From a virus, in IMG/VR virus record IMGVR_UViG_3300024306_000040, positions 1-47,404 of that record: a DNA stretch of 47,404 nucleotides; one strand, written 5' to 3'. Below the pieces are notes generated by a model. The model searched no databases, was not told the origin of the DNA, and saw only the letters and a list, made by a program, of their open reading frames with translations. A program made the translations under genes and the position numbers. Positions within the stretch are counted from its first letter, which is position 1. Each line of letters starts with the position of its first letter. Positions 1-47,404 of the stretch are shown piece by piece.

Positions 1-529
1 CGTACTCACGAACTGTTGCTAGTTGTGGGTCACCAAATGTTTCCATTTCTTCTTCACCAGTGTCACCGTCCATTTCGTGCTCACCAGCTTCCATGCCCTT
101 TAGCTCGTCGAACTTAGCTTGTAGTTCATCAACGATAGCGTCTAGGTCTTGGAACAATTCTTCTTCGGACTTTTCTTCTTCTTCGCCTTCTTCTGGGCCC
201 ATGTCTAGATCACCTTCTAGATCACCTGTCATATCGTCGCCGCCCATATCGTCTTCTTCGTCGTCGCCTTCGATAGCGATATCTTCGAAGTTTTCGTCCA
301 TTTCTTCGTCATCTGATTCAGAAGATTCTTCCATTGATTCTTCATCATCTTCTTCAGTTGCTTCTTCAACTTCTTCGTCTTCTTCGTCTTTGATCTCTGA
401 TTCGATCAAATCTTCATAAATTTCGCGGGATTTTTGTACCACGTATTCGTGGAATAGTTCTTCAGCTTTAGCTGAATCATCGTTAACTAGATGCTCAAGC
501 ATCTGAGTCAATAGGTTCTTATCTGCCAT
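1..529 (-). CDS. Acidic prohead core protein, gp67-like (3' end outside window)
   Basis: The frame starts at ATG 529-527, preceded by a good Shine-Dalgarno (AAGGAG, minus strand). It runs open through position 1, so the C-terminus is missing. The visible 176 residues have a helical N-terminal part (MADKNLLTQMLEHLVNDDSA, then a segment ending KSREIYEDL). A very long run of Glu and Asp with Ser and Met follows, then a short helical stretch. Gene order (downstream of the gp20 portal) and composition fit the small acidic prohead-core proteins of T4-like phages (gp67 or related). These help form the internal scaffold and are later degraded by the gp21 protease. The family assignment rests on position, acidity and the N-terminal pattern; gp22 or gp68 is an alternative. 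The apparent plus-strand Ser-rich frame over the same bases is its mirror image. Confidence 0.6.
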   Translation of the reverse strand, partial: MADKNLLTQMLEHLVNDDSAKAEELFHEYVVQKSREIYEDLIESEIKDEEDEEVEEATEEDDEESMEESSESDDEEMDENFEDIAIEGDDEEDDMGGDDMTGDLEGDLDMGPEEGEEEEKSEEELFQDLDAIVDELQAKFDELKGMEAGEHEMDGDTGEEEMETFGDPQLATVREY

Positions 530-592
530 AGTATTCTCCTTCAAGATGTGGTTAGGCTGTGTTTTATTTAATACATATATTTTAAATCGGGT

Positions 593-1240
593 TTAAATGG
601 TAGTTTTTTGATCGTTTTGATCAGAATATATAGCCGTTGGAAATTTTTCAAAGAAATAACGATAAGTCATATGTGAAAGGTTTCCGAGGTCTGTAGTCAG
701 TTCTACCGGCTTAAAATCGCTGGGTTCTATAACTCTAATGAACTTTGTTTTTGGAAATTCCTTGATAGTTTTAACGGTCTGAGCCATCCAGTTTCCATAA
801 TAAGTCGCAGGTTCAGAGCTTTTTTTATAGTTGTTTGTGTCTGCGTATATGTTGTTTACTAGTCCTTTTTCGCCTTGATAATCAAACCCTAGTATGTAGA
901 TCTCAGTGTGTCCTCTGCTAGCAGCCATATGTAATGCTGTAGGACCACTGCTCCAACCTTTATGCGGATGGAAAAAGTTAATATCTTTGTGATCTACGAT
1001 GCCTTTGTTGTGATTAGTCCACACTTGGTTGCATCTGTGATAGCCCGTACCGATGATTTCGTTGACCATTTTTACGTCAACGGCTATTAAAAAATGTGGA
1101 TTAAGTTCGCGATATATGGCGTTACAGCCATAGACGATACCAAGATTCAGTAGCTCGTTTGCGTTTGCTGCTAACCGAGTTTTACCGTTTCCTAATACAA
1201 AAGCTATGTTATTGTGCTGGTTGCTCAACTGGGGTTGCAT
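593..1240 (-). CDS. Hypothetical protein, possible DUF115/MAF-like Rossmann fold
   Basis: This is a 215-residue protein of unproven function. The N-terminal part reads IAFVLGNGKTR (residues 12-22), a glycine-rich strand-loop as in nucleotide-binding Rossmann folds. It is followed by VYGCNAIYR (about 36-44) and LIAVDVKM (about 51-58). A later segment has SGPTALHMAA and TEIYILGFDY (about 97-121). This order (VLGNG, GCN, D-x-x-M, GP-x-A-x-x-A, ILG-D) resembles DUF115/MAF-type proteins linked to glycan or nucleotide-sugar chemistry, but that is recognition by eye. The start at 1240 overlaps the end of the preceding gene by 32 bases and lacks a clear ribosome-binding site, so translation may be coupled. 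It sits inside the head operon between the portal and core genes. It could act in surface or DNA modification, or have no head role. Confidence 0.6.
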   Translation of the reverse strand: MQPQLSNQHNNIAFVLGNGKTRLAANANELLNLGIVYGCNAIYRELNPHFLIAVDVKMVNEIIGTGYHRCNQVWTNHNKGIVDHKDINFFHPHKGWSSGPTALHMAASRGHTEIYILGFDYQGEKGLVNNIYADTNNYKKSSEPATYYGNWMAQTVKTIKEFPKTKFIRVIEPSDFKPVELTTDLGNLSHMTYRYFFEKFPTAIYSDQNDQKTTI

Positions 1241-1451
1241 ACATTTGTTGTATAAAAGCAGATTCGCTCTCTACTTCAGCTTTGTGAGCTTCGGCTTGCA
1301 GCCTTAGTTGATTGATTTGTCTTAGTGTAAGACGCACTTTACGTGTATCACCTTTTTCCAAAACAGAACTGTCCTTGCTGTTATCGTATCGGCGATCAAC
1401 AGCAAAGTCATTAATATTGTCGTTAAAATAGATGAACTCTCGTAGAAGCAT
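1209..1451 (-). CDS. Small conserved protein downstream of portal
   Basis: This 80-residue protein starts only about 14 bases after the gp20 stop. The N-terminus is MLLREFIYFN. A charged helix contains KGDTRKVRLTLRQINQLR (about 34-51), and the C-terminal third (EAHKAEVESESAFIQQMYA) is a predicted amphipathic helix. I recall similar short proteins directly after gp20 in cyanophage-type T4 relatives, but no experimental role is known to me. The location suggests a head-assembly accessory protein. The end overlaps the next gene by 32 bases. A TAATAAATA box lies just upstream (1456-1464). Confidence 0.7.
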   Translation of the reverse strand: MLLREFIYFNDNINDFAVDRRYDNSKDSSVLEKGDTRKVRLTLRQINQLRLQAEAHKAEVESESAFIQQMYATPVEQPAQ

Positions 1452-1455
1452 ATTG

Positions 1456-1464
1456 TATTTATTA
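1456..1464 (-). promoter_or_regulatory. Possible T4-type late promoter box (TAATAAATA)
   Basis: The minus strand reads TAATAAATA here, close to the T4 late -10 element TATAAATA recognised by gp55. It overlaps the gp20 stop region and lies only about 5 bases before the ATG of the 80-residue gene. A transcript from it would therefore serve the genes further downstream better than this one. It may be chance in an AT-rich junction. Confidence 0.3.
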
Positions 1465-3183
1465 TTATGCTGCGGGAGGCGGAGGTGCAGCTCCAGCTCC
1501 TGGTTCAGCTCCTGTAGCTGCTTCGCCCTCGGCTGCTGCGGCCATATCTGGACTTGCTTCAGCTTCTTGCCCTGCTACATCGCCTGCGATACCTCCAGGA
1601 GTGATTCCTGCTCCACGCATTTCTCCCTGTGCATCAGTAGGCGGTGCTAGTTTGCTGCCGTTTTCTTCTCTCCACATCTGTTCATTTTCTTTGATTTCTT
1701 CTTCGGTCATGCCCAAGAATCTCTTCATAGCAAAACGTTTGCTCAGATGCGGAATCTGTTGTACTTGTGCGAATGTTGCTACGCGAGCAGTATCAAGTTC
1801 ACTTTGACGATAAGCGGCAAAGTTTTGAGGAGTGTTGAACTTGAGTTTGAATAAAGTGTTGTCGATATTGACCCCTTGATCCATTAACCAAAGTTTAAAC
1901 TCTGTGTCAAAAGCTTCAATGATAAGACTCTGTAGACGTTCGCAGTATTTGTTAAAACGCAGTTCTTGTATGTAGGCTGTTCCTACCTTACCGTCTGCGA
2001 TATTGTTTGGTTGTTCGTCAATCTGTGTAGGCAGATAGCTACTTGGAATACGCAGAGCACGGAATAGCTTGTTGGTAAAATAGCGTAGATCTGTGATTTC
2101 ACCTAGATTAGTACCGCCTGGAAGTGTTTCAACTTTTGATCCACGACCTTCTGCAGTCTGCGGAAAGAAGTAATCTTCGTTTACACTTAGAGGATTATAA
2201 CTAGCGTCTATGACGTTCTGTCCACCACCTGTAGCACTTGGAATACGTCGTTGTTGTATTTCGTTTTTAACACGTTCAACGAATCCCATAGCCATGTGTG
2301 CTGGCATATTTCCAACGTCCACGTAGAAGATTCTACGTTCTGGAGCACGTTGTATACGATAGATAATGATAGCATCTTCGAGCAGTTCTTTCTGCTTGTA
2401 GACTTTGAATACTGATTCTAGTAGGCTGTTACCAAATGGATAGTTTTGATCAAGTCCTTCTGAAAGACTGATATGTATCATGTGTTTGGCATCAACAGTT
2501 ACTTCATTAACTTGGTTACTGAAACGTGTGCCAGGTGGGCGGGCAGCATCACCTGTAAAGCCTCGACCAAATCCACCTGCTGTGGTGTAATAAGATGTAC
2601 CACTAGGCTGTGTGTTTGTGGTTTGATGCGGTGTTACTGCTATTAAGTTCTTGAAATTAAAGTTAATATCTTTGAGCGTGTACTGCTCAGGAATCTTACC
2701 TTCGCTTTCATTGACGATGATTTTTGTAACCTTGGTAGGGTCTACATACAACCATTTTTTGTTTTCTGGATCACGTATGAAGAAACAATCTCCATACTTA
2801 AATGTGTTACGCACGATACGGAAGATTCTTGTTTCAAAATCATTTTCCTTGTACCATTTTTGTAGACTGTCTTTGATCAATCTAACTTCTACGGCAGTCG
2901 GTTTTCCTTTGTATTTTACCTGGAAAGCTGTATCGTTTTCTTTATCTGATTGTGTGCAAAACTCACTAAGGATATCCAGTGCTGCATTAACTTCTGAGTC
3001 CATATCCATTGTGTCATATTGGATATATCGTTCGATACGGTTTGGCGAGCCTGCATAGACATCCGGTAGGTAACTGCTGTAGTTTGATCGTGCTGGTCCA
3101 GGGCGTGTGGCTCCTGAAATAGGACTAAACCCTGCCTTTTGGACATTAGTGTTAACCGGCGTAAAATATTTTTTCCAACTCAT
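1465..3183 (-). CDS. 20: Portal vertex protein of head (gp20)
   Basis: This is the dodecameric portal through which DNA is packaged and to which the neck and tail attach. The N-terminal segment around residues 38-70 (YLPDVYAGSPNRIERYIQYD, then MDMDSEVNAALDILSEFCTQ) is a clear T4 gp20 signature. Other conserved parts are FEVYVKYKGK-type positions near residue 85, FRIVRNTFKYGDCF (about 121-134) and ALRIPSSYLP (about 378-387). Length is 572 residues against 524 in T4. The excess is partly an Ala/Pro/Glu/Gly-rich tail over the last 50 residues or so, ending APPPPAA, which I would not expect in T4 itself. The start at 3183 has AAGGTA eight bases upstream. The tape-measure gene ends 9 bases before it, so the two are co-transcribed. 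Confidence 0.95.
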   Translation of the reverse strand: MSWKKYFTPVNTNVQKAGFSPISGATRPGPARSNYSSYLPDVYAGSPNRIERYIQYDTMDMDSEVNAALDILSEFCTQSDKENDTAFQVKYKGKPTAVEVRLIKDSLQKWYKENDFETRIFRIVRNTFKYGDCFFIRDPENKKWLYVDPTKVTKIIVNESEGKIPEQYTLKDINFNFKNLIAVTPHQTTNTQPSGTSYYTTAGGFGRGFTGDAARPPGTRFSNQVNEVTVDAKHMIHISLSEGLDQNYPFGNSLLESVFKVYKQKELLEDAIIIYRIQRAPERRIFYVDVGNMPAHMAMGFVERVKNEIQQRRIPSATGGGQNVIDASYNPLSVNEDYFFPQTAEGRGSKVETLPGGTNLGEITDLRYFTNKLFRALRIPSSYLPTQIDEQPNNIADGKVGTAYIQELRFNKYCERLQSLIIEAFDTEFKLWLMDQGVNIDNTLFKLKFNTPQNFAAYRQSELDTARVATFAQVQQIPHLSKRFAMKRFLGMTEEEIKENEQMWREENGSKLAPPTDAQGEMRGAGITPGGIAGDVAGQEAEASPDMAAAAEGEAATGAEPGAGAAPPPPAA

Positions 3184-3192
3184 TGCAGTACC

Positions 3193-6018
3193 TTAAATGT
3201 TAAACATGTCTTTGCTTAGACCTCTAGTAACGCTTAGTTGGCGCTCGGCAACATTAAACGATTCTCGATTTACTCTTAGAAGTTGATCCATCTTAGTATT
3301 TAACTGTGCAAGCAATGACTCGGCGGATTCTTGAGCTTGGGTCGGAGACTTTGGAGCTGCTGGATTAGTAGTTGAACCACCTCCACTTTCTCTGGCTTGA
3401 CGCTCGGCTGCTTCTTTGGCTTTTTTAGCTCTTTCTTCTTCGCTGACCGCTGCAATTTCTCTTCTAGTAGTATCTGCACCTGCAGAAGCCGAAGCAGGGG
3501 CTGGTTCTCTTCCTACAGTTTTAGCTGCCTGTGGAACTAAATCACTTCCTTGTTGTGTTGCTACCTGTTTCAATAATGAAATAGAATCAGTAGTGTTATA
3601 ATCAACATTTGCTAGTTTCTTTTCTGCTTCTTCTGCTTTATCAGCAATCTCTTCTTTTTTGTCTGCATGTTTTTTGTCAGCAGCCAAACTAGCTCCTTTA
3701 ATTGATAAACCATTCTTGAACAGTGTTTCTTCTTTCTTAGCAAGATTCTCTTCGATATCTTTAGCATTCTGACGACGAGCTTCTTTTTTCTTGTTATCAG
3801 CTTCTTCTTTTGCGGCCTCGGCTTTTGCTTCAGCTTCTTGAGCTTCTCTGTTTTTCCTCATACGCTCAGCCATGTCTTTTTCAAGCTGAGTTGCTTCCTC
3901 GCTATTCTTTTTTCGTTCTTCCTGTATGTCTTTAATATCTTTATCGTAGTCTCCACGCATACCAGGAATAGCATTTAGGAAAACTAATATACCTTCCTTG
4001 AGCATAAGGAACATAGACTTGAACTGTTTACCTAACCAGCTAAATGCATCAGACACAACCTGTGTATCACCACCTAGTTTTTTAAACACATAGATAGCAG
4101 CGGCGATGGCAGCAGCTATGGCTAAAAACGGCCACGTGGCTGCCACAACTCCTGCAATCAAAGGAATAAATGCTGCCGCAGTTGCAAATGCCTGTGCAGC
4201 AGTAGCTATCATCGAGGGAATCATAGAAGCGAGCTGTATAGCTTTCATTGTTACAAATGCTCCAACAACTCCTATCAATATTGGAGTTAGGTTATCTGCG
4301 ATAAACAATGCTACATTCTTAAAGATTGGAATAACATAATCTTTGATAACATTAGAAATCCATTCGAATGCAGGTTTGAGATCTTCCAAGGTAGTTTGTA
4401 TAGCTTCAACAAATGCAGGAATGACTTCGCCTATTATTATTCCTGTTAGTCGATTTAAAATAGGAAGAACGTTTGTTACAAAAAAATCTGCTAGAGCTGT
4501 AACTGCGGGCATTAAAAGATCAATAAATGTTGAACCTGCTGAGTTTATTACCTGAGCAAACATTTGAAAAATAGGCACAACAAAAGTCATTATTATATTT
4601 GCTACAAACTCAAAGGCTTTTAACAACAAATCTAATAGACCGCTATTAGCCAGAGCCATTTGAAAAGCGTTACTAAATTCTGCTAACCTTTGTTTAGTAG
4701 CTTCCATCTGTGCATTCATACCGTCAGTTTTCTTAGCAGCTTCTGCTTGTTGTTCTCCTGCTTTTTTAACAGCGTCTGTATTAATTTCTTGCGTACCTGC
4801 TAGAGCATTAACAGTCCCTGATAGCTCTTGACTAGCGGCACCTGCTGTTTTAATATTTTTTAGTGCTGCTCCGCCTTCTACTTTCATTAGATTGTTTAAT
4901 CTGTTTCTTTCTTCAACACTGATTGTTTCGCCACGTGCTATTTTAGCATTAAACTCTGCGAGCATGGCTGCTGATTTAGGCATCATGGCCATAATCTTTT
5001 GATTTTCTTCAGTGGTAGCAACACCGTTTGCCATAACGTCTTTGGCAAAGTTTTGTAGTGCGGGATTTTTAAACTGTAGAACTGTATCTCGAAAACTATT
5101 TCTTACTTCTTCACTGGCTCCGGCCAATGCTGCTTGGAACTGAGCATCTTTTGCTAGTGCTTCTGCTTGTGCTTCTTTTGCTTTGCGCTCTTCACCAGTT
5201 ATCTTGGCTAACGCATCCATTTCTTTTAGATAATTTTTAGCACCGCTGGCTAACTGTGCGTTTGTTTGATTACCTTGTAGACCTTGTTGTCTTAACAATG
5301 AACCGTACTTAGCGAGGCCTTCATTAATATCTTGAGTAGAATACCCAAGTGCATATAGTTCACCACTAGAGGTTCTTAAGGCTTTTGACACCTGTGCAAA
5401 TCTCTTTGCACCATCTTCAACCGTTGTTCCAAACCCAAGCATGCCAGCGCCGTTGTTTCTTATTAATGCACCAAAATCGGCCATTGTCATACCTGCTCCA
5501 CTGGCTGCGGCAGCAAACTGATTAACACTACCTGTGAATGTAGCTCCACTGGCTGCGGCATCTTGATATGATTTAACTACTCCAGAAGCTGCGGCTGCTA
5601 CCGCACTAAACATCGTTCCAACAATAGGAACCTTACTGAATACTGCGGCCGCACTGTTAACATCATCTCCTACTTTAGAAAACTGTTCTATGAGTTTTGT
5701 GCTACCTTCACCAAGCCCTACGATAGCACCAGTAGTCCATTTTACTGCTTTTTCAACTTTAGCAAATGCAAAACCTGTTGCGTAGGCTAGCTTTCCTAGA
5801 GATTCCAGGCCGCTACCAGCTTTAGATCCGCCGCCACCACCTCCGGTGTCGCCACCGCCACCACCGCCTTTGTCCCCAGGATTCTTTTTAAATCCCCCGG
5901 TTTCTTTATCGGCTTTTCTAACTACTTTTAATATTTCCTGTAGCGTGGCTTCAGAGGCCGCATTTTTGGCTTCTACTGTTCCAACTCCGGGTATGTCTAT
6001 TAGGACGGATGCTGCCAT
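3193..6018 (-). CDS. 29: Tail tape measure protein (gp29-like)
   Basis: This 941-residue protein has the usual make-up of a tape measure that sets tail length and is held in the tail tube. A short N-terminal domain (MAASVLIDIPGVGTVEAKNA, then LQEILKVVRKADK) is followed by a poly-Gly linker (about 46-66). Then comes a long Ala/Gly-rich helical region with predicted hydrophobic patches. A strongly hydrophobic block at about 480-690 could span the host membrane on DNA ejection. A charged coiled coil (about 715-830, rich in Lys, Glu and Ala) and a C-terminal helical tail follow. T4 gp29 is 590 residues. If most of the chain is extended helix (about 1.5 angstroms per residue) the tail would be roughly 140 nm; that is inference. 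The gene is divergent from gp26, its likely assembly partner. Confidence 0.8.
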   Translation of the reverse strand: MAASVLIDIPGVGTVEAKNAASEATLQEILKVVRKADKETGGFKKNPGDKGGGGGGDTGGGGGGSKAGSGLESLGKLAYATGFAFAKVEKAVKWTTGAIVGLGEGSTKLIEQFSKVGDDVNSAAAVFSKVPIVGTMFSAVAAAASGVVKSYQDAAASGATFTGSVNQFAAAASGAGMTMADFGALIRNNGAGMLGFGTTVEDGAKRFAQVSKALRTSSGELYALGYSTQDINEGLAKYGSLLRQQGLQGNQTNAQLASGAKNYLKEMDALAKITGEERKAKEAQAEALAKDAQFQAALAGASEEVRNSFRDTVLQFKNPALQNFAKDVMANGVATTEENQKIMAMMPKSAAMLAEFNAKIARGETISVEERNRLNNLMKVEGGAALKNIKTAGAASQELSGTVNALAGTQEINTDAVKKAGEQQAEAAKKTDGMNAQMEATKQRLAEFSNAFQMALANSGLLDLLLKAFEFVANIIMTFVVPIFQMFAQVINSAGSTFIDLLMPAVTALADFFVTNVLPILNRLTGIIIGEVIPAFVEAIQTTLEDLKPAFEWISNVIKDYVIPIFKNVALFIADNLTPILIGVVGAFVTMKAIQLASMIPSMIATAAQAFATAAAFIPLIAGVVAATWPFLAIAAAIAAAIYVFKKLGGDTQVVSDAFSWLGKQFKSMFLMLKEGILVFLNAIPGMRGDYDKDIKDIQEERKKNSEEATQLEKDMAERMRKNREAQEAEAKAEAAKEEADNKKKEARRQNAKDIEENLAKKEETLFKNGLSIKGASLAADKKHADKKEEIADKAEEAEKKLANVDYNTTDSISLLKQVATQQGSDLVPQAAKTVGREPAPASASAGADTTRREIAAVSEEERAKKAKEAAERQARESGGGSTTNPAAPKSPTQAQESAESLLAQLNTKMDQLLRVNRESFNVAERQLSVTRGLSKDMFNI

Positions 6019-6045
6019 CTTTAGTTTTCCATGGTTTTATGCGTA

Positions 6046-6053
6046 TATAAATA
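6046..6053 (+). promoter_or_regulatory. T4-type late promoter box TATAAATA upstream of gp26
   Basis: This is an exact match to the T4 late -10 element, on the plus strand, 36 bases before the gp26 start. Transcription would begin near 6059, leaving a short leader with the GGAG site at 6081-6084. The required sigma factor, gp55, is encoded at 14820-15665. Confidence 0.7.
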
Positions 6054-6072
6054 CTGGCATATGATACAATAT

Positions 6073-6080
6073 TATTTATT
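6073..6080 (-). promoter_or_regulatory. Possible late promoter box AATAAATA for the tape measure/portal operon
   Basis: The minus strand reads AATAAATA about 55 bases upstream of the tape-measure ATG. Together with the plus-strand TATAAATA at 6046-6053 it would form an overlapping divergent promoter pair in the 71-base gap. It is a one-base variant of the T4 consensus. Confidence 0.4.
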
Positions 6081-6089
6081 GGAGAAAAA

Positions 6090-6953
6090 ATGAGTGATCT
6101 AGAGAATGTCAATCAACCTAAAAAGAATCCCTTAGCGGGTTGGTACAGACAACCAAAACTATATGTAAAACTGCCTAGTAAAGGACGGTTTTATCCTCCT
6201 GGTGCTCTAGATGTCAGCACCAACGAAGAATATCCTGTATATGCTATGACAGCCAAGGATGAACTACTGTTTAAAACACCAGATGCTCTGCTTACTGGTG
6301 CTAGCACTGTAGAACTTATTAAAAGTTGTATACCTGCTATCAAAGATCCTTGGTTAATGCCTGCTATCGATCTTGATTTTGCACTGATCGCTATTCGAAT
6401 CGCTACCTATGGCGAAAAGATGGAGATCGATTCTAACTGTCCTTATTGTAATGCAGAAAACACCTATGACATTGATCTTAACAACTGGATGGCATTGTTT
6501 GCTGCATTTGAATACCGAGATATGATCGAAGTAGATCCCTTACAGATCTATATTAGACCGTATACATATCAAGAAGTTACAAAGACACAACTTAAGACTT
6601 TAGAGCAACAAAAGATATTCACAATCATCAATGATGAAAAGTTAACTGACGAGCAAAAAGTTGATCAGTTTGGCAAGAGCTTTGTCAAGCTCACAGAACT
6701 AACTGTTGAGATTGTAGCTGAGTGTATTAGTCGAGTCGTAACACCCGATGGTGAAACTACTGATAAAAAAATCATCAAAGAGTTTATCAATAACACTAGC
6801 AAGGATATCTTTGATCAAATACAAGATCGCCTTAAGTTGTTAAGAGAGCAAGTTGAGCTAAAAGCTCAAAATGTCCAGTGCGGAGAGTGTAAGGAAACGT
6901 TTGATATTCCTATCACTATGGACCAATCAAATTTTTTCGTAGTAAAATCTTAA
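6090..6953 (+). CDS. 26: Baseplate hub assembly protein gp26 (zero-frame product)
   Basis: This 287-residue protein is of the T4 gp26 / T4_baseplate family. In T4, gp26 is needed for hub assembly. The N-terminus contains QPKLYVKLPSKGRFYPPGAL (22-41), a strong family signature. ELLFKTPDALLTG follows at about 58-70, and a helical core after that. Two CxxC pairs are visible, CPYC at 117-120 and CGEC at 264-267, so a zinc site is plausible. GGAG lies at 6081-6084, five bases before the ATG, and a TATAAATA box is at 6046. The last codons run over a T-TTT-TTC heptamer (6932-6938). A -1 shift there opens a further 75-codon frame, so this gene likely gives two products of 287 and 358 residues. Confidence 0.9.
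   Translation: MSDLENVNQPKKNPLAGWYRQPKLYVKLPSKGRFYPPGALDVSTNEEYPVYAMTAKDELLFKTPDALLTGASTVELIKSCIPAIKDPWLMPAIDLDFALIAIRIATYGEKMEIDSNCPYCNAENTYDIDLNNWMALFAAFEYRDMIEVDPLQIYIRPYTYQEVTKTQLKTLEQQKIFTIINDEKLTDEQKVDQFGKSFVKLTELTVEIVAECISRVVTPDGETTDKKIIKEFINNTSKDIFDQIQDRLKLLREQVELKAQNVQCGECKETFDIPITMDQSNFFVVKS
6932..6938 (+). promoter_or_regulatory. Candidate -1 ribosomal frameshift site (T TTT TTC)
   Basis: In the gp26 frame the codons are AAT TTT TTC GTA. The seven bases T-TTT-TTC fit the X-XXY-YYZ slippery pattern in the correct phase. Slipping back one base gives TTT TTT CGT and enters the frame that stays open to 7165. That downstream frame is closed by TGA at 6902-6904 and has no ATG, GTG or TTG start near its beginning, so it needs another way in. 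Position close to the end of a tail-assembly gene matches the lambda G/GT logic. I did not establish a stimulatory stem-loop or upstream Shine-Dalgarno effect. Confidence 0.65.
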
Positions 6954-7165
6954 ATCTATCTCTGCCGGAGATTTTACAGGAATCTGCGAAACTAGACGCA
7001 CAGGCTAGAGAAATCAAAAAAGAAGCCATGAAGCTCTGTTGGTATATGCGCGGAATGAGTTTTTCTGAAGCTATGCATCTCAGCTATGAAGAAAGACAGA
7101 TCATAGGTGAGATAATCAAAGAAAATTTAGAAACTACTAAGAAATCTGGATTGCCGTTTTTTTAA
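6938..7165 (+). CDS. C-terminal extension of gp26 reached by -1 frameshift (tail assembly chaperone/gp51-like position)
   Basis: These 75 codons encode RSKILNLSLPEILQESAKLD and onward, ending KSGLPFF. The segment contains KKEAMKLCWYMRGMSFSEAM and LSYEERQIIGEIIKENLE, a plausible helical domain with normal amino-acid composition and the codon style of the neighbours. Joined to gp26 at the slippery site it makes a protein of 358 residues. The first in-frame ATG is at 7028-7030, too far in to cover the conserved-looking start; an ATT at 6905 with AAGGA upstream is a remote alternative. In T4, gene 51 (hub assembly) follows gene 26, and I infer a related role. The stop TAA (7163-7165) overlaps the stop of the opposing gene. 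Confidence 0.65.
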   Translation, partial: RSKILNLSLPEILQESAKLDAQAREIKKEAMKLCWYMRGMSFSEAMHLSYEERQIIGEIIKENLETTKKSGLPFF

Positions 7166-7563
7166 CGGAACTGTTTGTGGAACTGTTTGATAGCTTCAAT
7201 CTGCTGAGGATTAGCAGCTCTACCACTAAGTGCTGCTCTTAAACCTGACACCAATGCTTTAGCATCAATATCGTTAGAGGGTTTCATCTGCCCACTGGTT
7301 ATCTGATCTAGTACACGTTGTATAAATGTTTTGTCTGCTGAATAAAGAGCTTTACCTCGTATTACTAGATCTAGACTATTTTGTCCACTGCTCATAAAAG
7401 CGGCAGGATTCTGTATAAGATTAGGATCAACTTTTTCTTTATCAGAATCAGTGTTAATCCACGATAAAGGACTTAATAGTTTTTGACCAAACTTTTTTCC
7501 TTTATCGTAAGGATCTGTATTATCTATTTCTAGATTTTTTTCGATCAGTTCACTGATTCTCAT
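7162..7563 (-). CDS. Hypothetical protein, possible virion protein
   Basis: This is a 133-residue protein that I do not recognise. The N-terminus MRISELIEKNLEI resembles the short amphipathic leaders of packaged head proteins in T4-like phages, and the body is largely helical (IQRVLDQITSG, ALVSGLRAALSG, EAIKQFHKQF). Its ATG overlaps the stop of the upstream 389-residue gene by four bases (ATGA), so the two are translationally coupled. Its stop overlaps the convergent gp26-extension stop by three bases (TTAA at 7162-7165), with no terminator between the two transcripts. Confidence 0.7.
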   Translation of the reverse strand: MRISELIEKNLEIDNTDPYDKGKKFGQKLLSPLSWINTDSDKEKVDPNLIQNPAAFMSSGQNSLDLVIRGKALYSADKTFIQRVLDQITSGQMKPSNDIDAKALVSGLRAALSGRAANPQQIEAIKQFHKQFR

Positions 7564-8729
7564 TTTCTGAACAAGCTCGCACGACCGTTGACTAACTCAA
7601 CTTCAAATATCTCACGCTTCTTAGATTCAATCTTAGCTGCTAGTGCTTCGCTTAGACTGTTGCCTGTGCGAATAATGCTGTCGCTAGTTGGTCCCATGAT
7701 ACGCTCACGGTCAGCATCGATAGTAGCTTGATCAGGTGCTGCGCCTGGTGCTGGCTCTGCTGCACCTTTCTTAGCGGCACGAGCTTGACGTTTTCTGATA
7801 GCGCCAGGTGTTTGGCTAACTTGTCCGGCAACTTTGCCACCAGTGCGTTTTGGTGCTGGTGCTGCTGCGCCACCTGCTACTGGTTCTGCTGTTGCGGCTG
7901 CTGGTGCTGCTGTTGCGGCTGCTGGTTCTGCTGCTGGTTCTGAACCTGCTGGTGCTGGAGGAGCTCCCGGAGGAGTTGCTGCCGCTGCTGGTTCTGCTGC
8001 TGGAGCACCACCTGCTGCTGGTGCTGCTGCACCTGCCGCTGCTTTTTGGTCAGCTGGTCCAGGTTGTGCTAGAGATTTTTGTAGTAGCTGTAGGATACGT
8101 TGCTTGCCTTTCTTGTCTAGCTGGTTCAATGATGCTTTGACCTGTGCATAGACTGTCTGTCCTGCTTTTTCTGCACCTGCGCCTGCGGTAGCATCTGCTG
8201 TTTTCTTCATGGCTTGTGCTGCTGCACCTGTCTGTGCTTTTGCGGGTGCTGTACCTTTAGGACCTTGTGCATTAGCATCTGCGGCGGTAGTAGCTGGTGC
8301 TGCTGCGCCTCCGGCTGCATTACCGCCTGATACATTAACATTTGTTGTATTTCCAGGAGCTGAACCTGCGCCACCTGCTGCGGGTGCGCTAGCGCCACTT
8401 GCTGGAGCTGCTGCTGCTCCACCTGCAGGTGCTGCCGCTGCTGGTTCTTCTCCGCCTGCGGGTGCTGCTGCCGCACTTTTTGCGGGTGCTGCTGCGTCTG
8501 GAGCATCTGGATAAGGATCAGGATCGCCTGCTACTGTGGCTTTGCCAGTGGCATAACCTTTCTTGAAGGCTTTGCCAATACCTGCAACACCGCCTGCTAC
8601 GGCTCCTACACCTTTGGCCAATCCGCCTACCCCTTTGCCTACTGCTGTGCCTAGGCTTCCTAGAGGACCTTCTTCAAGATATTCTAGATGTTGTTGTTCT
8701 GATTCAGTTATGATTTCATTTAATTTCAT
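7560..8729 (-). CDS. Ala/Pro-rich protein, candidate internal head protein
   Basis: This 389-residue protein begins MKLNEIITESEQQHLEYLEE. Residues 1-9 resemble the capsid-targeting leader of T4 internal proteins. ITE-S (after residue 9) and LEE-G (after residue 20) fit the gp21 protease rule (I/L)-x-E before A/G/S. A Gly-rich hydrophobic stretch follows (about 21-65). From about 75 to 330 the chain is mostly Ala, Pro, Gly and Glu, encoded by GCN-rich triplet tracts. In the middle sits a helix (about 194-222, VYAQVKASLNQLDKKGKQRI) matching the end of the 494-residue neighbour. The last 40 residues are ordinary helix. ATG follows AGGAA. I infer a packaged or capsid-associated protein; function is unknown. 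Antisense frames across the Ala tract are mirror artefacts. Confidence 0.75.
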   Translation of the reverse strand: MKLNEIITESEQQHLEYLEEGPLGSLGTAVGKGVGGLAKGVGAVAGGVAGIGKAFKKGYATGKATVAGDPDPYPDAPDAAAPAKSAAAAPAGGEEPAAAAPAGGAAAAPASGASAPAAGGAGSAPGNTTNVNVSGGNAAGGAAAPATTAADANAQGPKGTAPAKAQTGAAAQAMKKTADATAGAGAEKAGQTVYAQVKASLNQLDKKGKQRILQLLQKSLAQPGPADQKAAAGAAAPAAGGAPAAEPAAAATPPGAPPAPAGSEPAAEPAAATAAPAAATAEPVAGGAAAPAPKRTGGKVAGQVSQTPGAIRKRQARAAKKGAAEPAPGAAPDQATIDADRERIMGPTSDSIIRTGNSLSEALAAKIESKKREIFEVELVNGRASLFRK

Positions 8730-8730
8730 T

Positions 8731-10215
8731 TTATGCGGTTCCTAGGTCTTTTTGCAGGTATGCCATGATACGCTTCTGCTGTTTCTTATTTAACTTTAAT
8801 ACTTGGTCTTTGATCTGCATGTATGCACTGGTAGCTTTGACAGGATCTAGCGTAGGTTCCTGAGGTCCTACAGGCAGTTTCATGTCTGTGTAGACCTGAT
8901 CCACGATCTTAGGATCGATGCCGCCATAGTTCTGTAGGAACTTTCTCAGCTGCTCAGAGTCTGTAGGCGAACCTTCTAGCTTCCATGCAGCTAATAGTTT
9001 GGCGGATGTGACCTTTTCAGTGGCCTGTTTGCCTGCCCAGGCAACACCTTTGGTCACTGCGCCTAGAGCCTTGCCACCTAGCTCCTTGGCCTTGTCCAAG
9101 AATCCTGCTTCAGTAAGAACACGATTCACGATCATATAGACCTGTCCTTCGCTGAGTGGACGAGTCTGTAGATAATAACTTTCTTGTTTAGCTGGTGCTG
9201 CTGCTCCAGCTGCTGCCACTGCACCCTGCGAAGCAGCCTGCATGCCAGTCTTGGTAGCATTGATAAACTGTAGTAGGCTGTCATTATCCTTAGCAGCCTT
9301 CCATGCACCTTGGACTAGTTGATCCATGCTAGACGTATATTCTTGGCTTCTAACTATGTCTGCTATATTTTTAAGTTGATCAAAACCTTCAGCAGCACCA
9401 TCACCTCCGGATTTAACTAGATTCATCGCAGCACGGATAGCACTGGCTTCTTCAGGTTTAACTAAGGCATTGAATCCTTGAGTGGTCTGTGTCCACTCCA
9501 TGCCTGGAGCTCTTAGTGTTTTACTAGCGTCCCAACTGATCTGTTCAAGTCCTGCATCCTCAGGACCAAATGGTATAGACTGCTCACGGAATCCAGCCAT
9601 CCAGTTGCCCAACATTTGAAAGGCTTTACCAGATAGATAACCCAGAGCCGCTGTCTTGATACCTTTGCCAATAGCAGTGGATAGTTTCTCACCTTTGAGC
9701 AGTTCATTGGCACCACGCAAGACCTGACCAGCGATAGCACCGCCTACAGGACCACCTGCTAGTGAAGCTAGTGCTGTGAGTATGCCGATGACTGCTGCTG
9801 ATTTACCAGGATTGGCCTTGACCCACTCACCTAAGGCCGCGGTTTTTTCTGCTAGATCTGGAAACTTCTCAGCGACCTTGGCTTTTAGGTCCTCAAACTT
9901 TTGATCAAATGCTTTAACAGGAGTAGTGTCCTGTAGCCAACGTCCTGCTTTGTTGATGATTTCATCTGCTTTCTTGATAGCATCTTTGCCAGCACCAATG
10001 ACTGTTCTGCTTTGTCCACCTGCGATACTTTGCTTTTCGATCTCACCAAATATCTGTGTGATCTGATCAGCGGTTAATGATGCTTCGATCAGTGGAAGCA
10101 TGTCGCGGTAGTAGCCTTCTACAATCCTTCTTTGATCTAGAGTTAGGTAATAACAGGATTCTCTTAGTATTTCTCGAGAATCAGCCATATGTTGTTCAAG
10201 CAGAAAAGTATTCAT
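8731..10215 (-). CDS. Conserved structural protein, candidate internal virion protein
   Basis: This 494-residue, mostly helical protein has no function I can name. Segment 1-110 contains TLDQRRIVEGYYRDMLPLIE, LTADQITQIFGEIEKQ and the motif GGQSRTVIG, which I recall from virion proteins of marine T4-like phages. Residues about 140-205 are Gly/Ala-rich and hydrophobic (IGILTALASLAGGPVGGAI), a possible membrane or amphipathic region. The C-terminal part has AWKLEGSPTDSEQLRKFLQN (about 411-430) and ends with a 28-residue helix (464-492, AYMQIKDQVLKLNKKQQKRI) shared with the 389-residue neighbour. LIE-A at about 54-57 is a possible gp21 cleavage point. It ends one base before the next ATG. Upstream lies the hairpin-rich region 10216-10710 and a GATAAATA box. 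Confidence 0.75.
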   Translation of the reverse strand: MNTFLLEQHMADSREILRESCYYLTLDQRRIVEGYYRDMLPLIEASLTADQITQIFGEIEKQSIAGGQSRTVIGAGKDAIKKADEIINKAGRWLQDTTPVKAFDQKFEDLKAKVAEKFPDLAEKTAALGEWVKANPGKSAAVIGILTALASLAGGPVGGAIAGQVLRGANELLKGEKLSTAIGKGIKTAALGYLSGKAFQMLGNWMAGFREQSIPFGPEDAGLEQISWDASKTLRAPGMEWTQTTQGFNALVKPEEASAIRAAMNLVKSGGDGAAEGFDQLKNIADIVRSQEYTSSMDQLVQGAWKAAKDNDSLLQFINATKTGMQAASQGAVAAAGAAAPAKQESYYLQTRPLSEGQVYMIVNRVLTEAGFLDKAKELGGKALGAVTKGVAWAGKQATEKVTSAKLLAAWKLEGSPTDSEQLRKFLQNYGGIDPKIVDQVYTDMKLPVGPQEPTLDPVKATSAYMQIKDQVLKLNKKQQKRIMAYLQKDLGTA

Positions 10216-10220
10216 ATGTT

Positions 10221-10228
10221 TATTTATC
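10221..10228 (-). promoter_or_regulatory. Late promoter-like box GATAAATA
   Basis: The minus strand reads GATAAATA ending 5 bases before the ATG of the 494-residue protein gene (10215). The box matches seven of eight bases of the T4 late element, but its closeness to the ATG would give an almost leaderless message. The real start might then lie further in, at the second in-frame ATG (HMADSRE, residue 10), or the box may be fortuitous. Confidence 0.35.
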
Positions 10229-10251
10229 GGTAAAACGAGCTAACGCTCGTT

Positions 10252-10290
10252 TGCGCTTTCGCTTACGCTCAGCGCATTTTTTCTTTTTTT
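10252..10290 (+). terminator. Rho-independent terminator (plus strand)
   Basis: TGCGCT at 10252-10257 pairs with AGCGCA at 10271-10276, followed by TTTTTT-C-TTTTTTT to 10290. It points along the plus strand, opposite to the flanking genes. It would stop read-through from the gp26 transcription unit before it enters the gp46/gp47 operon in antisense. Confidence 0.55.
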
Positions 10291-10324
10291 AGATTTTTAT
10301 CTAGATGATCTAAAAATCTTTTTT
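10291..10324 (+). terminator. Second, AT-rich terminator-like hairpin (plus strand)
   Basis: AGATTTTTA (10291-10299) pairs perfectly with TAAAAATCT (10311-10319), followed by a T run to 10324. The stem is weak in GC. In series with the preceding hairpin it may be a back-up terminator, or the stem may simply be part of the structured region. Confidence 0.35.
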
Positions 10325-10673
10325 CCGCGAAGCGGAAAGTTTAGCATTATCCAGATTCTAATGGTCACACTTAGCCCGTTTCCGGGCTAAAAGTTTGAGC
10401 TTTATCCGAGTTCGGCAAGTCACACAGCAGTAGAGCATTACAGAGGCGGTTGTCCGGTACCTCGAGCTCCGTCTTTATACAACGGCGGCATACGTAAATC
10501 TGCTATCACTTACGTATACGTGGGGTTTTTCTCCCCTCATTTTGCCTTATTTCGCTCTCAAAAACAACCAAACAGCAAGGTCTTTGCTATCAACGTCCTG
10601 TTAAGGATAGTGGTTGAGTCGCTCTTCACCAAGGTAGAGCTTCCTTACCGCCACACATCAGAGCGGATTTCGG

Positions 10674-10705
10674 GCACCATAACAGTCACCGGTGCGGGTT
10701 TTTTT
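10674..10705 (+). terminator. Terminator-like hairpin at the end of the structured region (plus strand)
   Basis: GCACC (10674-10678) pairs with GGTGC (10691-10695), then GGG and seven T residues to 10705. It reads on the plus strand, into the 3' end of the SegE-like gene. If a plus-strand RNA is made from this region, this would be its natural 3' end. Confidence 0.35.
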
Positions 10706-10710
10706 GGCGA

Positions 10711-11145
10711 TTATTTGGCCTTTTTATGCTCTTCTAGACGCTGCCTAAGTATGTTTGAACCGCCTACTCTGACGTTTATAATGCCATTATAATACTCGTC
10801 AGTTTCTAAAACTCTGCGTTCAAACTGTTCTCTAGCCTCTAAATAGCCCATTTCTGCCTTAGATTTACAGTAGTAGAGTATTTCTCGGGTGAAGTTTTCC
10901 GGACCTAATGCTTGGACATCTGCGTTTAACCTATCGCTAGAACCCCAGTAATCGCGCCAATCGCTTTCTACTGTGCTTCTGCGTTTAAGTTTTTTGCCTT
11001 TGAGTGGTGGTTTAGTACGTTTAAACTGTGCTAGTTTCTTGCCTATGTACTTCTGTCCGGTGGTTGTGTTGGTGATGAGATAAACGAAGCCAATGTAGCC
11101 TTCAGGTATTTCTTCTACGGGTTGATTTTGATATGTCCACTGCAC
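10711..11145 (-). CDS. SegE-like GIY-YIG homing endonuclease
   Basis: This 144-residue protein has a single GIY-YIG nuclease fold. GFVYLITN (19-26) is the GIY element and KYIGKK (32-37) the YIG element. A Lys/Arg-rich stretch (40-56) follows, then DWRDYWGSS (62-70), FTREILYYC (85-93), LEAREQF with the likely catalytic Glu (102-108), and the YYNG Asn (about 118-121). It matches the T4 SegE subgroup, free-standing endonucleases that promote their own spread by cutting cognate DNA. There is no intron around it. It is the last gene of the gp47-gp46 operon, starting directly after the previous stop, and lies next to the hairpin-rich region, perhaps the site of its insertion or its target. Confidence 0.85.
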   Translation of the reverse strand: MQWTYQNQPVEEIPEGYIGFVYLITNTTTGQKYIGKKLAQFKRTKPPLKGKKLKRRSTVESDWRDYWGSSDRLNADVQALGPENFTREILYYCKSKAEMGYLEAREQFERRVLETDEYYNGIINVRVGGSNILRQRLEEHKKAK

Positions 11146-11376
11146 TCATTTAGTTATAGACAGTGGTTTGCCTCTCATGCCTTTTCTGGCTTTGCGCCTT
11201 TCCTTGCGTTTTTCTTGTATTTCTACTCGCCTTTTTGATGCCTCATTGCGTATTTCTGATAGCCAAAATCGTGCCTTAATGCCAGCTTCGTCGCTGTGCT
11301 TGTATTCAAATCGTTCTTGCCACTTGAAATATTCTTGAAAAGCAGCAATCATCTTGTCGTGTGATTCTGTACTCAC
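11146..11376 (-). CDS. Small basic hypothetical protein
   Basis: This is a 76-residue protein. The N-terminal half is an acidic-aromatic helix (FQEYFKWQERFEYKHSDEAG). The C-terminal half is strongly basic (EIQEKRKERRKARKGMRGK), suggesting nucleic-acid or ribosome contact. I know no function. It overlaps the upstream oxygenase-like gene by four bases and abuts the SegE-like gene, so it is co-translated with the recombination operon. The coupling argues that it is a real gene. Confidence 0.65.
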   Translation of the reverse strand: MSTESHDKMIAAFQEYFKWQERFEYKHSDEAGIKARFWLSEIRNEASKRRVEIQEKRKERRKARKGMRGKPLSITK

Positions 11377-11993
11377 GGTTCTTGTCCAAGAAACACATTA
11401 CCTGATACAGATATTCGTATTTCGTCAGAGTTGCTAAATGGATATACACAGTGTCTTAGTAGACTAGGAAATAACATAGTCTGTCCAACGCTGTATTTGT
11501 TAACACCCATAGTAGCACCTTGAGTTCTTCCTAGCATATCTGTGTAGGTAAACTCTAGTTGTCCAGAGAATGGATCTTTAGTATCGTCAATGACTTCCGG
11601 AATCCTTAGCCATATGGTATAACTTAGTACACCGCCATGCATATGATTAGGAAGAAACTCTCCAGCTCTTTGAAAGTTAATCCATGGACGTTCGCAATAA
11701 TATTGCGGTTCAACTTTAGGAGAATCAAAGGTCTTTAAATAGTGACAACTTTCTCTATACATTTGAGTACATTCTAAAATATACTCCTTTAGTAGATCTT
11801 CTGTAGACTTGGTAAATCTATAGTGCTTAGGAACGCCAGGAGAAGATAGTCCAGACTTAGTTTCTTCTGCAGACCCCTCGTCTTTTTCTATTTGATCTAT
11901 TTCATCTAACATTATCCTTAAAAGATTGACAGGAACTTCTGCCCTAAGAAGGGTCATGTTTGACAAAGCTATGATTCTACTGTTGATGTTCAC
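11373..11993 (-). CDS. Putative 2OG-Fe(II) oxygenase-like protein
   Basis: This 206-residue protein has the C-terminal pattern of the phage 2OG-FeII_Oxy_5 type. NHMHGGVLSYTIWLRIP (116-132) gives candidate iron ligands H117 and H119. GQLEFTY follows (144-150). MLFPSLLRHCVYPF (173-186) supplies H181, and RISVSGNVF (193-201) supplies the likely 2-oxoglutarate-binding Arg193. The N-terminal half is helical and less conserved. These enzymes hydroxylate proteins, nucleic acids or small molecules; the substrate here is unknown. It overlaps gp46 and the 76-residue gene by four bases each, so it belongs to the recombination operon. A structural (virion) role is also possible, since similar domains occur near phage tail genes. 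Confidence 0.7.
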   Translation of the reverse strand: MNINSRIIALSNMTLLRAEVPVNLLRIMLDEIDQIEKDEGSAEETKSGLSSPGVPKHYRFTKSTEDLLKEYILECTQMYRESCHYLKTFDSPKVEPQYYCERPWINFQRAGEFLPNHMHGGVLSYTIWLRIPEVIDDTKDPFSGQLEFTYTDMLGRTQGATMGVNKYSVGQTMLFPSLLRHCVYPFSNSDEIRISVSGNVFLGQEP

Positions 11994-13771
11994 GCTACGA
12001 TCTCCACGTCATTGCTATAACTAGTAAAACCGTTTTCTTTAATAACTTTTAACACATGGTTTACACGATTAGTTAGATCATCTCTATGGCTGATCAAGAA
12101 CACATTCTTATCGCGTTCACGAGTCATGCGTTTTAATACAGCGATACTAGATTCAACACCGCTGGCGTCCATGCCGCTATCTACTAACTCGTCAATAAAC
12201 AGCAAGTTGATGTTATGATATAGATTCTCCCACACATCACGGAACGCCCAACTTAGACTTAGTATCAACCTATTACGTTCTCCTCGGCTTAGATTATCAA
12301 AATCTAGATCTTGACCTAGCTGTGTAATGATGACACTTAGGTCATTTTGAAACTCGACGATATGAGGCAGACCAATCTTATCGAGATAATAGGTCAATCG
12401 CTGATTTAAGAACGCTAGATTCTGATCAATGATGCGTTTGCGTACAAAACTATCTTTGTTAGTGAGTAGTTTGTATAGAAACTCTTGATGCTCTTTAACT
12501 CGTACTAGTTCATTTAGTTGATCCCAATCAATCTCTTGTACCGCAGTTTTCTTAAGTTCTTCGATCTGTTCTTGATAGGGGTTTACTTCAGAAGTTTTAG
12601 TCTGTAGATCTTTAGTAAGGCCTTCGATAGTGTTCTTATGATTAAGTGCTTCTTCTAGATTTTCATAGACAACCTTAGGACAATCAGTTTGTTCTCCTAG
12701 TAGATCCATTTCGCCTTGCAGTTTCATTAGATCATCGGCATGGTTATCTATAAAGGACTGTGCGTCATCGATCTGTTTGACCTTATTAGTCATCATTTCT
12801 TCGTGCTTGTGGTCATGCAGATCCTGACCACAGCTATGACACTTGTGTTCAGCTAACAAGACCAACTCAGATTCTAGTTTTTTAAGAGTCTTTTGTTCTT
12901 TTTCTAGTGTGGCTATAGACTTAGCCAACAGAGCCTGTACTCTATCACGTTCCTTTTTATTCTTATTCCATTCTTCTAGAGCACGTTGATTTGAGATCTC
13001 TTGCTCAATATCAATAGTTGACAGTACATCGATGCTTTTCTGTAGGTCAGTGACTGCTTTGGTCTTTTGTTCTTCCCACAGTTTTTGTTTTCTTTCTAGT
13101 GCTTCGATGCTTTGTTGTATGCGATCGTTAGATGCTTTAACAGTTTCAATCCTTGTGTTTTCACTGTTGATAGCATCTTTGGTTAGTTTAACTTGTTCTT
13201 TGAGATTTTCTGCTTTTTCACTGAGCAGAGTAATACCTAATAGCTGTTCAATGATGGCTCGTTGATCAGCAGCCTTCATACTAAGGAACGGTTCAGTATA
13301 GGTATTCAGCGCCACAAGATGTTTAAACATCTCATGGGTCATTGGAAATATTTCTTCGATAGCTTTTTGTGTTTCTCGAGAGTCGCCTTGACTTTCGTCA
13401 GTGGCATTTTCAAGATCTTGCTCCTCTCCGTTTACACTAAACTTGAGAAGATTAGGTTTTCGTCCACGTTCGATATGATATTCAACACCATCTTTTTCAA
13501 AGGTAACTGTAACCAACATACCTTTGCTGTTAATCTTATTGATAAGATTATCACGCTTGATGTTAGTTAGGGCTTGACCATAGATAGCGTAGCTCAGTCC
13601 GTTGATGATTGTAGTTTTGCCTGTTCCGTTACGGGCGCCAGAGTCATCACCTCCTAGATCTAGATTTTCACCTAAGACTAAGGTCAGCTGTCCACGGTCA
13701 AAGTCGATAGCTTGGGTTTGGTTGCCCACGCTCATAAAGTTTCTAACTGTTAGATTTTTAATCTTTATCAT
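11990..13771 (-). CDS. 46: Recombination endonuclease subunit gp46 (Rad50/SbcC-like ATPase)
   Basis: This is the ATPase subunit of the gp46-gp47 complex, which resects DNA ends for recombination-dependent replication and host DNA breakdown. It has the full set of SMC-family motifs. The Walker A motif is GARNGTGKTT (45-54). Two coiled-coil arms flank a zinc hook, CHSCGQDLHD (starting about 309). The ABC signature is LSRGERNRLIL (about 491-501), with Walker B LLFIDELVDSG (about 518-528) and SHRDDL downstream. Length is 593 residues against 560 in T4. It overlaps gp47 upstream and the oxygenase-like gene downstream by four bases each, giving coupled translation and probably fixed stoichiometry. 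Confidence 0.97.
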   Translation of the reverse strand: MIKIKNLTVRNFMSVGNQTQAIDFDRGQLTLVLGENLDLGGDDSGARNGTGKTTIINGLSYAIYGQALTNIKRDNLINKINSKGMLVTVTFEKDGVEYHIERGRKPNLLKFSVNGEEQDLENATDESQGDSRETQKAIEEIFPMTHEMFKHLVALNTYTEPFLSMKAADQRAIIEQLLGITLLSEKAENLKEQVKLTKDAINSENTRIETVKASNDRIQQSIEALERKQKLWEEQKTKAVTDLQKSIDVLSTIDIEQEISNQRALEEWNKNKKERDRVQALLAKSIATLEKEQKTLKKLESELVLLAEHKCHSCGQDLHDHKHEEMMTNKVKQIDDAQSFIDNHADDLMKLQGEMDLLGEQTDCPKVVYENLEEALNHKNTIEGLTKDLQTKTSEVNPYQEQIEELKKTAVQEIDWDQLNELVRVKEHQEFLYKLLTNKDSFVRKRIIDQNLAFLNQRLTYYLDKIGLPHIVEFQNDLSVIITQLGQDLDFDNLSRGERNRLILSLSWAFRDVWENLYHNINLLFIDELVDSGMDASGVESSIAVLKRMTRERDKNVFLISHRDDLTNRVNHVLKVIKENGFTSYSNDVEIVA

Positions 13772-14772
13772 AGGTCTCTATAGATCTCCAGTAACAGTTT
13801 TTTGTCATAGGTATCGCTTTCGATAGCATTGATTTGGTTCATGACGATAGTATCGACGCTTTCAAACTTAAGATCTATCGCTACAGCATTACTTTCAACT
13901 TCTACTTTTTCAGGAATAAGCATCAGTTCACGCAGATTATATTGTGGCATGAACTGTTCTTTGATAAAGTTAGCTTCTTCAAAAGTGATAGGCAAGTCAA
14001 TAGTAACACGACAATGCATCTTTTCACGCAATAGCTTGTCGGGAGTATCAATGATTTGACTTAGCTTATAGGTCCTATAAATGGGTTGACCAGGCCATGT
14101 CTTATAAACAGGCTCCTTACCCCATTCAAGCAGCATCATACCTCGATCGTCATCAAACGAATCTGCATAGTTGTGCGGAAACGCATTGCCGATGTAAACG
14201 ATATTGCCTTTGGTCTGTCGTTTATGGAAATGCCCTGTAAACACATATTCTTGATTAGCAAAGTGTGTAGACTGCAACTGACCGTGGTCTGGCATCTGCA
14301 CCATGGCGTTCATATAAAAATGCGGAAGCTCAAGATGCGAAAACATATAACGGCTCTTGATCTTAGGAATCTTCTGCCACTCGTCACCAACAAGCCATGG
14401 CATGATAGTTACATCGCCATCAGTTATGGTTTGGTTCACTACCGTGATATTAGGAAACAGTCTAGCAAACTCTAGGCTGTGTATTTCACGTTTGTCCTTG
14501 TAGTATTCATCATGGTTGCCCATGATCAGATATACATGATCAAAACTGTTGTTTAGTTTTTCTAGATTGCTAACAGTATAGTTCATGGTACTAACATCAG
14601 TCGTTGATCGATTATGATGCCAGTCACCAAGGAAGATACAGGTTTCTGCACCTTCTTGTTTGGCAGTTTCGCAGAACCAATCTACGAAATCTTCGCAGTC
14701 TTGATTGTGGATCCTACTACCAGATTTTAATCCAAAATGGATGTCTGTAAAACAGGCAACTTTTTTAAACAT
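13768..14772 (-). CDS. 47: Recombination endonuclease subunit gp47 (Mre11/SbcD-like nuclease)
   Basis: This is the nuclease partner of gp46. The metallophosphoesterase motifs are all present: FTDIHFG (8-14, Asp10 and His12), GDWHHNR (49-55), GNHDEYY (85-91), the SH at 145-146, and GHFH (180-183). The 334-residue length is close to T4 gp47 (339). The start at 14772 is preceded by GGAG, and gp55 ends 47 bases upstream. As the first gene of the operon it sets expression of gp46 and the three small genes after it. Confidence 0.97.
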   Translation of the reverse strand: MFKKVACFTDIHFGLKSGSRIHNQDCEDFVDWFCETAKQEGAETCIFLGDWHHNRSTTDVSTMNYTVSNLEKLNNSFDHVYLIMGNHDEYYKDKREIHSLEFARLFPNITVVNQTITDGDVTIMPWLVGDEWQKIPKIKSRYMFSHLELPHFYMNAMVQMPDHGQLQSTHFANQEYVFTGHFHKRQTKGNIVYIGNAFPHNYADSFDDDRGMMLLEWGKEPVYKTWPGQPIYRTYKLSQIIDTPDKLLREKMHCRVTIDLPITFEEANFIKEQFMPQYNLRELMLIPEKVEVESNAVAIDLKFESVDTIVMNQINAIESDTYDKKLLLEIYRDL

Positions 14773-14819
14773 TGATTTTGTCTACTCCACTAATAGTGTA
14801 CAATTCTTTTTGAATCAAG

Positions 14820-15665
14820 TCAATCCCAATCATCACTGCTTACAGGGGCTGCTGGTGCTGCTGGTGCTGTAGAACTGCCACTATTTTGTCGAGTCCAACT
14901 AGGAGTCATTCCGTTCATTTCTAAGATATCATCTCGGATATTTTGATTCCGCTTCTCAATATTAATGATACGAACGAAACTATTAGTGACAGCAGCAGTA
15001 TAGTAAGCAAACGGATTATCTGATTTAGATTCGTCAAACTGTAGTCCTATCTGTGTGAGCTGCAAAATGGCCTGGCCCTTCATTTCATCATTGTAGGTAT
15101 AGCCACGGACGTTGCCGCGAGTAGCATAACGATCACAGAGCTTCAAGAACATGCGGGCAAGATTGTCAGTCATCTTTCCGTGGTCCTTGCTGTAAACACC
15201 TTTGACAAGCCCACCTTTCCAGTGGCTTTTACCTACGCAGATAAGGTTATCGTTGTCGTCAAACTTCCAATGTTGGAATGGAGGAAAGTTGATTTTTTCG
15301 TGGCTGTCGGCAGTATTTTTAAGAGTCTTTTTTCTTCCTGGTGCTAACGGGATATGCTCGAAAGTCATGATCCTAAACACTACATCGACCTTAGCTACTT
15401 TTTTGTAATCTACTTCAAAATCTTTTGGGCTTAGTTTTTTGCCACCTGCTGCTTGGGCAGCTTCATAGGCTCGCTTACTGAGCTTAGAAGCCTTATTTCT
15501 CTTGGCTTCTGCTATAGTTCTAATATTGATTTTGTCTAGACTGGGCAGTATCAAATCATATTCGTGATGTTCAGGCTTATCGAAACTGCAATATGTATTT
15601 TTACTAAGGTGTATCTCTCTGAGGAGATCTTTATTTGTTAGATATTTTATTTTTGGAATAGTCAT
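14820..15665 (-). CDS. 55: Late-transcription sigma factor gp55
   Basis: This diverged sigma factor directs host RNA polymerase to TATAAATA-type late promoters. The N-terminus YLTNKDLLREIHLSK aligns with T4 gp55 (YVNNKELL...). The conserved core is near residues 170-245: LARMFLKLCDRYATRG, YTYNDEMKGQAILQL, FDESKSDNPFAYYTAAVTNSFVRIINIEKRNQ. Between them are about 125 residues absent from T4, including DVVFRIMTFEHIPLAPGRKK and INFPPFQHWKF. I recall the same block in cyanophage-type gp55, so it is likely a lineage feature. The C-terminus is Ser/Ala/Pro-rich and ends SSDDWD, unlike the hydrophobic clamp-binding tail of T4 gp55 (ending near SLDFLYE). AGGAG precedes the start. Confidence 0.92.
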   Translation of the reverse strand: MTIPKIKYLTNKDLLREIHLSKNTYCSFDKPEHHEYDLILPSLDKINIRTIAEAKRNKASKLSKRAYEAAQAAGGKKLSPKDFEVDYKKVAKVDVVFRIMTFEHIPLAPGRKKTLKNTADSHEKINFPPFQHWKFDDNDNLICVGKSHWKGGLVKGVYSKDHGKMTDNLARMFLKLCDRYATRGNVRGYTYNDEMKGQAILQLTQIGLQFDESKSDNPFAYYTAAVTNSFVRIINIEKRNQNIRDDILEMNGMTPSWTRQNSGSSTAPAAPAAPVSSDDWD

Positions 15666-15711
15666 TAGATGTCATTCTCCTAGTACTTATAATAATAGCA
15701 TATTTTATTAA

Positions 15712-15720
15712 GAATAAATA
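15712..15720 (+). promoter_or_regulatory. Late promoter-like box GAATAAATA before the baseplate cluster
   Basis: The plus strand reads GAATAAATA in the 80-base divergent gap between gp55 and gp48. Transcription would begin near 15726, just before the AAGAGGAAA ribosome-binding site (15728-15735). This is the likely start of the long plus-strand baseplate operon. Confidence 0.5.
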
Positions 15721-15746
15721 GAGTATAAAGAGGAAATTTGTTCAAA

Positions 15747-16868
15747 ATGGCAGGATTATCTATAAACCCGCAGGCCTTATTGGTACAACAACTTGGTGCT
15801 AAGATCTCAGAGGCCTCTAACGCAGCAAGCAGTGCCATGGGCAATGCCAGTAATACCTTGGCAAAGGCCAACTTAGACTCAGTGGTCAACCAACAGAGTG
15901 GTGGTATTGGCAGCGGTCTAAACAGTTTCACAGGCAATATTAAACAAGGTCTCGGAAACTTCGGTAATCAAATACCTGGGAGTCTTGGTGCTCTCGGAGG
16001 CATCGGTGGACAGATACAGTCTCAAGTAGGTGGCGCCGTTAACTCTTTACAGTCTGTTGCAGCAAACACAAGTAATATTACTGCTGACATTTCAGGAGCG
16101 ATAGGAAAGCTCACAGGTGGAAATCTAGCAGGTGGTTTAATGGGATTGGCGGGTACTATTAGTTCTGCAGCAGGTATGCTTAATAACTTACTTAGTCTAG
16201 GAAGAGGCATCAATCTTCCTGCTGGTGGAGAGCTTTTTGCAAAACAAGGAACAGCTATTAAGTTGAATCCAGGAGCACCTGATGATTGGCGTGTTAGGAT
16301 AAACGCACAATGGAGTATGTTTAAATCGCCAATGTTTGGTCTTTTAGAAAATACAGGTGGTGTTGTCTGGCCTTACAACCCATCTATAAACATTACTACT
16401 AAATCAAACTACACAGAAATCGATCCCGTACACAGCAACTATAAGTTTTATTCTTATAAGAATAGTACAATAGAAGATATACAGATTTCAGGCGACTTTA
16501 CCTGCGAAACAGCAACAGATGGCGCATATTGGATAGCGGCAACTACATTTTTTAAGACAGCTACAAAGATGTTTTTTGGTACTGGCGAAAACGCAGGGAA
16601 CCCACCGATCATTTGTAATCTAACAGGCTACGGTGCTAGTGTGTTTGACAACGTTCCGGTTATTATAAAATCATTTACTGTTGATTTAAAAGATGACGTT
16701 AACTACATACTTTGTGATAGCTTTGGAACAAGAACGTGGGTTCCTGTATTAAGCACTATAAGTGTAACAGTATCACCAATCTACAACAGATCGAGATTGC
16801 GTCAGTTCAGTCTTGAAGATTATTCAAGAGGTCGTCGTGCTGGTAACTCTACGGTAGGATTCATTTAA
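15747..16868 (+). CDS. 48: Baseplate tail-tube cap protein (gp48-like)
   Basis: This is a predicted baseplate-tail tube junction protein, which in T4 caps the baseplate and starts tube polymerisation. I place the start at ATG 15747 (373 residues). A TTG at 15738 is in frame, but it is only three bases from the purine-rich site at 15728-15735. Residues up to about 145 are Gly/Ser/Ala/Asn-rich and repetitive. The folded C-terminal part has GAPDDWRVRINAQWSMFKSP, MFGLLENTGGVVWPYNPSI and, near the end, WVPVLSTISVTVSPIYNRSR. It is followed after one base by gp53, an order I associate with marine T4-like phages. T4 gp48 is 364 residues. gp54 is an alternative name, since the two are related in fold. 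Confidence 0.78.
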   Translation: MAGLSINPQALLVQQLGAKISEASNAASSAMGNASNTLAKANLDSVVNQQSGGIGSGLNSFTGNIKQGLGNFGNQIPGSLGALGGIGGQIQSQVGGAVNSLQSVAANTSNITADISGAIGKLTGGNLAGGLMGLAGTISSAAGMLNNLLSLGRGINLPAGGELFAKQGTAIKLNPGAPDDWRVRINAQWSMFKSPMFGLLENTGGVVWPYNPSINITTKSNYTEIDPVHSNYKFYSYKNSTIEDIQISGDFTCETATDGAYWIAATTFFKTATKMFFGTGENAGNPPIICNLTGYGASVFDNVPVIIKSFTVDLKDDVNYILCDSFGTRTWVPVLSTISVTVSPIYNRSRLRQFSLEDYSRGRRAGNSTVGFI

Positions 16869-16869
16869 T

Positions 16870-17172
16870 ATGTCAGAACTATATCCTGAAACATCTCCGT
16901 GGGCTAGTACAAATATTAACAACCTGTACATGGAGTTGTTAACTATTCGTCCAGTTCCTGCAGAACCAGATGATTTCAAATATACTATAGAAAATCAATA
17001 TAAGCATAGGCCAGATCTTCTTGCCTATGATCTTTATGGAACATCTAAACTATGGTGGGTGTTTGTTCAAAGGAATATGAATGTTATTAGAGATCCTATC
17101 TATGACTTTGAACCAGGAGTGACCATTTATATTCCTAAGAAAAGTAATCTACAAAAGTTTCTAGGAGTTTAA
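16870..17172 (+). CDS. 53: Baseplate wedge subunit gp53
   Basis: This 100-residue protein contains YKHRPDLLAYDLYGTSKLWW (about 44-63) and IYDFEPGVTIYIP (about 77-89). That is the Phage_gp53 pattern with its LysM-like fold, which in T4 clamps neighbouring wedges together. T4 gp53 is 196 residues, so this is a compact form like those in marine T4-like phages. It lies one base after gp48 and one base before the next gene, within one operon. Confidence 0.9.
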   Translation: MSELYPETSPWASTNINNLYMELLTIRPVPAEPDDFKYTIENQYKHRPDLLAYDLYGTSKLWWVFVQRNMNVIRDPIYDFEPGVTIYIPKKSNLQKFLGV

Positions 17173-17173
17173 T

Positions 17174-19543
17174 ATGGCCTGGTTTGATTCTATTACAGAT
17201 GCTATTCGTAAGCCCGACGGTACTAACATAGTACAGAATGTTGTTGGAAATGCACTCAACGCAGGCTCGGCTCTACGTTCGACATTTTTAAATCCTGCTA
17301 GAGCTATAGATTCTATAGTAGGAGGAGCCAGCAGTTTACTACAAGATACCACAAAGACTAGTGCAAATATAGAAGCTCAGTTAACAAATGTTATACCTAA
17401 CCCTTTGGAAAAATATGCATCATATGCTCCTCTTTGGACACTGGCTTGTCTAACCCCTGCACAGTTTAATAATCCTGCATCTTACAGAAATAGTCCCAAC
17501 GATTTAAAATATGTTGTATTTTCGTCTGCAGGAAGATTTGATTCAAACAGAGTAAAAACCGCATACGGATCGCCTGAATTTTTTGTCAACAACTTTTCTA
17601 TGAATGCTGTTATTTCTGCAAATACGCAGACAGGGAACAGCAATGCTATTAAGTTTAGTTTTGACATTTATGAACCTTACAGTATGGGATTACTGTTACA
17701 AAGTATGCAGGTAGCAGCAGTCAACGCAGGCTATGTAAACTATCTACAAAATGCTCCATTTGTTTTAAGATTAGACATCCAAGGTTATGATGATGTTGGA
17801 AATATCTATACCGCTGTAAAACCTAAATTCTTTACACTAAAACTAGTTAGTTGTAAGTTTAGCGTCAATGAAGGCGGCAGCACATATAAAGTAGAAGGAA
17901 TCCCATGGAACCATCAAGGGTTTGCTGATGCTACAAACATTACCTACACAGACATATCGATATCTGGAACTACAGGTAAAGGTACAGCCGAAGGCGGCTT
18001 TGAACCAGGAACAGTTGGTGATCTTTTAGTGACCGGTGAAAAGAGTCTATGTAGAACTATCAATGAAAATGAAAAACGTCTAGTAGAAGAAAAGAAGATT
18101 TTATTTCCGGACGTGTATGAAATACAGTTTCCTGATAACACTTATGAGATGTTTACAGGGAATCCGCCCCTAGAAGAAAAGAAAGCCACAGTAAATCCTA
18201 ATGCTGCTGAGAAAAAAACTATCTTAGGAACTAACCTTGCTCCTAACCTAGGTGGTGCAGGAAACTATGGAAACAATCCTATAGGAAAATCAAGTTTTGG
18301 GTTTTCTCAGAGTTCTGGGGGAACATTTGTACCAAAGCGCAATGGTGATGTGAGAGATGAAAAAACTGGTATAGTGAAACGAGATAAAATGGCGATAGAT
18401 CCTAAGAGCAGGACCTTCCAGTTTTCTCAATCACAATCGCTGACATCTATTATCAATCAAGTCATTGTTAGCTCTGACTATGGCATGAATGCTCTTAAAA
18501 AAGAAAATGTCACTAACGGTTTTATCAAATGGTTTAAACTTGATATACAAATAATGTTTCAACAAGACAAGTTTGATTCATTAACAGGTGACTATGCTAG
18601 AAAGATAATTTTTAGAGTAGTTCCTTTTTTAGTTCACGAAAGCGTTTTCAGTGCAGCAACAGCTAGTCCCGAAGGATACGGAGACTTAGCTACAAAAATA
18701 TGCAAGTCCTACAACTATATCTACACTGGCAAGAACGTAGACATTCTCAAGTTTGATATTAATATTAACAATCTGTTCTATGCAGGTGTGAACCCTAGTG
18801 CCGAAGCTAAAGCAGGCAAACAGGCATCGCCAGACGGGCAAGGAACAGCTGAAAATCTTCCTAAGAAAACAGAAACTGGATCGGGTGATGCAGACAAAGC
18901 CGGGTTGACAGCTAATACGGGTAGAGCTAGACCATTTAGAGATCCAGATTTGATCAGTAAGTTTAAAGGCGGTTCTTCAGGAACTTCGACTGAAAAAGAA
19001 GTTGCAGAAGCTTTCCATAGCGCATTCGTTAAAGGCAGCAGCGCAGACATGGTCACTATAGATCTAGAAACTCTAGGCGACCCTTATTGGATGATTGACA
19101 GCGGAATGGGGAATTATTTTGCTCAGCCGGTTGGCGGTGGCGGAGTGAGTCAGATTACTAAAGACGGTACGGCTCACTATGAAGGAAATGATGTTTACAT
19201 ACATATAGGTTTTAGATCTCCTATTGATATTAACGAAGGACTGATAGATGGTAATGGATTATATAACTTTCCTAATGGCAAAACTGCGAGCAGTCCGTTT
19301 GGTGGAATCTATCGAGTAATAATGTGTGAAAATATTTTTAATGATGGTGTTTTCAAACAAAAATTAAAGTGCGTAAGGATGCCTGGACAAGCATCAGATT
19401 ACGGCAAACCTAACACACCTGCTCCAGGCGGTAGTAAGTTTGCTATTGAAACTAAAGAACCAGTCAAACCAGCTAAAGACCTTGGCGATGCAGGTGAAGT
19501 AGCGGATCAACCTTCAGAAAACGGCGAAACACAAGTGGCATAA
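17174..19543 (+). CDS. Probable baseplate hub protein (gp27 position)
   Basis: This 789-residue protein lies between gp53 and gp5, where a hub protein that carries gp5 is expected. Residues 70-270 look like a beta-rich domain (EKYASYAPLWTLACLTPAQF, FSFDIYEPYSMGLLLQSMQV, PFVLRLDIQGYDDVGN, FFTLKLVSCKFSVNEGGSTY). The middle (about 325-410) is low complexity, with many Asn, Gly, Ser and Lys. Another domain spans about 420-640 (SLTSIINQVIVSSDYGM), followed by VTIDLETLGDPYWMIDSGMG and IYRVIMCENIFNDGVFKQKL, a typical hub-like strand pair. The last 60 residues are Pro/Ala/Gly/Glu-rich. T4 gp27 is 391 residues and I cannot show homology by eye. SD AAAGGA follows for gp5. Confidence 0.55.
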   Translation: MAWFDSITDAIRKPDGTNIVQNVVGNALNAGSALRSTFLNPARAIDSIVGGASSLLQDTTKTSANIEAQLTNVIPNPLEKYASYAPLWTLACLTPAQFNNPASYRNSPNDLKYVVFSSAGRFDSNRVKTAYGSPEFFVNNFSMNAVISANTQTGNSNAIKFSFDIYEPYSMGLLLQSMQVAAVNAGYVNYLQNAPFVLRLDIQGYDDVGNIYTAVKPKFFTLKLVSCKFSVNEGGSTYKVEGIPWNHQGFADATNITYTDISISGTTGKGTAEGGFEPGTVGDLLVTGEKSLCRTINENEKRLVEEKKILFPDVYEIQFPDNTYEMFTGNPPLEEKKATVNPNAAEKKTILGTNLAPNLGGAGNYGNNPIGKSSFGFSQSSGGTFVPKRNGDVRDEKTGIVKRDKMAIDPKSRTFQFSQSQSLTSIINQVIVSSDYGMNALKKENVTNGFIKWFKLDIQIMFQQDKFDSLTGDYARKIIFRVVPFLVHESVFSAATASPEGYGDLATKICKSYNYIYTGKNVDILKFDININNLFYAGVNPSAEAKAGKQASPDGQGTAENLPKKTETGSGDADKAGLTANTGRARPFRDPDLISKFKGGSSGTSTEKEVAEAFHSAFVKGSSADMVTIDLETLGDPYWMIDSGMGNYFAQPVGGGGVSQITKDGTAHYEGNDVYIHIGFRSPIDINEGLIDGNGLYNFPNGKTASSPFGGIYRVIMCENIFNDGVFKQKLKCVRMPGQASDYGKPNTPAPGGSKFAIETKEPVKPAKDLGDAGEVADQPSENGETQVA

Positions 19544-19555
19544 TAAAGGAAAAAC

Positions 19556-21145
19556 ATGGCAACATTATCTAGACCAACAGAAGATTTACAACAGTCAAAA
19601 GACATCGGAGCAGGACCTTATCTTGCTAGAGTGGTAGATCATCTTGACCCTAGTTTTATGGGTGATCTAGAAGTCACGCTCTTAAGACAGCAAGGTAATA
19701 CAGTAGCCGACGAAAATCAAACATACACTGTAAGGTATTGTAGTCCATTCTTTGGTTATACTGGCTTTGAGTTCATGGGAAATAACAAAGCAGATTTCAA
19801 TGATACACAGAAATCTTACGGAATGTGGTTTGTTCCACCAGATGTTGGTGTAACAGTTATGGTTTGTTTTGTTGATGGAGATCCTAGCCAAGGTTATTGG
19901 TTTGGATGCATACCGCCACGCTTTGCTAATAATATGGTTCCGTCTATAGGTGGTACTACTGAAGTAGAACTCACAGAAGAAGATAAAAAGAAATATAATA
20001 CCAAGATGCCTTTGCCAGTTGGTGAAGTTAACAAACGTCTCAACGGTAATCCTAATGAAGGCGATGAAACACAGATCGATACGGATAAGATAAAAAAACC
20101 AGTACACCCTATTGCTGACGCCTTCTTACAACAAGGACTTTTAGAAGACGATGTTAGAGGAGTTACGACTTCAACATCTAGAAGAGAAGCTCCGAGTTCG
20201 GTATTTGGAATCAGTACACCAGGACCGTTAGATAGGAGAGAAAATGCCAAGAAGGCTAAGATTGGTAGAATACAAGATGAAACAACCAATCCAGTTCCGG
20301 TAAGTCGTCTTGGTGGAACTACTATTACCATGGATGACGGAGATGATCGTTACCATAGAAAAAAACCAGCCGATGAAGGTCCTGTTGAATATGTAGATAT
20401 TACCACAGCCAAGACAACCAAAGATTATCAACCTGACATTCCTTACAATGAATATTTTAGGATTAGAACTAGAACAGGTCATCAGTTGTTGATGCATAAC
20501 AGCGAAGATTTAATCTACATTGCCAACAGTCAAGGTACTACATGGATAGAAATGACATCCATGGGAAAGATAGATATCTATGCTTCTGACTGCGTCAGTA
20601 TACACACTGAGGCAGATTTTAATCTTAAAGCAGCTAGAGATATAAACATGGAAGCTGGTCGCAATATTAATATGAAAGCAGAAAGCGGCCGCTGGCAGGT
20701 TGAAGTTGCGACTGATTTAAATTTTTTAGTAGCAAACGATGCTAAGATCACAGTTGGTAACGATTACAATCTTCTTGTAGGCAAAGATAATAAAATATCT
20801 ACTCACGGAACATTTAATCTTAACACAAATATAGACAATAAATTTACCGCTGGAGGATCTACTAATATAGGCAGCGGCAGTAATCATATTGAAAGCGCAG
20901 AAAAGATCTATATGAATAGCAGTGTTGTAGCTGCCCCTGCAGAAACAGCAGCGTTTGTTACACCATTAGCACTAAGATCAAATATAAGTGTAAGTACTGA
21001 AGTGGGGTGGAATCCTAAAAAATATCAGGCAGGAGAGTTCAAGAGTATTCTAAAACGAGTTCCTCAACACGAACCTTGGCCATTGCATGAGCATTTTGCT
21101 CCGACTTTACTAGATTCCGATAAGTTGGATAGGGAGACAGATTAA
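19556..21145 (+). CDS. 5: Baseplate hub and needle protein gp5, without lysozyme domain
   Basis: This 529-residue protein forms the central spike at the tail tip. Residues about 20-135 are an OB fold (GPYLARVVDHLDPSFMGDLE, SYGMWFVPPDVGVTVMVCFV, YWFGCIPPRF). A charged linker is followed by RLGGTTITMDDGD (about 253-265). From about 300 to 470 there is a triple-stranded beta-helix style region of short repeats (IDIYASDCVSIHTEADFNLK, ARDINMEAGRNINMKAE). The C-terminus contains RVPQHEPWPLHEH. T4 gp5 has a lysozyme domain between the OB fold and the needle; no lysozyme motif is visible here, and the 120-residue linker is far too low in structure. The stop overlaps gp25 by one base (TAATG). Confidence 0.85.
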   Translation: MATLSRPTEDLQQSKDIGAGPYLARVVDHLDPSFMGDLEVTLLRQQGNTVADENQTYTVRYCSPFFGYTGFEFMGNNKADFNDTQKSYGMWFVPPDVGVTVMVCFVDGDPSQGYWFGCIPPRFANNMVPSIGGTTEVELTEEDKKKYNTKMPLPVGEVNKRLNGNPNEGDETQIDTDKIKKPVHPIADAFLQQGLLEDDVRGVTTSTSRREAPSSVFGISTPGPLDRRENAKKAKIGRIQDETTNPVPVSRLGGTTITMDDGDDRYHRKKPADEGPVEYVDITTAKTTKDYQPDIPYNEYFRIRTRTGHQLLMHNSEDLIYIANSQGTTWIEMTSMGKIDIYASDCVSIHTEADFNLKAARDINMEAGRNINMKAESGRWQVEVATDLNFLVANDAKITVGNDYNLLVGKDNKISTHGTFNLNTNIDNKFTAGGSTNIGSGSNHIESAEKIYMNSSVVAAPAETAAFVTPLALRSNISVSTEVGWNPKKYQAGEFKSILKRVPQHEPWPLHEHFAPTLLDSDKLDRETD

Positions 21146-21594
21146 TGGGATTAGCAACTAAAAAACTTTATAACAATCAAGTTGTAGCAGCAAATAAGGC
21201 ATCTGTAGGATCCGAAGGATCTAGATCTTTTACCTATAGAGGGTTTAACTCTCAGGAATCTGCTAGAAACTATAAGCTCTACGATATAGATTTAGTCAAG
21301 CAAGATATAATCAACCATTTCCATATTCGTAAGGGAGAAAAATTAGAAAATCCTGATTTCGGAACTATCATTTGGGATCTGTTGTTTGAACCTTTTACAC
21401 AAGAAGTTAAACGATTGATAGCCAAGGATGTTGAGGATATCGTCAACTATGATCCTAGGATTTCTGTCACGGCAGTAACAGTAGACAGCACAGATCAAGG
21501 AATAAGGATAGAAGCAGATCTTGTTTATATTCCTTTCAATATCAATGAAAGGATGACCTTTGACTTTGACCGAAGGAACGCGATAATAAAGTGA
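21145..21594 (+). CDS. 25: Baseplate wedge subunit gp25
   Basis: This 149-residue protein is of the gp25/GPW family. HFHIRKGEKLENPDFGTIIW (about 55-74) and LLFEPFTQEVKRLIAKDVED (about 76-95) carry the family core, including the EPF-type motif used to join gp6 at the inner baseplate. T4 gp25 is 132 residues. The ATG shares one base with the gp5 stop, so it is translated by coupling. The same family member occurs in type VI secretion as TssE. Confidence 0.93.
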   Translation: MGLATKKLYNNQVVAANKASVGSEGSRSFTYRGFNSQESARNYKLYDIDLVKQDIINHFHIRKGEKLENPDFGTIIWDLLFEPFTQEVKRLIAKDVEDIVNYDPRISVTAVTVDSTDQGIRIEADLVYIPFNINERMTFDFDRRNAIIK

Positions 21595-21635
21595 CCACTT
21601 AATTTTCTAAGGTAAATATCATATAGGAAAACACA

Positions 21636-24600
21636 ATGACCACGACTTCTAGACAGAATAACCTGATTTTAAATCAAGATTGGAAAAGGATTTATCAGAC
21701 ATTTAAAAATGCTGATTTCAAATCCTACGATTTTGAAAACTTACGTAGGGTTATCATCACATATCTAAGGCAGAACTACCCAGAAGATTTCAATGACTAT
21801 ATTGAAAGTTCTGAATACATGGCCCTCATTGACGCTGTTGCGTTCTTGGGACAGAGCCTAGCGTTTAGGGTTGATCTGGCCAGTCGTGAAAACTTTATTG
21901 ATCTAGCAGAACGAAGAGACAGTGTTTTAAGACTAGCTCGTATGCTTTCTTATAATGCTAAAAGAAACGTTCCTGCACAAGGACTTTTAAAGTTTACTTC
22001 AGTCAGTACTACTGAATCCTTGCTTGACGGCAATGGTAAGAATCTTGCTAATCAGATCATCCAATGGAATGATCCAACCAACACCAACTGGTTAGAACAG
22101 TTTATTGTTGTATTAAACGCTGCGATGGCTGATAACACACAGTTTGGTCGTAGCCAAGGAACAAGCACCATACAAGGTATTCCTACTGAACAATATCGTT
22201 TTAAAACCACATCAGCAGACGTTCCTATCTATTCTTATTCTAAAACAGTTAGTGGTCGAGGTATGAGTTTTGAAATCGTGTCTACAAGTTTTTCAAATAG
22301 CACAGTATTCTATGAAGAAGCTCCAGTTCCTGCTAACCAACTAGGATTCATTTATAAGAATGACGGTAAAGGTCCAGCAAGTCCTAATACAGGATTCTTT
22401 TTAATGTTTAAACAGGGAAGTCTCGAGTTTGCAGATTTCACTGTTGACATTCCTACCACTAACGAAACTATCAGCGTTGGAGCACAGAACATCAATAATG
22501 ATGATGTTTGGTTATTTTCTTTAAGTTCGGCAGGAGTACAACAAAATCAATGGACTAAGGTTTCAGATCTATTAGGCAACAATATTATCTATAATAGTAT
22601 CGATAAAAATATACGTAACATCTACTCAGTCGTTACTAAAGAAAATGATCAGGTTGATCTAGAGTTTTCAGATGGAGTGTATGGAAATCTACCACAAGGA
22701 AGTTTCCGTTTCTATTATAGAGTCAGTAATGGTTTGTCGTATACAATCTATCCAAACGAGATGAAAGGAATCAGCATTGCTATTCCTTATTACAACAAGC
22801 AAGGTGTTAGACATACAATCACTGTAAATCTTGGCCTACAGTATACTGTCACTTCTTCTGCATCGTCAGAAAGTACAGACAGCATACGAGCAAATGCTCC
22901 TGCTCTATTCTATACACAGAATAGAATGATAACTGGAGAAGATTATAATCTTGCTCCGTTAGCAACCAGTCAAAATATTCTTAAGATCAAATCGATCAAC
23001 AGAACTTCTAGCGGTATTAGCAGAAACTTTGAAGTTATTGATGCTTCAGGAAAATACAGCAGCGTCAATGTTTTTGCTGACGACGGTTATATCTATAAAG
23101 AAACTTCAGAAAAGAATATACTTTTCAAATATGCCAGTACTATCGATATTATCAACTTTATACGAAATACCATAGAACCTACTTTTGCTAGTACAGATGT
23201 TTATAACTTCTATCTCACAAAGTTTGATAGAACACCTTATACTTTTACAGATAGCAACTATATATGGAAACAGGTCACATCAACAGGTAATAAAACCACA
23301 GGTTACTTTGTCAGCGGAATCGATGGTAGTCTTTTAAAAGTTGGAACTTATACAACCAGCGTACTAAAGAGCGCCGCCCCGGGAGCACTATTAAGATTTG
23401 TTGCACCTGCAGGTAAATCATTTAGGAAAGGAAAGTTAGTTACAACTAATACATCGGATCCTTTGCAAACATCTTATATTTGGTCTGAAGTAGTTTCAAT
23501 CGTAGGCGATGGAACTAATGCAGGTCGTGGTGTCCTTACATCAGGTCTCGGACCGGTTACATTTAATACAACTATTCCTAGCGGTGCCATAGCAGATAGA
23601 TTTGTTCCTAGATTTAGTACATCTCTAACTGATGCTCTTGAACTTGAAATGATAAATCAAATATCTCAAAACTTTAACTTTGGTTTAAGATATGACATTG
23701 ATACAGCATCTTGGAAAGTTATTACTGCTGGCAACCTTAATCTATCAGATGTTTATAACTCAGGTAAGGCAGGCGATACAACGAATGCAGGTTTAGATGC
23801 ATCTTGGTACATAGCTTTTGTTAGACAAGCGGATCAATATTTTATACGCATTAGAGTTATGCATTATATATTTGGCAGTGTGCAACAAAATAGATTTTAT
23901 TTTGATGGACAGCAAAAAGTCTATAATAGTGAAACAGGTACTGTAATAAAAGATAAGGTTAAGATACTGGGTATCAACACCGGCGGTGACCTGTTGACAT
24001 CTATCAAACAAGATATCGATTTTGAAATCGACGAAACGATTAAGTTTGATGATGGGTACGAAAGCACCAAAGAAATAAAAATAGCATTTGCAGATTCTGA
24101 TAATAATGGTGTTATCGACAATCCGGATGCATTTGAAAAGATAGTAGGGCTTGATAGTCTACATAACTTTTTGTTTTTTAAGAAGACCACCGATGCATCA
24201 GGTGCAACATACTATGACATTATCGATAACTCTGATGAGCTTATAATGATTTGGCCTAAAGAAACTACCGCAGTTATTTCAAACTATAACAACGGTCAGT
24301 TGGTTTATTTTTATGATTCTGCAGAAGATGTAGTTAAGCGTGTTGATAAAACAACCAATACATTTGTTCTAGAAAGTTCTTATAAGGCTGCGGTCGGTCG
24401 TGATAGACTCAAGTTCCAATATCTTCATAATGCTAACAGCGAAAGAAGGATAGATCCTAGTTCTAGTAACATAATAGATTTATTCATATTGACTAGAGCG
24501 TATGACACATCATACAGAAACTATCTTGCAGGTTATATTTCTACAGAACCAACACCACCTAACAATGATTCTCTAAGAGACACATTTGGTGTTAACTTAG

Positions 24601-25046
24601 ATTTAATCAAATCAATCAGTGATGAGATTATATATCATCCGGTAAAGTACAAGGTATTGTTTGGCGCCAAGGCAAACTCAAAGTTACAGGCAGTTTTTAA
24701 AATAGTTAAGAACTCAAACAAGACAGTTAACGATAACGATATAAAAGTAAGAGTAGTGTCAGCTATAAATGATTTCTTTAGTGTTAACAACTGGGACTTT
24801 GGTGATCGTTTTTATCTCAGTGAGTTGATAACTTATATTTTGACAGCCACTGCTCCGGATATTAGCAACTTGGTTATCGTACCCAAGCAAGCAGACCAAT
24901 CATTTGGTAGTTTGTTTGAGATACAAGCAGCACCGGATGAAATATTTGTTAACGGTGCTACGGTTGACGATATAGAAATAGTAACAGCTATCACAGCCGC
25001 AGAAATCGGCGCAAACCCATCAACAATAGTTAATACAACAGCGTGA
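21636..25046 (+). CDS. 6: Baseplate wedge subunit gp6
   Basis: This wedge protein forms the continuous inner ring of the baseplate. The N-terminal 110 residues (VIITYLRQNYPEDFNDYIES, MALIDAVAFLGQSLAFRVDL, ARMLSYNAKRNVPAQGLLKF) are an unmistakable gp6 signature. The C-terminal part has VKYKVLFGAKANSKLQAVFK, then IKVRVVSAINDFFSVNNWDF, as in the GpJ-like region. Length is 1136 residues against 660 in T4; the extra material is mostly in the middle (about 540-900), beta-rich and of unknown role. AGGAAAA precedes the start. gp25 ends 41 bases upstream and the giant gene starts 8 bases after the stop, so all belong to one transcript. Confidence 0.92.
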   Translation: MTTTSRQNNLILNQDWKRIYQTFKNADFKSYDFENLRRVIITYLRQNYPEDFNDYIESSEYMALIDAVAFLGQSLAFRVDLASRENFIDLAERRDSVLRLARMLSYNAKRNVPAQGLLKFTSVSTTESLLDGNGKNLANQIIQWNDPTNTNWLEQFIVVLNAAMADNTQFGRSQGTSTIQGIPTEQYRFKTTSADVPIYSYSKTVSGRGMSFEIVSTSFSNSTVFYEEAPVPANQLGFIYKNDGKGPASPNTGFFLMFKQGSLEFADFTVDIPTTNETISVGAQNINNDDVWLFSLSSAGVQQNQWTKVSDLLGNNIIYNSIDKNIRNIYSVVTKENDQVDLEFSDGVYGNLPQGSFRFYYRVSNGLSYTIYPNEMKGISIAIPYYNKQGVRHTITVNLGLQYTVTSSASSESTDSIRANAPALFYTQNRMITGEDYNLAPLATSQNILKIKSINRTSSGISRNFEVIDASGKYSSVNVFADDGYIYKETSEKNILFKYASTIDIINFIRNTIEPTFASTDVYNFYLTKFDRTPYTFTDSNYIWKQVTSTGNKTTGYFVSGIDGSLLKVGTYTTSVLKSAAPGALLRFVAPAGKSFRKGKLVTTNTSDPLQTSYIWSEVVSIVGDGTNAGRGVLTSGLGPVTFNTTIPSGAIADRFVPRFSTSLTDALELEMINQISQNFNFGLRYDIDTASWKVITAGNLNLSDVYNSGKAGDTTNAGLDASWYIAFVRQADQYFIRIRVMHYIFGSVQQNRFYFDGQQKVYNSETGTVIKDKVKILGINTGGDLLTSIKQDIDFEIDETIKFDDGYESTKEIKIAFADSDNNGVIDNPDAFEKIVGLDSLHNFLFFKKTTDASGATYYDIIDNSDELIMIWPKETTAVISNYNNGQLVYFYDSAEDVVKRVDKTTNTFVLESSYKAAVGRDRLKFQYLHNANSERRIDPSSSNIIDLFILTRAYDTSYRNYLAGYISTEPTPPNNDSLRDTFGVNLDLIKSISDEIIYHPVKYKVLFGAKANSKLQAVFKIVKNSNKTVNDNDIKVRVVSAINDFFSVNNWDFGDRFYLSELITYILTATAPDISNLVIVPKQADQSFGSLFEIQAAPDEIFVNGATVDDIEIVTAITAAEIGANPSTIVNTTA

Positions 25047-25053
25047 GTAAGTA

Positions 25054-28000
25054 ATGGCAGATAAAATTTATCCACAAAGTCAACTTCCAATAAGAAAGAC
25101 TAAAGATCTATTGCCGAATGTTTTCCAAACACCGGCAAATAATAAGTTCATGGCCGCCGTGGTCGATCCTTTGGTACAGCCAGGAGTCTTACAAAAAACT
25201 GCCGGTTATGTCGGTCGAAGATATGGAAAAACTTATCGTGGTAGCGACATATATCTTGATACAGACAATACATTACGTAGTAGATATCAAGTCGAGCCAG
25301 GAGTCATTTTTAGAGAAAATGAAACCATACAGAATTTTTATGATTATTTAGATGTAAAGAATCAGATAAAGTTCTTTGGAAACGAAGTTGATAGAGATTA
25401 TCTAACTACTAGCCAAGAACACTATAGTTGGAATCCCCCTATTGATTGGGACAAGTTTATTAACTTTAGAGAATACTATTGGCAACCAAGTGGTCCGCCT
25501 CCGTTGCAGATCTACGGACAGTCGGCAAAAATAACCAGCACTTATAAGGTAGAACTAGGGTTAGGATCATCTTGGGTTTTCAGTCCTGATGGTGTTACAA
25601 ACAATCCTAAGATAACACTGTACAGAGGTCAAACCTATAAGTTTAAGATCAATGCTCCTAGTGAAGCATTTGTGATCAGGACCAACCCTGATCTAGGTTC
25701 ATTGGTCTACAATCCAAATCTTGGATATAAGGCTGGATCAGTAGTTCTTTACAATGATCAACTTTGGAGAGCTAAAGTTGATGTGTTACCAGACGGCAGC
25801 ACTATCAATGTTGATAGTCAAGACTGGGAGCTTATCAGTATCAACGACTATAACTCAATCTTTGATTACAACGATGGTATAAAAAATAACAAGATAGAGA
25901 ACGGAACTTTAACATTTACAGTTCCCTATGATTCACCTGATGTATTGTTTTATCAGAGTGTAGTAAATCTTGATAGACAGGGTCAGTTCGTAATACAGTC
26001 AATAGTTGAAAATACCTACATCGATGTAACTAAAGATGTTCTAGGTAAATCTCAATACAAGAGCAGCAACGGCATAGAGTTTACTAATGGACTAGTTGTT
26101 GAGTTTATGGGCAAGGTCAGCCCTGAAAAATATGCAACGGATACTTGGTTAGTTGAGGGAGTTGGAAAAGCTATAACATTAACTAGATTTTCTGATCTTA
26201 TCGTTCCGGTATTGTCTACAGATGTTCCTGAAGTTTTGTTTGACAATGCACCGTTTGATGCTGAACCATTTGATGATGCATCTGCATATCCAGGACAACT
26301 TGATTATATCACAATATCAAAAAACAGCCAAGATTCAAATCCGTGGTCACGGTATAATCGTTGGTTCCATCGATCTGTTTTAGAATATGCTTATACACAG
26401 CGAGGACAAGATTTTCCTGCTGATGAAAATCTCAGAGCAAAACGACCTATCATAGAGTTTAGATCAAATATACAGTTGTACAACCACTGTTCTATTGCAA
26501 AGACTCAGGTTGATTATATCGATACCTTTACAGATGATATCTTTAGTAAAATAGAAGGTAGTTCCGGATATAACGTCGACGGCGAGTTTTTGTTTGAAGG
26601 TGCAAGAGTACTAGTGGTAGCAGATACTGATTCTTTAGCTAACAACAAGATCTATACTGTTCATTTTATAAAGTTTGGCAACAACACGCAGATTACACTC
26701 AAAGAAGCTACAGATTCTCAATCTGTAGTTGGCCAGGGTGTATTGGTTCGCCGCGGCAAATCAAACTCTGGATTGATGTATCATTTTACCGGAGAGAGTT
26801 GGGTCAAGAGTCAGGCCAAGACTACTGTAAATCAATCTCCATTGTTTGATGTCTATGATGAAAACTATGTTAGTTTTTCGGATCCGGAAACATATCCTAT
26901 TAGTTCTTTTAACGGCAATCCTTTAGTTAGCTACAAGATAGGCAACGGTCTGACAGATAGTCAGCTAGGATTCAGTTTAAGTTATCTCAATATTGATAAT
27001 GTTGGAGATATTCAGTTTAACTGGGACTTTGGTTCTGAAACAGTAAACTATACAATCGATAGACAAGCTCTTTCTAAAAAAGTTGCTGTAGGTTATTTTA
27101 AAGATAACTCAACAGGAGGGTACGATAACGGCTGGACACTTACAGACCTGACCTATATCCAACCGTTAATTGATAGTGTTACTATACAAGAAGCCACTAA
27201 CACCATAAAGTTGACCACTATAGATTGGGCGCAGGTCACGACTGAACCAGTTATTAACTTTTATCTCAATGGAGATAAGCTGACAGATAATCCATGGACA
27301 AGAAATAAAGATACTTTTACTTTCCAAGATTCTTTTTCTGTTAATGATATTATATCTGTAAAAATTGTTACAGATTTAGAACCAGTAACAGGTTACTATG
27401 AAATACCCGTTGGGCTAGAAAGGAATCCGTTAAACTCTCCATTGACTACATTTACGTATGGTCAAGCGATTGATCATATTGTTTCTGCTGTAGAGTTTGA
27501 TACTGAGTTTCAAGGAAACATCCCAGGCAAATCTAATCTTAGAGATCTTGATGGATATCAAGATAACGCCAAGAGATTTTTAACACATTCTGGTTTGACT
27601 CCAGTTGCGATCGCATTGCTCTGTGATAAGACTAATAACATCATTAAATCTCTGCAGTACGCTAAGAGATCATACACAGAATGGAAAAGTAACTTTATTA
27701 CCAAGGCGTTGGAAATAGAATACAACGAAAGTATTCCAGATTTTGTCGATGACATTATCAACGAACTATCAAGAACTAAGAACGGTGATTCGCCGTTCTC
27801 TGATTCTGATATGATCGGTTCCGGTGCATATTCTACTATTTCTTATACTGTAGAAGATACTGGAATAAAAACTTTTGCATTGTCTGCGCCATTTAGTTTA
27901 ACTACCCTGTCTAGGAAAGCAGTTTATGTATATCTAAATGATAATCAGTTGCTACACGGACGAGACTATACATTCAACGATACTTTTGGTTTTGTTAATA

Positions 28001-31000
28001 TATCTCTAGATCTGAATGAAAATGATCTAGTAGAGATAAGAGAGTATGTTTCAACAGCACATTGCTTTGTGCCACCAACTCCTACAAGTCTTGGTCTTTA
28101 CAAGAAATATACTCCGAGCAAGTTTTTAGATGATACTTACAAAACACCTACCGAAGTTATACAAGGGCACGATGGTAGTATAACTGTCGCCTACGGCGAT
28201 TTCAGAGATGATCTTCTATTAGAGATAGAATACAGGATTTACAATAATATTAAACAAGAGTATGATCATACTATTTTTGATATCGATGCTGTCTTGGGCG
28301 GATATTATGGTAATGCTATTTTTAATAAAGATGATTTAGATAATATTGTAGAACAGGAATTTTTAAAATGGATCAATAATACAAATATTGATTACACCAA
28401 CAATACCTATTTTACAGAATATGAAACATTTACTTACAGTTATACCAATATGACTGATCCTACAGGTAAGCAAAACTTACCTGGATGGTGGAGAGGAGTG
28501 TATAACTGGTTCTATGACACCGATCGCCCACACAGATGTCCTTGGGAAATCTTAGGATTTAGCCAAAAACCAATCTGGTGGGAAAAATATTATGGACCTG
28601 CTCCATACACCAGCGGCAATCTGATTTTGTGGGAAGACATACGAGATGGTATCATTCGAGAAGGAGACCGTGCTGGAACATATCTAAGATATGCTCGACC
28701 AACAATACTAAGTCATCTTCCTGTTGATGTAGAAGGTAAGCTTCTAAGCCCGCTTGAGTCTGGGCTAGCCAACGACTTTGTTCTTATCAATAATAGAGGA
28801 CCATTTAAGTTAGGAGATATATCTCCAGTTGAGTATGCATGGAGGTCAAGCTCAGAGTTTCCGTTTGCTATCACTATTGCTCTATGCCTATTAAAACCTT
28901 TCGAGTTTATAGGAGACAGCTTTGATCGCTCTCAGGTTAAGTTAAACAATCTCGGTCAGACTGTTAATGTTAATACAAATCTTCCTGTAACTTTAAATGA
29001 TATAAAAGTTCCTAAGACAGGTATACAGCAAGGAGCAGGATTAGTTGTCTACTTGATAGACTATGCTAAATCTAGAGGTGTTTCTTTAGATCTAGTCGAA
29101 AATAAAATAAAAAATATTGATGTAAATCTTACAACTCGACTAGGCGGTTTTGTTGATAAAGCTCAGCAGAAATATCTGTTAGACAGCAAGAATCCAAAAT
29201 CTACTTCTACAGGAGTTTATATTCCTGCAGAAAACTACGACATTATTTTTAATGTAAGTGCTCCTATTTCCACTATATCATACAGTGGTGTGATCATAGA
29301 AAAAACATTAAACGGTTGGTATGTTACAGGATATGATGATCTTCATCCATACTTTCCTTATTACGAACCGTTGGCTAGTCAAGGTGATCCATTAATCTCT
29401 GTTGGCGGAGTGAGCGAAACATTTTCAGATTGGACGCTAGGAACTTCTTATGCTAACGGTGTGATCGTTAGAAACAACAACACTTATTATAGGAGTTTGA
29501 TCACTCATACAGATTCATCTGCGGATGATCTAAACAACAAGACTATATGGAAGAAACTTCCTAAACTTCCTTTAGTTGGAGCAGTTGAAGCATTCAAGAG
29601 AAGAAACTTCAACTTCTCGGCAGTTAGCAAAATGAGCTATGGAACAGAGATAAATGAAATCCAAGACATAGTTAACTTCCTACTAGGATACGAAGCCTAT
29701 CTCAAATCTAGAGGATTTGTATTTGAAAATTATGATCCTGATAATCAAGTAAGCCAAGACTGGACCACTAGTTGTAAAGAGTTCATGTTCTGGACCAGAC
29801 ATAACTGGGCTATAGGATCGATTATCACATTAAGTCCAGCCTCTCAGAAAGTCTATATAAAGACTCCTGTTGGAGTAGCAGACAACCTGTTAGATGGCTT
29901 TTATGATTATCAGGTATTAAAGAGTGATGGTAAACCTTTACAGCCACAATATATCAACGTGGATCGACAGTTCCAAGAAATAACTGTTGAAACTACCAAT
30001 ACTACAGAGGGCATATATTATATTAGATTATATTATGTTCTAAAAGAACACGTAACAGTGTTCAGTGATAAAACGGTGTTCAGTGACATCATCTATGATA
30101 AACCAACCGGATATAGACAGCAACGAATCAAGAGTCTAGGATTCCGTACCACTGACTGGTACGGCGATTATACAAGTCCGGGTTTCTTATTTGACAACGT
30201 TGATATCGCTGTATGGCAACCATTTGTAGATTATAGACTAGGGGATATTGTTGCTTATCAGCAATACTATTGGGTAAGCCAAGTTAATCAAGAAGGATCA
30301 GAATCTTTCAATACTAATCTATGGACTAAACTAGATACAGTTCCAGAAAAACAACTGTTATCAAACTTTGATTACAAGATCAAACAGTTTGATGATTATT
30401 TTAATGTTGAATCACAAGGCATTGGAGAAACTCAGCGAGAGCTTGCACGTCATACTGTGGGATATCAGTCTAGAGAATATCTACAGAATCTCGCAGAAGA
30501 TCCAGTGACCCAGTTCCAGTTGTATCAAGGATTCATTAGAGAAAAAGGAACTATAAACTCTGTCAAGAAAGTTTTTGATAAAATAAGTCGCTCATCGGAA
30601 TCGGCATTAGTTCTTGATGAAGAGTGGGCATTTAGAGTTGGACGCTTTGGTGGTGTTGATCAACTTAAAGAATATGAAATAAAGATAGAAAAATCCGAGT
30701 TTCCATTAAATCCTCAGCCTCTGCTGTTTGTAAATTCTATTCCGTCTGTTTCTAGCGATCGTTATTATAGAGTTATTGGCAGTGATTTTACTATCTCCCC
30801 AACACCTTATACTACAAACATAAATCCTTTAAGTCTAGAGGCAGAACCTGAAAACACAGCAGGATATGTAGCAACATCTCAAGTTGATTTTGCTCTATAT
30901 AATGCAGACGCTATATTAGGTATAGACATTTCTACAGTTTCTGAAGGCGCACATTTTTGGCTTACATTTTATTCACCTGATTGGACCGTATGGAGATTCT

Positions 31001-34000
31001 CAGAAGCTGCAAACCTCAAGGTCGTTGATGCTGTAAAATCTGGGTTAACTGTTACTGTTACAATGAATCGCCGCCATGGGTTGACTGTGGGCGACATTGT
31101 AGGCTTTAGATCGATTCCTAACCTAACAGGATTTTATAAGATTACTGAAGTCAGTGATATGACTATTAGCGTTACTGTTACTCCTGCAGCACAGGATCCG
31201 GTTATTGACGGCAGCACAGTTACCAATGTAGGATTGTTTACTGAAGTTAGATTTGATACCTACGACATGGTTGATCCTGAAAAAGTAGCTTTGTGGAAAG
31301 AAGGATCTACTCTATGGGTTGACGATAATGGTAGCGGGCTGTGGGAAGTTATTAGAAAAACCAAACAATATTCTTTTGGAGAAATCAGTGAATATGGTTT
31401 AACATCACCACTGAGAACTGGTGCAGCAGTCTTTTATGATAATAGATCAAAAGAATCTATAGTTGGTATTCCGGGATCGGGCTATGCCGTTGTTTATTCT
31501 GATATTAACGGTGCATTGACTCCTAAGCAGATATTATCACCGCTGATCGAGTTTAGAACATTATCAATAGGATCATTCGGTCAGGCCATTACAGTAAGTC
31601 CAGACGGTCAATGGTTGGCTATTGGCGTTCCCTTAGCCAGTGGTGTTAAAAATACATATCTAGGACCATTTAGTTCTACAAAGAGTTATGCTCTTGAGGA
31701 TGTTGTCCTTTATGATGATATTTTATGGACACCTAACAAGTTTGTGTCACCTGATGGCAGCACTTTAACATTTAACACAGAAGATTGGGACCGAGCAACA
31801 AACATTGAAGCCTATGGAGAAGCCAGGGGAGATGGATTCTCAGAACAGGGAATGATTGTTCTTTATACAAGGACATCTCAAGGTTGGGATTATTATAAAA
31901 CTTTTGCAAGCCCAAGACCGGCAGCCGGGGAACTATTTGGTTCATCTATTAAGATGGCCAAGAGCGGTACATCATATTCGATGATAGTGTCAGCTCCTGG
32001 ATCTTTAGATGGCATCGGTCGAGTTTACGTATACAGTCATAACGGAACTGGATGGGAGATTGGCGAGATTCTTCCATCTGAACTAGCATTGAACAACTCA
32101 CTAGTTCAAGATAGATCTACTATGGCTCACGGTATACTTAACAGTGATGTTGAAATGCTAAAGATAGGAGACCAGTATGGCTCGGCGATAGCCATGAGCT
32201 ATACAGGTGATATTATTGCAGTTGGCGCTCCGTTTAGTGATGGACAGGTTTTTGATCAGTACAGAGGTGTGTGGAATTCTACTACAGAATACTTCGAAGG
32301 TGAAGTAGTACAGTATGAAGGATTGTACTATAAGTTAGCTCCAGACACATCAGATTCCACATATACTAATACCGGAACCAATCCGACAACATTGCCGTGG
32401 GTGTCTATTGGCGATAGTACGATGAATCCATCTGGAAAAGTTTTTGTTTACAAAAAAGAATCAACCGGTTACAGATTAGTGCAGACTATTGGTGCAGATA
32501 ATCTTTCTGAGTACAGCGATCTTTCTAAAGTAGAAACAATAAATGTAGGCGATCAGTTCGGTGCATCATTGGATTTAGATTGGTCAGGAACTACATTGGT
32601 TATCGCTAGTCCGCTGGGAGATATAAATCTACAGAATCAAGGTTCGGCCTATGTATTAAGATTAACAAACAATATTTTTAGAGTAAAACAAAAACTAGAA
32701 AGTTTTGAAGATTATCCTAATGAATATTTTGGACAGAGCATCTGTATAAGTGGAAATACAGAAAAAATTGTTATTGGAGCAAAGAATACTCCTTATCATG
32801 AGTCGGTTACATTCTTTAGCAAGGATGAAGGAACTACTACCTTCGATCACGGAGCTACAAGATTTAGTAAAGATTATGGTTTTGCCGGAGCAGTTTACGT
32901 ATTCGAGAGAAAAGCAGATGTTTATTTCTTAGCTGAAAAACTATCTGCTGATCTGTCATCGAACGAATCTTTTGGTTACAGCGTGTATTGTACACCAGAT
33001 AACATTTTAGTTGGTTCTCCTGATTATTATTCTAACGTATTAAATCAAAAGACCGGTCATGTGAGACTGTTCAAGAAACTAGAAAATGTAAATTCTTGGG
33101 AGATCCTATCGCAAAGAAGCTTAGTCGTTGATATAGAAAAGTTAAAGAGCATTTCTCTTTACGATGATGTAAACAATAAAAAAATACAAGATCTGGATAT
33201 AATCGATCCAGCTAAGGGTAAAATATTAAACGAAGCAGAACAAGAGTTAACTTTCAAAGTTCCTTACGATCCTGCTGTGTATTCTATTGGTACAGACTTA
33301 CAAACAGTTATACCATCGCAAGAATGGACTGATCATCATGTAGGAAAACTATGGTGGAATACATCTACAGCTAAGTGGATGTACTACGAACAAGGTGATA
33401 CATCTTATAGAGTAGGAAACTGGAGTAGACAAGTTCCTGGTTCTAGCATCGATGTTTATGAATGGGTAAAGACCAAACTGTTGCCTAGTGAGTGGGCCGC
33501 ATTAGCAGATACAAACAACGGAATAGCCAACGGTATCTCAGGACAACCTTTATATCCTAACGACGATGTCTATTCTCAACGTATTCTATATAATGCGTCG
33601 ACTGGTGCGGCAACAGAAACGTACTACTATTACTGGGTAAAAAATAAAACTATTTTACCTACTAATGTTATAGGCAGAAATATATCAGCATCAACAGTGG
33701 CTTCATATATTAATAACCCTATTGGTTCGGGAACAGCATTTGTAGGCATAGCAGCAGAAAATACTCTTTTGTTGTATAACTTCAAATCGATTATTTCAAC
33801 TGATTATGCTTTGTTGAATATAGAGTATAAGAAAGATACTAGTTCGTTAAACCCTGTACACAACGAATACCAGTTGATTAGAGAAGGGTCAACTCAAGGT
33901 GTTCCGTCTTATAAACTTGAAACCAAATGGATCGACAGTCTTGTAGGATACGATTCTGTTGGTAATAGAGTTCCTGATCCGGGACTGCCTGCGAAATTAA

Positions 34001-37000
34001 GATACGGAATCGAGTTTAGACCTAGACAAGGTATGTTTATTAACCGATTAACTGCACTAAGATTAACAGTCGATAATCTGAATGCATTCTTGTCAACGTA
34101 TCCGTTGACAGATTCATTGGACTTTACGTACCTAAATCTAGTCGATCCTGCCCCTAACAGCCAACTAAATCTCTATGATGTAGCAGTTGACACAGATATC
34201 GATCTTGAAACCGTAAGCACTACTCGTGTAGAACCTGCGATTTTGCAAGTGAATATCATAAACGGACAGGTAGATACTATTGATATAGTAAGCAAAGGTT
34301 TTGGTTACAAAGTAGTTCCACCAGTAATCATTGACGGAGATGGTGAACTAGCAGCAGCCGAAGCAACTATAGATTCACAAGGCAGAATAATATCTGTTAC
34401 GGTTACAACTAAAGGTAGAAAGTACAGTTATGCTTCTGCATCCATTAGACCTTTCTCAGTGTTGGTTAACAAAGATGCTACAGCCAATAACTTCTGGGGC
34501 ATATATGCCTACAACAGTGATAAGAAGACATTCTATCGCACAAGAACTCAGGCTTATGATACAACTAGATATTGGAGTTTACAAGACTGGTGGTTGACCG
34601 GTTATTCATCAGTTGACAGAATAGTCAAAGAGATTCCTAATATTTCATATCTAGGGTTTGTTACCACCTATGTAGGCGATATGGTACGTATAAAAGAATA
34701 CGCATCTGGCGGTTGGGCTGTATTGTTAAAAACTTCTGAAGGTAGCTCGAATCCGTCAGATGACTGGATGCTAGTAGGAAGAGAAAAAGGAACAGTTTTA
34801 TTAGAACCTTCTCTATACGATCCAACAGTTGGCGGAATAGGTTATGATAATAACAAGTCATACGATACTGCATTTTATGATCTTGAAAACGCTAAAGAAC
34901 TAAGAAATATTCTACGTGCAGTAAAAGATAATGCCTATAATCTAGGTTTCGGCGACCAATGGAGTAGTTTGTTCTTTGTAGCAGTTCGATATGTATTAAC
35001 AGAACAGAAATATGTTGATTGGATGTTCAAGACTAGTCTTGTTACTGCCACACATAATGTTGGAGCTTTTGAGCAGAAGTTAAACTATAAAAATGATAAC
35101 CTTGCGAGCTTCCAAGATTATATCAACGAAGTTAAACCATATAGAACAACAGTGAGAGAATACATTAGTAGGTATAATACCCTAGAAACAACAGGACTAT
35201 CTACTTCTGATTTTGACCTTCCACCTGCATATAATGTATCTGAAGGAAAAATAACATCAGTAACAGAAACCCAAGAAACGATTCAGAGATATCCATGGAA
35301 ATGGTGGCTCGATAATCATAGATATTCTATAACTGAGATTAGGTTGTCTAATCCGGGATCAGAATATAATTCACCGCCTACAGTTATTATTGACGGCGAC
35401 GGAACCGGCGCAACTGCAAAAGCCTACATCTCAAACGGATCTGTGTCTGGTGTTGAGTTGTTAACTGCTGGCTCAGGATACACAAGAGCTTCTATAAAAC
35501 TAGTTGGCGGCAACGGAAACAGCACCGATATAGCAACAGCAATACCGGTACTTGGTGATTCTAAAACTAGGACATTTAATCTTTCATTGAGATTTGATCG
35601 AGTTAATAAAGAATCTTCTTATTCTACTTTTACAAAGACAGATACTTTTGTTGCTGAAGGAAACAATGCTGTTTTTAAACTCAGCTATGCACCATCTAAC
35701 AATAAGAATAAGATCAACATTTTAAGAAATGGTAATGTTGTTTATAAAGATGAATATTCTGTAAAGATTTATAAAGAAGGTATAGACAACTACTCTTTAT
35801 TAAAAGGATCGGTAATCTTTGTTTCAGCTCCAAACAAAGGTGACAATATCGTTATTACCTACGAAAAGAACGATGAGTTATTGTATGCTGTTGACAGGAT
35901 AAACAAATATTATCTAACAGAATCATCATCGCCTACTGCTTCTGGAATGCTAGGAAAAGAACTTAATCAGTTAATGACCGGTCTAGACTTTGGTGGCGTC
36001 CAAGTACAAGGAACAACATTTGAAGTCACTGGTGGTTGGGATGCTCTACCTTGGTTTTCTGACAGCTGGGACAGTGTAGAATCATCAAATGACATTTATT
36101 TTAGGGCAGATGGAAGTACGGCATCGTATACTTTTGATGCACCTCCTGCTGCTGGCCAAATTTATAACATCTATATTAAGAGAAATGGTGACACACAGTT
36201 TATAAGAATAGACGATCCATATTTTAACCCTGCGCAAGATAGTTCTATGCAGACTAATCCTCATGCAGAAATACCTACCTTTATAGGGGATGGATCGACT
36301 TCTGTGATAATGCTAACTCCTTATTTGAGTTTAAATGCAGGTGATACATTGGTATTCAGACAAATCGAAAGTGATGGTTCTGTTACTATTAATGATTCCA
36401 ACATTTTAGACACAAAGATAAGTGGTGGCACATTAGCTGCTATGAGCGGAGCATATTCAACTGCTTCAGGTACTGCCGCAGAAGAAATAGTTCTAGAGGG
36501 TGGTAAATTTATAAGTCCTGAACAAGTTCCTGCACCTGAAGAAAATGTTCCTGGACAGGTACTAGATAGTCTTTCTATAAAAGTGTTTAATAACACAAGG
36601 TCGGGAGCCACTCCTCTTAACCACAGGACTATCTATTCAGATGGAATAACTTTAACTTATAAGATAGGACAAAAAATAATCGAAAATAGCTCTTTGTTAG
36701 TCTATATCAATAAGATTAAGAAAACAGAAACTATAGATTATTCTATCGATTATAAAGATCAAGAAATAACTTTAAACAGCCTAGCACCTGCGGGAAATAT
36801 TATTGAAATTATTTCTTTAGGTATTGGCGGCCACAATCTTTTAGATTATCAAGAGTTTGTAGCTGATGGTGATACTAGTTTATTTTTAACTGATGCAAAC
36901 TATACAGATACTACTTCAATATTTGTAACAGTAAATGGAATCTATAAGGAAACAGCATTCGTCAACAGTACAGGAGTTGTTGATTCTCAAAATAGAACAT

Positions 37001-38631
37001 TGGTCCAGTTTGGTATAAAACCAACTCTAGGTGATGTAATATCTATACTTGTTTTAGGTTCTGAAAACGGTAATGTATTAGACGGATACGGTGTAGTAAG
37101 GATCAATCAACAAGTGTTTAACTATGAAGGAAGTACAAGAACCTTTAGTTTAAATCATTCTGTAACTGAAGATCCTAAACTAGTATCTCAGATCGGTGCC
37201 AACTTTAATAATGTTCTTAACGCATCGGCCGCGTCATCGATGATAGTCGAAGTTAACGGAAAAGCATTAAAGGGACCCGATAGTGTTTATTTTGTCTATG
37301 ATGGAGTAACTAAAGATTTTGTTCTAGGAGAAGATCCTTACACCGGCCCGGGTGCTGTACTAACTAGCAACATTTCTGTTTATATTAACGATGAACTTAA
37401 GACTTTTATTCAAGATTATGTCTATGATGGTACTTCTAAAACTATTACTATCACAAAATCATTGACTAAAGGTGATGTTATTAAAATAGAAACAAATTTT
37501 ATATCTGATTATAAAATAGAAAACAATAGTCTAGTTTTATTAGATACAATATCATTAGTTGACGGTGACACTATTGGTGTTACATGGTTCAACGAATATA
37601 CTTCGATGGATCTAATCTCAGACGAATATACTGGTGGTAAGGTACAATACCGACTCTCTCACAGCCCTATATCAGTAAGCTATGTATGGGTTTATAAAAA
37701 TGGAGATAGATTGTCACAAGATGTTGATTATTATGTAGATCAAGATCGATCATTGATATATCTCAAGAACAAGACTACTGAAGATGATAATATAAAAATT
37801 CTTTTATTTGGGTCTCAGATCTATAGATTACCTAGTGGATATGAAATCTATAAAGACATGTTAAATGTCTACCACTTCAAGAGGTATTCACAAGGAATGG
37901 ATGTTGTACTGGCAAAAGATTTGAACTATTTTGACACCTCACTAGAAGTTACAGATTCTACTGAACTTTCAGATCCTATTCCTTCTAGAAATATTCCTGG
38001 AATAATAACCATAAACAACGAGCGTATTGAGTATCTATCTAAGGTTGGAAATGTTCTTTCTAAACTCAGAAGAGGAAGCCTAGGAACATCGATAGCTACA
38101 TTGCATGCCAAGGGCAGCTATGTCGTTGATGTAGGTATCAAGGAAACAGTTCCTTATAACGAAACGCAAGATCGTACAGATTTTACCAGCGATGGGAAAT
38201 CAGACGATTCTACTATAGGAACAGCTCAAACAATCGGACCGTTAGAGTTTACACCTAGCAAAGGAACTAGATCAATATGGTATAAAAATACCATCCCATC
38301 AGATTTTGGGCCTTGTGATCAGATAGAAGTATTTGTAGGCGGCCGCAGACTGCGTAAAGATCCCTTACAGGTATTTGATGAAACTCTAGGAGCCGAAGGA
38401 TCCGGAAAATACAAGACTCTTGAAGCAGAGTTTAGTGTTGACGGAACCACCCCTTACATAAGACTAACCGAAACAGTTCCAGCAAATACGCTGATAACTG
38501 TCATCAGGAAACTAGGTAGAACTTGGTATGATCGAGGCGAAAATACCGTTACTAGAGGCGTTACGCTGCTAGAAAACACAACTCCGATCGCTAGATTCAT
38601 AGCAGAAAAGACTACTAAAATACCTGAATAA
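25054..38631 (+). CDS. Giant 4525-residue baseplate protein in the gp7 position
   Basis: This single uninterrupted frame of 13.6 kb directly follows gp6, where T4 has gp7 (1032 residues). The N-terminal part (RSRYQVEPGVIF, HYSWNPPIDWDKFINFREYY) and the aromatic-rich block near 1145-1185 are of a kind I recall from marine T4-like giants. YQGFIREKGTINSVKKVF lies near 1823 and YINEVKPYRTTVREYIS near 3355. Five modules resembling CBM5/12 (W...Y..GD.V.Y...Y/W) lie near 219-263, 1458-1503, 1718-1761, 2202-2248 and 2403-2453. Six FG-GAP-type blades span 2175-2660. Two GxGY...PPxVxIDGDG repeats occur near 3064-3134 and 3426-3490. About six beta modules with an I-x-V-x-x-N core fill 3530-4250. I infer a peripheral wedge component that carries or is itself a receptor-binding apparatus. 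Confidence 0.8.
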   Translation: MADKIYPQSQLPIRKTKDLLPNVFQTPANNKFMAAVVDPLVQPGVLQKTAGYVGRRYGKTYRGSDIYLDTDNTLRSRYQVEPGVIFRENETIQNFYDYLDVKNQIKFFGNEVDRDYLTTSQEHYSWNPPIDWDKFINFREYYWQPSGPPPLQIYGQSAKITSTYKVELGLGSSWVFSPDGVTNNPKITLYRGQTYKFKINAPSEAFVIRTNPDLGSLVYNPNLGYKAGSVVLYNDQLWRAKVDVLPDGSTINVDSQDWELISINDYNSIFDYNDGIKNNKIENGTLTFTVPYDSPDVLFYQSVVNLDRQGQFVIQSIVENTYIDVTKDVLGKSQYKSSNGIEFTNGLVVEFMGKVSPEKYATDTWLVEGVGKAITLTRFSDLIVPVLSTDVPEVLFDNAPFDAEPFDDASAYPGQLDYITISKNSQDSNPWSRYNRWFHRSVLEYAYTQRGQDFPADENLRAKRPIIEFRSNIQLYNHCSIAKTQVDYIDTFTDDIFSKIEGSSGYNVDGEFLFEGARVLVVADTDSLANNKIYTVHFIKFGNNTQITLKEATDSQSVVGQGVLVRRGKSNSGLMYHFTGESWVKSQAKTTVNQSPLFDVYDENYVSFSDPETYPISSFNGNPLVSYKIGNGLTDSQLGFSLSYLNIDNVGDIQFNWDFGSETVNYTIDRQALSKKVAVGYFKDNSTGGYDNGWTLTDLTYIQPLIDSVTIQEATNTIKLTTIDWAQVTTEPVINFYLNGDKLTDNPWTRNKDTFTFQDSFSVNDIISVKIVTDLEPVTGYYEIPVGLERNPLNSPLTTFTYGQAIDHIVSAVEFDTEFQGNIPGKSNLRDLDGYQDNAKRFLTHSGLTPVAIALLCDKTNNIIKSLQYAKRSYTEWKSNFITKALEIEYNESIPDFVDDIINELSRTKNGDSPFSDSDMIGSGAYSTISYTVEDTGIKTFALSAPFSLTTLSRKAVYVYLNDNQLLHGRDYTFNDTFGFVNISLDLNENDLVEIREYVSTAHCFVPPTPTSLGLYKKYTPSKFLDDTYKTPTEVIQGHDGSITVAYGDFRDDLLLEIEYRIYNNIKQEYDHTIFDIDAVLGGYYGNAIFNKDDLDNIVEQEFLKWINNTNIDYTNNTYFTEYETFTYSYTNMTDPTGKQNLPGWWRGVYNWFYDTDRPHRCPWEILGFSQKPIWWEKYYGPAPYTSGNLILWEDIRDGIIREGDRAGTYLRYARPTILSHLPVDVEGKLLSPLESGLANDFVLINNRGPFKLGDISPVEYAWRSSSEFPFAITIALCLLKPFEFIGDSFDRSQVKLNNLGQTVNVNTNLPVTLNDIKVPKTGIQQGAGLVVYLIDYAKSRGVSLDLVENKIKNIDVNLTTRLGGFVDKAQQKYLLDSKNPKSTSTGVYIPAENYDIIFNVSAPISTISYSGVIIEKTLNGWYVTGYDDLHPYFPYYEPLASQGDPLISVGGVSETFSDWTLGTSYANGVIVRNNNTYYRSLITHTDSSADDLNNKTIWKKLPKLPLVGAVEAFKRRNFNFSAVSKMSYGTEINEIQDIVNFLLGYEAYLKSRGFVFENYDPDNQVSQDWTTSCKEFMFWTRHNWAIGSIITLSPASQKVYIKTPVGVADNLLDGFYDYQVLKSDGKPLQPQYINVDRQFQEITVETTNTTEGIYYIRLYYVLKEHVTVFSDKTVFSDIIYDKPTGYRQQRIKSLGFRTTDWYGDYTSPGFLFDNVDIAVWQPFVDYRLGDIVAYQQYYWVSQVNQEGSESFNTNLWTKLDTVPEKQLLSNFDYKIKQFDDYFNVESQGIGETQRELARHTVGYQSREYLQNLAEDPVTQFQLYQGFIREKGTINSVKKVFDKISRSSESALVLDEEWAFRVGRFGGVDQLKEYEIKIEKSEFPLNPQPLLFVNSIPSVSSDRYYRVIGSDFTISPTPYTTNINPLSLEAEPENTAGYVATSQVDFALYNADAILGIDISTVSEGAHFWLTFYSPDWTVWRFSEAANLKVVDAVKSGLTVTVTMNRRHGLTVGDIVGFRSIPNLTGFYKITEVSDMTISVTVTPAAQDPVIDGSTVTNVGLFTEVRFDTYDMVDPEKVALWKEGSTLWVDDNGSGLWEVIRKTKQYSFGEISEYGLTSPLRTGAAVFYDNRSKESIVGIPGSGYAVVYSDINGALTPKQILSPLIEFRTLSIGSFGQAITVSPDGQWLAIGVPLASGVKNTYLGPFSSTKSYALEDVVLYDDILWTPNKFVSPDGSTLTFNTEDWDRATNIEAYGEARGDGFSEQGMIVLYTRTSQGWDYYKTFASPRPAAGELFGSSIKMAKSGTSYSMIVSAPGSLDGIGRVYVYSHNGTGWEIGEILPSELALNNSLVQDRSTMAHGILNSDVEMLKIGDQYGSAIAMSYTGDIIAVGAPFSDGQVFDQYRGVWNSTTEYFEGEVVQYEGLYYKLAPDTSDSTYTNTGTNPTTLPWVSIGDSTMNPSGKVFVYKKESTGYRLVQTIGADNLSEYSDLSKVETINVGDQFGASLDLDWSGTTLVIASPLGDINLQNQGSAYVLRLTNNIFRVKQKLESFEDYPNEYFGQSICISGNTEKIVIGAKNTPYHESVTFFSKDEGTTTFDHGATRFSKDYGFAGAVYVFERKADVYFLAEKLSADLSSNESFGYSVYCTPDNILVGSPDYYSNVLNQKTGHVRLFKKLENVNSWEILSQRSLVVDIEKLKSISLYDDVNNKKIQDLDIIDPAKGKILNEAEQELTFKVPYDPAVYSIGTDLQTVIPSQEWTDHHVGKLWWNTSTAKWMYYEQGDTSYRVGNWSRQVPGSSIDVYEWVKTKLLPSEWAALADTNNGIANGISGQPLYPNDDVYSQRILYNASTGAATETYYYYWVKNKTILPTNVIGRNISASTVASYINNPIGSGTAFVGIAAENTLLLYNFKSIISTDYALLNIEYKKDTSSLNPVHNEYQLIREGSTQGVPSYKLETKWIDSLVGYDSVGNRVPDPGLPAKLRYGIEFRPRQGMFINRLTALRLTVDNLNAFLSTYPLTDSLDFTYLNLVDPAPNSQLNLYDVAVDTDIDLETVSTTRVEPAILQVNIINGQVDTIDIVSKGFGYKVVPPVIIDGDGELAAAEATIDSQGRIISVTVTTKGRKYSYASASIRPFSVLVNKDATANNFWGIYAYNSDKKTFYRTRTQAYDTTRYWSLQDWWLTGYSSVDRIVKEIPNISYLGFVTTYVGDMVRIKEYASGGWAVLLKTSEGSSNPSDDWMLVGREKGTVLLEPSLYDPTVGGIGYDNNKSYDTAFYDLENAKELRNILRAVKDNAYNLGFGDQWSSLFFVAVRYVLTEQKYVDWMFKTSLVTATHNVGAFEQKLNYKNDNLASFQDYINEVKPYRTTVREYISRYNTLETTGLSTSDFDLPPAYNVSEGKITSVTETQETIQRYPWKWWLDNHRYSITEIRLSNPGSEYNSPPTVIIDGDGTGATAKAYISNGSVSGVELLTAGSGYTRASIKLVGGNGNSTDIATAIPVLGDSKTRTFNLSLRFDRVNKESSYSTFTKTDTFVAEGNNAVFKLSYAPSNNKNKINILRNGNVVYKDEYSVKIYKEGIDNYSLLKGSVIFVSAPNKGDNIVITYEKNDELLYAVDRINKYYLTESSSPTASGMLGKELNQLMTGLDFGGVQVQGTTFEVTGGWDALPWFSDSWDSVESSNDIYFRADGSTASYTFDAPPAAGQIYNIYIKRNGDTQFIRIDDPYFNPAQDSSMQTNPHAEIPTFIGDGSTSVIMLTPYLSLNAGDTLVFRQIESDGSVTINDSNILDTKISGGTLAAMSGAYSTASGTAAEEIVLEGGKFISPEQVPAPEENVPGQVLDSLSIKVFNNTRSGATPLNHRTIYSDGITLTYKIGQKIIENSSLLVYINKIKKTETIDYSIDYKDQEITLNSLAPAGNIIEIISLGIGGHNLLDYQEFVADGDTSLFLTDANYTDTTSIFVTVNGIYKETAFVNSTGVVDSQNRTLVQFGIKPTLGDVISILVLGSENGNVLDGYGVVRINQQVFNYEGSTRTFSLNHSVTEDPKLVSQIGANFNNVLNASAASSMIVEVNGKALKGPDSVYFVYDGVTKDFVLGEDPYTGPGAVLTSNISVYINDELKTFIQDYVYDGTSKTITITKSLTKGDVIKIETNFISDYKIENNSLVLLDTISLVDGDTIGVTWFNEYTSMDLISDEYTGGKVQYRLSHSPISVSYVWVYKNGDRLSQDVDYYVDQDRSLIYLKNKTTEDDNIKILLFGSQIYRLPSGYEIYKDMLNVYHFKRYSQGMDVVLAKDLNYFDTSLEVTDSTELSDPIPSRNIPGIITINNERIEYLSKVGNVLSKLRRGSLGTSIATLHAKGSYVVDVGIKETVPYNETQDRTDFTSDGKSDDSTIGTAQTIGPLEFTPSKGTRSIWYKNTIPSDFGPCDQIEVFVGGRRLRKDPLQVFDETLGAEGSGKYKTLEAEFSVDGTTPYIRLTETVPANTLITVIRKLGRTWYDRGENTVTRGVTLLENTTPIARFIAEKTTKIPE

Positions 38632-38634
38632 ATA
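38626..38634 (+). promoter_or_regulatory. Late promoter-like box GAATAAATA
   Basis: This GAATAAATA overlaps the stop of the giant gene. Transcription would begin near 38640, exactly at the first possible ATG of the next gene. That favours the second ATG (38661), which has AAGAG upstream. Such a promoter would boost the fibre genes independently of read-through across the 13.6-kb gene. Confidence 0.45.
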
Positions 38635-38660
38635 CTGATATGGAACCACAAGAGACTAAC

Positions 38661-39299
38661 ATGACCGAAAACCAACAGCAAAAAACTGATGCTCAGCCCA
38701 ACGAAATTGGAGGTTTCCATTTTGAAGGGCATATCAAGATCTATGATCCGCAAAACGGCGAGATATTCGTAGATAAGCGTAATGCTATTCATTATGAAAA
38801 TATGTCTGTAGCGATGGTACAGAGTTTATCAAACCAGGGATTGGGTACTATCTATCAAATGGATTTTGGTAACGGCGGAACAACCGTCGATCCTACAGGA
38901 CTCATAACTTATCTTACTCCGAATACTATCGGTGTAAACTCTAGTTTATACAGCAAAACCTATCAAAAAATAGTAGATCAGCAAGCAGCAATCAACTCAG
39001 ATCCTGTTCGTAATAAGATGGAAATACGTCATATTAGTGGAGCCACTTACTCGGATATTGTTGTTAGTTGTTTATTAGATTACGGCGAACCTACTGATCA
39101 GGAAGCATTTGACAACTCTGTGGATTTAAGCGGAAACTTTGTTTTTGACGAACTTGGTCTAAGAAGTTACGATCCTAGCGGAACAGGTAAACTTCTTACA
39201 CACGTGGTATTTCACCCCGTACAAAAATCTTTGAATAGGTTATTACAGATTGATTATACAATACGTATTCAGAGTCTAACTGGATTCACTGGAGCTTAA
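38661..39299 (+). CDS. Small structural protein between giant baseplate protein and fibres
   Basis: The frame is open from ATG 38640 (219 residues), but I choose ATG 38661 (212 residues). It has an AAGAG site and lies downstream of the predicted late transcription start. The N-terminal 25 residues are polar and Gln-rich. The folded part starts GFHFEGHIKIYDPQNGEIFV and continues NAIHYENMSVAMVQSLS. QMDFGNGGTTVD and LLQIDYTIRIQSLTG near the end look like beta structure. I recall similar proteins in this position in marine T4-like phages but no experimental function. It may link baseplate wedge and fibres (the role of gp8-gp10 in T4). Confidence 0.7.
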   Translation: MTENQQQKTDAQPNEIGGFHFEGHIKIYDPQNGEIFVDKRNAIHYENMSVAMVQSLSNQGLGTIYQMDFGNGGTTVDPTGLITYLTPNTIGVNSSLYSKTYQKIVDQQAAINSDPVRNKMEIRHISGATYSDIVVSCLLDYGEPTDQEAFDNSVDLSGNFVFDELGLRSYDPSGTGKLLTHVVFHPVQKSLNRLLQIDYTIRIQSLTGFTGA

Positions 39300-39302
39300 T
39301 AA

Positions 39303-41447
39303 ATGCCATATAATGTAACCAGTACTGATAAAACAAAGATTATCACTGTCTATGACAATACGTCAGACACTTCTAGCACCAGTCTAACATTTCCTGGTAG
39401 AAATGTAACAGGATACGGTCAAACTATAGCAGAAAACTTTCTACATCTACTAGAAAATTTTGCCGCTGGAACCGAACCAGTTAACCCTACAGTGGGTCAG
39501 GTTTGGTACGATACAGTAAATGCACAGCTCAAACTTTACGATGGTGATTGGAAAGCAGCTTCAGGAATACAAAAAGGTCCTTCTGAACCAAGTGTAGAAA
39601 CAGCCAAAGTTGGTGAGTTATGGATTGACACAACCAATCAACAGTTAAGAATCTTCACAGGTGCTAGATGGATTCTTGTAGGTCCTGCAGAAAGTTCAGT
39701 TGATGGTCTAAGATACGGACCGGCTGTAGAAGCTATATCAGATAGCGACAACGTAACAAGAAATATTTTAGTTTTCTATATCGCTGATGTACCTATCATC
39801 ATTGTAAGTAAAGATAGTTTTACACCAAAAGTAAACATTCCAGGGTTTAGTCCGACAGCAATAAATCCCGTACCTATACATTCTGGTATCAACATCCATA
39901 TCCCAGATGCAACAACACAAGATAAATTTCAAGGCGGGTACATTCCTAAACTTTTTGGAACAGCAAAAAATGCGGACGCACTAAATGTCGGTGGTACAGA
40001 AGTTGCCGCCGGTAAGTTTTTAAGATCGGATATTTCTAATACAACAGATTATGGGATCATTATTCGAAGCAATGAAGGTTTAACTCTAGGTGTTAACAGT
40101 GATTTCCGTATATCTAATGACAATACATCAGCATCGATTTACAACTCTAAATCGGGAAGCTCTTTAGATTTACAAACTAACAAAGACGGAATACCAAACA
40201 CAGTCCTTCGAGTTAAAGGAACGTCTGTAGGTGTTAATGTTTTAGCGCCAGAAGAAGCTCTTGATATTGACGGTAACCTACAAATAACCGGTTCAGTTAT
40301 TATTAATAATACCACACAGAGTACTAATCTTTCAAACGGAAGTTTAAGAACACTTGGTGGCATTTCTGTTACAAAGAATGTACTGATCGGTACTGATCTA
40401 ACAGTATCAGGAACATCCCAGTTAGGTGGAGTAGTTCCATCGGCAACAGAAACATTTGACCTGGGCTCGACAAGCAAGCGTTGGAAAACTGTGAGAGCAA
40501 AAACTATCGTTGCTGATGAAATACAAGGTATCTTGAATGGTAACATTAGTGGTAACGCCAACACAGCAACCAGTTTGAGAACAGCAACAACTTTTAAACT
40601 TGAAGGAGACGTCATTAGTCCTTCGATCTCTTTTGATGGGCAAGTGGGGGGTTCTACAAAAATATTTGTTACATCGCTGACATCAAATATTATCAGTAGT
40701 AAAGATTTTCCTAATCCTAACTATTCTAACGCTGAGGATTTAGTATTAACCTATAGACCTAGCTTGGCAGGACAAGGTGGAGCTAGCGGTCTTCTCAAAC
40801 AGACTAGAAATACTTTTATCGGAGATCTAGGTGTTCCTATAGGGACTATGTTCCCTTATGCAGGACAACTTCCACCATACGGATATTTGTTCTGCGATGG
40901 ATCAGAAGTAGAGCGTGTAAAATATCCAGATCTTTATGACATCATTGGAACGACTTATAATGGATCCACAGCACTAGTTGGTGTAGGAACATTTAGACTT
41001 CCGGATATGCGAGGACGCTTTGCTCTTGGCAGAGACAATATGGATAATGCTCAGAGTGTTCCAAACTCATTGGGCGGGTTTACTGATGCAGGCGGCGGCA
41101 CGGCTGGTCGAGTACCTGACATCAAGGCACAAAGCATCGGCGGCTCTGCTGGTCAGAGTTCAGTTACATTAGACCTGTCAAATCTTCCAGATCACGAACA
41201 TTCTATGTTAGTAAATGGAATACAATATTCTGCAGTCAGAGTGGATACTGCTATTAACTCTCCTGCAACAACTGGCCTTGGACCGAACGTACCTGGTGGC
41301 GCACAGTATCTTAATACTACAGGAGGCATTAAGAAACCAACAGTTGATTATACATTAAAACAGGCAGTTGGTATAATGAATCCATATCTAACCGTGAACT
41401 ACATTATTAGATCTGGTCCTCCGGCATTTACAACAACTACAACCTAA
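39303..41447 (+). CDS. Tail fibre protein with collar-type C-terminus (paralogue 1)
   Basis: This is a 714-residue fibre. Residues 1-130 form the shared attachment module (GYGQTIAENFLHLLENFAAG, GQVWYDTVNAQLKLYDGDW, LWIDTTNQQLRIF). A variable beta-rich shaft follows. It includes GIIIRSNEGLTLGV and, further on, the phrase TFDLGSTSKRWKTVRAKTI (about 382-400), common in fibre shafts. The C-terminal part is a phage tail-collar domain: VPIGTMFPYAGQLPPYGYLF, CDGSEVERVKYPDLYDIIG, FRLPDMRGRFALGRDN, then LPDHEHS and ending YIIRSGPPAF. Collar domains form trimeric tips, as in T4 gp12. GGAG at 39291-39294 precedes the ATG. Confidence 0.88.
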   Translation: MPYNVTSTDKTKIITVYDNTSDTSSTSLTFPGRNVTGYGQTIAENFLHLLENFAAGTEPVNPTVGQVWYDTVNAQLKLYDGDWKAASGIQKGPSEPSVETAKVGELWIDTTNQQLRIFTGARWILVGPAESSVDGLRYGPAVEAISDSDNVTRNILVFYIADVPIIIVSKDSFTPKVNIPGFSPTAINPVPIHSGINIHIPDATTQDKFQGGYIPKLFGTAKNADALNVGGTEVAAGKFLRSDISNTTDYGIIIRSNEGLTLGVNSDFRISNDNTSASIYNSKSGSSLDLQTNKDGIPNTVLRVKGTSVGVNVLAPEEALDIDGNLQITGSVIINNTTQSTNLSNGSLRTLGGISVTKNVLIGTDLTVSGTSQLGGVVPSATETFDLGSTSKRWKTVRAKTIVADEIQGILNGNISGNANTATSLRTATTFKLEGDVISPSISFDGQVGGSTKIFVTSLTSNIISSKDFPNPNYSNAEDLVLTYRPSLAGQGGASGLLKQTRNTFIGDLGVPIGTMFPYAGQLPPYGYLFCDGSEVERVKYPDLYDIIGTTYNGSTALVGVGTFRLPDMRGRFALGRDNMDNAQSVPNSLGGFTDAGGGTAGRVPDIKAQSIGGSAGQSSVTLDLSNLPDHEHSMLVNGIQYSAVRVDTAINSPATTGLGPNVPGGAQYLNTTGGIKKPTVDYTLKQAVGIMNPYLTVNYIIRSGPPAFTTTTT

Positions 41448-41459
41448 TAGGGCAAGAAC

Positions 41460-43343
41460 ATGGCGTATCAAGTTAACAGAACAGACGGATCAATAGTAGC
41501 TGTAGTTGCAGACGGTCAAATCGATACATTATCGACTGATCTTACTTTGATCGGAAAAAACTACAGCGGCTTTGGAGAAGCCCTTAATGAAAATTTAATA
41601 AAACTTCTAGAACATTTTTCAGGAAGTACAAAACCATCACATCCTATACGAGGACAGATATGGTTTGATACCGCAGAAGGAAAACTAAAGGTTTATACAG
41701 GAACTAGTTTTGTTCCCGTGAGCTCTGCTACTATTTCGAGTACCCAACCTTCGACGTTGGGTGTTGGTGATCTTTGGTTCAATGATGTAGACAAACAACT
41801 ATTTTTCTATGACGGTACTAGCACGATATTGTTAGCGCCTGCTTATTCAGTGACTCAAGGTGTAAGTGGTCTAAAGATTGAAAGTATATTAGATACATTA
41901 AATCAAACTAGAGTTATTACATCATTGTATAATAACGGAATTTTACTTGGAATATTTGCTAAAGATTCATTTACTCCAAAGAATGCTATCACAGGGTTTT
42001 CAGGCAGCATTATTCCTGGTTTCAATGCAGGTACACTAACCGGATTAAAGTTTAATGTAACGGCCACTAATGCTGAAAACTTAAATGCAGTTCCAGCCGC
42101 TAACTATGTTCGAACAGATACTGCGAACTCGATGCAAGGGCAGTTGAAGATTACCACAGACCTTGGTATTATTATCGGTAGTGCTGACCAAGCGACATTG
42201 CGAGTTACCAATGGTGATGTGATATTAGCTAACTCTGCATCTAATAGAGATTTGTTTATTAATGTACGTAAAGACATTACAGCCGAAACAGGCATTAGGA
42301 TATCAGGATCGACAAGGACGATTGACATATATCCTAATCAACCAGAAAGCCAAGTTAATCTTGCAGGTAATCTAACTATCGCTGGCAATCTAACAGTAAA
42401 TGGTGACACTACTACAGTCAACGTTTCCACAGTAACGGTTGAAGATAAAAATATTGTATTGGCAAAAACTACGGGAGTCTTACCTACTGATGCAAATGCT
42501 GATACAGGTGGCATGATAGTACAAGGTGCTACAGCACATGTCTTTGTTTGGTCAGATGGCGGAGCAGCCGCGGGTTCAAATAGTTCAGAAGCTATTGCTG
42601 GAGGATATATTGATGCGTTGCCTGCTTTATACAGTAAAGCATGGAATAGTTCAGAACATATCAATCTCGCAGCAGGAAAATATTTTGCTATCGACGGAGT
42701 TCCAGTTTTAACAGGAAACTCGTTGGGAGCTAATATTACTAGTATTCCTGGGGTTACATCATTTGGTACACAGTCTGTAGTTAATATTGGCCCAGGTGTT
42801 CCACCTGTACCTTATATGAAGTTGGAAGATAATAGGATTTCTACACTTCAAACCGACCAAGATTTAGAGATAGCACCTAATGGGAATGGAAATATAGCCC
42901 TTCAAGGTTATCCAAGAATCACAGGTATGGGAGATCCGGTCAGTGCCCAAGATGCTGCGACTAAAGAATATACAGATAATAGATTAGAAACACGTCCGGT
43001 AGCATTAAGTATTGATCTTTCAGATGGTAAAGATAACTCTTACATCATCACAAATATTTTGAATAACGTTGCGCCACCTGCTGATTTTAGAAATGGAGCC
43101 GTTGCTAGAGTCTTATGTAATATTCTAAGTCCTCAGTCTACTACATTAGATATAAATCCCTTGCTCAATCAGAGTACGGCTACATTTAATACTCCGACAG
43201 GTACAGCTCCAGCAGTTACAAACGTTGCTATTAACACAGCAATCATTCCGCCTAGCACAATTTCAGTTACACGTATCGTTAAGATATTCCAGATTATCGC
43301 AAATAACTGGCAGTTTGTAGGCGACACAGTATTACCACCATAA
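41460..43343 (+). CDS. Tail fibre protein (paralogue 2)
   Basis: This is a 627-residue fibre. It has the same N-terminal module (LIGKNYSGFGEALNENLIKL, GQIWFDTAEGKLKVYTGTSF, GDLWFNDVDKQLFFYDGTS). Unlike its neighbour it has no collar domain. The middle carries NLAGNLTIAGNLTVNGDTTT followed by VEDKNIVLAKTTG, a common shaft pattern. PRITGMGDPVSAQDAATKEY (about 482-501) resembles a fibre region before a trimerisation domain. The last 100 residues end KIFQIIANNWQFVGDTVLPP. I infer a different tip, and so a different receptor or assembly role. Confidence 0.85.
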   Translation: MAYQVNRTDGSIVAVVADGQIDTLSTDLTLIGKNYSGFGEALNENLIKLLEHFSGSTKPSHPIRGQIWFDTAEGKLKVYTGTSFVPVSSATISSTQPSTLGVGDLWFNDVDKQLFFYDGTSTILLAPAYSVTQGVSGLKIESILDTLNQTRVITSLYNNGILLGIFAKDSFTPKNAITGFSGSIIPGFNAGTLTGLKFNVTATNAENLNAVPAANYVRTDTANSMQGQLKITTDLGIIIGSADQATLRVTNGDVILANSASNRDLFINVRKDITAETGIRISGSTRTIDIYPNQPESQVNLAGNLTIAGNLTVNGDTTTVNVSTVTVEDKNIVLAKTTGVLPTDANADTGGMIVQGATAHVFVWSDGGAAAGSNSSEAIAGGYIDALPALYSKAWNSSEHINLAAGKYFAIDGVPVLTGNSLGANITSIPGVTSFGTQSVVNIGPGVPPVPYMKLEDNRISTLQTDQDLEIAPNGNGNIALQGYPRITGMGDPVSAQDAATKEYTDNRLETRPVALSIDLSDGKDNSYIITNILNNVAPPADFRNGAVARVLCNILSPQSTTLDINPLLNQSTATFNTPTGTAPAVTNVAINTAIIPPSTISVTRIVKIFQIIANNWQFVGDTVLPP

Positions 43344-43364
43344 TGAGATCGGAGCGCATAGAAC

Positions 43365-45581
43365 ATGTCTTACATTATTAACAGATATAACGGCCAGCAG
43401 CTTGTTGTTCTACAAGATGGAACGTTAGATACAACTACTAGCATTGGGCTAGTAGGTAAAAATTATATTGGCTATGGCACACAACAGAATGAAAACTTCT
43501 TATATCTGTTAGAAAACTTTGCCAATGATAAACCGCCACTGAGACCTATTAGCGGACAAACATGGTTTGATACATCAAATAATACCATGAATGTGTACAA
43601 TGGTACTGAATGGCACCCTATTGGCGGGTCAGTGCAGGATACAGAACCAGAAAATCCAGCTCCAGGAGCTCTATGGTTAAAGACTCCTATCAATCAACTT
43701 TATGTATTCAACGGCGATGAATGGGCATTAATAGGTCCTGAAAACGTTGAAGGCTTTGGCGCAATGACCAGAGCCATATCTACAGTATTATTTGACTCTA
43801 ATAATAACCCTCATCCTGTAATAGAGCTGTTAATAGCGGGCGAAGTTATTGCTATAGTATCCGGTGCGGCCTTTACTATTAGACCTGATGTTGGTATTTT
43901 AGGTTTTAACAATCTCATTAAAGGTATCAATCTAGCAGAGTTTGTTAAACTTAAAGGGGATATAGTAGGTCTTGCCGACAGAGCTTCAAGATTAGAAACA
44001 CCAAGAAAAATCAACGGAGTATTTTTTGACGGGCAGTCTGATATAACTATTACAGCATCAACACCTGGCATACTAAAGAAAGGTAGTTATATTACAGGTA
44101 GCAACTTTAATGGTAGTACTGATATTACCTGGGGTGTAGATGCTAGTCCAAATAATGTTATAGGCAAAGTTGTTGCACGTGATACCGCAGGAAACTTTTC
44201 TGCAAACAGAATCACAGCAGATTTAACAGGTAACGTCACTGGTGATGTTACATCAACCGGCATCAGCGATTTTAATATCATTACAGCCAATGAGTTTAGA
44301 GGTGCAGTATTAACTGGTAATAGCTATACTGCAACTAGATTACAAACCGCGAGGACTATAAACGGAGTCCTCTTTGACGGTTCAGCTAATATTGATGTAA
44401 CTGTTGATGCAGAAAATTTAATCGGTACTGATCTAAATACAGGCATAATCAACTCAAATCTTACCAAGGTTGGGTATCTAAATGAGTTGTCAGTTCAGGG
44501 ATTTGGGGGCATTAAACTAGGTAACGGCAGCACAACCAACTTTAGCCTATTAGTTGATGGATCTATTGGTAAAATTAAAGCAAACACAGAGTTTAATCTA
44601 TCGATACAAGACATAACGATTTCAGGCAGCTATCCTACATTGAGATTAACTCCTAGTGCAGTGACTATTACCGAAGGGGGTGCATCTTTACCTGCGATTA
44701 TTCCTGATACAGATGGTGGTTGGTTGCTAGGAACACCTAATAAAAAGTTTGGAGACTTGTACACTGCCGATGTATACGGTACAGTTTTCCATGGTGATAT
44801 TACAGGAAATGCTCCTACAGCTGATCACGCTATAAACGCAACGAATCTTGATAGCGGCCAAATCGGTTCATTGCCATATCAGTCTGGACCAGGCACCACA
44901 ACGATGCTGCCGCCAGGACAACCGGGTCAGGTATTGCAGACCGCAGGTACAGGAAATCCTCCATTTTGGGGAGCAGCTTTTGTTCGTGGTATGATCATGC
45001 AATGGTATGGAGCATCTAATGCCGTACCTAGTGGATGGGGCTTGTGCGATGGTACAAACGGAACCCCAGATTTACGAAACAAGTTTGTTGTTGGTGCAGG
45101 AAGCACTTATACAATGGGTACTACAGGTGGTTCTACATCATCAACTAACAATGTAAATCTTACTTTTACAGGTACAACATCGGCAGCAGGAGCTCACAGT
45201 CACGGTGGTTCTACTGGCAGTACTGCGCTAAGTGCTGCTATGATGCCCGAACACTATCATAACTTTACAGACGTTTACGCGATCGTCGGTGACTACGGTC
45301 TTGGAGGCAGTACAGCCTCGGCATATGATAGAAATGGAACATACATCTATCCTAGCTTTTACGCTGGAAACGCTAGTGACGGAGATCGAGACAACGGATA
45401 TTATGGGTTTCCAAGCAGAACTGATACAGCAGGTGGCGGGCCAACAGGAGCTCCGCACAATCACAGCCTTAGCACTGACGGAAATCACAATCACAGTATA
45501 ACAGTAACAGCAAACAGCGGAGATATTGTGGTACAAACATTACCGCCCTATGTAGCATTGTTTTACATAATGAAACTCTAA
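43365..45581 (+). CDS. Tail fibre protein with His-rich collar tip (paralogue 3)
   Basis: This is a 738-residue fibre. The N-terminal module is again present (LVGKNYIGYGTQQNENFLYL, GQTWFDTSNNTMNVYNGTEW). The shaft includes ARTINGVLFDGSANIDVTVD and GGWLLGTPNKKFGDLYTADV. The tip starts GMIMQWYGASNAVPSGWGLC and DGTNGTPDLRNKFVVGAG. Several His-x-His pairs follow: HSHGGS, MPEHYHNF, PHNHSLS and GNHNHSI. T4 gp12 and related fibres hold iron or zinc with such pairs, so a metal-bound trimer is plausible. It ends VVQTLPPYVALFYIMKL, a normal collar end. GGAG at 43355 precedes the ATG. Confidence 0.88.
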   Translation: MSYIINRYNGQQLVVLQDGTLDTTTSIGLVGKNYIGYGTQQNENFLYLLENFANDKPPLRPISGQTWFDTSNNTMNVYNGTEWHPIGGSVQDTEPENPAPGALWLKTPINQLYVFNGDEWALIGPENVEGFGAMTRAISTVLFDSNNNPHPVIELLIAGEVIAIVSGAAFTIRPDVGILGFNNLIKGINLAEFVKLKGDIVGLADRASRLETPRKINGVFFDGQSDITITASTPGILKKGSYITGSNFNGSTDITWGVDASPNNVIGKVVARDTAGNFSANRITADLTGNVTGDVTSTGISDFNIITANEFRGAVLTGNSYTATRLQTARTINGVLFDGSANIDVTVDAENLIGTDLNTGIINSNLTKVGYLNELSVQGFGGIKLGNGSTTNFSLLVDGSIGKIKANTEFNLSIQDITISGSYPTLRLTPSAVTITEGGASLPAIIPDTDGGWLLGTPNKKFGDLYTADVYGTVFHGDITGNAPTADHAINATNLDSGQIGSLPYQSGPGTTTMLPPGQPGQVLQTAGTGNPPFWGAAFVRGMIMQWYGASNAVPSGWGLCDGTNGTPDLRNKFVVGAGSTYTMGTTGGSTSSTNNVNLTFTGTTSAAGAHSHGGSTGSTALSAAMMPEHYHNFTDVYAIVGDYGLGGSTASAYDRNGTYIYPSFYAGNASDGDRDNGYYGFPSRTDTAGGGPTGAPHNHSLSTDGNHNHSITVTANSGDIVVQTLPPYVALFYIMKL

Positions 45582-45587
45582 TAAATA
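45579..45587 (+). promoter_or_regulatory. Late promoter-like box TAATAAATA
   Basis: This overlaps the stop of fibre paralogue 3 and lies 26 bases before the ATG of paralogue 4, with AAGGTGGAG between. The spacing suits a short leader. The same stop-overlapping arrangement is seen at 38626-38634. Confidence 0.45.
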
Positions 45588-45612
45588 TAACGAATAAAGG
45601 TGGAGCAGCCCA

Positions 45613-47397
45613 ATGGCATATACAATTAACAAATTTAACGGTTCTTTTTTAGTAACCGTACAAGACGGAACCGTAGATACTAGCACAGATCTTAATCTCG
45701 TAGGTAAAAACTACGCCGGTTACGGTGCTATTGAAAACGAAAATCTTGTTTATCTTCTAGAAAACTTTTCAAACACCAGTCCCCCTCCAAAGGCACTAAC
45801 TGGACAAATATGGTATGACAGCGGAAATAAGAAGCTGAAGTACTATGACGGTAGCAAGTTTAAAGTTGCCGGCGGTGCTGAAACCGGATCATCTGCTCCA
45901 TCCGGACTAGCAACAGGCGAGTTTTGGTTTGATACTAGTGCTAAACAGCTATACACATGGTCCGGAACTGAATATGTATTGATTGGTCCGCAGGCTAGTC
46001 CAGAACTAGGAACAAGCTCAGTAACTTCTCAGGTTGTCAAAGACGACACAAACGCTAACCAAACGATATTAAAGATCATTGCAGGCGGCAAAGTAATGGC
46101 CGTCGTTAGCGAATCTGAGTTTGTGTTAAACAATGTTAATCCGATTACAGGATTTTCTCTAATCAAGAAAGGCATTACTTTAGTTAATACTAACTCTAAT
46201 GGTATTACTACAACCGGTACAGCATATTTCTGGGGTACCGCTAGTAATGCAGTTAGCTTAGGTGGTGTTGAAGCGACAGAATATATTAGAAAAGGTAGCA
46301 TTACATTTGATCAAGATGTTACTTTTCAGAATGCCGGATACTATGTAGGTAACAGTAAAGACCTATATGTACATATTGGTACTAACGTACAAGGTAATAC
46401 CAGTTCGCTACTAGAAAGTATCAATAATGGAAATCCAGTAACTATTCGTATCAACTATAACAACTCTGCAGAAGACGTTGCTATCTTTGATAATACTGGA
46501 ATGATTCCAGGTGCAGATAATGCTTATACAATCGGTAATACTGGGTATAGATGGTCCGATGTTTATGCCACTACTTTCCATGGCAATCTAACAGGAAATG
46601 TCACAGGCAATAGTACTGGAACACATACAGGAACAGTAGCGGCTGTTGACGCGACTATTTTAGTTAATGGTTCTACTAAAGAAATAGGATATACCGGTGC
46701 TACTATACGTGGTAATCTTGTTGGAACTGTATCTGGTAACGTTACAGGTACAGCTACTAACGCAACAACTCTTACAAACTTTGTTCCTAGCACTTCGTTA
46801 CCTAGTAGTATTGATAAAACATCGATTCCTGTTAGAAATAGCAGCGGAAATATCATAGCTAATCAGTTTGTTGGAACTGCTGATAAAGCAGATCGTATCA
46901 AGATCGATGACACAGCTATCGATTCTGATCCTAACTACAAAACAGCAAAAACAACAGCAACAGGAAGTACCATTGCAGCTAGAACATCCGGCGGTAATCT
47001 AGTAGCTGTGTTATTTGATGGTACTGCAACAGCAGCACGTTACGCTGACCTTGCAGAAAAATATTTGCCAGACCAAGAATATGCACCTGGCACAGTAGTT
47101 ACAATCGGCGGCGATGCAGAGATTACACAAGCCAGCGGTGGGGATAGAGCCATTGGTGTTATTAGTACAAACCCAGCCTATATGATGAATAAAGACCTCG
47201 AGGGTGGTGTTTATGTCGCACTAAAAGGTCGTGTACCTTGCAGAGTGTTAGGCCCAGTTTCCAAGGGCGATGACATGTGCCCGGGACCAAATGGTGTAGC
47301 AGTTTCAGATAGATTTGGAGATAAAAAAGTGTTTGGGGTCGCCTTAGAATCGAGCGATGATGAAGGCGAAAAAATCATTGAAGTATTGGTGTTATAA
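45613..47397 (+). CDS. Tail fibre protein with IMC/peptidase_G2-like C-terminus (paralogue 4)
   Basis: This is a 594-residue fibre. The N-terminal module is the clearest of the four (VQDGTVDTSTDLNLVGKNYA, GQIWYDSGNKKLKYYDGSKF, GEFWFDTSAKQLYTWSGTEY). The shaft contains GNTGYRWSDVYATTFHGNLT and repeats of GNLTGNVTGN type. The C-terminal 120 residues start ARYADLAEKYLPDQEYAPGT, with IGVISTNPAYMMN and ending GEKIIEVLVL. This resembles the intramolecular-chaperone domain of phage spikes (peptidase_G2 family), which assists trimer folding and may cut itself off. The match is by eye. The next gene begins at the stop (TAATG). Confidence 0.85.
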   Translation: MAYTINKFNGSFLVTVQDGTVDTSTDLNLVGKNYAGYGAIENENLVYLLENFSNTSPPPKALTGQIWYDSGNKKLKYYDGSKFKVAGGAETGSSAPSGLATGEFWFDTSAKQLYTWSGTEYVLIGPQASPELGTSSVTSQVVKDDTNANQTILKIIAGGKVMAVVSESEFVLNNVNPITGFSLIKKGITLVNTNSNGITTTGTAYFWGTASNAVSLGGVEATEYIRKGSITFDQDVTFQNAGYYVGNSKDLYVHIGTNVQGNTSSLLESINNGNPVTIRINYNNSAEDVAIFDNTGMIPGADNAYTIGNTGYRWSDVYATTFHGNLTGNVTGNSTGTHTGTVAAVDATILVNGSTKEIGYTGATIRGNLVGTVSGNVTGTATNATTLTNFVPSTSLPSSIDKTSIPVRNSSGNIIANQFVGTADKADRIKIDDTAIDSDPNYKTAKTTATGSTIAARTSGGNLVAVLFDGTATAARYADLAEKYLPDQEYAPGTVVTIGGDAEITQASGGDRAIGVISTNPAYMMNKDLEGGVYVALKGRVPCRVLGPVSKGDDMCPGPNGVAVSDRFGDKKVFGVALESSDDEGEKIIEVLVL

Positions 47398-47404
47398 TGA
47401 GCGG
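47397..47404 (+). CDS. Start of next gene (partial)
   Basis: ATG at 47397-47399 shares its first base with the preceding TAA stop, the same TAATG junction used between gp5 and gp25. Only ATG-AGC-GG is visible. The position, directly after the fibre genes, would suit a fourth-fibre partner or chaperone; this cannot be tested here. Confidence 0.4.

Follow-up and report, generated by a model that had tools for sequence, protein, structure and literature searches.

Frameshifting is reportedly conserved in several groups of T4-like phages, and T4 itself is said to use genes 26 and 51, in the account attributed to Vladimirov and colleagues. In phage lambda, the G part of gpG and gpGT binds the tape measure protein, and neither protein is found in mature virions, according to the relevant passages of PMC5009743. 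As summarized in PMC10885494, frameshifting is replaced in some T4-like phages by two chaperone genes, one short and the other a longer fusion (Vladimirov, Gautam & Davidson 2022, Virology 566:9-15), and PMC12846349 credits the same study with poly-T frameshift signals in the TAC-N genes of T4-like phages. Thus, going by these summaries, a frameshifted T4-like chaperone is already reported in principle. The passages of PMC3004832 that deal with T4 gp26 and gp51 list the two proteins as hub assembly chaperones. In the main text of Sullivan et al. (PMC3037559), the gp51 of cyanophages and of marine vibriophage is described as being without the first ~200 residues of T4 gp51, and Aeh1 is named as the sole T4-like phage of that set without gp51.

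Here we describe a gene 26 locus from a virus that belongs to an environmental clade of large phages. The window, by which we mean the whole stretch of DNA analyzed, comprises 47,404 nucleotides (positions 1 to 47,404 of IMG/VR virus record IMGVR_UViG_3300024306_000040). Sequence comparison makes it very likely that its gene 26 encodes a tail assembly chaperone in two lengths, the longer of them produced by -1 frameshifting.

The gene 26 homolog and its putative slip site

As read from the sequence, a gp26 homolog of 287 amino acids is the zero-frame product of positions 6090-6953 on the plus strand (Table 1). It matches PF12322 (T4_baseplate) with 62.2 bits against a curated cut-off of 24.5 (E = 7.3e-17), and phrog_150 (baseplate hub) with an E-value of 1.4e-22. 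The 3' end of the gene reads AAT TTT TTC GTA GTA AAA TCT TAA. The sequence-only reading had placed a T-TTT-TTC heptamer near this end in the correct phase for -1 slippage, and direct reading of positions 6932-6938 confirmed it, the phase of T_TTT_TTC being X_XXY_YYZ, as required for a simultaneous -1 slip. The remaining layout that it had described was likewise recovered: the -1 frame is shut upstream by a TGA, stays open for 75 codons, and has no usable start near its beginning, the earliest ATG, GTG or TTG lying at 7028, 30 codons into the domain. The -1 frame translates as RSKILNLSL...LPFF, and the predicted product lengths of 287 and 358 residues (283 + 75 after the slip) proved correct. 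Inspection by eye upstream of the heptamer found no Shine-Dalgarno-like stimulator.

Table 1. Features of the gene 26 locus, in window coordinates.
Feature	Position	Strand	Basis or remark
Divergent neighbor, 941 aa, probable tape measure protein	3193..6018	-	Same position in Phosso, Paride, XaC1, Munch
gp26 homolog, short TAC-N-like zero-frame product	6090..6953	+	PF12322 T4_baseplate; phrog_150 baseplate hub
TGA shutting the -1 frame upstream	6902..6904	+	Sequence
Slippery heptamer T_TTT_TTC, in the gp26 frame	6932..6938	+	Sequence; conservation in relatives
-1 frame C-terminal (TAC-C / gp51-C-like) domain, putative	6938..7165	+	75 codons (6938-7162) + TAA 7163-7165
Stem, 5' arm	6942..6951	+	Core 6946-6951, 7-nt spacer after heptamer; fold, pairing across relatives, RNAalifold
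Zero-frame stop TAA	6951..6953	+	T 6951 is the final base of the stem 5' arm; AA in the loop
Stem, 3' arm	6968..6977	+	Coding in the -1 frame only; covariation of +7/+34

On the preferred reading, most ribosomes would terminate at the zero-frame stop and yield the short form, and a minority would slip back one base on the heptamer, helped by a hairpin that lies a few bases downstream and spans that stop. The slipped ribosomes would then read 75 more codons, giving the 358-residue form with an all-helical C-terminal domain. We infer both that slippage occurs and that it is the less frequent outcome.

Conservation of the heptamer and the -1 frame in IMG/VR relatives

The motif alone is not rare, as TTTTTTC occurs 19 times in the whole window against an expectation of 14.95 +/- 4.08. 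Its placement is more restricted: an in-frame TTTTTTC within the last 20 codons arose in 0.19% of 20,000 codon shuffles of gp26. A scan of IMG/VR gave 370 relatives, and the best 80 of these, which are the closest relatives (58-100% identity), were analyzed. Four of them (L001-L004) are identical to the window over 6000-7400 and may be the same virus, so that at most 76 of the 80 are independent. The heptamer is kept in 79 of these 80 loci, the other one (L066) being truncated by the contig end before the heptamer. L066, whose gene is truncated by the contig end, was excluded from the counts, and so were L069 and L075, in which this truncation falls within the -1 frame. The -1 frame is open in all 77 complete loci, and its length from the heptamer is 77 codons in 73 and 78 codons in 4. 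The comparison of relatives for the heptamer and the -1 frame, a check that the sequence-only reading had proposed, came out in its favor. Conservation settles the doubt, and the layout of the slip site is not due to chance. A one-base sequencing error as the cause was considered and rejected as not credible, because the relatives share the same two-frame layout.

Selection on the -1 frame and its predicted domain

One alternative to frameshifting would leave the 287-residue protein as the sole product, with the -1 frame open merely by chance or in decay. At the given base composition, a 77-codon open frame has a probability of about 0.002, which is small but not zero. The pattern of substitutions speaks against such an origin. 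Downstream of the overlap, pN/pS is 0.243 in the -1 frame but 1.32 and 1.46 in the other two frames, and the third positions of the -1 frame hold 55.5% of the differences. These values were obtained from 50 unique sequences, all from those relatives whose -1 product has 77 residues (73 of the 77 complete loci, within the best 80 of 370). For 8 of these 50, the tested stretch still includes the gp26 stop, a few bases from its edge. In addition, no premature stop is found in the 77 complete IMG/VR -1 frames from the same best 80, and a confident helical fold is predicted for the domain. The -1 frame is therefore protein-coding, with purifying selection in that frame alone, and its decay or chance origin is scarcely credible.

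The AlphaFold2 model of the -1 domain is all-helical with a mean pLDDT of 90.1, and that of gp26 has a mean pLDDT of 82.1. In BFVD, the gp26 model hits proteins of the baseplate and the baseplate hub from myophages, both T4-like and other (best E = 6.8e-22), and the best match of the -1 domain of the window (E = 0.012) is to small unnamed phage proteins. Its best hits in Pfam (E = 0.086) and PHROGs (E = 0.27) were treated as chance. Among solved structures, a Foldseek search of the PDB with the gp26 model gave nothing under E = 0.001, and a sequence search with the gp26 of the window gave nothing under E = 0.28. The VIA comparison of the gp26 model returned matches no better than unrelated helical chains. 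The only match of T4 gp26 to solved structures by sequence, a 13-residue zinc-finger stretch (best E = 0.0025), was set aside.

A covarying stem beside the heptamer

A downstream RNA structure is usual, although not obligatory, for chaperones made by frameshifting. In the window, the single-sequence fold of the stem that adjoins the heptamer has an energy of -8.2 kcal/mol and a modest z of -1.91, and more information comes from comparison. Across 44 distinct sequences, 94.1% of the cells of the ten pairs 6942-6951/6968-6977 are paired and 5.9% are unpaired, and pairing falls to 32-53% when the partner is slid by 1 to 3 columns. Both-side changes were counted in 30 cells, and none of 500 shuffles was as high either for these or for pairing; further pair types do not stand out, since 179 of the 500 shuffles had as many. 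The shuffle control ignores the relatedness of the sequences. RNAalifold retains the inner six pairs as a core, which starts after a 7-nt spacer.

The strongest signal comes from the pair +7/+34 after the heptamer (window 6946/6973), which is GC in 22, AU in 21 and GU in 1 of the 44 sequences. In the mutual-information test, which used 41 of the 44 stem sequences, this pair scored 0.85, with 0.41 for the next column for the same position, and it is the top covarying pair after correction within columns 0-60. Six parsimony changes of the pair were counted on the gp26 tree. As read from the alignment, +7 and +34 each fall on the third base of a -1 frame codon, Lys AAA/AAG and Ile ATT/ATC respectively, and selection on the -1 frame protein therefore does not explain their covariation. 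The pair +4/+37 also covaries (UA in 32 sequences and CG in 6), but the mutual information of column +4 is slightly higher with +28 (0.52) than with +37, its partner (0.44). When 75-nt segments are folded, the stem is not the minimum-energy structure in several sequences, L001 included, for which other folds are preferred. A conserved covarying stem adjoins the heptamer, and it would act on slippage as a stimulator.

A different structure was seen in Atu_ph07 (L082, 4823-4897), where the 75 nt after the heptamer have a strong predicted fold of -30.7 kcal/mol, unlike the stem of the window clade.

Named phages of the T4 superfamily

To place the locus in a wider context, we used 18 named phages that were hand-picked for diversity rather than sampled at random, from Kyanoviridae, Straboviridae, rhizobial, Caulobacter, Stenotrophomonas and jumbo phages (L084, a near-copy of L083, was excluded). 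All 18 have an in-frame heptamer in the 60 nt that precede the gp26 stop (TTTTTTC in 13, TTTTTTT in 4 and TTTTTTG in 1), and in all 18 the -1 frame is open after it, with the phase X_XXY_YYZ kept throughout. A gene is annotated right after gp26 in 15 of them, in every case in the -1 frame, with starts that lie between -1 and +104 nt, counted from the gp26 stop. The phages with no annotated gene at this place are Paride, AS-yj and Aeh1. None of the 18 feature tables has a joined coding sequence at gp26. The downstream gene is called gp51 or "baseplate hub assembly catalyst" in P-SSM2, S-SSM5, syn9, HTVC008M, EniLVp02 and phiN3. In eight of the loci (L101, L102, L105, L106, L109, L111, L082 and L088), the downstream starts vary widely, and several of the genes look truncated by gene callers requiring a start codon.

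These annotations bear on a second alternative, namely that the -1 frame is a stand-alone small gp51-like gene. Once gp26 has terminated, ribosomes would reinitiate on it or use a non-standard start, and no frameshift would be involved. The own-start gene in 15 of the 18 public records is in its favor. So is the finding that nine of the 18 phages have a -1 frame ATG no more than 10 nt from the gp26 stop, at -1 in Phosso and Atu_ph07, +2 in Cr30, EniLVp02, Marzo, phiN3 and RL2RES, +5 in P-SSM2 and +8 in S-SSM5. In these nine phages, a separate product besides the fusion is possible. However, six of the 18 have no ATG, GTG or TTG up to 32 nt past the gp26 stop, and in the window none occurs in the -1 frame before 7028. 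Among 56 distinct IMG/VR relatives (from the best 80 of 370), 12 lack any start in the interval that runs from the upstream -1 stop to 15 codons beyond the heptamer. A start is present there in the remaining 44, but it is an ATG in only 14, at -45, +24 or +42 nt from the heptamer and thus in no fixed place. As the start positions vary while the heptamer is kept, a separate start is not a conserved feature, and a stand-alone gene would give no reason for keeping the heptamer and the covarying stem. We therefore consider this alternative unlikely.

The same heptamer could also be a site of transcriptional slippage, in which stuttering of the RNA polymerase on the T6 run would give mixed mRNAs and hence the fusion. 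The site is indeed a T6 run, and in four of the named phages the heptamer consists of T throughout (T7). A run of six T is short for polymerase slippage, however, and both the X_XXY_YYZ phase kept in 18 of 18 named phages and the covarying stem, whose core lies 7 nt downstream, fit a ribosomal mechanism with its stimulator, which makes transcriptional slippage a very improbable account. The preferred reading, -1 ribosomal frameshifting as put forward in the sequence-only reading, draws support from the conservation of the heptamer and of the -1 frame, from purifying selection in the -1 frame alone and from the covarying stem.

Relation to T4 gp26 and gp51

T4 gp26 and gp51 both belong to PF12322 (E = 8.8e-64 and 3.9e-52), which makes them paralogs, and gp51 has an additional C-terminal stretch. 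Genes 26 and 51 are divergent neighbors in T4. No slippery heptamer is present in the last 60 nt of T4 gp26, and its -1 frame is interrupted by a stop ~10 nt short of the gp26 stop, continuing from there into gene 25. That T4 keeps 26 and 51 as separate proteins, as had been noted beforehand, holds in the form of two paralogous genes. The proposed link to T4 gene 51 also gained support, given the shared family of gp26 and gp51 and the match of the gp51 C-terminus to phage -1 domains. Specifically, the profile of this C-terminus aligns with that of the -1 domains of 13 phages, comprising cyanophages and further T4-like phages, at an hhalign probability of 96.4 (E = 1.3e-9).

The profile search of the 75-residue segment against gp51, which had been suggested from the sequence, gave a mixed outcome. 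The -1 domain of the window matches T4 gp51 directly with an hhalign E-value of 0.093, which is weak, and a profile that joins the -1 domains of the window and the jumbo phages reaches 0.079. Through intermediates the connection improves, as the joint profile matches the cyanophage-type profile with E = 0.0013, but with a probability of only 18.7. Profiles A2, A3, A4, A5 and A6 were built from selected rows and not from all loci. Eight -1 domains were scanned against PHROGs, and phrog_634 ("baseplate hub assembly catalyst") was matched by four of them, none from a jumbo phage. Among the four jumbo ones, the -1 domains of XaC1 and Munch match phrog_18291 (unknown function), and those of Phosso and Paride gave nothing in PHROGs better than E = 0.3. 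The -1 domain of the window appears to be equivalent to the gp51 C-terminus, mainly on the basis of its position, the shared FF-R junction and the shared heptamer.

One copy of PF12322 was found in each of the 14 named frameshift phages searched and in all five records of the window clade (some of them partial), and two copies were found in T4 and in two T4-like records; the search covered 14 of the 18 named phages, with S-SSM5, HTVC008M, Melnitz-2 and RL2RES outside it. Because gene 51 of T4 is a divergently transcribed paralog and not the gene downstream of 26, the T4 arrangement looks like a duplication with in-frame fusion, rather than a frameshift gene split in two. On balance, we lean toward an evolutionary scheme in which frameshifting would be ancestral to the whole T4 superfamily, including the jumbo phages, and T4 genes 26 and 51 would have arisen by duplication and in-frame fusion, dispensing with slippage. 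Under this scheme, which we hold with some reservation, many of the proteins called gp51 in cyanophages and their relatives would not be separate gene products but the latter part of a protein made by frameshifting; in the window clade, a hairpin over the zero-frame stop would set the ratio of the two forms. The polarity, with frameshifting ancestral and duplication derived, is read solely from the distribution of the two arrangements.

The cyanophage proteins named "baseplate hub assembly catalyst" are a case in point, since the annotated gp51 of P-SSM2, S-SSM5 and syn9 is encoded in the -1 frame after gp26. In Aeh1, an unannotated gp51-like -1 frame lies directly after gp26 (L103, 2199-2378) and matches phrog_634 with E = 2e-14; the heptamer is present, the frame is open, and its first start codon lies 50 nt past the gp26 stop. 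If gp51 is the -1 half of a frameshift gene, both the truncation of cyanophage gp51 and its absence from Aeh1 would be explained. Unlike the frameshift reading given here, the main text of PMC3037559 treats cyanophage gp51 as reduced separate genes, and the word "frameshift" is absent from that text.

Neighboring genes and the putative chaperone role

The product of the divergent gene next to gp26 is probably the tape measure protein. Within a set of 11 proteins, phmmer related it to the Phosso neighbor (E = 3.6e-12) and to that of XaC1 (E = 1.3e-6), and no similarity to T4 gp29 was found in this set. It has five putative membrane-spanning hydrophobic segments, and T4 gp29 and the Phosso neighbor have one each by the same rule. 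In Cr30, the annotated tape measure gene lies two genes after gp26 on the same strand, with a hypothetical gene and the -1 gene between, and in HTVC008M it is likewise on the same strand, two genes after gp26. On the other side of the locus in the window, a convergent 133-aa open reading frame (7162-7563), whose stop overlaps the -1 frame stop, is without a convincing family match in Pfam or PHROGs, and the following 389-aa frame (7560-8729) is very rich in Ala, Pro and Gly and mostly of low complexity. Further away, a single open frame of 4525 aa (25054-38631, plus strand) is far longer than the surrounding structural genes.

By analogy with lambda gpG/gpGT, the N-terminal part shared by the two forms would bind the tape measure protein, and the long form would use its additional domain to recruit tube subunits. 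A chaperone role for gp26 is suggested by this analogy together with the listing of T4 gp26 and gp51 as hub assembly chaperones. On the other hand, genetic work cited in PMC3004832 is described there as placing T4 gp26 in the hub itself, which counts against a pure chaperone, as such a protein would not need a location in the hub.

Comparison with known chaperone systems

The locus extends a known kind of system and does not open a new one. With it, the T4-type frameshifted chaperones would gain a large environmental clade and several jumbo phages, and several doubtful public gene calls would fall within them, offering a possible explanation for why gp51 seems truncated in cyanophages and missing in Aeh1. 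The stem and the heptamer together form a compact and directly testable element. The open-licence literature found, which does not extend to Vladimirov et al. 2022 itself, makes no mention in the relevant passages of the stem or of the environmental clade.

In the structure comparison, the HK97 chaperone (2ob9_A) aligned with the gp26 model at Z 6.4 and rmsd 4.8 over 99 of 107 residues, at rank 40 and tied with unrelated chains, which makes it a lead and no sign of homology. The lambda slip site differs from T_TTT_TTC, and the tape measure candidate of the window is divergent, unlike the lambda-type arrangement. The principle proposed here is nevertheless that of lambda gpG/gpGT, where, as described in the relevant passages of PMC5009743, a -1 slip near the 3' end of the chaperone gene adds a C-terminal domain to a minority product. 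The TAC locus of Vandenendeviridae and Andersonviridae, as presented in the pertinent part of PMC12846349, has a conserved poly-T -1 frameshift at the TAC-N 3' end, as proposed here, although in these other phage families the motif is GTTTTT and not TTTTTTC. Close in kind, too, are the TAC-N and TAC-NC proteins of T4-like phages, which in the available summaries are two lengths of one chaperone, as proposed for the window, whereas T4 itself has two paralogous genes and no frameshift.
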